A stretch of 64,000 nt of DNA from Halichondria panicea (taxonomy: Eukaryota > Porifera > Demospongiae > Suberitida > Halichondriidae). Location of the stretch: assembly GCF_963675165.1 (NCBI RefSeq), contig NC_087385.1:904001-968000 (forward strand). The letters run 5' to 3'. A program made the position numbers and the translations under genes. Position 1 is the stretch's first letter, and each line of letters starts with the position of its first letter. The notes under the pieces are model-generated. The model was not told where the DNA came from. It saw only the letters and a list, made by a program, of their open reading frames with translations, and did not search any database. Below are positions 1 to 64,000 of the stretch, piece after piece.

Positions 1-3000
1 GCGTGTTGTACCTCCTCTGATTGGTTACTATACCTGAGGTGCCTGTACAGGAAGTGGGAGGGGCAGTAGCTCTGACAGGATAATCAGGCCACTCAGAAAA
101 CACTATAATTATAATGATTAACAGTTAAGTCATGTGACAGTCATGTGATATGAACACGTACGTGTGGTGAGGTGAGTGTGTGCTTGAACACCTCCTCCAA
201 CATCAGACACCAACAACTCTGTCTCACATCTGTGAGGACACCAATTACACAGCCATTCTAAAACACATGTACACAATCAAACCTGCAAGTACTACAGTGC
301 ACCTATACATGTACGTGCAGCCAGGTCCCTATAGAGTGGATAATATTGGCTACAATTTAGTACTGAATGTCACATGTAACTCAGTGTATGTGTGCATGGG
401 ATGAATTCTCTATCACCACAGCTAGGTTGCCTTGCCTACCAGGAGGGGTGGAGGGATCTCTGGAGAGCAGCTCTGGTTTAGTGCACAGAGTCAGAATGTC
501 CACCATCAGAGACTGGATCTGTGAGTATGTAGGGTGTAGAGATAAGGCAAATAAAAGGGGGTGGATGTTGCTACTACAGCCGAGGTTCACCTAAATAGCG
601 AGGCCACCTAAAACTATCATTTTTTGCTACTACAGCCGAGGTTCACTTAAATGGCGAGGCCACGTAAGACTATAATTTTTTTGCTACTACAGCCGAGGTT
701 CACCTAAATGGCAAGACCACGTAAGACTATCAATTTTTGTTACTACAGCCGAGGTTCACCTAAATGGCGAGGCCACGTAAGACTATCAATTTTTTCCTAC
801 AGCCGAGGTTCACCTAAATAGCGAGGCCACCTAAAACTATCATTTTTTGCTACTACAGCCGAGGTTCACTTAAATGGCGAGGCCACGTAAGACTATCATT
901 TTTTGCTACTACAGCCGAGGTTCACCTAAATGGCGAGGCCACGTAAGACTATCATTTTTTGCTACTACAGCCGAGGTTCACCTAAATGGCGAGGCCACGT
1001 AAGACTATCATTTTTTGCTACTACAGCCGAGGTTCACCTAAATGGCGAGGCCACGTAAGACTATCATTTTTTGCTACTACAGCCGAGGTTCACCTAAATG
1101 GCGAGGCCACGCAAGACTATCATTTTTTGCTACTACAGCCGAGGTTCACCTAAATGGCGAGGCCACGTAAGACTATCATTTTTTGCTACTACAGCCGAGG
1201 TTTACCTAAATAGTGAGGCCACGTAAAATCATCAATTTGCTACTACAGGTGGTGCAGGAATGTTATGTTTCAGTACATGTACGTCACAACAGATAGGCCC
1301 CCTCCCGCCCCCTCACCTCTGGTGTGGCGTGTGATACGACTGAGGACTGTGGGGCAGAGCAGAGGACCATGTGTACACGTAGGAGTGCTGTCACCACCCT
1401 CATGTCCTGGTACTGGTAGTCACCATCTGATAACAGCTGCACCAGCACAACCTTCACCACCTGAATGAGGGGGGGGGGTGGATTGAGGCTCTCACCTTTC
1501 TCATTATCAACAATAATTATTTGGCAGACACTGCACGACAGACATCTATTGTAATAAAATTTTGGATCTATTTATTATTAATATTTTTACGCAAGCTCCG
1601 TGCACAATATGCGCCTTTATATTGCAACTGCATAATTATATAGTTACCTAGGTTACATGTACTATTTCAAAAGAGCCGTGTCACCCATGTCGCTGAACAC
1701 ATTCCTGGGTAAGTGCTTTAGTCACACATACTAATTAAATTAGTATAGTTAGTGGTTAAAAATCTCGAGTGGTGAGTGTCTACCTTGAGAGTGAGACTGA
1801 CGAGGGTGCAGAGGATGCCAGCGTTGGTCACAGAGAGGGAGACCTGTTGACCCCACAAGGGGAGGAACGTCTCAGAGAACTTGTCCAACAGAGTCACGAG
1901 TGTGTCCAGCACTCCAGAGGAGAACAGGACAATCACAGCCTCCACCCACTTCAGGTCTCGTTGATCCTCTCCTATGAGGGGGGGGTATTAATGGAGTCAA
2001 GACAATGAAATGAACCAACATCATCATCATAATGCTAACAGCAGGAAGTAGATAATTGTTACATGGGTAATCATGTGTATTTTGAACAGACTATACAACA
2101 ACGGTTGATACGGACTTTTTGTAGGGACTATCGTACTTTACTACGTGCAAGTCAGTTTGATGTATCACCTTTCTCTTGCGGTGGTGGTGTTATGTAACAC
2201 AGCATCAGCCTGAGGCAGGTTATGATAGGGGAATTCCCCTTCCCCGGCTTGGTGGAGCTAATGAAAGGGGTCGATTCTTTAATAAGATTGACGAGGGAGG
2301 GCAGGGACTTCTTGTAGTCGTGGGCTGAGAGATCCTTGAGAGGGTGGAGCCAGTTGTAGAGATCAGACATTGTCGGACTAGAGTTGTCTGGAGGGGAGGG
2401 GGTCATTACAAAGTACACCAGCATCTACACATGCCACATCAAAAATAGAATCACAGTAACTGTAACTGTTTACACAAGAATCACAGTAGAAGCCAATCAC
2501 AATACTGTTAATGTGATATTCTATTGTGATTTGGCATGTTATAATTACACACCTTTAAAAAAGTCAGCCACCGTTAACAGTCTACTACCATAGCTGATCA
2601 AGAAATCACCTCTCACTTGACCTGCATGGGCAACAAACTAACATGATAAACATGGAACATTCAATTTAATATGCTCAATGTAGCTGAAAAATATAAACTA
2701 AGTCCTACTGGGGAAAGCAGCACTAGATAGCGCAGTCCACTTACTCTGTAACAGCTGCAGGATGAGCACTGCTGCATAGCGACTGGACACACTCGACCTC
2801 TTGAGCTTGTGATCGTGTTCCCGCTGAGACCATGGCTCCACGAAAGGGAGGAGGGCCGTCACACTGTCCCCCAGGGCAAGCACACCAGCAACAGCATGTT
2901 TACCTGTAGAGACAATAATACAGATGATAAATTTAAGGCATAGCAGTTAGTTTGCCTAAGCTAGTTGTCCAGAGCAAGGATTAATAATATAGTGAAACTA

Positions 3001-5683
3001 GGAATGGGGCTCATTGCAGTCTTGGATGCAGAGTTTTGACAATAATTATGTAGCCAGTAAAGCAAAATGACTGAATAATGATATTCATGGCCTCTATAGA
3101 ACACACGATACTAATTACACGAGTATTCTCCTGATACTAACTACAGTAGAACTTCGCTAATCCGAATAGAGCCGGACCAGACCCCATCCGAATACATAAC
3201 ATTTCCCGATTAACAGATGTCATTAATTATTGATTATGAATATCATTAACGAACACACTTTTGTACATGTATTATGATAATTATCTGTGGCCAGAAGGGA
3301 AGCTGCTAGCTTTTATCTCAACTTTCTCTCCAATACAGTGAGTCTTGTGAGCTCTCTCTTTGTTTACTTTGCAGTGGCCATTGTCTTATTAATAAAATTA
3401 TTGCTGATTTAGCAAGGCAAGTTAAATTGCGCATGCGCAGTACTCTATTCTACTGACAGCCCCTCCTCTTTTTCAGTTTGCCATTTGTCCGGATTTGCGA
3501 GGTTTCAGACTAAAGAGGTTCGGATTAGTGAGGTTCTACTGTACTAATAAAAAAAATTTGCACATGCGCAAGCAGTCAGTCCTCCTTGTTGAGGCCTAGC
3601 GATATTCTACATGTACAATGTAACTGCATACTATATAGCGTTTAATTTTCGGGGGGGGGGGGGCAACACATTCGTGGTTGAGCAATATTTAGTCACTTCA
3701 TGGATAATATTTTCGTGGTTGCTGCTTGCACTGCAGGTAAGGGTAGTCAAGGTCGCTTCATTCGTGGGTAAAATATTCGTGGTCTGAGCTTCTACATGTA
3801 TATCATCATACCGGTATCCTAGTAACTACACAGCCACTTCATTGGTCAGTTCACTAGTAGGTTAATGAATATCATTATAACCAATTACTACTCCTGACAA
3901 AGGTTATACTAAATTATATCAATTGCTAACTTCAAGAATGAGCAAAGATTTTCTAACACACTTCATGATGAGCATTGCAACTCAAGAGACAGCTGCTGGT
4001 CATCAGTCACAAGCTCTCCTAGTGTCTGGGACTACTTGTATAGCAACAATCACTGGACCAGCTGAGAAAGAGAGTGATGAAGGAAGACACTCTCCATCAC
4101 AGCTGGTAACCGGAGTTACGAAAAAACAGACAGCATAAAATTCGAGCACCTGAAAAGACTCAGTCGAATGTAACTCATTGCAAAAATAGTATGTACGTAT
4201 GTGTGTGTACATGCTGGTGTTTTGTTGCTGCAAAATCATTGTGTAAAGATGCTACATGTACTACATTTTGTTGCATGTAACTGACCAATGGGAGTGAGTG
4301 TCATAGAGTAGAGAGTGTGGAGAGCTCCGATGGTGTCAGGTGACTCGAGGTCCGCCATGTTGAGTTTAGGAGACTTCTTGAGCACATCCATACTCTGCAG
4401 AATCTGCAGTGCATGCAAAATAGAGCCTACAGTAAGCAATCGATATATTTACTGTGTATACAGTACTGTAAGTCTACTCGCGAGAATAGACCCGTCGAGT
4501 AGATTGTTTGTATTTGTAAGCAAACATAATGAAAGCACCCGTGGTGCTGATGCCTCGGTGGAGGTGCCAAAGCTACATAACATAAAGCTACTAATAGCTA
4601 GCTTTTATACACACATTGATTATAATTATCATGATGAACATCTTTAATTTTGCTGCATGCAGAACACAGAAACTCAAATAGTGGGTAATGATCGACCATA
4701 ATTGTTATCGATGCCAAAAGTTTAAGTCTAAAATTAATGGCTGCCATCAGTAGAGCCTTGCAGTTCTCTTCTCACTCATTCCAAGTAAGCAAAACTAGGC
4801 ATAACTCGAGATAATAATGATGTACATGCTAAAACAAACACTGCACTTCTTTTAAACTGCTCAACAATGCCCTACATGTACATGTATAATTATGTACAGC
4901 ATGGCTCTTCGTCAGTCTCATACAGGGCCATGTAATCTACTGTAACATTGGGGACATATACCCAATGCCTACCTGTATATGGAAGGTGAGCAGCAGACCC
5001 AGGTTCTGGGCAGTACAGGAGTCAGAGCCATCAGCTGTGAGATACTCCTGTATGACAGGGAAGAGTATCATATTCGTGAGCCTGTTGTGGTTATCACTGA
5101 CTGTGCAGTTGTTGTGTATTAGAAACCCCTGAAACATTGGTTACATGCTGAAGCCCTGGGTAAATTAACCTTTCTACCACCCCTCCACCATGCATTCACA
5201 AGGCATGGTTGAAGCCCTGGGTAAATGAAAGCCTCGGTGGAGATGCCAAAGCTAAATAACATAAAGCTACTAATATAGCTTGTTTGCACACAGTCATGAT
5301 TAAATCAAAACTCAAAGAGTGGGTAATGATCGACCATGATTGTTGTTAAAAACGATTGATGCCAAAAGTTCAAGTCTAAAATTAATGGCTGCCATCAGCA
5401 GAGCCTTGCAGCTCTATTCTCACTCTTACAGCTACCTAGCTAGCGTTCTAGTGCAGAGCTAACTACTAAGTAGAGTAGCAACACTCGGTAAACAAATTTG
5501 GCATTCCAAGTAAGCAAAACTAGGCATAACACGAGAACGAAGCATCATTTTGCAAATCCACGAATCAAATCCAAAAAAAACATGACTAGAAGCCTATAGA
5601 AACTCTTACTTGCACTTCATTGATCCTTGAGCAGGTGTAGCAGTCTACACACACACAGACACACACACACACACACACACACA

Positions 5684-5720
<37 letters not shown>

Positions 5721-8700
5721 CCGTATACCTTGCTTGCGCATGCGCACCGAGGCATAATTAGCCTCTCTACCACCCCTCCACCATGCAATCACAAGCACAC
5801 TCACTGGGAGAGGTTGCATGGCTGATAACGGCATCTCCGTATCCACAGTTTGTATGAGAGCTCGTGTGAGAATATTCATCACCCCCGGAGACCCAGACAG
5901 GAACAAGAGACCATTCAAACTGCTCATGAAGTAAAGAAGCAGCTCTCTAACGGCTGAGAAGACTCTTAGCTCTACAGCTGCAGAGGGAGCAGTCAGTAGG
6001 ATGAGTAGACACTCGAGGAGACGACGTGCTTGGAACATGCGGACCAGAGAGGAGTAATACTCAGAGTCTGACTCAGGGAAGCAGCGGGTTTGTGTGGGGA
6101 AGGATTTGGTGGAGGGCTGCACCTGGGAGAGGGTTATTACCACATAATTGGGAGAGGGAGTGTGAAATAACATAGTAAAGTCTACTGCTGCAGCATTGTA
6201 AGCAAACATTGTTTACACATAAACAAACGTACGTCCATTGCATGGGGGTATGTTCACATTTTACAGCCAGAAATTCATTTGACACAGACTGTCCTTGTTT
6301 AAGAATGAATAGAGTACCTTTCCCCTTCCTCGTCCTTGTTGTCTGTTACAGCACAGACGACATGTACCACCCTCCCACTCACTATAGTGTGTTGTGAAGT
6401 TTCAATGCATTTTCTGAGCTCCTCCAAACACTGGACAATCTTCAGCACAGTGTCCTCCTCCAGCTGACCACCACCCTCCTCCATATTCACATCCGATTGG
6501 CCGGTTACAATGTCACATGACTCCTCCGCATCCATCTGTTCTACCTCTGCTGACTCGACAGTTTTATCAACCTCCATTGACCCGACACCATTATCCGCCT
6601 CTTCTTTGATCACACTCAATGCCACGCCCTCTTCATCTCTAACATTCCAGAAATCATCATCAGGGTTAGAGGGAGCAGTCTTCACAGGAGTCACTGACAC
6701 TACACTGCACAGAGAGAATAATAGTGACAGAGCTACAAATGTACATGTATGGGAAAAGGTCTTCACTGTAGAATAGTGTAATGTCAGGTAATTAAGATAG
6801 AGAAAATCTTGGAACATACCCTGCCGTCAGTTGTTGTAGGTTGCCTAGTAACTCGTAGATGTGAGCCTTTGAGAGGAGAGCACCCAGAGCCTTCATCACA
6901 CGCACACTCTAGCAGAGAGGAAATTGATATGCAATACTTGCAGGTAAAACTGTTCGTACATCATACATGACTAGCTACAACTGCAGTGGTTGTACTTGAA
7001 AGGCAGAGTATGTAGAGCTAAGGAAGCGGAATCTTGTAGGCAGGAACTCGTACTGTCTGCTTAGAACAGAGGGTGCATACAGCTACACATAAACAACCTT
7101 TTGTTCCCGTAGCTTGGGTAAGATACATGAACTCACTGGTTTAGTGAGGGCTAATTGGAGTAGTAACTGATAAGTGGTGTCCCCTTCAAACTCTGAGCTG
7201 CTCCACCCTAGTAGCTGCTCCATGCCCTGGGGGTAGTCAATCAGATTGTCCAGTGCCCTCAGGGCCATTAGCTTGAGGGACGAGGCCATACTGTCAGCTA
7301 GTAGTAGGTAGGAGAGTCTGTCTATCACACCGTGTTTGATGAAGGCGTGGGCACACTTGCGACCGAGGGACGCCACGCTAGTCACCATTCGTAGTCCAGC
7401 CTTCAGGGAGCGGATATTCAACTGTGTATGTGGGAGGGGAGGGTCTGTTAGAGTGAAACTGTGGGTTGATGGTATATATATGGTTGTAGTACTTTGATCC
7501 AGCGTTAAATATGTATCTTTGAAGGCCAGAACTTTAGTTCCGTTGATCCAATCCCATAAATTTTATGATTTTCTGAAAGCTTAGCGATAGGCCTTTCAGA
7601 GTATGTATTAAAATCAAAGGTCTGTTTTAGGCATAAAATACATGGATTTGCCATGGTATTTTTGTAACTTCACCTCTATATATCGCTACATGTATGTGTA
7701 GAACAAAATTCTGCTACATGTACATGTACCACAACTGTGTTGGAGAGCAAAGGCTACAGGTCTTATATGTACTGAACTGCCAACCAATAACTAACTCTAT
7801 AATACACAGCACAGCATTACAGAGTGTGTTGCCTACCATAATAGGGAGTTCTCCAATGTGGTCCATTGACAGGCACTGCAGTGTCCACGTGACCAGCTTC
7901 TGCATCACCTCCTTACCATCAGAGGTGGACTTCTTCTGCAGCTGAGCCTAAGAGAAGTAAGAGTACTAGAGCACAGTACAACACACTGACTGACAGACTC
8001 ACCAGTCCAGGGTAGAGGTGGGTCGGTATCTCTTCAAGCATCTCAACCCACCTACATGTACAGTACACTATTTATAAGGTAGGAGTCGAGACATCAATAA
8101 ACTGTTTATAAGCCTCTATGGAATTATGCTCAATCTACCTACGATATTTTGCTGGTGAAAAATCTTTGCGATTGAACCAAAACAGCAGAAAAGTCGACCC
8201 TTTGCGATTAGCTATTGTGTCGTTACTAGTACTACGTTTATTAATGCTGTATACGGAGTTGGAAATTCAAGAGGTCACTTGGGGTGCTCCCACTAACTAA
8301 TGATAACCTTTGACGTGCTACCGGGCCTAATTCATGTGAGGTGTAGCCAATGTACTGTACAACTCCCCCCCCCCCCCACTGTACTGCATGGCTACACTTA
8401 CTTCTGTGGTTGAGTGACGTCCTTGGTCTTAGCGATGATGTCCCTGAGTCGTGATGCCTCGTCTACTGTCCCCCTCTTACCCACCGCCCCCTCGTTCCTC
8501 TGTAGCTTGAGCAGGAGACTCTCGTGGGGGGTCTCACTCATCACAGGGTACGACTGTGGGGGGTAGGAACACCACGACAAATTATATCACAACGGCTAGG
8601 AGATTATGGAAGCCTAGTCTTGTTCACAGGCCAATTTTTCTTAAATAACGAAAGTATAAAAGTGCGAAAAAAACAACAACTTCTTTTCGACTTAGAAAAG

Positions 8701-10139
8701 TCAGGTGGGGAACAAGGCTAATGGAGGCCACAATAATTATGACTAGGAGGTTATGGAGGCTAAGATATGGTGATATCTCACCTCCAGTTTAGTGAAGTTA
8801 CACTGGTAGGGGTTGAACCCTGAACCACTGGTCAGCCAAGCAGCCTCACTGTACAGGAACGATGGTTCAGCACCCTACACACACAAGGGGGTGTGGCAGG
8901 AAGGGGGCGGGGCAGGAAGTAGGAGGTGAATACAGTATAGCTGTAGCTAGTACACAAACCTCTTGATTGTCAAACTCGTGATCATCGAACGTTATCTCAT
9001 CATCGGAAAATTCCTCATAACCAGTAGCTGACTTCAGTAAACAAGCAAATAATTTATATATAAAATGAATGTGCTTACTCTTTTCTCTCCGCCCATATCA
9101 TCGTCTGAAAGATCAAACAGGTGGTCCGGAGAATTGACGGGAGAGAACGGTTCAAAAAGGTCAAACCCACCCTCCTTGACCTCTCCCCTGCCAGGCGAGG
9201 CTGAGCGACTGCGATCATCACTGTAACTGTCTGAGTAGGGACTTCCCCTACGACTGAGGAAAGGAAATACTTATAATTGGAATCGAAAAGTTCAAAACTA
9301 GAGGAATTCTTATTTCTTACTTTCTGGAGGGAGAGGAGGGGCCAAATGGGGAAGTAGTCGAAGGGGGTGGGGCCACGTTACCATAGATACATATGGTCAG
9401 CGTATTGTAGAGCCCGCTGACAACCAGCATATCAGAGGAGGTCTAAAAGGAAACAGAAACAGAGATGACAGAATAGGAAGTGATTGGCTACCTTGGGCTT
9501 GATGGAGAGGGCCACAGCATCAGACTGGTAGTCAACACTGTAGGGAGACAATATTAAAATTAATGTACTTTTAAGTTGTCTCTTGCCTTCCAACAGGGTC
9601 AAAGGTCGGTGCAAGTGGGTTAGTGCTGTCGTTCACGTAGACACTGAGTGTGAACGTGGATGGAGTGGTCTCCCTGTGTGAGTGTGTGTGGAGGGGGTGG
9701 AGGGGGGTGGGTGGGTGAGTGTGGGTGTGTGTGTGTGTGTGGGGGGGGTGGGTGAGTGTGGGTGTGTGTGTGTGTGGGGGGGTGGGTGTGTGTGTGTGTG
9801 TGTGTGTGTGGGGGGGGTGGGTGAGTGTGGGTGTGTGTGTACAATATAAATGATGTGCATGTATACGGCCCGATGGACTCACCCGATCTTGTTGATCTCT
9901 TCGGCGGAGTGTACCCTCTGGCCCGGGGGAACCACCCTCACTTCTCGTACCATTGCTGGGGTAGAGAACCGCACCAGGTCCACATGCAGCTCACCCTGTG
10001 TGTGTAAGGGTGGAGTGTACAGCCAGTGTGTTAAGGTAGTGATAGTGAAATGGGTATCAAACTATAGCTAACAACTTGCCTCTGAAGCACTGTGATCAAA
10101 CGTCTCATAGAACAGCAGCTCCTTCTCTGAACTGCCCAT
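1..10139 (-). CDS. VIRMA: Virilizer / VIRMA, m6A writer scaffold (3' part off the left edge)
   Basis: VIRMA is the large scaffold of the nuclear METTL3-METTL14-WTAP m6A writer complex. The start ATG is at 10139. The N-terminus reads MGSSEKELLFYETFDHSAS, followed by a segment with DLVRF and EVRVVPPGQRVHS, which matches the conserved start of animal VIRMA (VVRF...NEVRVIPPG). Later come FTLSVYVND, FDPVGS and LYNTLTICIYGNV. First exons by frame: 10139-10080, 9995-9893, 9673-9587, 9537-9492, 9442-9321, 9253-9079, 9033-8961, 8876-8782, 8551-8402, 8051-8004, 7947-7838, 7421-7133. Further exons lie near 6705-6320 (acidic), 6119-5806, 5129-4973, 4407-4293, 2855-2742, 2390-2162, 1970-1783, 1461-1315, 521-440 and 75-15. 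The last one encodes SELLPLPLPVQ, as in the C-terminal third of VIRMA, so roughly the last 500 residues lie outside. Identity is firm; the middle exon bounds are approximate. Confidence 0.92.
569..1246. repeat. 56-bp minisatellite, about 12 copies
   Basis: Tandem copies of a unit beginning CTACTACAGCCGAGGTTCAC and containing GGCGAGGCCACGTAAGACTA. Unit starts fall near 571, 627, 684, 740, 850, 906, 962, 1018, 1074, 1130, 1186 and a partial at 1241; one unit near 797 is shortened. The copies are nearly identical, so the array is young. It lies in a VIRMA intron and has no unique spacers, so it is not CRISPR-like. Confidence 0.95.
3144..3541. mobile_element. TA-flanked MITE (pogo/Tc1-like ends) in a VIRMA intron
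   Basis: Terminal inverted repeats of about 25 bp: the left end begins CAGTAGAACTTCGCTAATCC and the right end is its near complement, ending GAGGTTCTACTG. TA dinucleotides flank both ends (3142-3143 and 3542-3543). At about 400 bp with no open frame, it is non-autonomous. The CAGT...AACCTCG-type end and TA target duplication resemble pogo/Tigger-type elements; that family assignment is inferred. Confidence 0.8.
3631..3792. mobile_element. Palindromic MITE copy, truncated (subfamily with central GCTTGCACTGCAG)
   Basis: Shares the core with the copies at 42155 and 62965: AATTTTCGGGG, TCGTGGTTGAGCA, TTTAGTCAC, GGTTGCTGCTTGCACTGCAG and a second ATTCGTGG block. The right terminal inverted repeat is missing, and a poly-G run of about 12 bases replaces part of the left arm. 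It lies in a VIRMA intron. Confidence 0.75.
4552..4810. repeat. Dispersed repeat, copy 1 of a direct pair
   Basis: Shares GCCTCGGTGGAGGTGCCAAA, ACATAAAGCTACTAATA, GTGGGTAATGATCGACCAT, GTCTAAAATTAATGGCTGCC and CCAAGTAAGCAAAACTAGGC with the second copy at 5231-5537, in the same order and orientation. No coding frame was seen. Both copies lie in neighbouring VIRMA introns. Confidence 0.85.
5231..5537. repeat. Dispersed repeat, copy 2 of a direct pair
   Basis: Second copy of the 4552-4810 repeat. It carries about 40 extra bases before the terminal CCAAGTAAGCAAAACTAGGC block. The family is not recognised; it could be a decayed SINE or MITE. Confidence 0.85.
5642..5718. repeat. (CA)n microsatellite
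   Basis: Nearly pure CA run with a few GA interruptions, in a VIRMA intron. Confidence 0.95.
9676..9842. repeat. (TG)n/G-run complex microsatellite at a VIRMA 3' splice site
   Basis: Alternating TG tracts and G runs with GGGTGAGTGTGGGTGTGTGT units. On the VIRMA (minus) strand this is a CA/C-rich tract that ends in the CACACAG acceptor of the exon starting at 9673. Confidence 0.9.
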
Positions 10140-10434
10140 TCTCCTTCAAAGTGGCTAAATACTATCCAGAATGTGCAAAGAGAGAGAGAGGCCGGCTAGG
10201 TGTAGAACATGTGTTTGTTTGCGTTACTTCAGAGCAAATCCGGAAAAGGGGCGTACCTGGCTATCCATGTAGCATACTCTCTTAGTGACTGGCCAGCGAG
10301 TCTAGAGCTGCAGTCAACCATACAAAAGCAGGTGGTAGTCTCGAATACCCGCCTCAACCTAAAAGCTTGTCAAGCTTTTAGGTTGAGGCGGGTATTCGAG
10401 ACTAAGCAGGTGGACGGCTTTATACTGAGTGAAG
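10140..10434. promoter_or_regulatory. Head-to-head gap between VIRMA and HSF2BP (putative bidirectional promoter)
   Basis: Only 295 bp separate the two start codons, which point away from each other, so both promoters and both 5' UTRs must lie here. The gap also holds a 69-bp perfect fold-back element. No TATA box is evident. The promoter role is inferred from position. Confidence 0.6.
10336..10404. mobile_element. Perfect 34-bp-arm fold-back element with 9-bp target duplication
   Basis: The arms at 10336-10369 and 10371-10404 are exact reverse complements with a single T between them. The left arm begins TAGTCTCGAATACCCGCCTC. AGCAGGTGG occurs directly on both sides (10327-10335 and 10405-10413), as expected of a target-site duplication. 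It is intact, so the insertion is recent, and it sits about 30 bp upstream of the HSF2BP ATG. Confidence 0.85.
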
Positions 10435-13400
10435 ATGGCTGCTTGTGTGGACACCAATGCAGTTGAATTCCAGCAGTTAGTGAGTTGCTATGGTGATGGT
10501 TCACTGACTGACATGTCCTCTTCTGTAGGTTGCTCTCGTTGGTCAAGTGAAACAGAATCTGTGTGAGCTTGGAACGGAATGGAGACAGCTGCAACAAGAT
10601 ATGTCCATCACTCCGGATCAGCCAACTGTCCAAATAGGTACCAGTTAGTGTGTCTACACAGTATCAATTTCACATAACGTCATCACTTGTTTTATTGCAG
10701 TACCTCCTCTGGGGCTACACTAAAAATAATTACAGTTTGCAAATAAAAATTTCATGGTACCGTAAGACCTCGATTTAAGGCGACCCTCCAAATATGCGAC
10801 ACCCAGGAGCTTCAGCAATTTTCTGACCTCTAAAAGTAGCAACAGCTGCGTTGACAATTATTTTTTAATGTCGCGTTCTAAATAGAGGTCAATGTAGCCA
10901 CTCCCTAGCCTCGATTGTAGCCCACTGGAAAATCAGTGTTTCTAAGCGGCCTGAAATCGAGGCAAGTGGACTCTGTAAAGTTACCTCCAATTAGATGCGA
11001 CCCTCTAAATATGCGACACCAGGACTTCAATATAATTTTTCAACCTCCAAAAGAAGCGACCTCTGGCTTCGTAATTATTAAAAAATGTCACTTTAAATCG
11101 AGGTCTTACGGTATGCATTTTTATTTTGTGACATCACCCAGGTAGCACTGTAGTGGTCAGTAAGGCGGAGCTTGACTCGTTGGCCACGGAGACGATGATG
11201 CTCAAAGAGTTCCTACCCAAAGTGCTCAATCCTGACTACCTCTCCACCTTCAGTCAGCTCTCACACGTTGAGCAGGGTGAGTTACCATGGATACCAATAG
11301 ACGGGGAGGTGGGCCACTTGAAGTATCGGAAAAATACCTGTATACAAATGTAAGATATAAATTGTTCTGTGGTAGAACTGACTTTCAGAAATAATTCTTA
11401 TTTTGATAACTGGAATTTATATGATAACTGGGACCTATGAAGCATAATTATTTCTAAAGAGTGAAATGCTGTACCGTATAGCGGGTAGTTTTCGTGGGGT
11501 AAAATATTCGTTATTTTCGTGGGCAGGCTGACCTCCACGAAATTTTATCGTAGGCGTGGCTTATCTGAACGTAGGAATGCCGTGCAGTCACGAGACTAAA
11601 CGAAATTTTTACTCACGAAAACTACCATTTCTCGAGTTGAACGAATTTTTTACCCCACGAAACTTACCCGCTATACGGTAGCTAATTCCTAAGAGTGAAC
11701 ATACTGTTGCCATACACACATGCATGTAGTGTGTTTGTTGTTGACTGGTCCAGAGTTGTGCAGTGTCCTGGAGGAGAGGGAGGGACTGGTTACTCACTGT
11801 GAGCAGCTGGAGAGACGAACAGAGGCCGTGCTCACCGACTATGAGCAGGAGAAGAAAGACAAATTTGCTGCCAAAGTGAGACAGAGGGGTTGTATATAGT
11901 CAGCATCCGTGAGGTCCTGTTCCACTGTTACTGTCTAGTTTGTACATTGGAAGCTCTGTAGACTGTTTTACTCACTTTAGACTACAGGTGATGGAAAAAT
12001 GTGTACACGTGCGTGTGATAGAGAGATACGTAATTAATTTATACTTTCACAGACATGTACATTTTGCATGGTGTATAAAAAATTAATTATCAGTACTTAC
12101 AATTAAGCACATTTTTGCCGGGTAACTCCCAAAGCTGTGTTTCCTCGAGACATCATCTCTTTCGGCAATTTATAACACGCCTAGTCCATGAGCCTCGTGT
12201 AGTACTTGCTAATAACTGACCACACCCAGTAAAAAGAGACTTTCCAATAAAGTTATATGTTAATTCCCTCCCTACACCTCCTGCATTATTATCATTGACC
12301 TTTACTGTGTGTTCATCTCTCCCCCTCTTCCAGTGTGAGGCTATGGAGTTGTCTCAGCAGCTCTCTCAACAGGCTGACTATTGCTCCTCCCTCGGCTCTG
12401 CTTGCTGCACTCTCCTCTGGAGGGTGTCTCGACACGAGGACTGTATACACTCCATTCTCAGTGGGGTACGTTCTGGGGGGAGATGTCTTCTGCGTTATAT
12501 AGATCTATGCCTTGGAATTTGCCAATAGATTATACTTTTAAGTATTGATTTACAAAGTTGTATTTGTGTTACTGCTATTTTCATAGAAAGCCATCGGCAC
12601 ATTGTACAAGCGTTGAAAACCCATTATCTAATTGCTGTTGACAAATTTTCTCCATCCATTGCAGTCTAAAGTGAGTGAGTTTCTGGAGCTGGTGTCCAGC
12701 ACTCTCCAGAGCTTCCTAGCTGCCTACACTGAGGACCTCCCCAGTGAGGAGAGTGACGAGGCTCAGTTCATCCTCGCACTATGTGGCATTGTCACCAGTG
12801 AGTATCACTAATAAGTTATTGCATCATATAGAGCTAGCTCACAACGTCCATTAATTGCATGGTTTAAGCCCCAAGTTCCCCAAACCCCTCTGAAACCACC
12901 TAAAGTTGGTGTTTGGCGCTCTCTGAGATTATAACCGTATAGCGGGGAATTTTTGTGGGGTAAAAAATTCGTTCAACTCGAAAAACGGTGGTTTTCGCGA
13001 GTAAAAATGTCATTGCCTGCACTGCATTCCTACGTTCCAGAAAGCCACGCTTACGCTAAAATTTCGTGGAGGTCAGCTTGCCCACGAATATAACGAAATT
13101 TTACCCCACAAAAATTACCCGCTATACGGTAGTTAAACTTGTAATTTACAGAAAATGTATCTAGCTGCTTGTGTTATTCTGTTACAGTTTCACATTGTAA
13201 GTAACTCCCTCACCCTATGCAGATATAGCTGCCTCTGCGTACGGTCGTGACTACCTCTCAGAGAGTGGGAATGGACGTGTTCTCATAGACATGCTCTGCT
13301 CTGTCCTCTCCACTGCACCCAATACTCAACCATGGTCAGTGAGCTAATACAGTAGTAGAGCTTTAGTTCATCCTTCTGTACTGTGTTACTAGAATGTTTT

Positions 13401-13600
13401 GCGAGTATCAAACATATGCAAACTTTACGAGGGTTGATCAATTTGCAATAAAATCGCAAAAACTAGTAAATACGCACGATCCTTGTTAGAACGCAATAGT
13501 TAGATCGCAAAAGCTCAATTTTTCTGCTGATTTGACTCACTCGCAAAAGTTTTTCACCAGCAAAATTTGTAATACAGTAATGCAAATGTCAAAATTCAAC

Positions 13601-13654
<54 letters not shown>

Positions 13655-14541
13655 CTCTAAAATGAAGGGGCTGATTCTAATGGCTCTGTACAATATCAGG
13701 TACTCAGTTATTAGCAAGACACACATTAAGCACACACACCCATGTGCAGTATCAACCAGAAGGGCCTCCAATACCTCACCTCCAAAGATGAGCTGATGAA
13801 GGTTCTAGCCTGGATGCTACAAGGTACCCAATACCCTCTCACCATTGTCTTTTATTTGTATAACCTTACCTCATGCAGGTGGAATGGATTCAACCAACAA
13901 GCTACACTGTTTGAAGTAAGTAATGTAGGTACCTCCATGCGTGGTGTCGTGATGCATGGTGATTCTGGCAGTGTACAGCTAGACAAAGTGTATATAGCTT
14001 GAGTGTGCATAATTATTGTTAGACTATGTGGTACAATGATGGTACACAACTGCAGACTCTTACAGTCGCTCATCCTTGAGCCCCAGAGTTCAGAGGTCGT
14101 GCACCAGGCCCTGGAAGCTGTTCCAATGCAGCTACTCCAGAAGCTTTCCTCAGACATCAACACAGAGGTGTGTACATGCACTATGCACTATGCACTGTGG
14201 GGTAACTACTGAGCAGTGATGTACCCAGAATTTAGTCTACATGTAGGTGATTATTAATGTGTCTAATGGTGGTTAGTACCAACCGCCATTAACAGTGTGG
14301 GAATATCCTGGACTATGTATTTAGGTTTCCTCTCCCCAAGTTCATTGAAATGTGAACACCCAACATCTGTCAATGCACGCACATGTATCTACATATATAC
14401 CACCGCTGAGAGTACTATAACTATTTGCAAATGCCTTCATGTGATATTTAAGTTATCACACCAATGTACTCCATGCAGGTTCAAGAAGCAGCACTGGAGC
14501 TCATGTCCGACCTCTCATCTCTCCAGAACACGCCCCACTAG
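10435..14541 (+). CDS. HSF2BP: HSF2BP-like (MEILB2) meiotic BRCA2-localising protein
   Basis: Twelve exons: 10435-10479, 10529-10637, 11142-11276, 11754-11875, 12334-12465, 12665-12797, 13223-13334, 13655-13699, 13750-13823, 13879-13915, 14056-14167 and 14479-14541. Their lengths sum to an intact 372-residue frame (the human protein is 334). An N-terminal helical region has FLPKVLNP and a long coiled coil; next come QQADYCSSLGSACCTLLW, GIVTNIAASAYGRDYL, LMALYNISINQKGLQYL and LLQSLILEP. These align in order with human HSF2BP (QQAEYCTEMGAAACTLLW, GIVTNVAAIACGREFL, LMSLYNVSINLKGLKYI, VQSVVLEP). The C-terminal part is the armadillo-type domain that binds BRCA2 during meiotic recombination in vertebrates. 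The same role here is inferred. Confidence 0.93.
10760..11111. mobile_element. TA-flanked MITE in HSF2BP intron 2
   Basis: Terminal inverted repeats CCGTAAGACCTCGATTTAA and its complement TTAAATCGAGGTCTTACGG, flanked by TA at 10758-10759 and 11112-11113. Internal sub-repeats (ATGCGACACC, CCTCCAAAA.AAGCGACC) also occur on both sides. There is no coding capacity. Confidence 0.85.
11474..11678. mobile_element. Palindromic MITE copy A in HSF2BP intron 3
   Basis: Long terminal inverted repeats starting CCGTATAGCGGGTAGTTTTC and ending with the complement AACTTACCCGCTATACGG; TA flanks both ends. The inner arms continue as TCGTGGGGTAAAAT / TTTTTACCCCACGA, so the element folds almost end to end. Confidence 0.88.
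12934..13131. mobile_element. Palindromic MITE copy B in HSF2BP intron 6
   Basis: Same ends as copy A (CCGTATAGCGGG ... CCCGCTATACGG) with shared inner blocks TGTGGGGTAAAA and GTAGGAATGC-like and GTGGAGGTCAGC-like segments in the opposite order. It appears to be the same subfamily as copy A inserted the other way round. Confidence 0.85.
13603..13653. repeat. (CA)n microsatellite forming the acceptor of HSF2BP exon 8
   Basis: A pure CA run that reads straight into the CAG acceptor before the exon at 13655, in place of a pyrimidine tract. Confidence 0.95.
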
Positions 14542-14777
14542 CTACCAACCAACCATAGACTGACTGCATTCCAATCAAACTGTCATTTTGATCCCTCATA
14601 ATCAGCTCTACACTTATGTCTTATGATTATACATGTACCTTGCAATACAATTCTGATTATTATATCATTCTGTATGTTGTAATAAGTGTAGAAATAATTA
14701 TTTCTGAAAAGAAAAAAAAACAGTTTGATAAAGTCCATTGGTCCATTCACACATGCACACACAGATGCATGAGACAC

Positions 14778-16777
14778 TCACTGAGTGCCGTACACAACCT
14801 CATCTACCATGTTGATCACTTCTTGGTTCTTGGCCATAGAGACATGCTCAACATTTAAGACCTGTCGAGAGTAGACAGGGTACGTTTGCTTGGTCTTCCA
14901 TTGCTCACAGCTTTTGAGTGAGTTGATGTTGACAGTGCCATCTCCATCCCCATATACCACCCTGGGGTCAGTGTCAGGGAACTGGCCTGGCCCATATATG
15001 AATGTGAGGGGTGTGTTCACTTGGCCCCCGTATATGCAGTGAAGGGTGACGTTGGGAGGTGTTAGGCCAGCTGTGTGGGTGGGTGTGTGTGTGTGTACGG
15101 GGGAGGGGATGTATAAATGCATGCGTACAATTTTGATGAGGCAAAGTGGGTCAATTCTTCAATTGTGAGTGGCTGAATGCTCTAAGTGAGTGTTATACAC
15201 GGTACATCAAAGCCTTCCATTGTGTGGCATACTATACATGTACACTAGACTATAGAATTACAGCAAGATAGGACAACAATATACACAGTCTAATTATACC
15301 TGTCAAGTTCATGACCTCCAGATACATCTCATAGCCACGAGGATAGCCCATATCTGTAAACAACTCTTTGTAATCCCAGGCCGAATAATTCTTCTCATCC
15401 GTCACCACCAGAACATCATCTTTGGGCCATACATCAGAGGGGTTGGGCAACAACCACGCTGTACTCGGGCTCGTTCGTTGGCCGGCTCGGTCCCAAATAT
15501 CTTTATCAATAATAATATTTTCGTTGTCTCCAGAAGCGAATGCCTTCACAGATTTAGCCACTCCTTGCCAAGCTCCAGCTATTGAGATGTAGCTACGAAT
15601 GTACATGTCTTTCCAGCTCTGGTCCACAACTTTGTTGAGAAAGTAGAGGCTCGTGATTGCGCCCATACTGTGTACGACAAGGACAATTTTCTGGTTCCCG
15701 TTAATAGTGTATGTTTTCTCAATGAGGGTCTTTAGATTGGAATAGTAGCCGCTGTCCAAATGTTGAACTGCAAGGAAAAATAATTTTAGTGATTAGAATT
15801 TTCACTTCAATAGGGCACTTCACATGAGAAGCCACAAAAGCATTCTTTGCATGTAATTCGATACTTCCTACAATGCCTACTAGGAACTGATGATTCTAAA
15901 GCACCATCATATACTTACTAGGTGACACTCTCCAGTCATATGGTGCTCCCACAATGTCCTTGCCACGTGTGTACCCTTTGCCCACAAAGTAATCAACCAT
16001 TGCGTGGAAGTACAGAGTCGCATCGTAGAACTTTGTGCTTGGATCGAGATATTCAATACTGCTTGTCATTCCAAAACCAGGTATCCGGGTCTCCACACCA
16101 TCGTTGTCAGAGTACTTGCCAGTCTTGGGGTCGAACTTAAGCCTACAAAATAATACATGTATAATTATAGTGACTACTATTATGTTCTCAGTTTTGTTGT
16201 AGAATATCAGCACATTCATTGTGTTATTCGTAAGTCCCTAACAGACTAACGATAATGAAGTGTGATTTAGCAATAAACACGTTTCTATACGTGTACGTAC
16301 GTGTAGCTAGATCAGCCATAACGATTTAATAACAGTAAGCTAAGAGAGCTCAAAACTCCTCAGAGCTTAAACCTCGATACAGGATAGCAGAAGAATAGCA
16401 ATAGCAGCAGCCGTTTATATTAAACAGAAGATGTTTAATACCAGATAACCCAAACACAAACACACCCACACACGTACTTGAGGTTATCGCTGAGACAGTC
16501 AATCTTCTCAGGGAGGAGTAACTCAACACTCAGCCATAGTATGGACCAATCAGACACCTTACGACAGAAAAAATTCGGCACAGATGTCTTGTTTAATCTG
16601 CCTTCTATCTGGTTTCCAAGGAGACCAGGAACTACAGAGGGAATACAAAACATGATAGGGCATGTATGTGCATGTTTAGATCATACCTATAACAATGGGA
16701 GAAGCTGGGGCACACTCCATGGAAGATATGAGTAGGGCTATAAATAGACTGGTTAGAAAAGTTATTTTTTGCTCCAT
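14778..16777 (-). CDS. PLA2G15: Group XV phospholipase A2 / LCAT-like lysosomal or secreted acyltransferase
   Basis: Five exons on the minus strand: 16777-16687, 16631-16478, 16142-15919, 15767-15300 and 15070-14778. They sum to 409 residues (human PLA2G15 is 412). The ATG opens a hydrophobic signal peptide ending near MECAPASP. Next come VPGLLGNQIEG, GYTRGKDIVGAPYDWR, the nucleophile elbow VVHSMG (Ser190), DGDGTVN (acid) and VEHVSM (His), giving the full Ser-Asp-His triad of the LCAT family. Spacing and flanking text (YFLNKV, FASGDNENI, STAWLLPNP) follow lysosomal PLA2G15 more closely than plasma LCAT. The expected activity is transacylation or A1/A2 hydrolysis of phospholipids in an acidic organelle. 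It converges with HSF2BP, 236 bp apart. Confidence 0.9.
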
Positions 16778-17304
16778 ATTGAGACTTGAGCGTCTGTGCT
16801 TGATACACCAGGATCCAGCTGGTCACGTACAGGTAGCTAGCTTCTTATACAGTTCTTATACTATGTAGTTCCTTTATTGTCTTGTATTGTTACTTGACCT
16901 CCTGATCCTTTGCATTGTGAAAAAAACCCACATCCAAAATCAGCCGAGTTCCATCAAAAAGCAATAGTTCCATTAACGATCTTTACTGGAACGTTTAGTG
17001 GACAGATGTTGACTGACTCGGGGTTGGGCCGCGGATTAGAAACGCATTGAGACGACCTTTACCATTTCATGTCAGAATCAGAGGTACCCGGTACACGGCC
17101 CAGACTCCCAGTACAGTACAGTACCAGTGTAGCTTCCCAACTGAGTGAACAGGTAAGCGGTTTAATGCTATACACCATTGTCATTTGACTTAGCCTTAGG
17201 CTTAGGGCTTCAAGTTTTCGAATTTCAGTCAGTACAACATGAACATCGACATCCCATTGAAACGTACATATTCATGCACACATGCACCTCCCAACAGGAG
17301 TGCC
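16778..17304. promoter_or_regulatory. Head-to-head gap between PLA2G15-like and DGCR6
   Basis: A divergent gap of about 0.5 kb. A splice donor (CAG/GTAAGCGG) at 17150-17151 and an acceptor (CAACAG) ending at 17296 suggest that DGCR6 has a 5' UTR intron. No core promoter element was recognised. Confidence 0.45.
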
Positions 17305-17913
17305 ATGTCATCAGAAGCTCTCCCACAAGGCTATGACTTTGGCCCACCTCTAGGCACCACATCAGAAGAGACGAGATACTTGTACGGTGTGTTTTACAAG
17401 AAACTCTGTCAGTATCGTACACAACTACCACCGCCCTTGCAACAGAAAATGACAGACACACACATTAAGGGACTAGCTGACGCTCTGCTTGACGGAACAG
17501 TGTTCGAAATTGTCAAAGAATTGGAAGATATTCAACAATTTAATGAGAGTACCCTGCTCAATAATCGAGTTACAGTCGTTAGCGCACACAAGACACAAAA
17601 AATGGCACTGGCAAAGAAATACAAGGAAGAACTGGCCAGTGTCAAGCAGCACAACCTTCCCTTGGCCAAGAAAAGGCACGAAAAGGAAGAAGCTGAATTA
17701 CACTTAAAACTGAAAGAGGAGCTGAAATCGATGGATCAGAAGATTATTCTGGAATTGGACCAGCTAGTGACTGATCAACAGTCCACCATGCAGCAAGCAG
17801 ATATCCCCATGTTCAGTGTGACTAATAACCCAACAGAGATACAGTTGCAGATGCACATACTGAAATTCATTCAAAGACTTTCTGAACTCCCCCCAACCAC
17901 CACAAGCCACTAA
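17305..17913 (+). CDS. DGCR6: DGCR6-family protein
   Basis: An intronless coding region of 202 residues from MSSEALPQ. The frame is also open from an ATG at 17239, but a likely intron (17151 to about 17296) would remove that start, so 17305 is preferred. The blocks ADALLDGTVFEIVKELEDIQ, SLL.NRV-like, MDQKIILELDQLV.DQQST and TNPTEIQLQMHILKFI follow human DGCR6 (LALALLDGTVFEIVQGL; MDQKIVLELD; TTNPQELMLQMNLLELI) in order. The centre is a charged coiled coil. DGCR6 is a conserved nuclear/cytoplasmic protein of the human 22q11 deletion region, related to Drosophila gonadal; its biochemical role is poorly defined. It converges with the next gene, 219 bp away. Confidence 0.92.
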   Translation: MSSEALPQGYDFGPPLGTTSEETRYLYGVFYKKLCQYRTQLPPPLQQKMTDTHIKGLADALLDGTVFEIVKELEDIQQFNESTLLNNRVTVVSAHKTQKMALAKKYKEELASVKQHNLPLAKKRHEKEEAELHLKLKEELKSMDQKIILELDQLVTDQQSTMQQADIPMFSVTNNPTEIQLQMHILKFIQRLSELPPTTTSH

Positions 17914-18051
17914 TTTGTGTATACTTTGCGAGACTTTCCCAGTAAATCTCTTTGGTTGTTGTTTTCATCTGTTTATTCAACATTTTCAATATTAATATAG
18001 TTTCTCATAATAATAATAATTTAACCAGCCTCAAAGGCTTCACACACAAAC

Positions 18052-18055
<4 letters not shown>

Positions 18056-18087
<32 letters not shown>
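18056..18087. repeat. (CA)n microsatellite between convergent 3' ends
   Basis: A pure CA run between the DGCR6 stop and the stop of the SH2 gene. Confidence 0.9.
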
Positions 18088-18090
<3 letters not shown>

Positions 18091-18132
18091 TTGGAATGAA
18101 AAATGATAAAGCTGTATAATTGTTTTGTGACC

Positions 18133-21100
18133 TCAAGAGATCACACAGCCTCTGAATTTAGACTGTTTGCATTGTTTGCTCGAGTCCATTTGAGACTTGG
18201 GTAAGCATTTGTGGCTTTGAAATAGTTGATACCAGGCCTCAAGGTCCTGTAGGGGAACAAGGGGAATCATGGTCAATGAGGTTGAACTTGTAAAATGAAT
18301 ATAATTATTGTAATTAAGTGCTGGAATTTCACTACATAATTCTACACACACTTGCTAATTGAATACAAAGTACAAAATTATAACACTTTCTAATGATTTC
18401 ACTGTTACATAGCATCTCGGTAACTTAATTGAAAGTTATATAATAGAGGCAGCCACTACATACACACGCCCAGGCCAGTAGTAGCCAACTGAAGGCATGC
18501 AATAAGGAAGAGAGGAGGAAACGCATCGGCTTTGAAACATGATCAGGTTTCAGGTCGGGTAAACAACTCTATACGCTGGTAATTGGTAATTCCCAGCAAA
18601 GAGTTGTTAGACAACTAGAGGAAAGAAACTGATGCCCTAAACAATAGCCCTTGCTACAACCCCATCAGTGTTGCACAGACTAGCTATAGATACATGCAAG
18701 GGTCTTTTTTTATCGTAATTGATGCACTATCAGGAAATGCACTACATTAGTGGGTATGTCAACAAGGATGAAGTACTGACAATCCAGTCAATGGACGTAC
18801 CTCAGTAGTGCAGCATGATAGTTTGTAGCTTCTGAAGTTCTTGAGAATTGGATTGACCGGATGAACGTGAATGGTGGTAGACAAGTTGTCCTCTTGTGTG
18901 AAATTTACTTCGTAGTCTGTTTGTAGATTTAATTGGACGGGTCTATTTAGCTCGGGGTGGGTGTGGTCAGCTGACATTAATCGCTGTGAATATAATGTGT
19001 GTATAGTGTGTATAGTGTAGTGTACTGGTAAACATCACATACACATAATATAATCATATTCATAGTTCCAGGAATCAGTGGTTAAACTATCCATTCTGGG
19101 AAACTTCCACCACCCCACTGTATATAATTTCAATGTTATGCATAGACAGTGTATTAGTCACAGCATACCAAACCTTTCCCTCCAGTGTCAACAAACACAA
19201 CTATATAGACAACACACTAGCAAATGGCTCACCACTTCATTTAGATACATCAGTTCTTCTTTTCTGAGTAGCTGAACACACTCTCTCTTGAAGAACTTTT
19301 GTTTGTCTCCTCTGTGATCTCCTATACACCAGTCGGCTGTTTTTTGTTGAATGTTTGTGATGAATGATCCTCGAGCGAATTCAAGTTCACTCTGACCCCT
19401 ATCTCCGTGCGAGTCTTTCAGTGCTATGCCATAGCTTGTGTAGACAGGCTACAGAGGGAGGAATATATAAAAGTGTTTCGGCACGTTTGGTAGACTAGGT
19501 TTGCATGATCTAATGAGAGTTTCTAGCAACAATCACACAATCAGATCTTCATCTACCTAGTCAATTGTTGCCTATAGCAATCCCTGGCTGGAACACTTTT
19601 AATGCTGCTACATTCCACTAATGTTACCAAGCCAACAGTTGGCATTGTCCTGCACAGACTAAGAATAGCAGCCAAACCTCTACACAAACCACTGCAACAC
19701 ACCCAAGTCTGGGGCTCTAGGAAACAGCTGCTGAGGGCTATCAAAACGCCTAGACAAAGCTAACCACGAGGCGACAAGAATTCTATTATTCCATACTAGT
19801 ATGTGTGAAATCATTGTATTGTACTTACATCTCTATCTGGGACGGGGTGCTTGAGTACAGTGTTGCCATTGATCGGGTTCTCCATGAAATAGTGAATGAC
19901 TTTGTACAGGACTTGAGAGGTGATGTTGTTCAGAGTAAAGCCTGGGTTAGGTCTCTGTGTGGCCACGATCAAGTTATGATGGATACTACCCTCAGACCTA
20001 GAGAAGTAGACACAGAGAGATGCATTAGATAGATACTCGATCTGCACACAGTAGCAACTTTCAAGCATATTACAGACATGAATTCGTTAACACTGTGTGG
20101 GTGTGTATTGTGAAAACAGTGTCAGCATTTCTAAGAAGCCTTCTACTAGCGATGCATGAATAATGTATTGCTTTCAGTATGCACGCACCTATACGCCACA
20201 ATATAGGGTGCATGTTCAGATTGTGTTCGGTAGACAAAGAAGGCCCCGTCTCTGTGTTCTTTCCGTAGTATCTGTTCCGCTTGAGACAACGATTTGACTC
20301 CTCTGTGTAACCACGACATATTAGGCTGCAAGAGAATGAAACATAATTATAATTATAGCTCATGAATCTACTCACGTATGTCACAATAGCTATCATTACG
20401 CTTGTGAAATTAATGCTCTGTGTGAATGTCCAAACTAGAACGATGGAGTAAGGTCAATTAGCTCTGACTCTATAATTAATTGCTCTATAATTAATTGCAT
20501 GCCAGAGTTCTGTTTGAAGAATTAACAGTAAGTATAGCTAAATAGATAGAATCTGACATGCAGACCCAGTCACCTAGGTGTAGGCAATAGTACACAGCTC
20601 CACATTCACAGCATACAAGGATATAAGATGACCCCACCCACTTACCTGTGGTGGGTATTGGCCGAGTTTGATATCAAATGTATGATTTTGAATGAGTGCT
20701 TTCTTTTGTGCTTCGTCTATAAGTTCACTGAGTGAGCTAAAGAATGGTCCATTGGGTGTGATGTTGTAGATCACCCCCGTCACTGGGTCACGTTTGCTCT
20801 CAATCACGACATGTTTCACACGACACTCGTGCCTGTGAGTAAGTGGCAAGGTGGATACTTATTATAATCTTATTTTAGCATATATCATACAACAGCTAAC
20901 AAGTATAGGAAGCAAACAGAATCACATTATGGGAGGCACTAGCCTCCAAAGGGAATCCACTACTATCATTCTTCCAGGAATAGTACTTATAGGAAGCAGG
21001 AAATTTGAACATGACCTCATATACACATTCCACTAGCTAGGAGATCTGCTCACTCTAGCAGACAGACATTTATAAACAGATGACACTCACATGAAAGAAA

Positions 21101-22146
21101 TGGCAAACTTTCCACTGTAACTCTCGCTTGTTCTCACAATAAAGGAGCCTTGACCACCTTTAAAATCTTGCAAGATGACACGAGCTTCTCTCCTAGTTAG
21201 ACTGCCATGGTACCATCTATTGGTTGAGGTGGTGGGAACGTGTTAAATAACTTGTTATCTATGAATGGACATGTGTCTATAGCAATTTAACATGAAAGAG
21301 AGAGTGTTTTCTCTAGTAAACATCGTAACGTGGTCTTTGGACGCAAATGTTATGCATTTTGGCAGACAACAAGCAAAGTTTGGATTGAATGCCCCCTAAT
21401 TGCCAAACAAGGCTGTACAGTCACTAAACACATACATGTACATACCTCTGTGTTAGATGCTCCAACTGCTTTGGGTTCACCTAAGTAGGAAACGAAGAGG
21501 AAATTTGTAACTTGCAGGAGGAAAGATGAATAATGCAGATTCATTGCATGCTTGACTGACTGACTACCCTTTCACTAACAAGCTAGTTATACTGCAGTTT
21601 CTTACCTCTAGTTTAAGGTCTTCATACTCTGTTATATTGAGACAAGGTGCATTGAAGGATACTAAACTTTCGTGCCATTTCTGCAGGGAAAAAACACAGC
21701 AAGCAATGATTTACACAATCATGACAGATCGAGTTACCTAATAGGAGTGCGTGTATTCATCAACTCCTCTCGATATTAATCAATAAAGTATCAACAACTT
21801 AAGCTATTAGTGGGAAATGAAATACGATATCTGTTTGCATACAGATACAAGGAAAGCCTTTGTTGGTGGCTATTACACTGCTGTGTCACTGCAACATCAG
21901 ATACTATTGAGTATTTTGTATTTGCACTATCTTGTTGCTAATGAACATTTTTGGCAAAGCAAATTTGTTCTCTATTCAACTCAGCCATTAATTACTTGAC
22001 TGTTTGTATTCACGCACCTCGTATTTAGGACTCCACACGAACATAGCTTGCTCCTTTTGTACAGAGTCGGAGCCATCTTCAGATTTATTTGATTCTCTGT
22101 CAGATTCTATTACCGTCTCCATTATACTGTGTTCGTACTGCAACAT
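18133..22146 (-). CDS. Stand-alone PLC-gamma-like regulatory array: SH2-SH2-SH3-half-PH, no catalytic core
   Basis: Ten coding exons: 22146-22018, 21680-21606, 21480-21446, 21216-21091, 20832-20646, 20325-20189, 19997-19829, 19448-19233, 18983-18801 and 18246-18133. They sum exactly to 456 residues. The N-SH2 starts at about residue 81 (WYHGSLTRREA, GSFIVRTSES). The C-SH2 starts at about 189 (LSQAEQILRKEHRDGAFFVY), close to the PLC-gamma C-SH2 (AEHML..VPRDGAFLVR). An SH3-like domain follows at about 290-350 (SELEFARGSFITNI, GDHRGDKQKFF versus PLC-gamma DELTFTKSAIIQNV, GDYGGKKQLWF), then a C-terminal half-PH-like segment ending DLEAWYQLF. The protein stops there: no X or Y TIM-barrel halves, C2 or EF hands. 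The SH3 has lost ALYDY-type and WW residues. Upstream exons (about 22570-22462 and near 22640) look noncoding because the frame has a stop before this ATG. A phosphotyrosine adaptor role is inferred. Confidence 0.85.
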
Positions 22147-22690
22147 CTGAGCAAAGAGAGTACACACATATCAATTTCAATTGTTATAGCTCTTGTAATC
22201 TATTATATCTCTCCATGCACTATTTATAAATAACCTGCATGACTCGACTATAAAGTGGATATGTTATGTACTAGATTGAGTTTTCAGCTCATACAGATAT
22301 AGATCTAGCTAATGCATTAATAGGCCACCAGCTATAGAAAGGTTAAGGTATTGGAGTTGCACTCAACCAGAGTCTGCAAACTAAGCTAGAGAATCCACAT
22401 GCATGCATACTGCACTAGTACTTGAACCAGCTAACACTGAATGAGCGGTACAGGACTATTACCTTGGTGGCTTGGGCTTGAAACTGATGTTCTCAGTATA
22501 AATTGACTCTTCAAGAACGACACTAGCAAGAGCTGGAAATTTCTTCTGTAGTGCTCCTGCTGCTTTATACTAGAGCAACTGTGTTATCATTATCCCGTTC
22601 CAGGAACCACTTGCTGGGGAAATACCTCACCGCAGTCTAAATTGACTTTCTAATGATATTCATGATGTTGACATCACACAATGCAACAAG
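22147..22690. promoter_or_regulatory. Noncoding 5' exons of the SH2 gene and shared promoter with the esterase
   Basis: On the minus strand a donor CTGCG/GTGAGG near 22634, an acceptor CTCTAG before 22570 and a donor CCAAG/GTAATAG at 22462 outline two 5' UTR exons. The frame continuous with the ATG at 22146 meets a TGA within the second of them. The oppositely oriented esterase ATG at 22691 lies within about 100 bp of the first exon, so the two genes probably share one promoter. Confidence 0.5.
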
Positions 22691-25600
22691 ATGGCGAATT
22701 TACTCTTCATGTTGTATAGTGCCACATCTGTGCTGTTTCTGCCCCTTGCGAGCTCATATCAGAGCCCTTGCGACTCCCTGACACCAGAATACTGTGCTCT
22801 GCCCTTCCCAAGCTCCTACTATACTGCTCCTGACCCAAGCACAGCTACCGGACTAAAGGTCAACTTTTCATCTGCAACCTTTCCACTGGATATAATAGGG
22901 AGAGGAGTGAATCCTGCAGAGTGGAACACACTAGGTAGGCACAGTACAACACACACACACACACACACACACAGTACATTTGTGTATGTAATTACAGTAT
23001 ATCAGATAACATGATAATTTTTGCTATCACAGTATCTTACCATAACACATGTGCGTGGGTGTTGGGTTGCTATGGGAAGCCTTACAGCTCAGAGGTGTCT
23101 TTTGTATAGCCTCATGTACACTTTAATGCAGATGGTTTCTCCCCATTTCCTTCTATTCTGACCTACTTCCCCCACCTGTCTGATTTCAACCTACCACCAC
23201 ACTGGGACATACAGCAATCACTAGCTGAGGACAGCCCTACAATACTCATTGAGGCTGACACAGGTAAGGCCCAGATAGTCTGCTTACTACAGTGAAACCT
23301 GGTCCACCCCTGCAATAAATAGGTGGCCTGCTAACACAGATCCAAACACATGCTATGAAAACTTTGGGGAGTGCATTAACCTGACTGTATTATAATGAGG
23401 GTGACCATTAGTGGCCATAAACAATAGACAGCTTTCACTGTTCTACTATGAGCATTTTCAGTATTTGCTTTATCATTGTAGGGGAAAGAATTGCTCATTT
23501 TGCTGAGCTAGACACAGCTGCAAATGTAAGTCTGTAAACAACACACCTATTATATATATTTATTCTATGCAAACCCCCCCCCTCCCGCTTCAGCTGGCTG
23601 AAAGAGCTCTAATGATTTGGCCGAGCAAAAGGCTTAAAAGTGGTACCCGGTATATCGTAGCTTTGAGATATTTGGAGGATGAGTCTGAACGCCCTATACA
23701 GCCTTCTCCTGGTTTTATTGCCCTGAGGTATGCGTGGTGTGTAGTCATGGGGATTATCTACATATGCCAAATGTTATCATACTCCATACATTCTTTTCAT
23801 GGCTAGCCGGCTAAATTTGCTAAATTGTTTATTTGTTCGTGATTCAAGGACATGAAACTTGAGCCAAATTTGTCCCCAATTCTAGCAAAATGTAAAACGA
23901 TAGTCCTAAGAGCGTTATCTACCTGGAACCCTGCGTATTGTACATGTATGCTAATTGTTATGTAATTGTATGCTCCCTCTTTACCGGGTAACTGAGTACA
24001 GTTTTGCTCCAGTTGATTCAATCATCACAGGCGTCCATGTCTGAACAGTATTACCTGGAAGCAATGTAATATGGTAATATTAGCTAATACTGCGGCGGTG
24101 GTCTTATGGACTCTGTGTCAATGATTGTATTTGTCCACAGAGACAAAACAACCAGCAAAGACCCAGATATTGAAAGCAGAAGACAATTATTTGAGGAAAT
24201 CTTTTCCACCTTATCTTCTATAGGTACGTATATATATTGATTTCATTTTTCGTCCTTCCCTAATTAAATGGATAGACAACAATTTAACTTTGTTGGACCA
24301 ACACTGTTGAGGAGTATGATTACCTCCTGTGTGTACTACTGCCTCTTTCCAGGAATTACCAGGAACTCCCTCCAGTTGGCATGGGACTTCAACACAGCCA
24401 GTATAAAGTGCCTCACTCAAAGGTGTGACATATCTTTCATGCATTAATCTACAAGGTGGCTATGTATGTACTTACAGAGGATTTCAAGTTGGTTGGCAGA
24501 AGTTAAAAGTTGAAGTGCACTCAATCATGACCACACACTGTTTGTTTCTTCCTACTAGTGGTCATGACTGCACTTCAACTTTTAACTTCTGCCAACCAAC
24601 CTGAACTCCTCTGTAGCAGTTGGTCTAAAGTGCCCCACTCAAGGTATAAATAGTGCATAATCTACTGGCAGCTGACATAATTATTACCCGCTAGTGTAAA
24701 GGATCTCAACCAAAGGTGTGGTATTAATCAACAAGGTAGTAACAGCTAGTCAAAAGGTGTAAAGTAATGCATGCAATAATCTACTGGGTAGTAACAGCTA
24801 GTCAAAAGGGTCTCAATCAAAAGTGTGGAGTCTGCTATCCAAACTTGTTCCCCTAAAGGCTTCTCAGCCAATTTTTTCCTGTCTACCAAAATTAGTTTAC
24901 ATAATCATGTGTGGAATTGTGTGTGGTGTGGGTAATTGGTTGAAGTTGAAACATACGTTGTAATCTCGTAGCTTTCAATTCATTATTGTCTTAATGGCTG
25001 CTCACACTCTGTATTAATGGCTGCTCACACTGTTAGACTGCTGTTTATGAGAGATGATGGACTAGCAAGAACGAGTGCCAAGGGTTCAGAGTACATTCTC
25101 ACCAAGGTCGAGGACAATTTAAACGAAAATATATTCAGGTGAGGGAATTCGCGGTTAACATTGTGAAAATGAAAAATGCATTATGTTTTTAATGTACCAT
25201 CCCCACCCACTTGATCTTATCTTACAAAAACAAATGGTAGCCAAAAGATACACAGTGTTTTAGAAGCTATACTTGCTTATAATAATGTCGGCTGAGCAAA
25301 CATCAAAAGAAAATATTTGGTAACTATTACGTTAAGTATTTAACGCCAGATTAAATGCTATGCACTAGTACGAGCGCCCATGCACTTCTCATAACTTTTC
25401 TTGGAAAGATTCCGATCACTATACCCAAGAAAAAATTCGAAAAACTAATTTCTGCGGAATTGACCACTTGAAACAACAGGGAAGTCCTACACAGCAATCT
25501 CAGAGTAGAATTCTATGCACCAGCAGTTATACAGATAATTCTGCACGTACTCATAACTCTTCTTGGAAACTTTACGATCACTATACCCAAGAACAAATTC

Positions 25601-26535
25601 GTACTTCTAAGAAGAACTATTTTTGCGGAATCGACCACTTGAAACAACGGGAAATCGTACACAGCAATCTCAGAGTAGAACTCACGTATACTGCACACAT
25701 TTTCTTGGGAAATTTTACGATCACCATGCACTTCCAAGAATAAAAGAATCACCCACTTGAACCGAAGGAAGTCCTACACGGGCAATTTCAAAGTAGAATT
25801 CTTTCCAAAGCTACATACCACAATCTACATTTTTTGGAACCACACTCACACGCACAGGCATATGCACATGCACACATGCACACATGCACACATGCACAAC
25901 CACATACATACACATGTACACCACATCCACGCATGTACACCATAGGAAAATCCAAGGGTACATGTCAGTTCCAATCTACACCGACGGAGATTTGCCGGGA
26001 GCACATTTGGTCCTTGATCCATTCACAATGCTACCAGTGTATCAGGAGCAATCGTCAGCTCTGTTCACGGTGGGCCTCATTGTACTTAGGATAATACTCT
26101 GTGCATACATTGAAACTGGAGGTGTAGTATCATGGTGGTGCCTAGACAGCTGTATTGGTGTCTAAACTATGAATGTGTGTATCTTAATTATGTGTAAGCT
26201 TTCCCAAAAGATGAAAGTTTTTGTAGTGCTTTGATTTTCCATTTCAAATACAGTAACTGGGTCTCCCTATATATATACAGTTTGTAGCTGCTGCAGTATT
26301 TGTCTCATACAATGGTAGGAGTTGTCTTAGGGAAGCCAGCCAGCTGCATTGATTGTATATAATTATAGTTATACAATCATGTATTATTCCGTGCTTGTGT
26401 AAGAGTGGATGAAGCGTTTATTAATTTTGTTGACAGTACAGTACCAAAACAGAAACACAGTGATAATTTTCACCTAGATTTAAATTACAGATAGTACTAT
26501 AAACACATACGTAGTACACGTCAGGTATACCCCCC

Positions 26536-26597
<62 letters not shown>

Positions 26598-29500
26598 CTC
26601 CTCATCCCTCACAGCGTGGCCAACTCCACACACTCTCCTCCCCTCCTATTACAATACGGCCACGGGCTATTTGGATCTCAATCCGAAGTGGAGTCCGGGT
26701 ATTTAGAAGCAGAAGCTAACGAATACGGCTATATCCTCTTTGCTTGCGACTGGTGGGGCATGTCTGAACTGGATGTCCCGTCAATTGCGCTCATGATTGG
26801 CACAGATATCAGTCACTTTAGCATCATCCCAGACAGACTGACACAGGGCATGCTCAATGCTCACATACTCATGAGACTGGTTAAGGTAACAGCTAGTAGA
26901 GGCTATTGCATTATTCTACCCTAAAGGCCACCAGCAATTTGTTTTACCTGCAACAGTTGTATAATAGCCAATTAAAATTTCTAGGTACATGTGTGCATGG
27001 GTCATTAACAGTACAGGTACATGTGTAGGTGTCATTAACAGACATGTACATGTGTAGGTGTCATTAACAGACATGTACATGTGTAGGTGTCATTAACAGT
27101 ACAGGTACATGTGTAGGTGTCATTAGCAGTACAGGTACAGTGCTCTTGCAACAGAGGACTTTGCCCTATAGTAACAGTTAAGTATGAAGAGCCTCCTAGA
27201 GACTACTGGTTGAAATGTTTTTGCTTTTCTGTGGCAAGTATAATTGTGAGGTTATAATTATCCACCCTCCAGTGGCTGCCATTATGCAAACTGTTTCAGG
27301 AAGTGGCCAGTAAGGATGTGTTTCTTAGTACACTGAACCCATTTCAAGTGCACCAATCTAATTAAAGCAGTGCTGCCTTTGTTCTCAACTAAACAGCACA
27401 TTGTCCATAACTTACAACACAACCTCATAATACTACCAGATTATCTGTAAAAGTGTTTTATGCTCATATGTAGCTAGCTAGCTAGCCATCAGTAAAATGC
27501 AAGTGAGAAGTTTTCATTAAGTTAAACGAACACATTCTGTTTGCTGAGTTGTATAGACTTGCAAACATTTCCAAAAACATGATAAGTTATTTATGTATGC
27601 AAGTTTTCCCAGAACACTGTAATCACTAGTTGGATACTGATAAAGCTAGAGTGTACCTGTCAACACAAGCATTTCAATGTATACACAATAGCACCTTTCT
27701 CTATACAGAGCACGTTATCAGCTGATCCGATGGTGAACCTAAACGGAAGTGTCAAGATCGATACAGAGCTGACGTATTACTATGGCAACTCCCTGGGGGG
27801 TATTCTCGGAGATGTGTACATGGCCTCCACAGTTGATGTGAAGAAAGGTGCATCCATACTTGTGTGCATGTCGAGCACTATTATATACATTTCCTTTGCA
27901 ATTGCTCACCAATTCAATTAGAACTAACTAATGAATTGAACATTCTATAGAAAGTTGCTTCATTGTATACAATGTACGTCATTATTCACTCTCCCTGCAG
28001 GTGTGTTAGGAGTGGCCGGTGGACCCTTTGGCTTGTTGCTACCCAGGAGCAAGGACTTCATACCGTACGCTATTAGGACACTAGTCAGTCAATGGCTGTA
28101 GCTATCCCATAATAAAGATGTTGTCAATTAAGCCATAATTATAGCAGTGAGAAAAGACTGCGTGAAGTATAGCTGATAATTTGCATGCCACTAGTATTAC
28201 ATTGTATAGTGTTAACTGTGTATAATGTGTGGGTCTGTGTATGAATTGAACCGTGTGTTTGTGTGTGTGTATTAGTCAGCTCATGTCTCACTGTAGGTTT
28301 GAAGTGAGTATGAGAATCCTGTATCCTGATCCGGTGGATTTCATTACAGCGCTGGGATTTGCAAACATGATCTGGTCTCGGCTCGAACCGAGCGCTTACA
28401 TGGCTTCTATAACTGCTGACCCTCTCCCAAACACGCCCACACACAGGGTACCGCCCACACACACAAACCTATAATAAGATGTGTACATGCAATCATTATT
28501 TTAATGATGTTGTTATGTGAGAATTGAAAATTGAGTCAAAAATGTATGTATTTAGTTGCCAGGGTGTTAGTGCGATTGTATTACAGCGGCCAATTTCTCA
28601 CTACTGCTCTTTGGTGGCTTAATTAAACATTTCCAGCGAAAGCTTGTATAGTGTTGTGCATGAGTAGGGCTCCCCTAGAACTATCCCGTTACTGTCGCAC
28701 GTAGTACAGGGATATACTTTCATGTCATCATGCATGCATGTGTACTTGTATCTACACTGCATAGTTATTGTCTCTCAAATTGCTCTGTAATTGCTCTTCT
28801 ATAGGTTCTGTTCCACTATGCATTAGGGGATGCTCAAGTGAATGTACTGGTAAGTGCATGCAGACATGATTATTATGCATTTCAGTGATATCATCTCTGA
28901 GCTTCTTGGAAATTGTTTTATCTCTGAGTTGCCATGACAGGTTACTAAGATCATACAAGAACTATGCTTTGCCACAGGCCAGTCTATTGTACCACAACAG
29001 AGCCACAATTTACATAACTTGGGTGCCTGGTAACCTCATGGTTTACATGCATCAAAGCATGCACTGTGTACATGTACATGCTGTTAGCTCACCATTAAGA
29101 TATCAATAGCTAAATGAGTTCAACATTTATACATCCTGTACTTGTAGACTTTAATCAGTCCCTTGGATTCAGAGCAGCCTACATCATCTCAATATGATGC
29201 AACTCTTAAGTGACAGCATACGTAGTAACAGTTGATACTATAATTACATTTAGTCCATTGCCACCTAGACTTTATTAGATCATCGATCAATCAAGTCCCT
29301 ATTGGTTAGTAGTAACTTATACCTTCTTCAACTTTACAAAACTCCTACATGCATATCTTCATAACTGTGACATTATGTCATTCGATCTGCAGGCACTGTA
29401 TTCTGTTGCCAGGTCGGCAGGAGCTGTCATGTTTGAGAGTAACGTACGATGTTCATTCCAAAATGGGAGCAGTGGTGTAATCACGGAGAAGCTGTACGAG

Positions 29501-30114
29501 CTCCCCCTAGTATCAGACAGTGCAGTGATCACACAAGACTCTGTTGCCGTGGGGTTTGAGTGTGGATCACCTCCAGAGCCTTTGGTAAGCCCACTGTATA
29601 TCACGGGTAGAAATTATGCTTTTATATAGGGGAACAGACCACCTGACTCTAAGTATGACACACACGTACGACCAAGGAAGTCTCCCCTGGCTCAAAAGCA
29701 AATAGTAAGAGCTGGATTGTGTGTGTGTGTGTACAGTGTACAGTCACTCTGTCCATCGTTCGTACATGCAGTCTACATGTTGAATTCTCAAATATCTGTA
29801 ACACTAGTACTATAATAATTATAGTTTCTGCACAGTGACGTTTTGTCCATGCTGCAATTGAAGTATACATGGTTGAAGTATACATGCATGTGCAGGGCCT
29901 ACAATGATTATTATGATAGCTGGTAGCTACATTCATCCAATATACTGCCAGAACCATGCACTCAATTGTGTTTAAAATGAAACTGTACAATTGTACAATG
30001 TGTTACTATTCCATGTACACACACACCACCACCACCATGTTACAATCACAACAGGACGATTTTCTGAGAACTGGACAAGTGACAAACGTGTGCAATGGGA
30101 AATGCATCTGTTAA
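22691..30114 (+). CDS. Secreted bacterial-type alpha/beta hydrolase (large lipase/esterase family)
   Basis: Sixteen exons (22691-22934, 23132-23263, 23482-23525, 23594-23727, 24141-24223, 24353-24422, 25037-25138, 25946-26069, 26598-26885, 27709-27847, 28001-28064, 28297-28447, 28805-28849, 29393-29584, 29630-29704, 30055-30114) sum to 648 residues. A signal peptide precedes YQSPCDSLTPEYCALPFPSS, then NTLDGFSP, ADTGERIAHFAELD and TRYIVALRYL, the N-terminal layout I associate with large secreted lipases of myxobacteria and proteobacteria. The hydrolase part has QYGHGLFG, the nucleophile elbow YYGNSLGG (Ser435), ALGDAQ (Asp534) and YDTHVRP (His616), so the triad looks intact. The protein ends in CNGKCIC. 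AATAAA follows at 30134. The substrate is unknown. A bacterial origin is inferred. Confidence 0.82.
24474..24614. mobile_element. Fold-back element in esterase intron 6
   Basis: The arms at 24474-24534 and 24558-24614 are near-perfect reverse complements around GTTGGTTGGCAGAAGTTAAA, with a loop of about 23 bases. No clear target duplication was found. Confidence 0.8.
24625..24835. repeat. Degenerate repeats resembling the exon 6 donor region
   Basis: The segment contains TAAAGTGCCCCACTCAAGGT, close to the end of exon 6 (AAAGTGCCTCACTCAAAGGT), then TCTCAACCAAAGGTGTGG and TCTCAATCAAAAGTGTGG, each with a nearby AATCTAC or AATCAAC. A GTAGTAACAGCTAGTCAAAA unit is also repeated. Confidence 0.6.
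25383..25815. repeat. Long-unit tandem repeat, three diverged copies
   Basis: Units begin near 25383, 25549 and 25694. Each has a TTTCTTGGAAA..TT.CGATCACTATACCC block followed about 75 bases later by GACCACTTGAAACAAC.GG and ATCTCAGAGTAGAA. The third copy is the most diverged. It lies in esterase intron 7 and is noncoding. Confidence 0.8.
26533..26597. repeat. (CA)n microsatellite forming the acceptor of esterase exon 9
   Basis: A CA run of more than 60 bases directly joined to the CAG acceptor at 26597. Confidence 0.95.
26984..27139. repeat. 30-bp minisatellite, five copies
   Basis: GTCATTAACAG followed by TACAGGTACATGTGTAGGT recurs at 27001, 27031, 27060, 27090 and 27120. It is in esterase intron 9. 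Confidence 0.9.
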
Positions 30115-30333
30115 TCCTTATAACAACTGAAGAAATAAAGTGGTTCATATCGACAGTGACATAATAATTATAACAACATAACTTAACGCAAATTCTTGGA
30201 AATTTTATAGTTTATACCCAAATTCTCGGAATATGTATAATTATGTTATAAAATTTTCTTAAGTGATTATTGCCAGTTTTTTTAACTATTGTATAAAAAT
30301 ACTCTAGTTTGGATAAGGTTCATTTCTTGGAAT

Positions 30334-31919
30334 TTAGTGGCGACCACACACCCACTTGAGTTGAGGCAGGGTCGTGACCTCTACCGCTGTCTCCATGGTA
30401 ATCCAGGAGCACTGACATGAGTATGCACGACTACCTGTGTAGAGACAAAACACAATTATGGTAATGATAATTTATATTCAGAGAAAACGCATTATCGGAG
30501 GCATTATAATTATGCATACCCATGCAGTATGGGTTAATCCCAAAACATTGCACACACTTTAATTAGATTGTAAATGCACTGGAATTTTCGAAGTGGTGGC
30601 TACTTTCAATATCACCAATCTTACAAATTTGCCTTTTTATAACTTATAATTATGTAGTATAATAACCTAAGAGGTGGTTATTTTTGTCTAGAGGTTTAGT
30701 ATATACCAACCACCACTGCATGACCAGCTAGTGTGAGCACATCCCTGTAAATCTTCTACACATAGAAATAGCTATATTCAGGAGACCCATGCAGAGAGAG
30801 AGCGCTGATCCTCACCTCTTTTTCTGACGAGATTCTTGCTGAGTTTATCAGTGTTAGGCATGTTGTTTCTAAAGAACATGTAGTCACACTTCGAGTGCCA
30901 GGTGAAGTCGTTGAAGTGGAGCACGTTGAAGTCACATCCGGTGCATCTCAACTTGTCACATGACCTAGAGCAGTATCATAATAATAATTTCATAGAGCCT
31001 CTATAATTAGTGTGCATGTGATCATCGACCCAACGTTTACATAAGGCAAGTTACTGCATGGTGTTTGTATTACACCACTCAACAAAATTAAACAATTATT
31101 GGACAATTAGTTCATATGAACAGCACATAAAAATTTTGGAAAGTTAAATTATTGTTTTAATTCGGAGGATTACAGTTCCTAGATTAATTACCTTTGAGAG
31201 TTTCGTTCACTGAGTCCCATTTCCGTCATACTACCACCCAACAGTAGCGTTGTACACCTGAAAATGTATTACAACTGATCACATTACGTATTATGTATAG
31301 TATGTGAATCAAAGTATGCATTGAAATTAGGGTTGTACAGTACAGTCAGGGTTTAATAATTATTTGCAGAAAATACCTAGGGGTGACATTTGGTAAGGGT
31401 CGTTTGGTGAGCTTATTGTAATTGGATGTATGTCTTGTAACGGGTAAAGGGTCATCATCGTTGCAGATGTCATCTATGATATGATCCATGTCTTCATCCT
31501 CTGCAGACACCCTCCTATAAATTATACATCATTATCATACACTGCAAATATACACACTAATATTATATTGCATGAGTGTATGGATATAATTATGGGCACT
31601 TCTTATTTGTCACACATGGAGAGAGTGGCGCTGTTATTTAATAGCCGTTTGTTGTTGTAGTGACTCAGGGATGTTCGTACTAACCACTCTTAGGCTTAGT
31701 TTATTACGCTCTAAAAATGTGTGTTGAAGGTGAGATTTAGTAGATTTAAAATAGCATGGAACAAAAATGGCTATAATTATGTCTATAGAATGTATGCAGA
31801 TGTCCAACTCACGTCTTAATAGGAGGTATCACATTTATGGATGGTTTGGTGGTCTCAGTGTGGGTCAAGGAGCCTTCAATCTCGTCCAGTAAGTCATCAA
31901 GATCATCACTATCGGCCAT
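30334..31919 (-). CDS. CFAP418: CFAP418 (C8orf37) ciliary protein
   Basis: Five exons: 31919-31813, 31514-31377, 31257-31192, 30964-30816 and 30434-30334. They sum to 186 residues (human 207). The start MADSDDLDDLLDEIEGSL matches the acidic N-terminus of C8orf37 (MAEDLDELLDEVES). The conserved C-terminal block has SCDKLRCTGCDFNV, KCDYMFFRNNMPNTDKL, GSRAYSCQCSW and LKWVCGRH, against human ACDHLRCIACDFLV, SCDYLFFRNNMPEFHKL, GTRAYACQCSW and LRWVCGKH. Four paired cysteines are preserved. In vertebrates it acts at the base of the primary cilium and photoreceptor outer segments (retinal dystrophy, BBS). Its presence fits an animal with flagellated cells. It converges with the esterase, 219 bp apart. 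Confidence 0.96.
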
Positions 31920-32097
31920 TATTCTGTCTCCTAGGAGCCTGCAAAAGTGGGCGTGGTGGATCCCCTATTTACTCATGACATCATAGGCCATTGTGATTGA
32001 CTTGCTACGTACTTCTCGTGCATACTTGAACTCAACTTCATAACTTATTAAACTCTAGCTGCTATAGCTAGCTAGCTAGGAACTGCTTAGACAAGGT
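31920..32097. promoter_or_regulatory. Head-to-head gap between CFAP418 and the NHE8-like gene
   Basis: 178 bp separate the two opposed start codons, so a shared bidirectional promoter is likely. An AGCTAGCTAGCTAG repeat lies at about 32060-32080. No known core motif was recognised. Confidence 0.55.
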
Positions 32098-35000
32098 ATG
32101 GACTTACTACAAAGAGTTCTATTTATTTCCCTGGCCCTGGGCCTGTGTACAGTCACAGCAAGAGCTCAGGACACCAATGTTCTTGATACTCCTCTTAACC
32201 AAGAAGACTCCAGTGACACTATAAACTCTAATAATGAAGCCAATCAGTCTCATGTCAATGGCACACAAGCGTCTGAGGGTACTATTAATGATGCTGGGGA
32301 CCAACCAACTAGTACAACAACAGTCACAGTGGCCCCTGCTGACCCAGCAACAACGACCAAGGTGGTGCCACCAACAGAGGCAACTACTACTGAGGAGGAA
32401 ACGATTGTGACCACTCCTCCCACGGTTACCAAGCCACCAGTTATCAAGCCACCAGTTACCAAGCCACCACCAGAGCCACCAGAGACAGTATCTGTTGAGA
32501 GGTTAGTATCGTGGTGTTGGGGGTGGGCACACGCGCACACTCTTTGTACTGAGCCGACACGCCCACAATTTTAGTCTAAGGTTAAGGGCCGATATTACAC
32601 TCCCTATGTGTACGTACATGTAGGTAGTGCCTATGTGTAGGTAGTGCCTATGTACGTGTAGGTAATGTACTTGTACTGATAGATGGTGTGTCTACAATTC
32701 GTGACCATTGTGTTCCTATTATTGTTGAGAACTATGTACAGTGACACAGTGTGAGACTTTTTTTTTCTCTCCAGTCCCACAATCATCACACCAGTCAATC
32801 AGACCCCCACCATACCCACCCCACCTGACAATCCAGGGCCAGGGGTCAACCCCTCCTATCCTCCCGGCGAGATTGAACCATCCATCAGCACCTCCATTGC
32901 ATTCATCTTCTTCCTACTGTGTAAGCTTATCACACCCAGTTATTCAACCTCCTACAGCTAGCCCACCTGTACTGTCTAGTCTCTACCAATACAGTACATG
33001 TATCACCATAGCAGCAGAGTGTACACTATTATGGATTTATTTTGACTCCAGCTACCTGTTCATTCATGCACTGACTATTGTGGTTTCCCCTCTTCCTAAA
33101 CTGAAACTGTTGCATGTGTGTTTGTTTCATACAGTCGTGTGTATTATCCTGGTTCATCTGATGATCAAGTACAAGTTCAAGTACCTCCCAGAGAGTATCT
33201 CCTTCGTACTCATAGGTGAGTTATCATTGTCCTCCCCCAACCAGCTCACTCCCACCATGTGGAGTTATCATTATCCCCCAATCAGCTCACTTCCCCAATG
33301 TACACTTTATACAATAGCCACTATGACAGGCACTTCTGGTAGCTCTATCAACAGACCATGAATCAGCTAACATACACATACACATGTACAAGCATTGGAA
33401 TCTCCTGACATACAAATTACTAGACACTGTAATCTCTCTCCCATAAATTTCTCCCCTAAGAATTGATTGTGCTTGTAGCTGAAGGCAGAGGCTAGGGCTT
33501 CATCAGAGAGGCCATACTGAATGGTGGTTGATTGTTTTCCTCGGTCCATGGTGGAGTATATTCATTAGCCTCAGCTTGCATAGCGATGAGAGTAAACACA
33601 GCATTACTTGGTTGTCAAGCTAATGTCCTCTCTCTTGCATAATTATTATCAACAATAACAATCTCATCCACACACACACAGGTATTGTGATTGGACTCAT
33701 CTATCACATTATTCAGAGGCTTGGGGTTAGTCTCAAGTACCAAGAAACCTTCTCCCCCAACTCTTTCTTTCTACTATTACTGCCTCCAATCATCTTCGAG
33801 TCTGGTTATTCACTGCACAAAGTGAGTGAGAACACACACACACTTTTTGACATGTTCATAGTTACCAGGCCATTCCAACCAAACCACAACATAATGTGCA
33901 CATGCATGTGGGATTATTGTCAAGGAAATTCCATTCTTTTGTCTTTTGTCTGGAAGTAAAGACAATTGTGTGGAGTTCAAAGCATAGTTATGCCTGTGTA
34001 TTTTTCACCACTGTTATTTTTGTTTTTTCTCAGGGCAACTTTTTCCAAAACATTGGCTCCATCATCTTATTTGCTGTGATGGGTACGGCAGTGTCCACGT
34101 GTATAGTGGGAGGTGGCCTCTATGGACTGTCACAGTTGGGTGTCATATTTTCTCTCAATCTGGTGCAAAGGTCAATAGATCCCTCACTGTATGTACAACC
34201 CCTCCCTCTAACTCACCTGTATAGTGTGCCTGCCTTCAGGTCATGTTATTTATAAGCTCTTCACAAATTACAGTAAATTAAGTAGTGGAGTTGGGCCTAA
34301 GCCAAGAGCGCATAAAAGAGAGAGAGCGTGTAACTTCCGTCTGCTACAGTACGGGCAGAATCCAAAACCACTACACTATGATCACGTGGGATTACATTCC
34401 ATGTACATGCAACAGTGAGCAATTTCAAGAATTGTTCTATTTATAGTAGTGGTTTTGGATTCTGCCCGTACTGTAGCAGATGCGTAAGTTGCACGCTCTC
34501 TCTCTTTTATGCGCTCTTTGGCCTAAGCACATCATAAAACAATTAAGCTACATAATAGTCACCTTGTTATACTGAATGTTGATAATCCAAGTTAAGTGTC
34601 AGCTTGTAGTAGCTCATCTGCTCCACTCTAGATACTTAACCATTCATGTGTCATTCCTCTGTGTCCCTCCAGTTTCTCCTTTGGAGCTCTGATATCTGCA
34701 GTGGACCCGGTTGCCACGCTGGCCATCTTCCATGCCCTGGACGTCAACCCCACTCTCAGCATGCTCGTGTTTGGGGAGAGTGTACTCAATGATGCCGTCT
34801 CCATCGTCATGACAAAGTGAGATTCCTATTCTGATTGCAGTACTTACTTGTAGCAGGAGCACATGCACGAGGGTATGTGCTCCTGCTTGTATGGCTTTGT
34901 GTACTAGTAGCTGCTTGTGGTTAAAAACATTATGGGATACCTAGGGTACACATTGGACATGTAATGACGCCTTGATTAGCGTTAATTAAATTTATGGTAG

Positions 35001-35203
35001 CGCTAATTGATCTACTGTGGTCAGGTGTACATGCACTATTGCTATTACCCTCCCCCTCCCTACACAGGACCATCATACAGCAGGCAGTGACCACCTCTGA
35101 TGAGAGCCCTGGCATGGTGCTCCTCTGGGCTCTGCTCAACTTCCTCAAGATGTTCTTTGTCTCTGCCTTTATCGGAGTCATGTTTGCACTGCTTAGCGCC
35201 GTG

Positions 35204-35262
<59 letters not shown>

Positions 35263-35265
35263 TGT

Positions 35266-35299
<34 letters not shown>

Positions 35300-37059
35300 A
35301 GGAGGCAGCATGACATGTTAGAGCCTGGTTTATGTTACACTGTGCAGTGCCTATAATATCAGTATTCTTCCATCCACAGTTCCTCAAGTTTGTAAACCTT
35401 CGTAAGCATCATTCTCTGGAGTTTGCCATGTGGTTCTTGTTTGCATTTGGTCCCTATTTCCTGGCCGAGGGTCTCAAATTATCTGGGATCATGGCAGTAC
35501 TGTTCTGTGGGATCGTCATGTCACATTACACCCACCTCAACCTCTCACCAGTCACACAGGTCACAGTGCAACAGATACTGAGGAGCGTCGCTTTCATGGC
35601 AGGTACGATTGTTGGGGGGGTAGTCCCTCACTCATATTCTCACTCTAAAAGGGCCAGCTTGAAATGTGTATAATAAATATTTCACTTCTCAGCTTGTTAA
35701 TGTATTACTTTGTACCTGTACTTGTAATTACCCTTTTATCATCTTATCTCCCCTACAGAGGTTGTGGTGTTCTTGTATATTGGCATGCAAGTATTTACTA
35801 TCACTACATCATTTGAAGTTGGTCTGATTGTGTGGAGTCTTATTCTGATCCTCTTGGGCAGAGCTCTCAATATATACCCTCTCTCCTTCCTCGTCAACCG
35901 GTTCAGGACTGTCAAGATCAGTGGTCGTATGCAGTTCATCATGTGGTTCAGTGGTAAGTGTGTACTGTGTGTACAACCTTTAAACTGTTGACCACTAAAA
36001 GTCTGCACAGATGGGTGCATTCATACCTGAGGTCGATTAGTGTATTCATTCGCTTCTCATACTGTTGTGTATTAGAGGCTTGTGAACATTATTATATGAG
36101 GCCGTGCCGCGGCCAGCGGGTATAGTAGTCCGTTGGTTTGTTTGTTTGTCTGTCTGTTTGTTATTTATGAGCCTACTCACCTGGATGCCATAGCTCTGCG
36201 TTTACAGCATGGATAGCCTTCACACAACAAGTTTTAACACTTGCAGCTGAAGTGATTCTTTACCGGTCCCCATTAAGTAGATGTAGGTTTTGTTGCTCCT
36301 TTACCTACTATACTACTGAACACTCCTCTGGTTTTAATAGATCTATTTTTATTCATGTCAACAGCCGAGGGTTAGCGCTTTAGTGCTCTAGTTGTCGGTT
36401 CAGTCCACTGTGTACACTGTAAAAATGTATTTCACTTCCCATTTGGCCTCTCCTTTACCAGGATTGGCTGTGTACATGTACAGCACGTGTAGCACAGCAC
36501 AGCTTCCCCCCCTTCCCTTTACAACTCAGTTTCATTATATCATTTTAGTGACATTTAATTTCACTTCTACATTGTCTCCCCAGGTCTCCGTGGAGCTATA
36601 GCGTATGCCCTGGCACTGAACCTGTCTGATCATGGGGACAAGTTTGGGTCTCCCGAGGTCATCAGTGTCCTGGACACCACCACTCTCATCATAGTCTTGT
36701 TCACTATCATAGTCTGTGGAGGCTCTACTCTACCTATACTAAAGGTGGGACTGTGTGTGCGTGCACTGACTGTGTTTGACAATAAGGTGTCTACACAGCT
36801 TTGCTTTGTGCATGCCTTAAATACTTGAGTAGCACATTACATTGGAGTCAGAGCCGTAGTTGTGTAGCCTTTAATCAGTTTAGTAAATGTACTTACTATG
36901 CTTATTTCTTTCTGGTCTAAATTGAGCCTGTTTTTATAGCAAACTTTGAGAGACCATAACTTTAAATTGTTCAAAATCAAACATCTTGGATAGTGCTACA
37001 ATATCAGTCTACATGCAGTGTAATTACAGCCCCCCCCCCCCACACACACACACGCCCCC

Positions 37060-37144
<85 letters not shown>

Positions 37145-38178
37145 TAGTTCCTAAGCAAAGGCTCTGAAGGAGTGCACCTCACTCTGAGCAAGACAGAGGA
37201 CCAAGGAGCAGCTGTCGTAGTACAAACTGACCAATCAGACACAACGTTGCCCCGAGCCACACCCACAGTCAGACACCAATGGTTCCTCTCGTTAGACTTT
37301 AGGTGAGACAGGGGGTGGTCTCAGTAGGGGGTGGGATGGAGTAGAGAGTAGTAGGTTTAGGGTTCTGTTGGTGTGTCCAGTATAATTATTGTACGAGATT
37401 AACTATAAGACTTTTTACTGTTGTTGCAGATTTTTCAAGCCGTGGCTGGTCAGGAAATTCACAAAACAGGTCAGCTTGCACTGTAATACACATGTGTTTA
37501 ATTTTGATGGCTTACTGATCTAATGCAACCTGTGCAATATTCTCCACAGTATACTCATCCACCCCACCCACCACACACACACACTCATCCACCCCACCCA
37601 CCACACACACACACTCATCCACCACACCCACACACTCATCCACCCCACCCACCATACACACACACTCATCCACCCCACCCACCACACACACACACACTCA
37701 TCCACCCCACCCACCACACACACACACACTCATCCACCACACACACACACTCATCCACCACCCACCACACACACACACTCATCCACCCCACCCACCACAC
37801 ACTCATCCACCACCCACCACACACACTCATCCACCACCCACCACACACACACACACTCATCCACCCCACCCACCACACACACACCACACACACACTCATC
37901 CACCCACCACACACACACTCTCACAGGAGGTACACGAAGCTCGCATTGAGATGCAACGACATACCAACGAGTGGTACCAAGGTGTCCGAGCCGTGGCCAG
38001 CGATGAAGAAGCTGAAACCTCACTAATAGAAATAGAGTCAAGAGTCGTCCACGGAATCGAGCGAGGACCAAGAGAGAGAAAGAATGCGTCTAGTTCTGGT
38101 AGTAGTAGTACTGAGTCACTGCTTAGTGGCTGTGATAGAACCTCACCACCAGCTGCTGTATTACACGAGTCTTTGTAG
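32098..38178 (+). CDS. SLC9A8: NHE8-type Na+/H+ exchanger with N-terminal Thr/Pro-rich spacer
   Basis: The ATG at 32098 opens a signal peptide ([15 protein letters not shown]) followed by about 130 Thr/Pro-rich residues. TM1 begins at [13 protein letters not shown]. The exchanger core has [80 protein letters not shown] and [14 protein letters not shown]. These carry the transport Asp ([10 protein letters not shown]) and the amiloride-region FF..LLPPI of NHE8. Exons include 32098-32502, about 32776-32932, 33134-33213, 33683-33820, 34034-34170, 34672-34817, 35070-35203, 35381-35602, 35760-35952, 36585-36744, 37145-37302, 37430-37468 and 37927-38178. The tail [19 protein letters not shown] matches the NHE8 tail (HHGRIQMKTLTNKWYEEVR). 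It likely exchanges Na+ or K+ for H+ in Golgi/endosomal or apical membranes. AATAAA is at 38187. Confidence 0.92.
34302..34521. mobile_element. Fold-back MITE with 6-bp target duplication in an NHE8 intron
   Basis: The arms, about 73 and 76 bp, begin CCAAGAGCGCATAAAAGAG and end with the complement CTCTTTTATGCGCTCTTTGG. CCTAAG flanks directly on both sides (34296-34301 and 34522-34527). The spacer of about 70 bp has no open frame. Confidence 0.85.
35206..35299. repeat. (TG)n microsatellite starting at an NHE8 5' splice site
   Basis: The donor GTGAGTG at 35204 runs directly into about 90 bases of TG repeats. Confidence 0.95.
37030..37142. repeat. (CA)n/C-run microsatellite before an NHE8 exon
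   Basis: C runs and CA repeats ending just before the ATTAG acceptor at about 37144. Confidence 0.9.
37557..37925. repeat. CA-rich minisatellite filling the last NHE8 intron
   Basis: About 14 units of ACTCATCCACC plus a variable CCACCCACC(AC)n stretch. It ends in the CTCACAG acceptor of the last exon. Open frames across it on either strand are low-complexity artefacts. Confidence 0.92.
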
Positions 38179-38384
38179 CTCTGTATAATAAACACTGACT
38201 GTGTTTGTGTGTGTGTTGATTTTTGTACTCTTCTGTCAGTTTGTTCACGATCATTTATTAGAGCACTGGTGCGTAAGTATACAAATTGTGTACATGTCAT
38301 GTAGGTGAATATGTTTATATGATTGTCTATCAGCTTAAAAAAGTTGAAGAAAATAGTTAATGCTAAAAATGTTTGCAAAGAACG

Positions 38385-40131
38385 CTATTTTTTAATGTTC
38401 TTCTTCTTGAAGCACATCCCATAAATGATTGCTGCAAACCCGAATATGCAAGCGATGATATTGACAATGAAGCCGGCCAGGGCAATGCCAAAACCATAGG
38501 AGAAACAGCCGTCTATTTCTGCACCGTTGATGGTGAAGAAGCCGGCAAAGTGTTGCTCCGTGTCTGCATACACTCCTAGGGCGGCAGCGTAGAGCAAAAC
38601 TGTGTGTGTGGGTGTGTGAGGAGTGGGTATAATGTGTGTGGGTGTGTGTGAGGAGTGGGCATGTGTGTGTGGGCATGTACGCAGCTAGAGAAATGGGTAT
38701 GCAGCAAATGCCCAGAACAATTATACGTCTTGTACATCAATAGTAGGCACAAAAGCTGACTATACATAGATGCATGGTCGACTACACGTATAGAGGTGTT
38801 CTATGCACCTGTGAACAATGCCAGAACCTCGGCTACAATGGTGGCAGCCCAGTGGAAGAAGGGCAGGAAGAGGCAGAGGGAGACAAAGCTCAGCACCACA
38901 CCCAGGATCATGAGCACTGCCGACGCCTGGAGATTCTCCTTGACTGTGGGTGTGGATGTGTGTGTGTGTGTGGGTGGGTGTGTGTGTGTGTGTGGGTGGG
39001 TGTTGATGTGTGGGTGTGTGTGGATGTGTGGGTGTGTGTGTTGTGTACTTGTAATGATTACATTATTGAGATTAATAGCTCAGAAGAAAGTAAACTGTAA
39101 AGGATAATGTGAAAGTGGACCTGATTCTATCGCTATTAACTAATGTCAGAAGCCCACTGGTTACAAATTTGCTTGGAGATATTGGAATGTGTTGCAATGC
39201 TAAGGTGTGTGGCTTAAAGATATCACAGCCAAACAAAAACAGTCCACATTCCATTATCTCTGTCCAAGAAGGAACGCTTCGAAAAATAGCTAGTGGCTTC
39301 AAAATTTGTCAAACTATTATTAGGAGATTAACTAATGGCCTTCGTAGTATAATAGGCAATTGATACATTTTTACATGCATGCCACAATTACATGGTCCAG
39401 GCAATACTAGCATTTCAACGTGAATGCTCAAATAGTTGGTAGCTACACATAATAAAGCAGGAATGCATGCACAGCTTGACGATGAGCCAACCTTGTCTGC
39501 AGTTGTCCTGGTCGTTGGAGTTGTGTATCTCTGGATGAGAGAATCTGTCCAGAGCACTGACGAGTGGGAGGCCAGCCATTGAGCAGTTCACATCACCAAC
39601 GGAAACACACTCACTCTGGGGGGAGAGAATTTAATGAACAACATAATCCCACAACTGACATAAAATCAAATCCAAGTGATGTACTTGACATTATGGGTAA
39701 CCTGGGTTGAAATTTAGCTATGTAACATATATTATATACACTGCCGTATTTTCCTCACTGTAGGTTGCTGATCCAGGCTAAGACCTAGCTCTAGAATCTC
39801 TGTGGTGATGGTGTAGGAGATACAACGAGATGTCAGTCCAACACTCTTCAGAGTCGCACCATCTGGAACACCCTCGCTGGTGCGTACGGTCTCGAGACGT
39901 GTCCATTCCCCTATTCCAATACTGACTGCACCCAAGATTACTCCAATGGCCAACAGTATGAGACTGAAGAGCTGCGAAGTATTGTAACAACTATGAATAT
40001 GTTTAGCTCAACCACATTGACAACAGCTAGCATCTGAGCTTTAGATGATTGTATAATTATGGCAAAGTTTATGAGTATGAACTTACAGCCACTGGGTTGA
40101 AGTTACTGAAGGAGATGCATTTAGCCTTCAT
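38385..40131 (-). CDS. Four-TM protein, claudin/PMP22-like
   Basis: Five exons: 40131-40087, 39971-39759, 39615-39492, 38943-38809 and 38599-38385. They sum to 243 residues. Predicted TM segments: VALFSLILLAIGVILGAVSI (about 14-34), AVLMILGVVLSFVSLCLFL, IVAEVLALFTVLLYAAALGV and ALAGFIVNIIACIFGFAAII. The tail is short and lysine-rich (CFKKKNIKK), a possible di-lysine ER signal. The first extracellular loop is longest and has several Cys (GLTSRC, SECVSVGDVNCS, QDNCRQ), preceded by IGEW just after TM1, reminiscent of the claudin/PMP22/EMP fold. No precise family was recognised; a junctional or membrane-scaffold role would be a guess. It converges with NHE8, 206 bp apart. Confidence 0.7.
38945..39040. 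repeat. (TG)n tract next to a tetraspan-gene exon
   Basis: TG/GGTG repeats. On the gene strand this is CA-rich sequence leading into the CCCACAG acceptor of the exon at 38943. Confidence 0.85.
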
Positions 40132-40748
40132 CTTTACACAGAAGTATTGACAGAGCCTGTAGATTGCTGGTGTTTTCTTTGAGATGCTGTTGTGGTAGTC
40201 AATTGTGCTTGTCTAATGAATATCATTATTGAAGCTCTAATTAGCTGCAAAGAAATCTACCGAAATTTTAGAAACAAAAAGGGGGCGTGCCTGTAGATCA
40301 ATCCTCACACAGAACTGATAGTTAAGTTGCAGTTGCTGTATTACGACTGTAGCTAACAGTCTAGCTGAGTCGTTTGCAGCATCTTAGTAACACTGAGGTA
40401 CTCCACTGAGCAGCCAAATCTGTACCGCAGCAAACTCTGATCTGGTAAGCGAGCTCCGTTTATTCTTGCACACTAACTCAGTAAAATTAGTAACCACGTA
40501 CATGCACATGGCCCACACACGTACACCTTCAACTTGAAAACTACAGTGTGGTTCAACTTTTATATTGCCTCAGTACGTGAGTTTAAGTTTAATATCCATC
40601 CTGGTGGCCTCACTACGATTTTATGTTCATTGTTAGCATAGATCTAGTATTGTATATAAAATACGACTGTAGGTATTTATAATCATGGTTCTATTTGTAT
40701 GTTATACAGCCTCATCTGTCTTGACGAGAAGGAGGACGTGTTAAAGCC
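40132..40748. promoter_or_regulatory. Head-to-head gap between the four-TM gene and NNT
   Basis: A divergent gap of 617 bp. GTAAGCG at 40445 resembles a splice donor after a possible NNT 5' UTR exon. No repeat or RNA gene was recognised here. Confidence 0.4.
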
Positions 40749-43700
40749 ATGTTTGAATTCAGTTCTGCCCTGAGGCCGTGCCTGAAGTGGTCCGGAGGGC
40801 TCATCAGAACTCGTACACTCGCTCTCAGAGAATCGAACTTTGTGAGGTCTAGTTTTCGACGATTTTGCTCCTCCACAGAAGCAGCCCCTCCCCCTGGCAC
40901 ACCCTACAACAAACTCACTGTAGGCGTACCCAAAGAGACATTTCTCAACGAGAAGAGAGTTGCTCTTTCACCAGTTGCCTGCAAGCTCTTAACGAAGGAA
41001 GGATTCTCTGTTCTAATTGAAGGAGGCGCCGGTTCCGAAGCAAAGTTTTCAAATGCCGAGTACGAGGCTGCGGGAGCGAAAATCGGGACTGCTGAAGATG
41101 CATTTCGTTCGGATATCATCATGAAAGTTCGAGCCCCATCTCTCAAAGAAACCGATCACCTGAAGCAAGGCTCTTCACTTATTAGCTTCCTCTACCCTGC
41201 TCAGAATTCGGATCTCATTGATGAGCTAGCCAAGAAGAAGATCAACCTTTTCGCTGTCGACCAGATACCTCGAATCAGCAGAGCTCAAGTTTTTGATGCC
41301 CTCAGCTCTATGGCCAATATCGCTGGCTACAAGGGAGTAATTGAAGCAGCCAATCATTTTGGACGATTCTTCACTGGACAGATTACAGCTGCAGGGAAAG
41401 TCCCTCCTGCCAAGGTGCTTGTTATTGGAGGGGGCGTGGCTGGTCTGTCCGCCATTGGAACGGCCAAGAACATGGGTGCAATCGTTCGAGCGTTTGACAC
41501 GCGAGCAGCCGTGAAGGAGCAGGTGCAGTCACTAGGAGCGGAGTTTCTGGAGGTCAATATCAAGGAATCAGGAGACGGAGCCGGTGGCTATGCTAAAGTC
41601 ATGTCGAAAGAATTCATTGAAGCTGAAATGGCACTTTTTGCCAAGCAATGCAAGGAGATTGATATCCTCATTTCCACTGCACTGATTCCCGGGAAGCCAG
41701 CACCGAAACTGATCAAGCGTGAGATGATCGAATCGATGAAAGCCGGCTCAGTTGTGGTGGATCTGGCGGCCGAAGCAGGAGGCAATTTTGAGACGACTAA
41801 ACCTGGAGAGCTATACCAGTACAAGGGTGTGACTCACATCGGGTACACGGACCTGCCCAGTCGACTACCCACACAGTCCAGTACCCTGTACGCCAACAAC
41901 ATCTCGAAGTACCTCCTCTCTATGGGGCCCAAAGGTGAGTGGCACTTGATAATAACTTGGCATTCGTTATTTGTATATGTACATGCATTGCTCTAAAGTG
42001 TCCCAATTTGCCGTTTTCGTTTTGAATTTTCATGCGGAAAATGTTCCAAGTCCAGTGCCTGTTTAGTCCGTTTAACATGCATGTATGCCCGATGACCAAC
42101 TGTGATGGTTGGTGTAGCAATGCTGTTTTGAAAATCACTGTTACTATAATTATACTGTATCGCGGGTAATTTTCGGGGGATAAAATATTTGTGGTTGAGC
42201 AGTATTTAGTCATTTCATGGATAATATTTTCGTGGTTGCTGCTTGCACTGCAGGTAAAGGTAGGCAAGGTCGCTTCATTCGTGGGTAAAATATTCGTGGT
42301 CAGATCTTCAACCACGAAAACCACGAATATTTTGCCCCACGAAAATTACCCTGTATATGGTATTCCTTTTTCATTTCTTCCCATAGACAGTCATAATTAT
42401 GGGTGAATGCATGTAATGGAAGGGACAAATTGTGGTCTGTCCTTGTACAAATAGTCTATGGCATTCACAATCACATTCTGTGCTACTCTACATTGTATTG
42501 TATTTGTACACACATACACCGAAACAGATATTTTCTTAGACAAATATAATTTAATTCATACTATTCCCCTATAGGTCAGTTCCATATTGATCTTCAGGAC
42601 GAGGTTGTACGAGGATCCATTATCCTGAGGGACGGGGAAAAGATGTGGCCGCCACCGCCTCCTCCGAAACTGCCCGAGCCAGAGGTCAAAGACACACAGC
42701 CGATACCTGTCGTACAAGCCCAGGTCGTGGAAGACACACCGTTTAAGACGACCATGAAACAATCACTCGTGTACACTGCTGGACTTGGTTCGCTATTGGG
42801 ACTCGGAATTATTACACCTACTCCGGCTTTCAGTACCATGGTTACGACGTTCTCGCTCTCCGGAATCGTAGGGTACCACACAGTGTGGGGGGTTTCCCCT
42901 GCCCTCCACTCCCCTCTCATGTCCGTCACCAACGCTATCTCTGGGATCACTGCAGTTGGAGGGCTTCTCTGCATGGGGGGTGGCTATCTACCCACGACCA
43001 CAGCACAGGGACTGGCTGCAACAGCTGCTTTCATTTCGGCCATCAACATTTTCGGAGGCTTCCAAATCACCCAGCGAATGTTGGACATGTTCAAACGACC
43101 TGACGACCCTTCAGAGCACAACTACCTCTACGCTATACCTGGAGTTGGATTCCTCGGAGCTTATCTTGCGGCGCACATGGCGGGCCACTCGGATATCCTT
43201 CAGATGGCCTACCTTGCAGCTTCTCTGTGTTGTGTTGGTGCTCTCACCGGCCTTGCGTCTCAGGCCACAGCTCGACAAGGTAACGCCCTGGGAGTGATTG
43301 GGGTTACAACTGGCATTGTCACCACTCTGGCTAGCATGGGACTGTCAAACGAAGTGCTCATGCAGATGACGGGTGCTTTAGGTGGTGGAGGACTTATTGG
43401 AACTATTATCGCTCGGCGTATGGCTATCACTGATCTACCACAACTGGTTGCCGCTTTCCACAGCTTTGTTGGTTTGGCCGCTGTTCTTACCTGTCTTTCG
43501 ACGTACATGTCCGAGTATACCCACCTTGCGTCCGATCCTAGCGGTGCCGTCACTAAAGCTGCTCTTTACCTCGGTACCTATATCGGAGGGGTGACCTTTA
43601 CTGGCTCTCTGATTGCGTTTGGCAAACTCCAAGGTATGCTCAAATCCGACCCCCTTATTTTCCCCGGAAGACATCTGCTCAATGCTGCTCTACTGACTAC

Positions 43701-44844
43701 AAATGTCGGTGCTATGGGCTACTATATGACCAACCCCGGTTACTCGGCTGACATGAGCTGTCTGACCACTACCACACTTCTCTCATCTGTGATGGGAGTC
43801 ACTCTCACCTCTGCCATTGGAGGAGCCGATATGCCTGTTGTCATATCCGTCCTCAACTCTTACAGCGGTTGGGCTTTGTGTGCCGAGGGATTTATGCTTA
43901 ACAACAACCTACTGACGATTGTTGGTACAATGATCGGGTCGTCTGGTGCTATCCTCTCGTACATCATGTGCAAGGCCATGAATCGATCGCTCACAAATGT
44001 CATCTTTGGTGGAACGAACATCGGAACAAAGAGCAACACTGGAGGAAAGCCAAAGGAGATCACTGGAGTCCACACCGAGATCGATCTTGATGGAACCGTC
44101 GATCTGATTGATGAGGCTCAAAACATCATCATCACCCCAGGCTATGGTTTATGTGTGGCTCAAGCACAGTACCCGATTGCAGAGTTGGTTCGTATCCTTC
44201 GCGAGAAAGGCAAGACTGTTCGATTTGGAGTACACCCTGTAGCTGGACGTATGCCTGGACAGCTCAACGTGCTTCTGGCCGAGGCTGGTGTCCCGTACGA
44301 TGTCGTCTTGGAGATGGATGAAATAAACGATGACTTTAAGGACACAGACCTCACTCTGGTGATTGGAGCCAATGACACTGTCAACTCTGCGGCTGAGGAA
44401 GACCCTAACTCCGTCATTGCTGGCATGCCAGTACTTCAGGTGAGTGTGTGTGGGTGTGTGGGTGGGTGTGTGGGTGTGTGGGTGTACTTAATGGTAGGGC
44501 TACGTGTACGAGTGTACTTGTAACTTTGAAGAGCATTTTTGTGGTAGCAGTGCGTGAACTTGGTCGTTAGTGGGAAATTTTTGTGTAGGCTAATTAATCA
44601 TTGCCTGAATCTTTGTGGTTATTATACATGTGACTTTTTTTTTAATATTCATACGATATATCACCCCCCCCCCATGCAGGTGTGGCAAGGCAAGCACAGC
44701 GTTGTGATGAAGCGTACTCTGGGCGTGGGGTATGCTGCCGTGGACAACCCTGTCTTCTACAAGGACAACACCTCCATGCTGCTAGGAGACGCCAAGAAAA
44801 CTTGTGAAGCTCTCTTGGCCAAGATCAAGAACAAATACGAATAA
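40749..44844 (+). CDS. NNT: NAD(P) transhydrogenase, mitochondrial
   Basis: Three exons (40749-41934, 42575-44439, 44680-44844) sum to 1,071 residues (human 1,086). A basic, Ser/Arg-rich mitochondrial presequence (about residues 1-45) precedes [20 protein letters not shown]. The NAD(H) domain has [18 protein letters not shown] and [18 protein letters not shown]. The membrane part has many TM helices (about 430-800), and the NADP(H) domain ends with [40 protein letters not shown] and [16 protein letters not shown]. It transfers hydride from NADH to NADP+ across the inner mitochondrial membrane, driven by the proton gradient. The gene has only two introns, while most neighbours have many. The stop codon lies inside an AATAAA hexamer (44840-44845). 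Confidence 0.97.
42155..42360. mobile_element. Palindromic MITE copy D in NNT intron 1
   Basis: Left end CTGTATCGCGGGTAATTTTC, right end GAAAATTACCCTGTATATGG. The inner blocks TCGTGGTTGCTGCTTGCACTGCAGGTAA and ATTCGTGGGTAAAATATTCG are shared with copies C (3631) and E (62965). Confidence 0.85.
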
Positions 44845-45234
44845 ACGTTATGTGTAGAGTTATTTAGAGGTTGCGTGAACAAACATTGTGTGTAGCTCAA
44901 GCTAGCTAGGTAAACATATTTTTCACATGGTTATCCGGATACATATAATTTTATTTATTTATTGCAATTAGTGAAGATTAACAATGTTAATGAATTTAGT
45001 ATCAGCTACATACATACAAATAGGATAACATATAATTTGAAGGGAAATTAATTAATACAGCTAGCCTCATCCCCACACCCACTTCCGCTCCTGTGCAGGA
45101 GTCTAGGATACATTATGCACTTAAAAATGCTGGCTATATATAAATATTATAGCTATAATTGCTGACTCGAATAAATTAATGGTCTATGCTTTACCTCCCC
45201 AAGCTAGTGGAAGAGAAGCACATGAATTCGATTC

Positions 45235-45647
45235 TCAATAATAATTATTACATGATTGCACAGTTCTTTTAGTCACAACAGTAAACAGAGTTTGTTTCAG
45301 ATAGTTAGTGTTCCACAAATTTTTTCCAGATACGGGAATTATCGGGAGACCACTCTTTTCTTCGAGACACTTCAGTTCACCAGACGAATCTTCTCCACTT
45401 TCATCCATCTTGTTGACCAAAACCAGACTAACACTTTCAAGAAGGTCCGGGTCATATAGCCGCAGCTCCAACTGTAGAGCATTGTACTGTTCCTCTATCG
45501 TGTAGTCAGGTGACGTGATGTCCAGTACGTACAGTAGACAGGTGCAGCGTTCAATATGGCGTAGGAACAAGTGTCCTAGTCCTTTGTTCTCATGAGCACC
45601 AGGGATAAGACCAGGAATGTCAGCAACTGTGTGTGTGTGGGGGGGGT

Positions 45648-45688
<41 letters not shown>

Positions 45689-46799
45689 GGGGGGTACATG
45701 TGTGTGTGTGGGGGGATATGTGTGTGTGTGTGTGTGGGGGAGGTACATGTGTGTGTGTGGGGGGGATATGTGTGTGTGTGTGTGTGTGTGTGGGGAGAGG
45801 TCATTGTGTATGTGAAATTGGCAAAGGCTTCCTGGAATTGGGCCCAAAAGCAATCTATATCATTGACATATTGACATACTGTAGTAGGGCAATCTATTAT
45901 GATGCATGAGAATAACGCAAGTTTAGCCCCTCAGATCACGACTATCACTCACCTGCTATTCGGTCCTCTTTCTTGCCCATGACCACACCCACTTGAGGGT
46001 TGAGCGTTGTGAAGGGGTACGCTGCCACAGTAGGCGTGGCTCTCGTGATTGCCCGAAGCAACGTCGACTTTCCAGCATTCGGAAACCCCACCAATCCAAC
46101 ATCAGCAATCGTTCTAAGCTCCACATCTAAAAGAGCTTCACCACCGTAACCACCCTCGGAGGATTGTGTAGGCCTTCGATTATCAACGTCTGCAAACATC
46201 ATATTCCCGAGTCCCCCTTCTCCCCCGGCCAGGACTTGGTACCGATCTCCTGGCATTAACAGATCGGCTAGGATGGTTCCACTGATTGTGTCCTTGACAA
46301 CAGTCCCTGTGGGTACTTGTACAGTCACGTCTCGGCCAGTTTTGCCATTGTGGCCGGAGCCTTGTCCATGAGTCCCATTATTGCCACGGTAGTGATTCTT
46401 GAGTAATTTAAGAGTTCTTACTGACGAGTGTGCTGTGAAAAACACGCTCCCACCACGCCCACCATTGCCTCCGTCGGCCGGACCGTATCTTATCTTCCCT
46501 GATCTGCAGATGGTATAGTGGTCTATATAGCACGATACAGGGAAACCAGTGCACACCTGTGAAAGCTGACGCATCCATCACCACCATTACCACCTTTGAC
46601 AACAACCCTCTTCCAGTCCACAAATTTTCGATCCTGCATGGACAAGATTGGTGCATGTGAAACCTTGCATCGTAAAGCTACTAGACTACAGCTTAACCTA
46701 AGAATGTACCTTGTACTTCCCTTTACTCCTTTGCTTGGCCACTCCAGCAGCTGCAGATAAAAGCCTTTTCAGAATAAGAGAAGATCTATTGCAGAACAT
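45235..46799 (-). CDS. MTG2: Mitochondrial ribosome-associated GTPase 2 (Obg family)
   Basis: Four exons: 46799-46710, 46633-46557, 46503-45953 and 45626-45235. They sum to 369 residues. A short basic presequence ([19 protein letters not shown]) precedes the Gly-rich Obg fold ([45 protein letters not shown]). The G domain has G1 [10 protein letters not shown]3 DIPG, G4 NKMD and a G5-like SGK. The order Obg domain then G domain, with no C-terminal OCT extension, fits animal MTG2/ObgH1. It helps mature the large mitoribosomal subunit on the inner mitochondrial membrane. The frame is clean across all junctions. It converges with NNT, another mitochondrial gene, 390 bp apart. Confidence 0.93.
45629..45793. 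repeat. (TG)n/G-run microsatellite at an MTG2 3' splice site
   Basis: On the MTG2 strand it is a CA/C-rich tract ending in the CACACAG acceptor of the exon that begins at 45626. Confidence 0.92.
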
Positions 46800-48090
46800 T
46801 TAGGCTGTGATTCTGTAGGGAAAAGGTCGTCTAAAGCAGTTGTCAACTGAGTTGAGTCGAGTCTGGAGTTGACCTCTCTGGGTGACTTGACCTCGAAACA
46901 AGATGTTGCTCTTGACTTGACTTTATTGAGGACGCAGAATATTATAGAGGCTGTTCCACATGGATCTGATGCGTGCCCCGCCCCTCTTTTGGACTTTGTA
47001 GGTGGATTTGCAAGCATAAATCACTCAAAACTTCAACTGTGTGAAATTAATTAGGACTTGCAAGTACCAGGAGATGCAAGAAACTAAAGGCCAAAGATCT
47101 GTACATGAAAGTGAGTGCTCAAGATAGCTAGCTGCACTACATTCTTGCTATTGAAGCCCCAGCAGTGCAACTGGGCATGTACTGTTACAAGCTAGTTTAA
47201 TATGCAAGGTTTATTGGCTACAAGCTGGCTACAAGCTAGTGGTTGCTTCCTAAAGCACCCTTTTATCTGGTGTGGCGAGACTGGTGCCAGATAGCCCAAC
47301 CACGAATTAATGTACAGACCAGTTTCAGTGCCAAAAAAAACTGGGACGGCCCGACAAACCTTGTACTATTACATTTGCTTTTAGTAATTCAAAGAGATTT
47401 GTAAAGAATAGCTATCTGTCATGCCGTTCTCTCAAGTATGATTTAGTGAATACAGCAATACTATATCTCAAGGTAGTGAGTTCATGTGCAACAGTGCAGT
47501 CTGATTGTTTGCGTTGGTCTGTCCCTAACCTTATCTGTATCATATTTTTATATAATTATAATGTGTCTTGGTCTTTCCCAATTTAGCTTTTTGTCTCTTA
47601 CTGCAGTTCAATTGTTTGTAGTACTGGTCCCTAACCTTATCTCAGTTCAATTGGTCTTTCCCAAATTAATCTAGTTATGTCTATTACTGCACTTCACTGG
47701 TAGTATAATTACATGTATACTGGTCTGTCTCTGTCCCCCTAGGATTATCACTATCAATTAGCCCCCTCAGTATCTCAAAGAATAGGTATTACATTTTATC
47801 AATTGTTTGTGTTGGTCTCTCCCCCATTATACTTATCTCAAGATTTTTGCCACTCCCCTATCAAAACGTTATAATTATGCTGAGAATTATGAATTATGAT
47901 TTCTTCTCATCAGATTTCCTTTCATTATGTTCAGTGAAGCGTGGGTCCCCATGGTATACTAAATGTCAACTTGTTGTTTATGGTTTGTGTACAGGCACAT
48001 TGTTATGGGGATGTACTTGTAATGGCATTTATTTTCAATACCCAGGGCAATACTATAAAATTGAAACATTTTCTTCTTTTTCCAATACAG
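46800..48090. other. Divergent intergenic region between MTG2 and the cadherin gene
   Basis: About 1.3 kb with no recognisable gene. 47480-47830 contains diverged repeats of a TGGTC(T)GTCCCTAACCTTATCT / CAATTGTTTG pattern. The frame upstream of the cadherin ATG is open back to 47847, but an acceptor (CCAATACAG) ends at 48090, so that stretch is probably intron and 5' UTR. Confidence 0.6.
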
Positions 48091-48092
48091 AA

Positions 48093-51000
48093 ATGGGTCC
48101 ACTTGGGTCATCGCAGCGTTCAACACTAACTATATTATTGTGCCTGCTAGTTCACACAGTGTGTTCAGTTAATGCAGAGCTGGCATTCTTAGGACAAGAA
48201 CCGAATCGAGCGATTGTCTCTCAAGGTTTGCAAACGGGAGAAGCTGTTTACCAATTATTTGTCGTGGACATGTTATCCAATGAAGAGACATTAGGAATAA
48301 CGTTCTCAAGCTCACTAACTAGTTCCTACCCATTCTTTCTCGTGCCCGGAAGCGGGCAAATTCTTGTTACTGGCGCTCTATCAGAGGAAGAGTACGTTTT
48401 TGTTGTCCAGGCAACATCGTCTGGCGGTATCACCATAGAGACTAATATAACAATCGTTGTTGTACCATTATCTGATTCGGACACTACACCAAGATTTGAA
48501 CACAGTCTATACGAAATTGAAATACCCGAAAATCTTCCGGTAATGAGTGCCTTCAATGCAATTCGAGCGTTTTCCTTAATTCTAACAGATACCATTCAAC
48601 GATACTCCATCGTCGCTGGCAACACGGACACCGACTTTGTCATCAATAATAACAATGGTCTACTTCGTGTCAATCGTAACTTGGACAGAGAACGAACAAA
48701 TTTCTATCAGCTAACTGTTCGATATGTTGACGACTACTCATCCGTGGATACAATAGTTCGAGTCTCAATAGGGGACATTAACGATGAGACGCCGCGATTC
48801 TCTAGATCCCTGTATAACGTCACTATAGCAGAAACACTACCTATTGGAAGTATAGCACTCACCGTCAACGCTACTGATGATGATATTGGAGCCAACGCCA
48901 TGGTGACGTATTCGTTTGATTTTACTGCAAGTTCGGCCTTTAGTTTGGACCCGATTGAAGGAGTGTTAAGAACAACTGAAGCGTTGGATTACGAGCGACA
49001 ACCGAAATATCAGTTTAGTATTACCGTGCAGGATGGAGGTAGCCCTCAGCTGACGTCCGTGACAACTGTTCTCGTCAATCTGATAAATATTGATGATGAA
49101 TGTCCGAGATTTGAGAATCCTATATTTATAGAGGAACTGGCATACGATGTCACTGACACGCCCCCTGGAGTTGGTACGGAAATTCTTACTGTTATGGCAA
49201 CTGATCCCGACAGATTTAGTAGCGTTACCTACTCGATAGTTAGCGGACACACTGATGTATTAGCATTGGATGTGGAGACAGGAGTGATAACACTGGCCAG
49301 TACTGACAATGACCCTAGGGGGCAGTATACACTGAACGTGTCAGCAAGCGATAACAGCTGCACAGATCAAAGCTTCGTTCGAGTTGATATTGGAATTGGA
49401 AATGTTAACGTTCATAGTCCTCAATTTCAGACTGACTGCACTGCTAATCTAATGGAGAATCCTCCACTTGGAACTGAAGTAATCACTCTGCTAGCTACTG
49501 ATGGAGATATTGGTTTTAATGGTTTAGTCACTTACTCGCTCTTATCAGGAACGAATCTCTTCGAAATCGATACTTCTGGAGTTGTGAGGACTATTGCCTC
49601 CCCCGAGACCTACGATAGAGAGTTACAATCCACTCTTCAGGCCGGAGTCACAGCAAGCGATGGCGGGGGGAGACAAGACTATTGTCTATTGACCGTTACC
49701 CTGGACGATGAGAACGATAACACACCTCGTATACCATTGTCTATGTATAGTACAAGTTTAGCCCGTGATTCTGGAATAGGAACATTTGTATTACAGATAT
49801 CGGCAGATGATCCTGATGTTGGTGATAATGGACGCATCGAGTATTCCATTGATTCCAGTTCATCTTCTCTGCCTTTTCAGATTAACAGCATGAATGGCGT
49901 CATTACAACATCTGTGACACTTCCGAGCACAACTAGACACGAATTCACTGTATTTGCTGCCGATATGGGTACTGCCGTACAGCTCACAAGTAGTACCATG
50001 GTTACTATCACACTTACTGATGGAGATGCTCTTCCAAGATTCACTGCACTCAACTATACAGGGACAACTTGTGAAAATCCTGCTATCGGCACTACTGTCT
50101 TGACTGTGAATGCTTCGAGTACCTTGCTAAACGGGTTTATCCAGTTTACAATTTTAGCGGGTTCAGATTATCGCTCAAACTCTAGACAAACATTTAATAT
50201 CCGACCAGTTTCTGGTGCCTCAGGTGTGGCCAATATTATCATAGGATCTCAAACGTTAATCGATTTCGAGCAATTATCTCCCCATCTCAGTTTTCAATTC
50301 TTCGTACGAGCGACCAACGCAGCTGGAAGTAGCATCGTACCTGTGGAGATCTTTGTCATTGATATTGATGATAACAGTCCTGAATTTCTCACCCCCAGTT
50401 TGTCAGTCACTATTGTCGAGAACGAAGTGATTGGAACTACGGTAGCACAGGTGCAAGCAATGGACCCTGACTCAGGGACAAATGGAGAAGTTTTGTACAG
50501 GTTTATGAGTGGAGAAATATCCCCTTACTTTGATATAGCTACTAATGGTCTAATCACGTCAAAAATAGTGTTTGATTTTGAATCTGCTATGGACACTCGA
50601 GGAAATTTACTTATAGAAGCATACAATCCTAACCCAGTTGATAATGGTTCAATGTGCGGATCTTTTACTCGGTTTTCAGCAACTATTTTTATTGAGTGGA
50701 ATATTCTAGATCAAAATGACAACCCACCGTCGTTTGAAGAAAGTTTGCTCACAGTGCAAATACAAGAGGACGCTCAAATTCAGAGCAAAATTTTAAGACT
50801 AAATGCAACGGATATGGATATCAGTGACTTTGGTGTATTAAGTTTTTCAATCAATTCTGGAAATGATGGGACTTTTGGAATTGAATCAGATTACATCGTT
50901 TTAACTAGACGTCTGGATTTTGAAACCACTGCAGAATATGAACTTGTAATTCACGTGACTGATGGTATTCATAGCATTCAAGATTGCCCACAATCCCAGT

Positions 51001-54000
51001 GTGTTGCCATAGTGCGTATCTTAGTAACAGATATCGATGATGAGCCGCCTGTGTTCTCTTCCCTCGAATATCGTGCAAGTGTCGTTGAAAATGCACCCAC
51101 TGGTACGTCAATCCTCGAGATCTTAGCCACTGATATCGACTCCCCTTCTATAGAATACAAATTAACTGGTTTAGCTGAGGGCCGTTTCACCGTCAGCCAA
51201 ACAGGTGTCGTTTCAGTGGCCGGACCAATTGACAGAGAACAATTCCCTGGGGGCAGTCTGGTGTTTTTGGCATTCGCAGATGGTGGGAGTCTGGCAACAG
51301 CTGATATTGTGATTGATATTCAAGATGTGAATGATTATGAGCCTCGGTTTTCTGGAGTGTTTAGTGGTCTGGTTGAGGAGAACTCTGATCCGGGGGAGGA
51401 GGGCCTAGTGGTGAGTCAAGTGAGGGCTGTGGATCTAGATCAGGGAGAAAACGGAACGGTGCACTATTCTATAATATTTGGTGGAGAAAATGGATTCAGA
51501 ATCGACAAAGAGACGGGTGTTATTACTGCACATGCTCAGTACGATCGAGAGGCCACTCCAAGTTTTGTACTAGTTGTTCAAGCCACAGATAACGGTACTT
51601 CAATACAACTATCGTCACAGACACAAGTTGTTATAGAGATCGGTGATGTCAATGACAACAGACCACGGTTTCCATTCTCATACATGTTTGCACGAGTGTT
51701 TGAGAATTCCCCGATTGGACATTCCGTTTTCTTCCTACCTACAATAGACGCTGATAGTGCACTGAACTCTCGAGCTATTTTTTCACTACTTGCCACAAAT
51801 CCAATGGAAACGAAATTTTCTCTCAATTTAATAACTGGAGAAGTAACAATTGCAGGCAGTTTAGACTATGAGATCCCGCTACATAGACTCTACACATTGA
51901 CTGTGTCTGTAGTGGACCCTGACTCGCCATCTGAGTCTGATGTTGGAACCCTTCAAATTGTGCTACTCGATCGAAATGATAACCCTCCTCAAATTAGTGT
52001 TACCAAATCTGAGACTGGTCTACTTCAAGAGACATTCCCGATAGGAATTCAGGTTGCTATGGTTACGGCTTCAGACCTAGACATCGGACAAAACTCTGAA
52101 TTGATGTTTGAGATTTCTGATGGAAATACGAACGGTGATTTTGAACTTTTAGTGGAGGATGGAGGGGCGATTATCAAATCAGCGAATCAGTTTGACTACG
52201 AAACCACCCTCTCCTACATGCTGACAGTAACAGTATCGGACATGGGATCACCACCACTCTCTGTTTCAGAAACAATTGATTTCAATATTATTGATGTAAA
52301 TGATGAACCTCCGATTTTCACTCAAAGTGAATACAGTATATCAATTTTAGAAAATTCAGCTCCTTCCGTCAACTTAATTCAAGTTCAAGCAAGCGATCGT
52401 GACACTGGAAATGGTGGAGAAATTGACAGATACGAACTTATCAGTGGGAATGAGGGGGGGTGGTTTGCTCTCAACTCAAGCGGTGTTCTGTCAAGTCTGA
52501 CCGTATTTGACAGGGAAGAACGAGCGGAATATGTGCTGACTGTAGCAGCATACGATAGAGGTGTTGTACCCATACAAGGGACTGCGAGGATCGTTGTTAC
52601 CATTACTGACGTTAATGACAACCCTTCGTTTGATGGAGGTCATCTCACAGTGCTTATCAACGCTCTAAATGGGATGGTTACCCCCGGCAATATCGCTCCG
52701 TTCCACTTCAATGACCCGGACAGTGATGACTCATTTTCAGGATGTACAGTCATCAGGCAAGATCAGACTGGTGTTTTTACAGTGGATAGCAGTTGTGTAA
52801 TACATCTTCTTGTGAATAACCCAGTCGAGGGTGACTACAACTACATTGAAGTGAGGGGGCGGGATGGAACACATACTGATGTCACAGTATCAGCTATAAT
52901 ACGAGTACAACATTTTAATTTTGCCAGACTAATTGCTGAAAACCTCATCACACTAACTCTGAACGCTTCAGTGGAAGCTTACATAGTCGATCGGCTAAAT
53001 ATTTCATTTCCCATGGAACTTGCTCGAGCGTTACAAGTGGCAGAGAGCAACATTCAGATCATAACAGTACAGCAAGGTACAATCCAGCCAGAGAGCACAG
53101 TCGATGTGACCTTTGTTGCTAGGGACAGCAATGGTGCGTATATTACCCCTGCAGCTATGCTTCACCAGCTGTTCGTACAAAGAGACAATTTAGTACTCAA
53201 TGGGCATGGAATTTTGAGTCTACCATTGGATGCATGTGCCGCTGAGCCATGTCAGAATCAAGCAGGATGTCGAACGATTCAAAATGTAGTGAGGACAGAT
53301 CGAGTGATAAATACACAAGAGTTTGTTTATTTTGCCCCAAGGATAGACTTCAGTTACGAGTGTGTCTGTGCACCTGGGACTACCGGTCAAAACTGTGAGA
53401 CTAATGTCAATGATTGCTATAGCAACCCGTGTCAGCAAGGTGGTGTGTGTACAGATACTGTGGGTGGATTCTCCTGTGTCTGTCCGAGTGGCTACACTGG
53501 TGATGACTGCAGCATTGCTCCCGACACTTGCTCAACTAATGCCTGCCAAAATGGTGGAACTTGCTCCATCATTACTGATGACATTTCTTGCAACTGCAAC
53601 CCAGGCTACTATGGCCCTCTCTGTCAGTATAATTACTTTATCCCCTCAAGCTTTTGCAGTCAAGACAACCCTTGTTCAAACGGAGGTGAATGCAGCGCTG
53701 GTAGGGACGGATACTCGTGTGTATGCTCACCTGGTTTCTCTGGAGAGGTGTGTGAGATAGAGACTCAGATACAAGGCGGTTGTGTTGGAAACCCGTGCTA
53801 CAATGGCTCCACCTGTGAAGAAACGTTACTAGGACCTAACTGCATATGCTCTGTTGGCTTCACCGGGCCCAATTGTCGATGGCCACTCAATAGCTGTGAA
53901 CTCGAGCCTTGCCTTAATGGAGGTACTTGTACGACTGGTCTCTATGATACTCATGTATGCAGCTGTGCCCCAGGGTACAGTGGTGATGACTGCAGTCTGA

Positions 54001-57000
54001 TCATTGCACCGTGCTTCAACGAGCCTTGCCTGAACAGTGGTAGGTGTATGGACATGGACGATGGTAGTTACATGTGTGAGTGCATGTCTGGATATTATGG
54101 AGACGATTGCGAGATTTCTGTTCAACCGCTGGATTTTTGTGCAATGGTGGATTGTTTGGATAATGGTAACTGTACCTCAGGGAGAGATACTTTCACATGC
54201 AGCTGTGATGATAGATATATTGGAGTTGACTGTGCAATTTCTACTCTCTCAGATGACGTGTCATGTGCTGGAAATCCTTGTCAACATGGCAGTGTGTGCA
54301 TGAATGATGCTTCTTCAGCGGATGGCTTACGTTGTTTCTGCTCACCTGGTTTCACTGGCTCAAGATGTGAGACCAACATCAACGATTGTCTCAACAGCCC
54401 TTGTATGAATGAAGGCACTTGTACTGACGGTATCAATGGCTACACCTGTACTTGTCCATCTGGTTTGGCAGGTTACGACTGTGAAGTGCGATGCCCTGAG
54501 GGCCTGAGTGGCACAATCTGCCAGGTACCTATTCTACAGTGCCTAGACAACCCTTGCCAAAATAACGGTACTTGCATTCAGACTGGAACTAAGTTCAACT
54601 GCAATTGTCCAGTCACACACACAGGCAGTCGGTGTGAGAGTGAGTTACTATGCACTGAGTCCACTTGCCTGAATGGAGGTCGTTGCATTGCTACACAAAC
54701 TGGAGGTATCATGTGCGAGTGTGGGGTCGGATTTTCTGGAGAAAATTGTGAATTGTTGACTGTCAGTTTCTCTGGCTCACAAACTCAGAGTAGCTATCGA
54801 GCATTTGCTTCTCTGGAGATTCGAGGACACGGAAGAATTGAGTTTGAATTTGCCACTGTAGACAGAAACGGACTCTTATTGTACAACACACAGCTGCAAA
54901 ATGGACGGACGGAGGATTTTGTTGCTGTGGAGATTGTGGGAGGTGCTCTGCAGGTATCTGTTTCCCATGGCAGTGGAGACTCTAGTGTACGCTTTGTTAG
55001 CAGTCCACGAGGTGTTGCCGACGGTGACTGGCATCAGGTGGTCATAGAAACAAACCAAAAGGTGAGTACCTAAGCTCTATAACTTAAAAGATTGTTATCA
55101 ATAATTATGCTGATTTTACGGTTGTATAGCATTCCATTCTTACTGCTGCTATAAAAAAATTCACACAATGTCGTTAACTATAATTATACGTATATAATTC
55201 AATTAATTATTTGCAGGTGTTCCGTGTCTTGTTGGACGATTGCCTTCTCCTCCCCAACTCACTCCAACCCTTTGCCCCTTGTACCGCAACCAGCACCACT
55301 CCAGGTACGAGCGGCTTCCTCGATCTGGGACTTCCCCTATGGTTGGGGGGAATCCCTTTCTCACCCCCCGTCAACTCAATACAAGTCTCAAGTCAGGGGG
55401 TCACTGGATGCATTCGAGGGGTTAGAATTGATGGGAAACTATTGGACCTTGAGGGGTATGTGTTTGAGAGCAACTCAGCGAGGGGGTGCTCTCATATGGA
55501 GTCTGACGTCTGTGCTGCTGGGAGTCCGTCAGTTTGTGGGGGTGGGCAGTGCCTGTCTGTGTTCGATGGCTACTCATGTGAGTGTCTGCCTCGGGAGGAG
55601 GGGGACGTTTGTGAGAGAGGTGAGTTCAATATAATTATTGGTACTATACACCTACTCCTATGCTACAAGTGTTTTAACAACTGTTACAGTACAACTTGTG
55701 AGGTAGGAGTTTTACCAATATTTTGCAGATCTTGTAATATAATTACCTGTGCACTTTTATAACAGCTTTAGCAGCAGGGATTTTGCAAGATATTTTGTAT
55801 GAGCATATAATTGTTGTTTCAGTTGTATGTGATTGCGATTAATTTTATAATGACTATTTCGTTTTACTCTCACACAGCTGCTGTGAGTGTGGTGTATGGA
55901 GGAGGCTCTTTTGCAGAATACTCTCTACTCGAATATCAACCGCCACCTGTTACTAAGAGACAAGTGTCAGCTGGGAGCTTACGATCAACCGTGTCTGATG
56001 AGATCAGCTTGTGGTTCCGGACTGAGAGGGGTAGTGGTCTGGCCCTGCTCTTGTTCATGGGGAGTGAGGACACAGGAGAGGAACTATATCTCCAGGTATT
56101 CTAACACATACATGGCCGCAGTCGTACATAGGAACCACAAGGGCTTTGGGACCCCTATAGATTATAGTAGTTTTCAACATAGGCTCTGCTTCCCTCCTTT
56201 TGTCAAAACGTATTCCTACATCATGCACTGCTGATGCACACTTGCATGCATTATGAGCTTAGAAAAACTATACTGTTATCATGTACAGTGTCATTGCAGT
56301 GTAATGAAGTTCTGCCAATGGAATGTACTTGCAATGAATAATTACCTACAGGTTGTACTATAGCTGGCTTAGTATGTCTTTATTCCCCCACCCAGCTTGA
56401 AGATGGTGTTCTTATCCTTCACATCAATCTCGGCTCTGTGGATGAACAATTCCTCCTGATGGACGAGCCACTTGCCGACTCAGCATGGCACTTTGTCGAG
56501 GTCAAAAGGTCAGCGTTGGACCTAATAACCAGTGTTGATAACATCACGTCACAGCACACATTAAAAGGAACGCAACTCTCTCTAGACGTAGCCCCAATCA
56601 TATACGCTGGAGGACGACCAGATTCAGGGGGTACCAATATTGTGACCCCCTATCTAGGATGCATGGAAGATATTCGCATTGATCGAAATCCCCTGCCTAC
56701 TGTCAGCTCTAATAATTTCGCGAGTGTGGTATTCACTGGGAATGGCATATCGTATAACTGTGCCCTGGGGCTTTGTCTGCCGAATCCGTGTGGCCGTGGA
56801 AACTGCAGTGAGATAACTCTGACGACTGGGAGGAATAGTTTTGAGTGCGAGTGTGAGAGTGGACACAGACTGACTGGTAGCAGCTGCCCAGGAGAACCCA
56901 CCCCCTCAATGTTCACACTCATTATTGTGTTTGTGACTGTAGCTGGAGGATTGCTGCTCTGTGTCACCATAGTATTGATGGGTGAGTTGTTTTCATGCAT

Positions 57001-57869
57001 AATCCTTGCATAATTGTAGAGCTCCCTGCCCAAATTGTCAAAAGGAAACCTTGTTCTCTAGCTCTTTGATAGTCAAACACAATAGACTTGAAATGTTGCT
57101 GTATTGTGATTATCACAAATCAAAGAGAAATGTCCAATCAGTAACTCTTTGAAATTTAGTTCTGTAACATACTAAAGTTAATTTATGTGTCTGGTCAAAG
57201 TCTACTGTACGTATAGTACTATATGTATTAAAGACAAACTTCTACCTCACTGCAGGAATGCTTAGCTACAGATATCGCAGAAAGTTGCAGAAAGACCGAG
57301 TGGAAGACAATGCCAACGACATCAGCCTGAGTATATTCAACAGACAGTGCATGGGAGTGAGCAACGAGGCAGGAGGTGGGGAGAGGGACACTCATATCGG
57401 GATCGATGAGATTTCAAGCACTCTATTCACTAACAAGCGTGCAATTGAAAACGATGAAAAGCAACAGAGTGAATCGCAATCTTCATCATCGTCTGAAGAA
57501 AGTAGTATTGCAAAGATACCATACTTGAGCGAGCGAGCAGCCAGCCCTACAATCGGTGCATTCATCAAAGAAAAGATCGAGGGTGTACCGAAGGAGTACC
57601 GAGACATTGACTCTCTGTATGAGTTTGAGGACGAAGGGGAGGACTCCATCGCTGGCAGCCTCAGTACGATATGCTCCAGTCTTGCAGGGAGTGAGTACAC
57701 CGTTGAGCAACTTAGAGAAGCAGGACCAGAATTTGAGCCATTTATCGACTTGTTAGCAAGTGTGCTCGAGAGTGATGAGGAGGAGGACAGTGATGGCGGG
57801 TCACAGCAAGCACACACTGGCAACACTCAACCTACACAGGCCACATTGTATAGTCAGGATCTGTGGTAG
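48093..57869 (+). CDS. Classical cadherin: EC repeats, EGF, LamG, TM, catenin-binding tail
   Basis: Five exons (48093-55061, 55217-55619, 55878-56095, 56396-56981, 57256-57869) sum to 2,929 residues. The start MGPLGSSQRSTLTILLCLLV, just after an acceptor, opens a signal peptide. About 14 cadherin repeats follow (about 30-1640), with DxNDNxPxF-type linkers such as DENDNTP, DQNDNPPSF, DVNDNRPRF and DVNDEPPIF. Next come a membrane-proximal region, about 12 EGF-like repeats (about 1712-2225), a LamG domain, an EGF, a second LamG, a Cys-rich remnant and one TM (about 2704-2724). The tail has GGGERDTHIGIDEI (about 2765), like the p120-binding GGGEED core, and DSLYEFEDEGEDSIAGSLS with EPFIDLL and DEEED (about 2840-2903), like the beta-catenin site. 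It should mediate calcium-dependent adhesion linked to catenins. All EC and EGF repeats lie in one 7-kb exon. Confidence 0.94.
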
Positions 57870-58110
57870 CCAATTCAATGACATCGTGCTATTTTTATGA
57901 CCGACATTATATCACTTGAGTACATTTTATCACATAATAGCTTTATAAAGATATTCATTTTTTGATAATTTCCACGCACAACTCACAGAAGGATAATAAT
58001 TATTATGACAACATGTTTACTACTGTGAGAGCTAGTTAACAATATTCATTGCTCTAAATTAAGAGCCTGCAGCATTTAGTGGGAGGGGCTGTCTACACTG
58101 TTAGCAAGCA

Positions 58111-61100
58111 ATGAAAATGGAGGTGTATTTGACTCAGTGTACAAGCTGTCTATTGCTCATTCTGATTCTCAGCCATGTCAGCTTGGTGAGTTTGATCCAA
58201 TGGTTACTAGGGGGCATGCTCAATGCTGTATCTTGTTCCCTGCAGGCTCAGACAGACGAAACCACCACCACTGCAGCTGCTGAAGGTAAAGGGAGGGAAA
58301 TGAATGCTGGCTATAGTATGGTATGATAGTCTAGTATTAAAGGAGCACACGTACAATTATCGTGGTGTACAAAAATGTGTGAAGCTTTTTGTTAGGAACA
58401 CACAACCACACACATACACACAACCACAGAGTTCAACAACCTCCCCTGGTATTATTGGTTGGGCATTGCTCTCGCCTTCAGTATAACAGTCATCCTCATA
58501 GGATCGTCTGCAATATGCATAGTCTACAGCTGTTGCAGGTATTGCCAAAGCTGCTTTATATTCTTTCCCTAACCTAATTAAGACATCATACATTGATGTG
58601 TGTTTGTACAGGTACTGCAAGCAGAGGCACAGAGATGAAAGAGTTGCACTTCCCATGCAAAGATCTCCAGGCTATCCTAAACAAGTGGTTCAAGACGAAG
58701 TGGATGCTTTTCAAGGAAGTATGAACATGAGTGAGTCTAGTCAAGCACCGTGTGTATCTGGGTTAGTTACTGAGTTACATGTGTCTGGGTTGTTAGGAGC
58801 CACTGTATCTGGTGGGTTACTGACCGTTGTTTATATATGGGTTGTTTATGGGTTACTGACCACTGTATCTGACCACTGTGTCTGGGTTGCTAAGCTAGCC
58901 CACTCTGACTGTGTCTGCGTTACTAAGAGCTGGCCCACTGTATCTGGGTTGCTAAGCCAGTCCACTGTGTCTGCATCCCACTGTGTCTGGGTTGCTAGGC
59001 CAGTCCACTGTGCCTGCATTCCACTGTGTCTGGGTTGTTAAGCCAGCCCACTGTGTTTGGGTTACCAGGAGCTGGCCCTGGGTTGCTAATCACTTAGTTG
59101 CTTGCAGCTGATGATTGGGAGCTGGCTAGGAAGCAAATCAAGCTTGTGAAGCAACTGGGGATTGGTGAGTATGGTCCTATCTATGAGGCTGAAGTCAAGT
59201 TGAAGACCAACGTCACCGTACGATCTCTAGTAAAAGTAAGCTAGTACCCTCCCATAATGGTACAGTACTGGCTATATCTCGTATGTCACAGGTATTTCAA
59301 CAAGGTACTTCTCAGGATTTGGTCAGATTCAGGGAAGACATTGACGAATTGATGTAAGCTGATAATAATGAATGCATATAGTGTGTGATGTCTTGTTAGC
59401 AGCTCATCAGTATAATTATACAATTAATTACAAGTAGTTAGCAAAGACAAACGAGCTTTTAACGAGCTAGTTACACGTGCCAAAACAATCAATGTCTAAC
59501 TTTATTTTCCCCAGGGCCTTTGACCACCAGAGCATTGGCAAGCTGCTGGGCATGGTGTCTCAGTGCCCTTACTACATTGTGCTCGAGATGACCGTTAATG
59601 GTGACCTCAAGTCGTTTCTCCTCGCCACTTCAGCTGCAGGCTCGACTACGAAAGAGAACGGGAGATTGCGATTGGGTCAAGCAGAACTCACTACACCACA
59701 GCGAGTTGCTATGGCGACAGATGCCGCTTGTGGATTGGCCTATTTGGAGGGGTTGCAGTACGCACACAGAGATGTGGCCGCCAGAAACTGTATGGTGACT
59801 CAGCATCTAGGGATTAAAATTGGTGGTCAGTTTTACGTATATATATAATATTATAGATCTAGCTATTTTTGCTTCACCCTGTACAGTAGAATGTGAGACA
59901 ACTCTCTCTATGTCTGTTTACATGCAGATTGCTAACTATATAGTAAAAGCAAAGTTACAGAGGGGGGGTGTACGTACGTGAACAGTAATTATGACCTTTC
60001 AAATGATGTTTTTAGTCTAAATTTTTGTCATTTTTCAGCCTTGTTATATAATCCATGGTACGGCCGGCCAAATTGGCAAATTATTTTATCTGAACATTGA
60101 AGATACCATTTTAGAAATTAAGTTATGGCATCTAAAAGAGTCCCCAAACCATTGATTAGACCATAGACATGCAGTTTCAATGTAATGTACCCAACACAGC
60201 CACCCCTCACTACCACCCACCCACACACCACTACTCTCCCCACCCCCACACACACACCACACACACACACCACCCCCACACACACACACCACACACACCC
60301 CACACACAGACTACAGGGTGGGTCGCTACCTATTCCGCAGTGAGTACGCAGTCCAAGTGGACGGCTCACTGATGCCCCTCAGATGGATGGCCCCAGAGAG
60401 CATGCTCAACAACATCTTCACCGTGCAGTCAAGCGTATGGTAAGCTAGGGATACTGATTATCATCTTCTGAGTTGAGAGTGTCAACAATTGTAGCGCATC
60501 TCGATCATAATGCCATACATGTGCATATATCTCATGTTGAGATAATTATTATATTGCATCTGATCAAAAGTTTCGTTCATTTTAGCAGGCATAGCTTAAA
60601 ATTATAATTGTCCAGTAGATTCATGAATCATGAATGTTCTGCATCTCCCATCATCGTCACCACGGTAACTAGGTCTCTGGGGGTGCTACTGTGGGAGGTT
60701 ATGTCAGAGGGGAGTTTCCCTTACCCTGAGTTGAGTGACTCCAACGTCATCACTGGAGTGTGCTATGAGGGACGCAGACTGCCACGCCCACAATACTGCC
60801 CCGAACAAATGTAAGCGCTGTGTATAATTGTATTGAAGGCCAGTGCTGTGATTTTGCGGCCTCAAACTTTTGAGGGTCTGTATCAATTTCAAAACTAATT
60901 TAGTAGGTGTTTGGTAGTGTTGTGCTTACGATAACTTTCACCATTATTTTCTGAACAAAAACATGTTGGTGTGAGACTGTATTATATTATTGTATATATT
61001 GAACATCAAGTAAACATTAAAAATAGCTATGTGTTCACATGTCATCATAGAATTTTCTTTCCAGATATTCATTGATGAAGCGTTGTTGGCATGACAACCC

Positions 61101-61209
61101 GAAGCAGAGACCACGCCCCTCTGTGGTCTACAAGACACTAGAGACGAGCATCCTCACCAACAGATACCAACACTCTGAGAACACAGGCGATGCACAACTA
61201 TTCTATTGA
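58111..61209 (+). CDS. Receptor-tyrosine-kinase-like protein with minimal ectodomain and degenerate catalytic motifs
   Basis: Ten exons (58111-58185, 58246-58285, 58430-58538, 58612-58730, 59108-59235, 59292-59353, 59515-59825, 60310-60439, 60673-60810, 61065-61209) give 418 residues. A signal peptide (TSCLLLILILSHVSL) is followed by only about 22 extracellular residues, then one TM (LGIALAFSITVILIGSSAIC), a basic juxtamembrane stretch and a tyrosine-kinase fold. The Gly loop LGIGEYGPIYEAE and catalytic loop HRDVAARN look normal, as does RWMAPES. However, VAVK reads VTVR (Lys to Arg), the alpha-C Glu position is Asp, DFG reads DYR, and the alpha-F DVWSFG reads SVWSLG. Probably a pseudokinase or very weak kinase. 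AATAAA is at 61401. Not assignable to a named vertebrate RTK family. Confidence 0.85.
58738..59085. repeat. Degenerate tandem repeat in intron 4 of the RTK-like gene
   Basis: Variants of CCACTGTGTCTGGGTTGCTA with AGCCAGTCCACTGTG recur at roughly 20-45 base spacing over almost the whole intron. Confidence 0.85.
60195..60309. repeat. CA/C-rich microsatellite forming an acceptor of the RTK-like gene
   Basis: CACCACACACACCCC-type sequence joined to the CACACAG acceptor before the exon at 60310, which encodes the DYR motif. Confidence 0.9.
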
Positions 61210-61746
61210 TTGCTTTAGCGTGTGTCCATGAGATTGCAAATGATAATTATGACACTTGTATATTTTGCTCTTCAAGTTGTGTATATCGATGCTAATTTGG
61301 GTGAAATCATTAGATAACAGTAGCTTAAGGGAATATACCATGACTATAATGATGCATTATTTTTCATTGTTTAGTAAGACACATCGTTTAAAAGGACAAC
61401 AATAAATATATTATACTGACACATTTTCCAAATACAGATTATTGTAGCTCACATTTTCTGCAAGTGTTTATCATTGCAGCACCTAGCTATAAGGAAGTGC
61501 CATTTGTACATGTACCTAAACAGGACAATAATACCCCTCTTGTAATGAATGAATGGATGGGATGGCCTTGTGTCCACACAGACAAGCCCTGACAACCATA
61601 CTTCAGTGTTGTCTGTTTGGCTCGCTTCCTATGTACCCAGCAAGAAAACACAATTAGTCTCATGTTAACACAACTGCAAGATAATACACACATGCAATTT
61701 AGAAAAGTGCAGGCCCATAAAAATAAACATTCAAAATATACTATAC
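61210..61746. other. Convergent 3' region between the RTK-like and DOK-like genes
   Basis: 537 bp between two converging stop codons. It contains AATAAA at 61401 for the plus-strand gene. No repeat, RNA gene or coding region was recognised. Confidence 0.6.
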
Positions 61747-64000
61747 TTAGTGATTAGTTTGATAGCTAGAGGGAGAGTCTGCCCAGGCTGTGGGGGGTCC
61801 AACACCTTTCTGGTGGGGGGGCACGAGAGGGGGTCTTGCCATCGGGAGGGAGCCATTGCGTTTAATATCTCTACTGATACTCACTGAGTTCATTTGACAA
61901 TAATCGTCCGTAGTCGATAGTCTCGAGATGCCATTTTGACTGTTGCTTGTCGGAAGATGTCGACGAGGTACTTGATACGTACTTTGTGTGTTTTTGAGCG
62001 TGGCTGATTTATCGCAGTTAGGAACATCGTAAACATGGCCATCTTTTGTTATACGCACATACTGACTATCGGGATCCATTGTCTGGAGGTTGATATCCGT
62101 ATAGTGACTGGTGGTCACGAGAGGAGTGCTTCGTGTTGGAAGTGGTGGGGGTGGGCCTGACGGTAGTATGAAGTGATTACGCCCGTCTTGTGATTGGGTA
62201 ACGTTTGAGCCTACAAAAAACCCGCTATCTGAAGTCCCGGTCCAGCTACTGTCCCCCGTTCCCCCCGTCCAATCTTCTTCGCTCTCTGCCGTACGCTCGA
62301 CGCGATGATACATTGGGTTCGTCTGAACAGAATGCATGAGAGGGGACTGATGATCTGATCTCCTGCGCTGGTCTGTTGGTGATAGGAGAGGGGAGGAGTT
62401 TGCACTTGTGGGGGCGGATGATGAGCGATGAGTCATCAAGTAACGCATGACTGAGAATAATCTGGAGGCATGTAATCCAGTGAAGAAGAAATGACCCTCT
62501 CCTGTTTCCGAGCTCCTGTGGACAAACGATAAACATAATGAGTGGGTGGTCATAATGAGTGTGTGGTTTACAATAGAAACAATGTACAATCCCTAATGCA
62601 TAGTGAAACAAGCAGCTGTCATAGTTTCTCAATTCTTAATCAAAACCAAACTAACAAACACCATGTTATGGCAACTGACAGAAAGATAACTACATTTAAT
62701 GAAACCTCATTAGACCAGTAATAGCACCTCCCCCACACACACACACACACACACCCACCCCCGCACACCCACACACACACACACACACACATGATACGCA
62801 CCGGCCTGGCTCCACCTCCAGTTTTTGGACGTTCTTGTGCCAATGGACTCTCCGAAGATGCTTCAACTTCCACTCCCACCTCATCTACACATAATTATAG
62901 TCAGTTGTAATCATAAACCATAATTATATACCACTCTCTCTTTCTTCCCCACTCTCTCAAATATCCGTATATAGCTGGTAATTCCGGGGGACAAAATATT
63001 TGTGGCTTTTGTGGTTGGAGCTCTGACCACGAACAAAGTGACCTTGACTGCAGTGCAAGCAGCAACCACAAAAAATTATCCACAAAGTGACTAAATATTG
63101 TTCAACCACGAATGTTTTGTCCTCTGATCGTCCCCTGAAATTACCGGCTATACGGTTATACTATCCTATACTATCTACCCCTCCACCATGACCTGTCTCT
63201 CCTTTACTTCCCCTATCCTCATTATAATGGTCACATGTCAGTGTCTCTCTCTCTTACCTGTCCCTCTCTGTCAGGATAGAAGGTGTGAGCAGTGAAACTA
63301 GACGTCCCAACCTCCACAACGTACTCTCCCTCAAGCTCAGAGTGTTGGGGGCAGCGCACCAGGTCCACGTGGTAACAGCCTGTAGGGAGGGGGAGGGGTT
63401 GGACCTGAGGCTATACAATAATTATGTCAATGCAATACTTGAAAGTGTAAGTGAATGCAGCTGATGGTGTAAAAGTTGTGAGTTATGTTGACAACATGGA
63501 TGTACATTATTCACAGCCCAAGAATTTGAAACTGATCTCAGCTTATTTGCTGTGAACAGGAATTAAGTACTTGGCAACTGAACGCTGACAACCCATTAAC
63601 CAATTAAGTGTCTGTGCACGATTATCGTTGACACAAAAGCTAAGCAAACAAGAAAAAGTAGCACTAACAATATCTCAAAGGTAATAGCTAACGAGCACTT
63701 TATCCATTATGAGTGTAGGCATGGTATACTAACTCAGCATGGTACATCATTGTAAGAGGTGATCACTAGAATATCACGAATATTGAGTACCAAAGGTTAA
63801 CATCTTATCCTATACTGACTGAGGAGTGTGTAATATCAATAGCTATGTAGCTATAGCTAGCTATCACTGTGTTGATCCAGCCCTCGTATTTAAAGTTTGT
63901 AGCGAGCTAAAAATAGACCAATGTATCTCACACACGCTAGTACACTACATTTATGGTGCCCGCTCTTATGGCGATGATTAAAATATACCTTTCCGTGAAA
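61747..64000 (-). CDS. DOK/IRS-type PTB docking protein (5' end off the right edge)
   Basis: Exons on the minus strand: 64000-63989 (partial, ends AAAG/GTATAT), 63379-63258, 62883-62798 and 62515-61747. The PTB domain reads CYHVDLVRCPQHSELEGEY, then WEWKLKHLRRVHWHKNVQKL, then EVEPGRSSETGEGHFFF. The W..K.LRR...L..EPGR..ETGEG.F.F order is the IRS-type PTB signature. The remainder (about 240 residues) is disordered, Ser/Pro-rich and carries tyrosine motifs: TNPMYHRV (NPxY), YVRI, VYDVP and TYQVP (YxxP, Crk/RasGAP-type SH2 sites), YCQM, plus GPPPPLPTR (SH3 ligand). It probably docks on phosphorylated receptors and recruits SH2 proteins. A PH domain, usual in DOK and IRS, would have to be encoded beyond the window. 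Confidence 0.87.
62733..62791. repeat. (CA)n microsatellite in an intron of the DOK-like gene
   Basis: CA runs with CCACCCCCGC interruptions, a few bases past the donor of the exon at 62883-62798. Confidence 0.9.
62965..63156. mobile_element. Palindromic MITE copy E, reverse orientation
   Basis: Ends CCGTATATAGCTGGTAATTCC and GAAATTACCGGCTATACGG. The inside reads CTGCAGTGCAAGCAGCAACCA, the complement of the core in copies C and D, so the copy is inverted. It lies in an intron of the DOK-like gene. Confidence 0.85.

Follow-up and report, generated by a model that had tools for sequence, protein, structure and literature searches.

In the window, by which we mean the whole stretch of 64,000 nucleotides of Halichondria panicea DNA that was analysed, the minus strand carries ten coding exons between 22146 and 18133 (C9:922133-926146 on the genome, C9 being the contig of the window), which join into one intact frame of 456 residues and a stop codon. 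All inner exon borders of this gene are AG/GT, and the phases are compatible. The exon plan had been proposed earlier from the DNA letters and a list of open reading frames (hereafter the original prediction), and the borders, the agreeing phases and the gene's own stop codon confirm it. The features of the gene, all on the minus strand, are listed in the direction of transcription.

22463..22570, minus strand: predicted 5' untranslated exon; its 3' end at 22463 is set by the donor AAG/GTAATA and its 5' end is arbitrary
22018..22146, minus strand: coding exon 1, with the start ATG, an acidic N-terminus and the initial strands of what is probably the N-half PH; a similar exon lies on contig C7
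21606..21680, minus strand: coding exon 2, which completes the probable PH N-half; its bounding introns (columns 55 and 90, phase 0) are common with the genome's own PLC-gamma
21446..21480, minus strand: coding exon 3, linker leading to the N-SH2 (spliced model)
21091..21216, minus strand: coding exon 4, first half of the N-SH2, FLVR arginine intact (FIVR)
20646..20832, minus strand: coding exon 5, second half of the N-SH2 (spliced model)
20189..20325, minus strand: coding exon 6, first half of the C-SH2, with a tyrosine in place of the FLVR arginine (FFVY)
19829..19997, minus strand: coding exon 7, second half of the C-SH2 (spliced model)
19233..19448, minus strand: coding exon 8, the shortened linker followed by the SH3-like domain in degenerate form
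18801..18983, minus strand: coding exon 9, C-terminal half of the split PH
18133..18246, minus strand: coding exon 10, which supplies the final PH helix (DLEAWYQLF), the tail and the stop codon
17972..17977, minus strand: AATAAA, candidate polyadenylation signal

The start of the protein is closed at ATG 22146. With the predicted splice from 22463 to 22146, coding exon 1 begins directly with the ATG, and an in-frame TGA lies eleven codons upstream of it; without splicing, the frame upstream of the ATG is closed at 22173-22171. A DGCR6-like gene converges on the gene from the left, and from 22691 there is an oppositely directed frame with a start that, judged by eye, resembles a signal peptide.

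Domain content of the predicted protein

In a phmmer search against the PDB, residues 38-345 of the window protein aligned to residues 488-808 of PLC-gamma1 with an E-value of 4.3e-26. The best ten of the 184 matched sequences were PLC-gamma1 or PLC-gamma2, and SHP2 came next (E 4.8e-14). A Pfam search of the 456 residues (E up to 1) returned two SH2 stretches with a whole-protein E-value of 9.6e-22, together with an SH3 that scored 17.7 bits against a cut-off of 22.9 and was thus recognised by alignment only; it returned no PH, C2 or EF hand match. The order N-SH2, C-SH2, SH3 of PLC-gamma is therefore present in the protein, and domain search and alignment together bear out the proposed succession of two SH2 domains, an SH3-like domain and a C-terminal half-PH. 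None of the 13 X matches and none of the six Y matches in the genome falls in the window, in searches that went exon by exon and that short exons could escape. This agrees, along with the Pfam result for C2 and EF hands, with the claim that X, Y, C2 and EF hands are missing, and a read-through into catalytic exons, considered as a candidate, was rejected because these exon-by-exon searches gave no X or Y match in the window. Judged by its sequence, the gene product is no PLC-gamma enzyme, having neither catalytic half, but a PLC-gamma-derived array.

The two halves of the split PH were both missed by Pfam and were assessed by anchored alignment. The N-half of the PLC-gamma split PH can be aligned with residues 32-68 of the window protein, and two introns, one before the first Trp and one at the end of that exon, occupy identical columns with phase 0 in the window gene, in the copy on contig C7 described below and in the genome's own PLC-gamma. 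The intron-anchored gapless score of this N-half was reached by 4 of 20000 permutations, or by 156 of 20000 if the Trp column was held; for the C7 sequence alone, with the Trp held, it was reached by 1322 of 20000. Sliding the alignment by up to 10 residues gave a best score of -84 versus the observed 40, and hhalign scored the N-half at 11.4, whereas the highest of 40 shuffled controls reached 16.7. With the Trp of the last helix as anchor, the corresponding counts for the C-half were 7 of 20000 and, with the Trp held, 180 of 20000, and hhalign gave 18.5 versus a best of 15.5 among 40 shuffles. These results suggest that the N-half is probably present, less certainly than the C-half. Since residues 32-68 probably represent the N-half, with two introns matching those of the genome's own PLC-gamma, the window protein is probably the whole gamma-specific array, both PH halves included. 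The original prediction had allowed for a C-terminal half only; that half stands, but it is probably accompanied by its partner.

Relatives in the genome

The genome (131 Mb in 39 contigs) contains a PLC-gamma apart from the window gene, with both catalytic halves and a full array, such as the original prediction had proposed to look for. It lies on the minus strand of contig C9, with an X match at C9:1010275-1009684, SH2 matches at C9:1008139-1006294 and a Y match at C9:1004150-1003920, the last of them about 78 kb from the window gene, on the identical contig and strand. Its array was assembled in full, with one intron having a GC donor, and matches a PLC-gamma1 chain in the PDB with an E-value of 1.4e-131; its remaining domains were recognised only by eye in translated pieces. 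Four of the nine window introns have a counterpart in this gene with both alignment column (55, 90, 152 and 275) and phase in agreement, the own PLC-gamma having been modelled independently of the window gene. The introns internal to the SH2 domains (columns 152 and 275) are weak evidence, because a break near profile position 41-46 is common among the SH2 matches of the genome. The weight of the intron evidence is carried by the two introns of the N-half PH.

Besides itself, the window protein found a set of matches at C7:5759695-5766941. The gene assembled there by hand has eleven exons (5758464-5771089) with consistent phases and encodes an intact protein of 443 residues, 35% identical to the window protein; the first three exons and the last were placed by weak similarity to window exons plus splice sites and phase. 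Its best ten matches in the PDB were all PLC-gamma (top E 8.8e-16), and contig C7 carries none of the 13 X and none of the six Y matches of the genome. All nine window introns have counterparts in the C7 gene at equal columns and phases, an agreement that is not wholly independent, since the window's pattern guided the search for some C7 exons; the C7 gene has one extra intron, in the SH3, and its longest intron contains an integrase-type element. The second, diverged copy makes the proposed protein class more than a one-off. A further SH2 pair, at C9:5257209-5259157, was considered as another relative and rejected, as its pieces, read by eye, are SH2, ankyrin-like, SH2 and kinase.

In a tree of 38 SH2 rows (two fragments were dropped from 40), the C-SH2 domains of both copies grouped with three PLC-gamma C-SH2 domains with support of 91/86. 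The same tree gave no useful support for grouping the N-SH2 pair with the PLC-gamma N-SH2 domains, and a clade uniting them was not rejected (p-AU 0.458). The clustering looked for in such a tree was thus obtained for the C-SH2 and left without useful support for the N-SH2. Together with the PDB ranking and the array order, the C-SH2 grouping upholds the proposed PLC-gamma origin. In a tree of five arrays, the stand-alone pair formed a single clade (100/100), which joined the genome's own PLC-gamma at low support (66/51).

The two copies are 49% identical in the N-SH2, their best conserved domain, 42% in the C-SH2, 28% in the SH3 and 20 and 25% in the PH halves. The corresponding values between PLC-gamma1 and PLC-gamma2 are 64%, 55%, 60%, and 27 and 31%; by these sequence identities the SH3 is unusually distant between the two copies, chiefly through C7. 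Between the window copy and PLC-gamma, identity is 14-17% in the PH halves and 25-30% in the C-SH2. NG86 estimates for the pair were dN 0.65 and dS 3.5, the latter saturated. The differences at codon positions 1, 2 and 3 (215, 152 and 263 of 421 codons) are as expected under purifying selection. Judged from this divergence, the pair is old or fast-evolving and no recent copy. The window gene looks like a partial PLC-gamma duplicate belonging to an old two-gene family rather than a fragment, because the genome has another PLC-gamma in which X and Y are present and because the C7 copy is intact as modelled and has a matching Arg-to-Tyr change.

State of the SH2 pockets, the linker and the SH3

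That change lies at the FLVR arginine (betaB5), which is retained in the N-SH2 of both copies and replaced by tyrosine in the C-SH2 of both. The position is arginine in all six SH2 domains of the own PLC-gamma, PLC-gamma1 and PLC-gamma2, and in 28 of the 30 other SH2 stretches that were retrieved from among 71 matches. A second pocket position, which we take to be alphaA2, is also arginine in the N-SH2 of both copies; in the C-SH2 it is leucine in the window copy and histidine in C7, versus arginine in PLC-gamma. Mutation of R586 or R694 of PLC-gamma is described as abolishing peptide binding by the isolated N-SH2 or C-SH2 (PMC8244865). Judged from these residues, the N-SH2 alone would be able to bind phosphotyrosine in the usual way.

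The linker between C-SH2 and SH3 has 10 residues in both stand-alone copies versus 36 in the own PLC-gamma (36-39 among PLC-gamma). In a three-row alignment, the motif PVY of the window linker aligns with PVY of the own PLC-gamma linker, and C7 has PVA, so that the PVY of the window copy may be a retained tyrosine. The claim that the long linker with its activating tyrosine is missing is consequently right as to length, but a tyrosine can still be aligned in the window copy. The SH3 was scored at the five positions that we take to form the ligand site, namely the two Tyr of ALYDY, the first Trp of WW, and the Pro and Tyr of PSNY. One of the five, the first Trp, is retained in the window copy and none in C7, where one position is a gap; the ligand-site aromatics are thus lost as had been claimed, save for that Trp. 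Between the window SH3 and that of the own PLC-gamma, identity is 37%, a value above those of the window N-SH2 (30%) and C-SH2 (25%), and this SH3 therefore appears damaged at the ligand site and not diverged overall.

Proposed function and rival explanations

The PLC-gamma array has two roles, docking the enzyme and holding it off. The reading that we prefer, with a probability of roughly one half, is that the window gene is a partial PLC-gamma duplicate that keeps the array without the enzyme, that it belongs to a two-gene family, and that its N-SH2 would dock as a competitor or adaptor. The N-SH2 would dock on phosphotyrosine sites of receptors, and the docked array would occupy or bridge these sites without second-messenger production, acting either as a PLC-gamma competitor or as an adaptor. 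The intramolecular switch would have been dismantled jointly, in the C-SH2 pocket, the long linker carrying the activating tyrosine and the SH3 ligand site, presumably because no catalytic core remains to be released. Docking by the N-SH2 appears the most likely activity because its arginines are retained and no other domain is as well conserved between the copies. The stand-alone proteins have lost the enzyme and most of the C-SH2/linker logic and would have kept N-SH2 docking, which favours docking without catalysis.

What is described for PLC-gamma1 is consistent with such a division: binding to FGFR1 is centred on the N-SH2, and the C-SH2, whose pocket faces the C2 domain, takes the activating pTyr783 of the linker upon activation (PMC7000336, PMC7004563). 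The isolated PLC-gamma array is also described as binding the phosphorylated tail of a membrane protein (PMC8244865). Counting against a competitor, the dominant-negative PLC-gamma fragment described in the same source is the C-SH2, the domain whose pocket is lost in the stand-alone copies. The preferred reading is also weakened by the lack of support for the N-SH2 position in the tree, by the failure of Pfam to recognise the PH halves, by the overall similarity of the window SH3 to that of the own PLC-gamma and by the PVY of the window linker. The original suggestion of a decoy or adaptor for phosphotyrosine receptors is favoured by the arginine of the N-SH2 and weakened by the Arg-to-Tyr replacement in the C-SH2 pocket; the decoy idea would rest on the N-SH2, the one domain whose pocket could take phosphotyrosine in the usual manner.

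The same domains could instead form a scaffold that does not compete, the N-SH2 anchoring them on receptors while new, phosphotyrosine-independent partners bind to the PH and to the altered C-SH2. We regard this as rather unlikely: the C-SH2 is still 42% identical between the copies despite the loss of its pocket in both, and SH2 domains lacking the arginine, such as that of TYK2, are described as able to bind other ligands (PMC7530234), but the SH3 and the PH halves, at 28, 20 and 25% identity, are the domains least conserved between the copies. It is more doubtful that the free array would act in trans on the catalytic core of PLC-gamma, with the split PH on the barrel and the C-SH2 on the C2 domain, mimicking autoinhibition. 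The autoinhibitory interface described for PLC-gamma1 involves the split PH and the C-SH2 (PMC7000336), which are present or probable here, and loss of the C-SH2 pocket would render the lock insensitive to the activating phosphotyrosine; these are, however, parts that are poorly conserved with PLC-gamma (14-17% in the window PH halves, 25-30% in the C-SH2). A decaying gene, that is, a relaxed duplicate without function, is improbable. Damage to the SH3 ligand site of either copy and the element in the longest C7 intron speak for it, but both frames are intact at 35% identity, their exon plan is common, and their differences are in excess at third codon positions.

Two further explanations would deny the gene its proposed origin or its independence. 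An SH2-SH2-SH3 protein put together independently from other SH2 proteins would fit the N-SH2 pair, which has no supported tree position, but it is very improbable in view of the PLC-gamma order, the C-SH2 grouping (91/86), the PDB ranking and the four common intron columns, which include both borders of the N-half PH exon. That the exons are a piece of a longer catalytic transcript, through trans-splicing or a missed distant exon, is scarcely credible: contig and strand are those of PLC-gamma, whose Y match is only about 78 kb away, but an in-frame stop precedes the ATG on the predicted 5' exon, the gene has its own stop codon, and the other PLC-gamma possesses a full array of its own.

Returning to the preferred reading of a docking array without an enzyme, a wider proposal can be put forward tentatively, as possible and somewhat doubtful. 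The two copies may represent an unrecorded class of animal signalling proteins, complete stand-alone arrays with a reunited PH and a docking N-SH2, in which the switch would have been dismantled once, in the ancestor of the copies, and which would serve as brakes or re-routers of receptor-to-PLC-gamma signalling. Among relatives of PLC without catalysis, PRIP/PLC-L proteins are catalytically inactive, keep the X-Y barrel and are not known to have an SH2 array; the window protein is likewise PLC-derived and non-catalytic but, unlike them, has the SH2 array and no X-Y barrel. With the PLC-gamma1/2 array it shares the order (probable N-half PH) N-SH2, C-SH2, SH3, C-half PH and the similarity over residues 38-345, and with the genome's own PLC-gamma the four intron columns. 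It differs from PLC-gamma in the absence of X and Y matches at its locus and of C2 and EF matches in the protein, in the tyrosine at the C-SH2 FLVR position, in its linker of 10 versus 36-39 residues and in the loss of four of five SH3 ligand-site positions.

Among the matches listed in the open-licence PMC literature (titles and abstract openings), there was no natural stand-alone PLC-gamma array. Isolated PLC-gamma fragments (the array, the tandem SH2 and the C-SH2) are described as engineered binding reagents or dominant negatives (PMC8244865). They resemble the window protein in that the array stands without the enzyme, and differ from it in being laboratory-made, in having an intact C-SH2 pocket and in that the dominant-negative part is the C-SH2. 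A natural array-only protein would reveal what evolution retains without the enzyme, which is the docking N-SH2, and what it does not, which is the C-SH2 pocket, the long linker and the SH3 ligand site. In stand-alone arrays docking would have been separated naturally from autoinhibition, and such proteins let one ask whether an array acts in trans on the real PLC-gamma within one cell.

The replacement in the C-SH2 has parallels in the SH2 domains of RIN2, TYK2 and SH2D5, which are described as having a non-arginine residue at betaB5 (PMC7530234); the replacements there are His or Trp, whereas the residue here is Tyr, in tandem with an intact N-SH2.

Flanks of the array gene

At the 3' end of the gene encoding the stand-alone PLC-gamma regulatory array, an intronless frame (window 17233-17910, +) matched DGCR6 (Pfam PF07324, E 1.5e-44) and is convergent with the array gene, running toward its 3' end. 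On the 5' side, the segment 22691-22933 (+) is a possible exon 1 of a divergent gene, and its frame begins with what was judged by eye to be a signal-peptide-like start; a Pfam scan of this frame returned nothing at E 0.001. The array gene and this divergent gene may have a promoter region in common.

Other coding regions in the window

The frame at 40746-41960 (+) contains both AlaDh/PNT domains (Pfam) and resembles the beginning of a nicotinamide nucleotide transhydrogenase. It may be linked to the following frame:

42550-44523, +, second frame near the transhydrogenase-like start

An open frame of 2407 aa (47850-55073, +) with cadherin, EGF and laminin G domains (Pfam) is Fat/CELSR-like, and a GTPase piece of the GTP1/OBG type was detected by Pfam at 45945-46577 (-).

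Observations outside the window

Elsewhere on the same contig, C9:5255001-5262500 (-) carries a Shark/HTK16-like gene with the order SH2-ankyrin-SH2-kinase, as judged by eye from translated pieces. The second stand-alone array gene, on contig C7, harbors an integrase core (C7:5761372-5762112, corresponding to 7372-8112 of the C7 stretch L039; PF24764, E 8.3e-85) within its N-SH2 intron, and a reverse-transcriptase-like frame was recognized by eye upstream of this gene.
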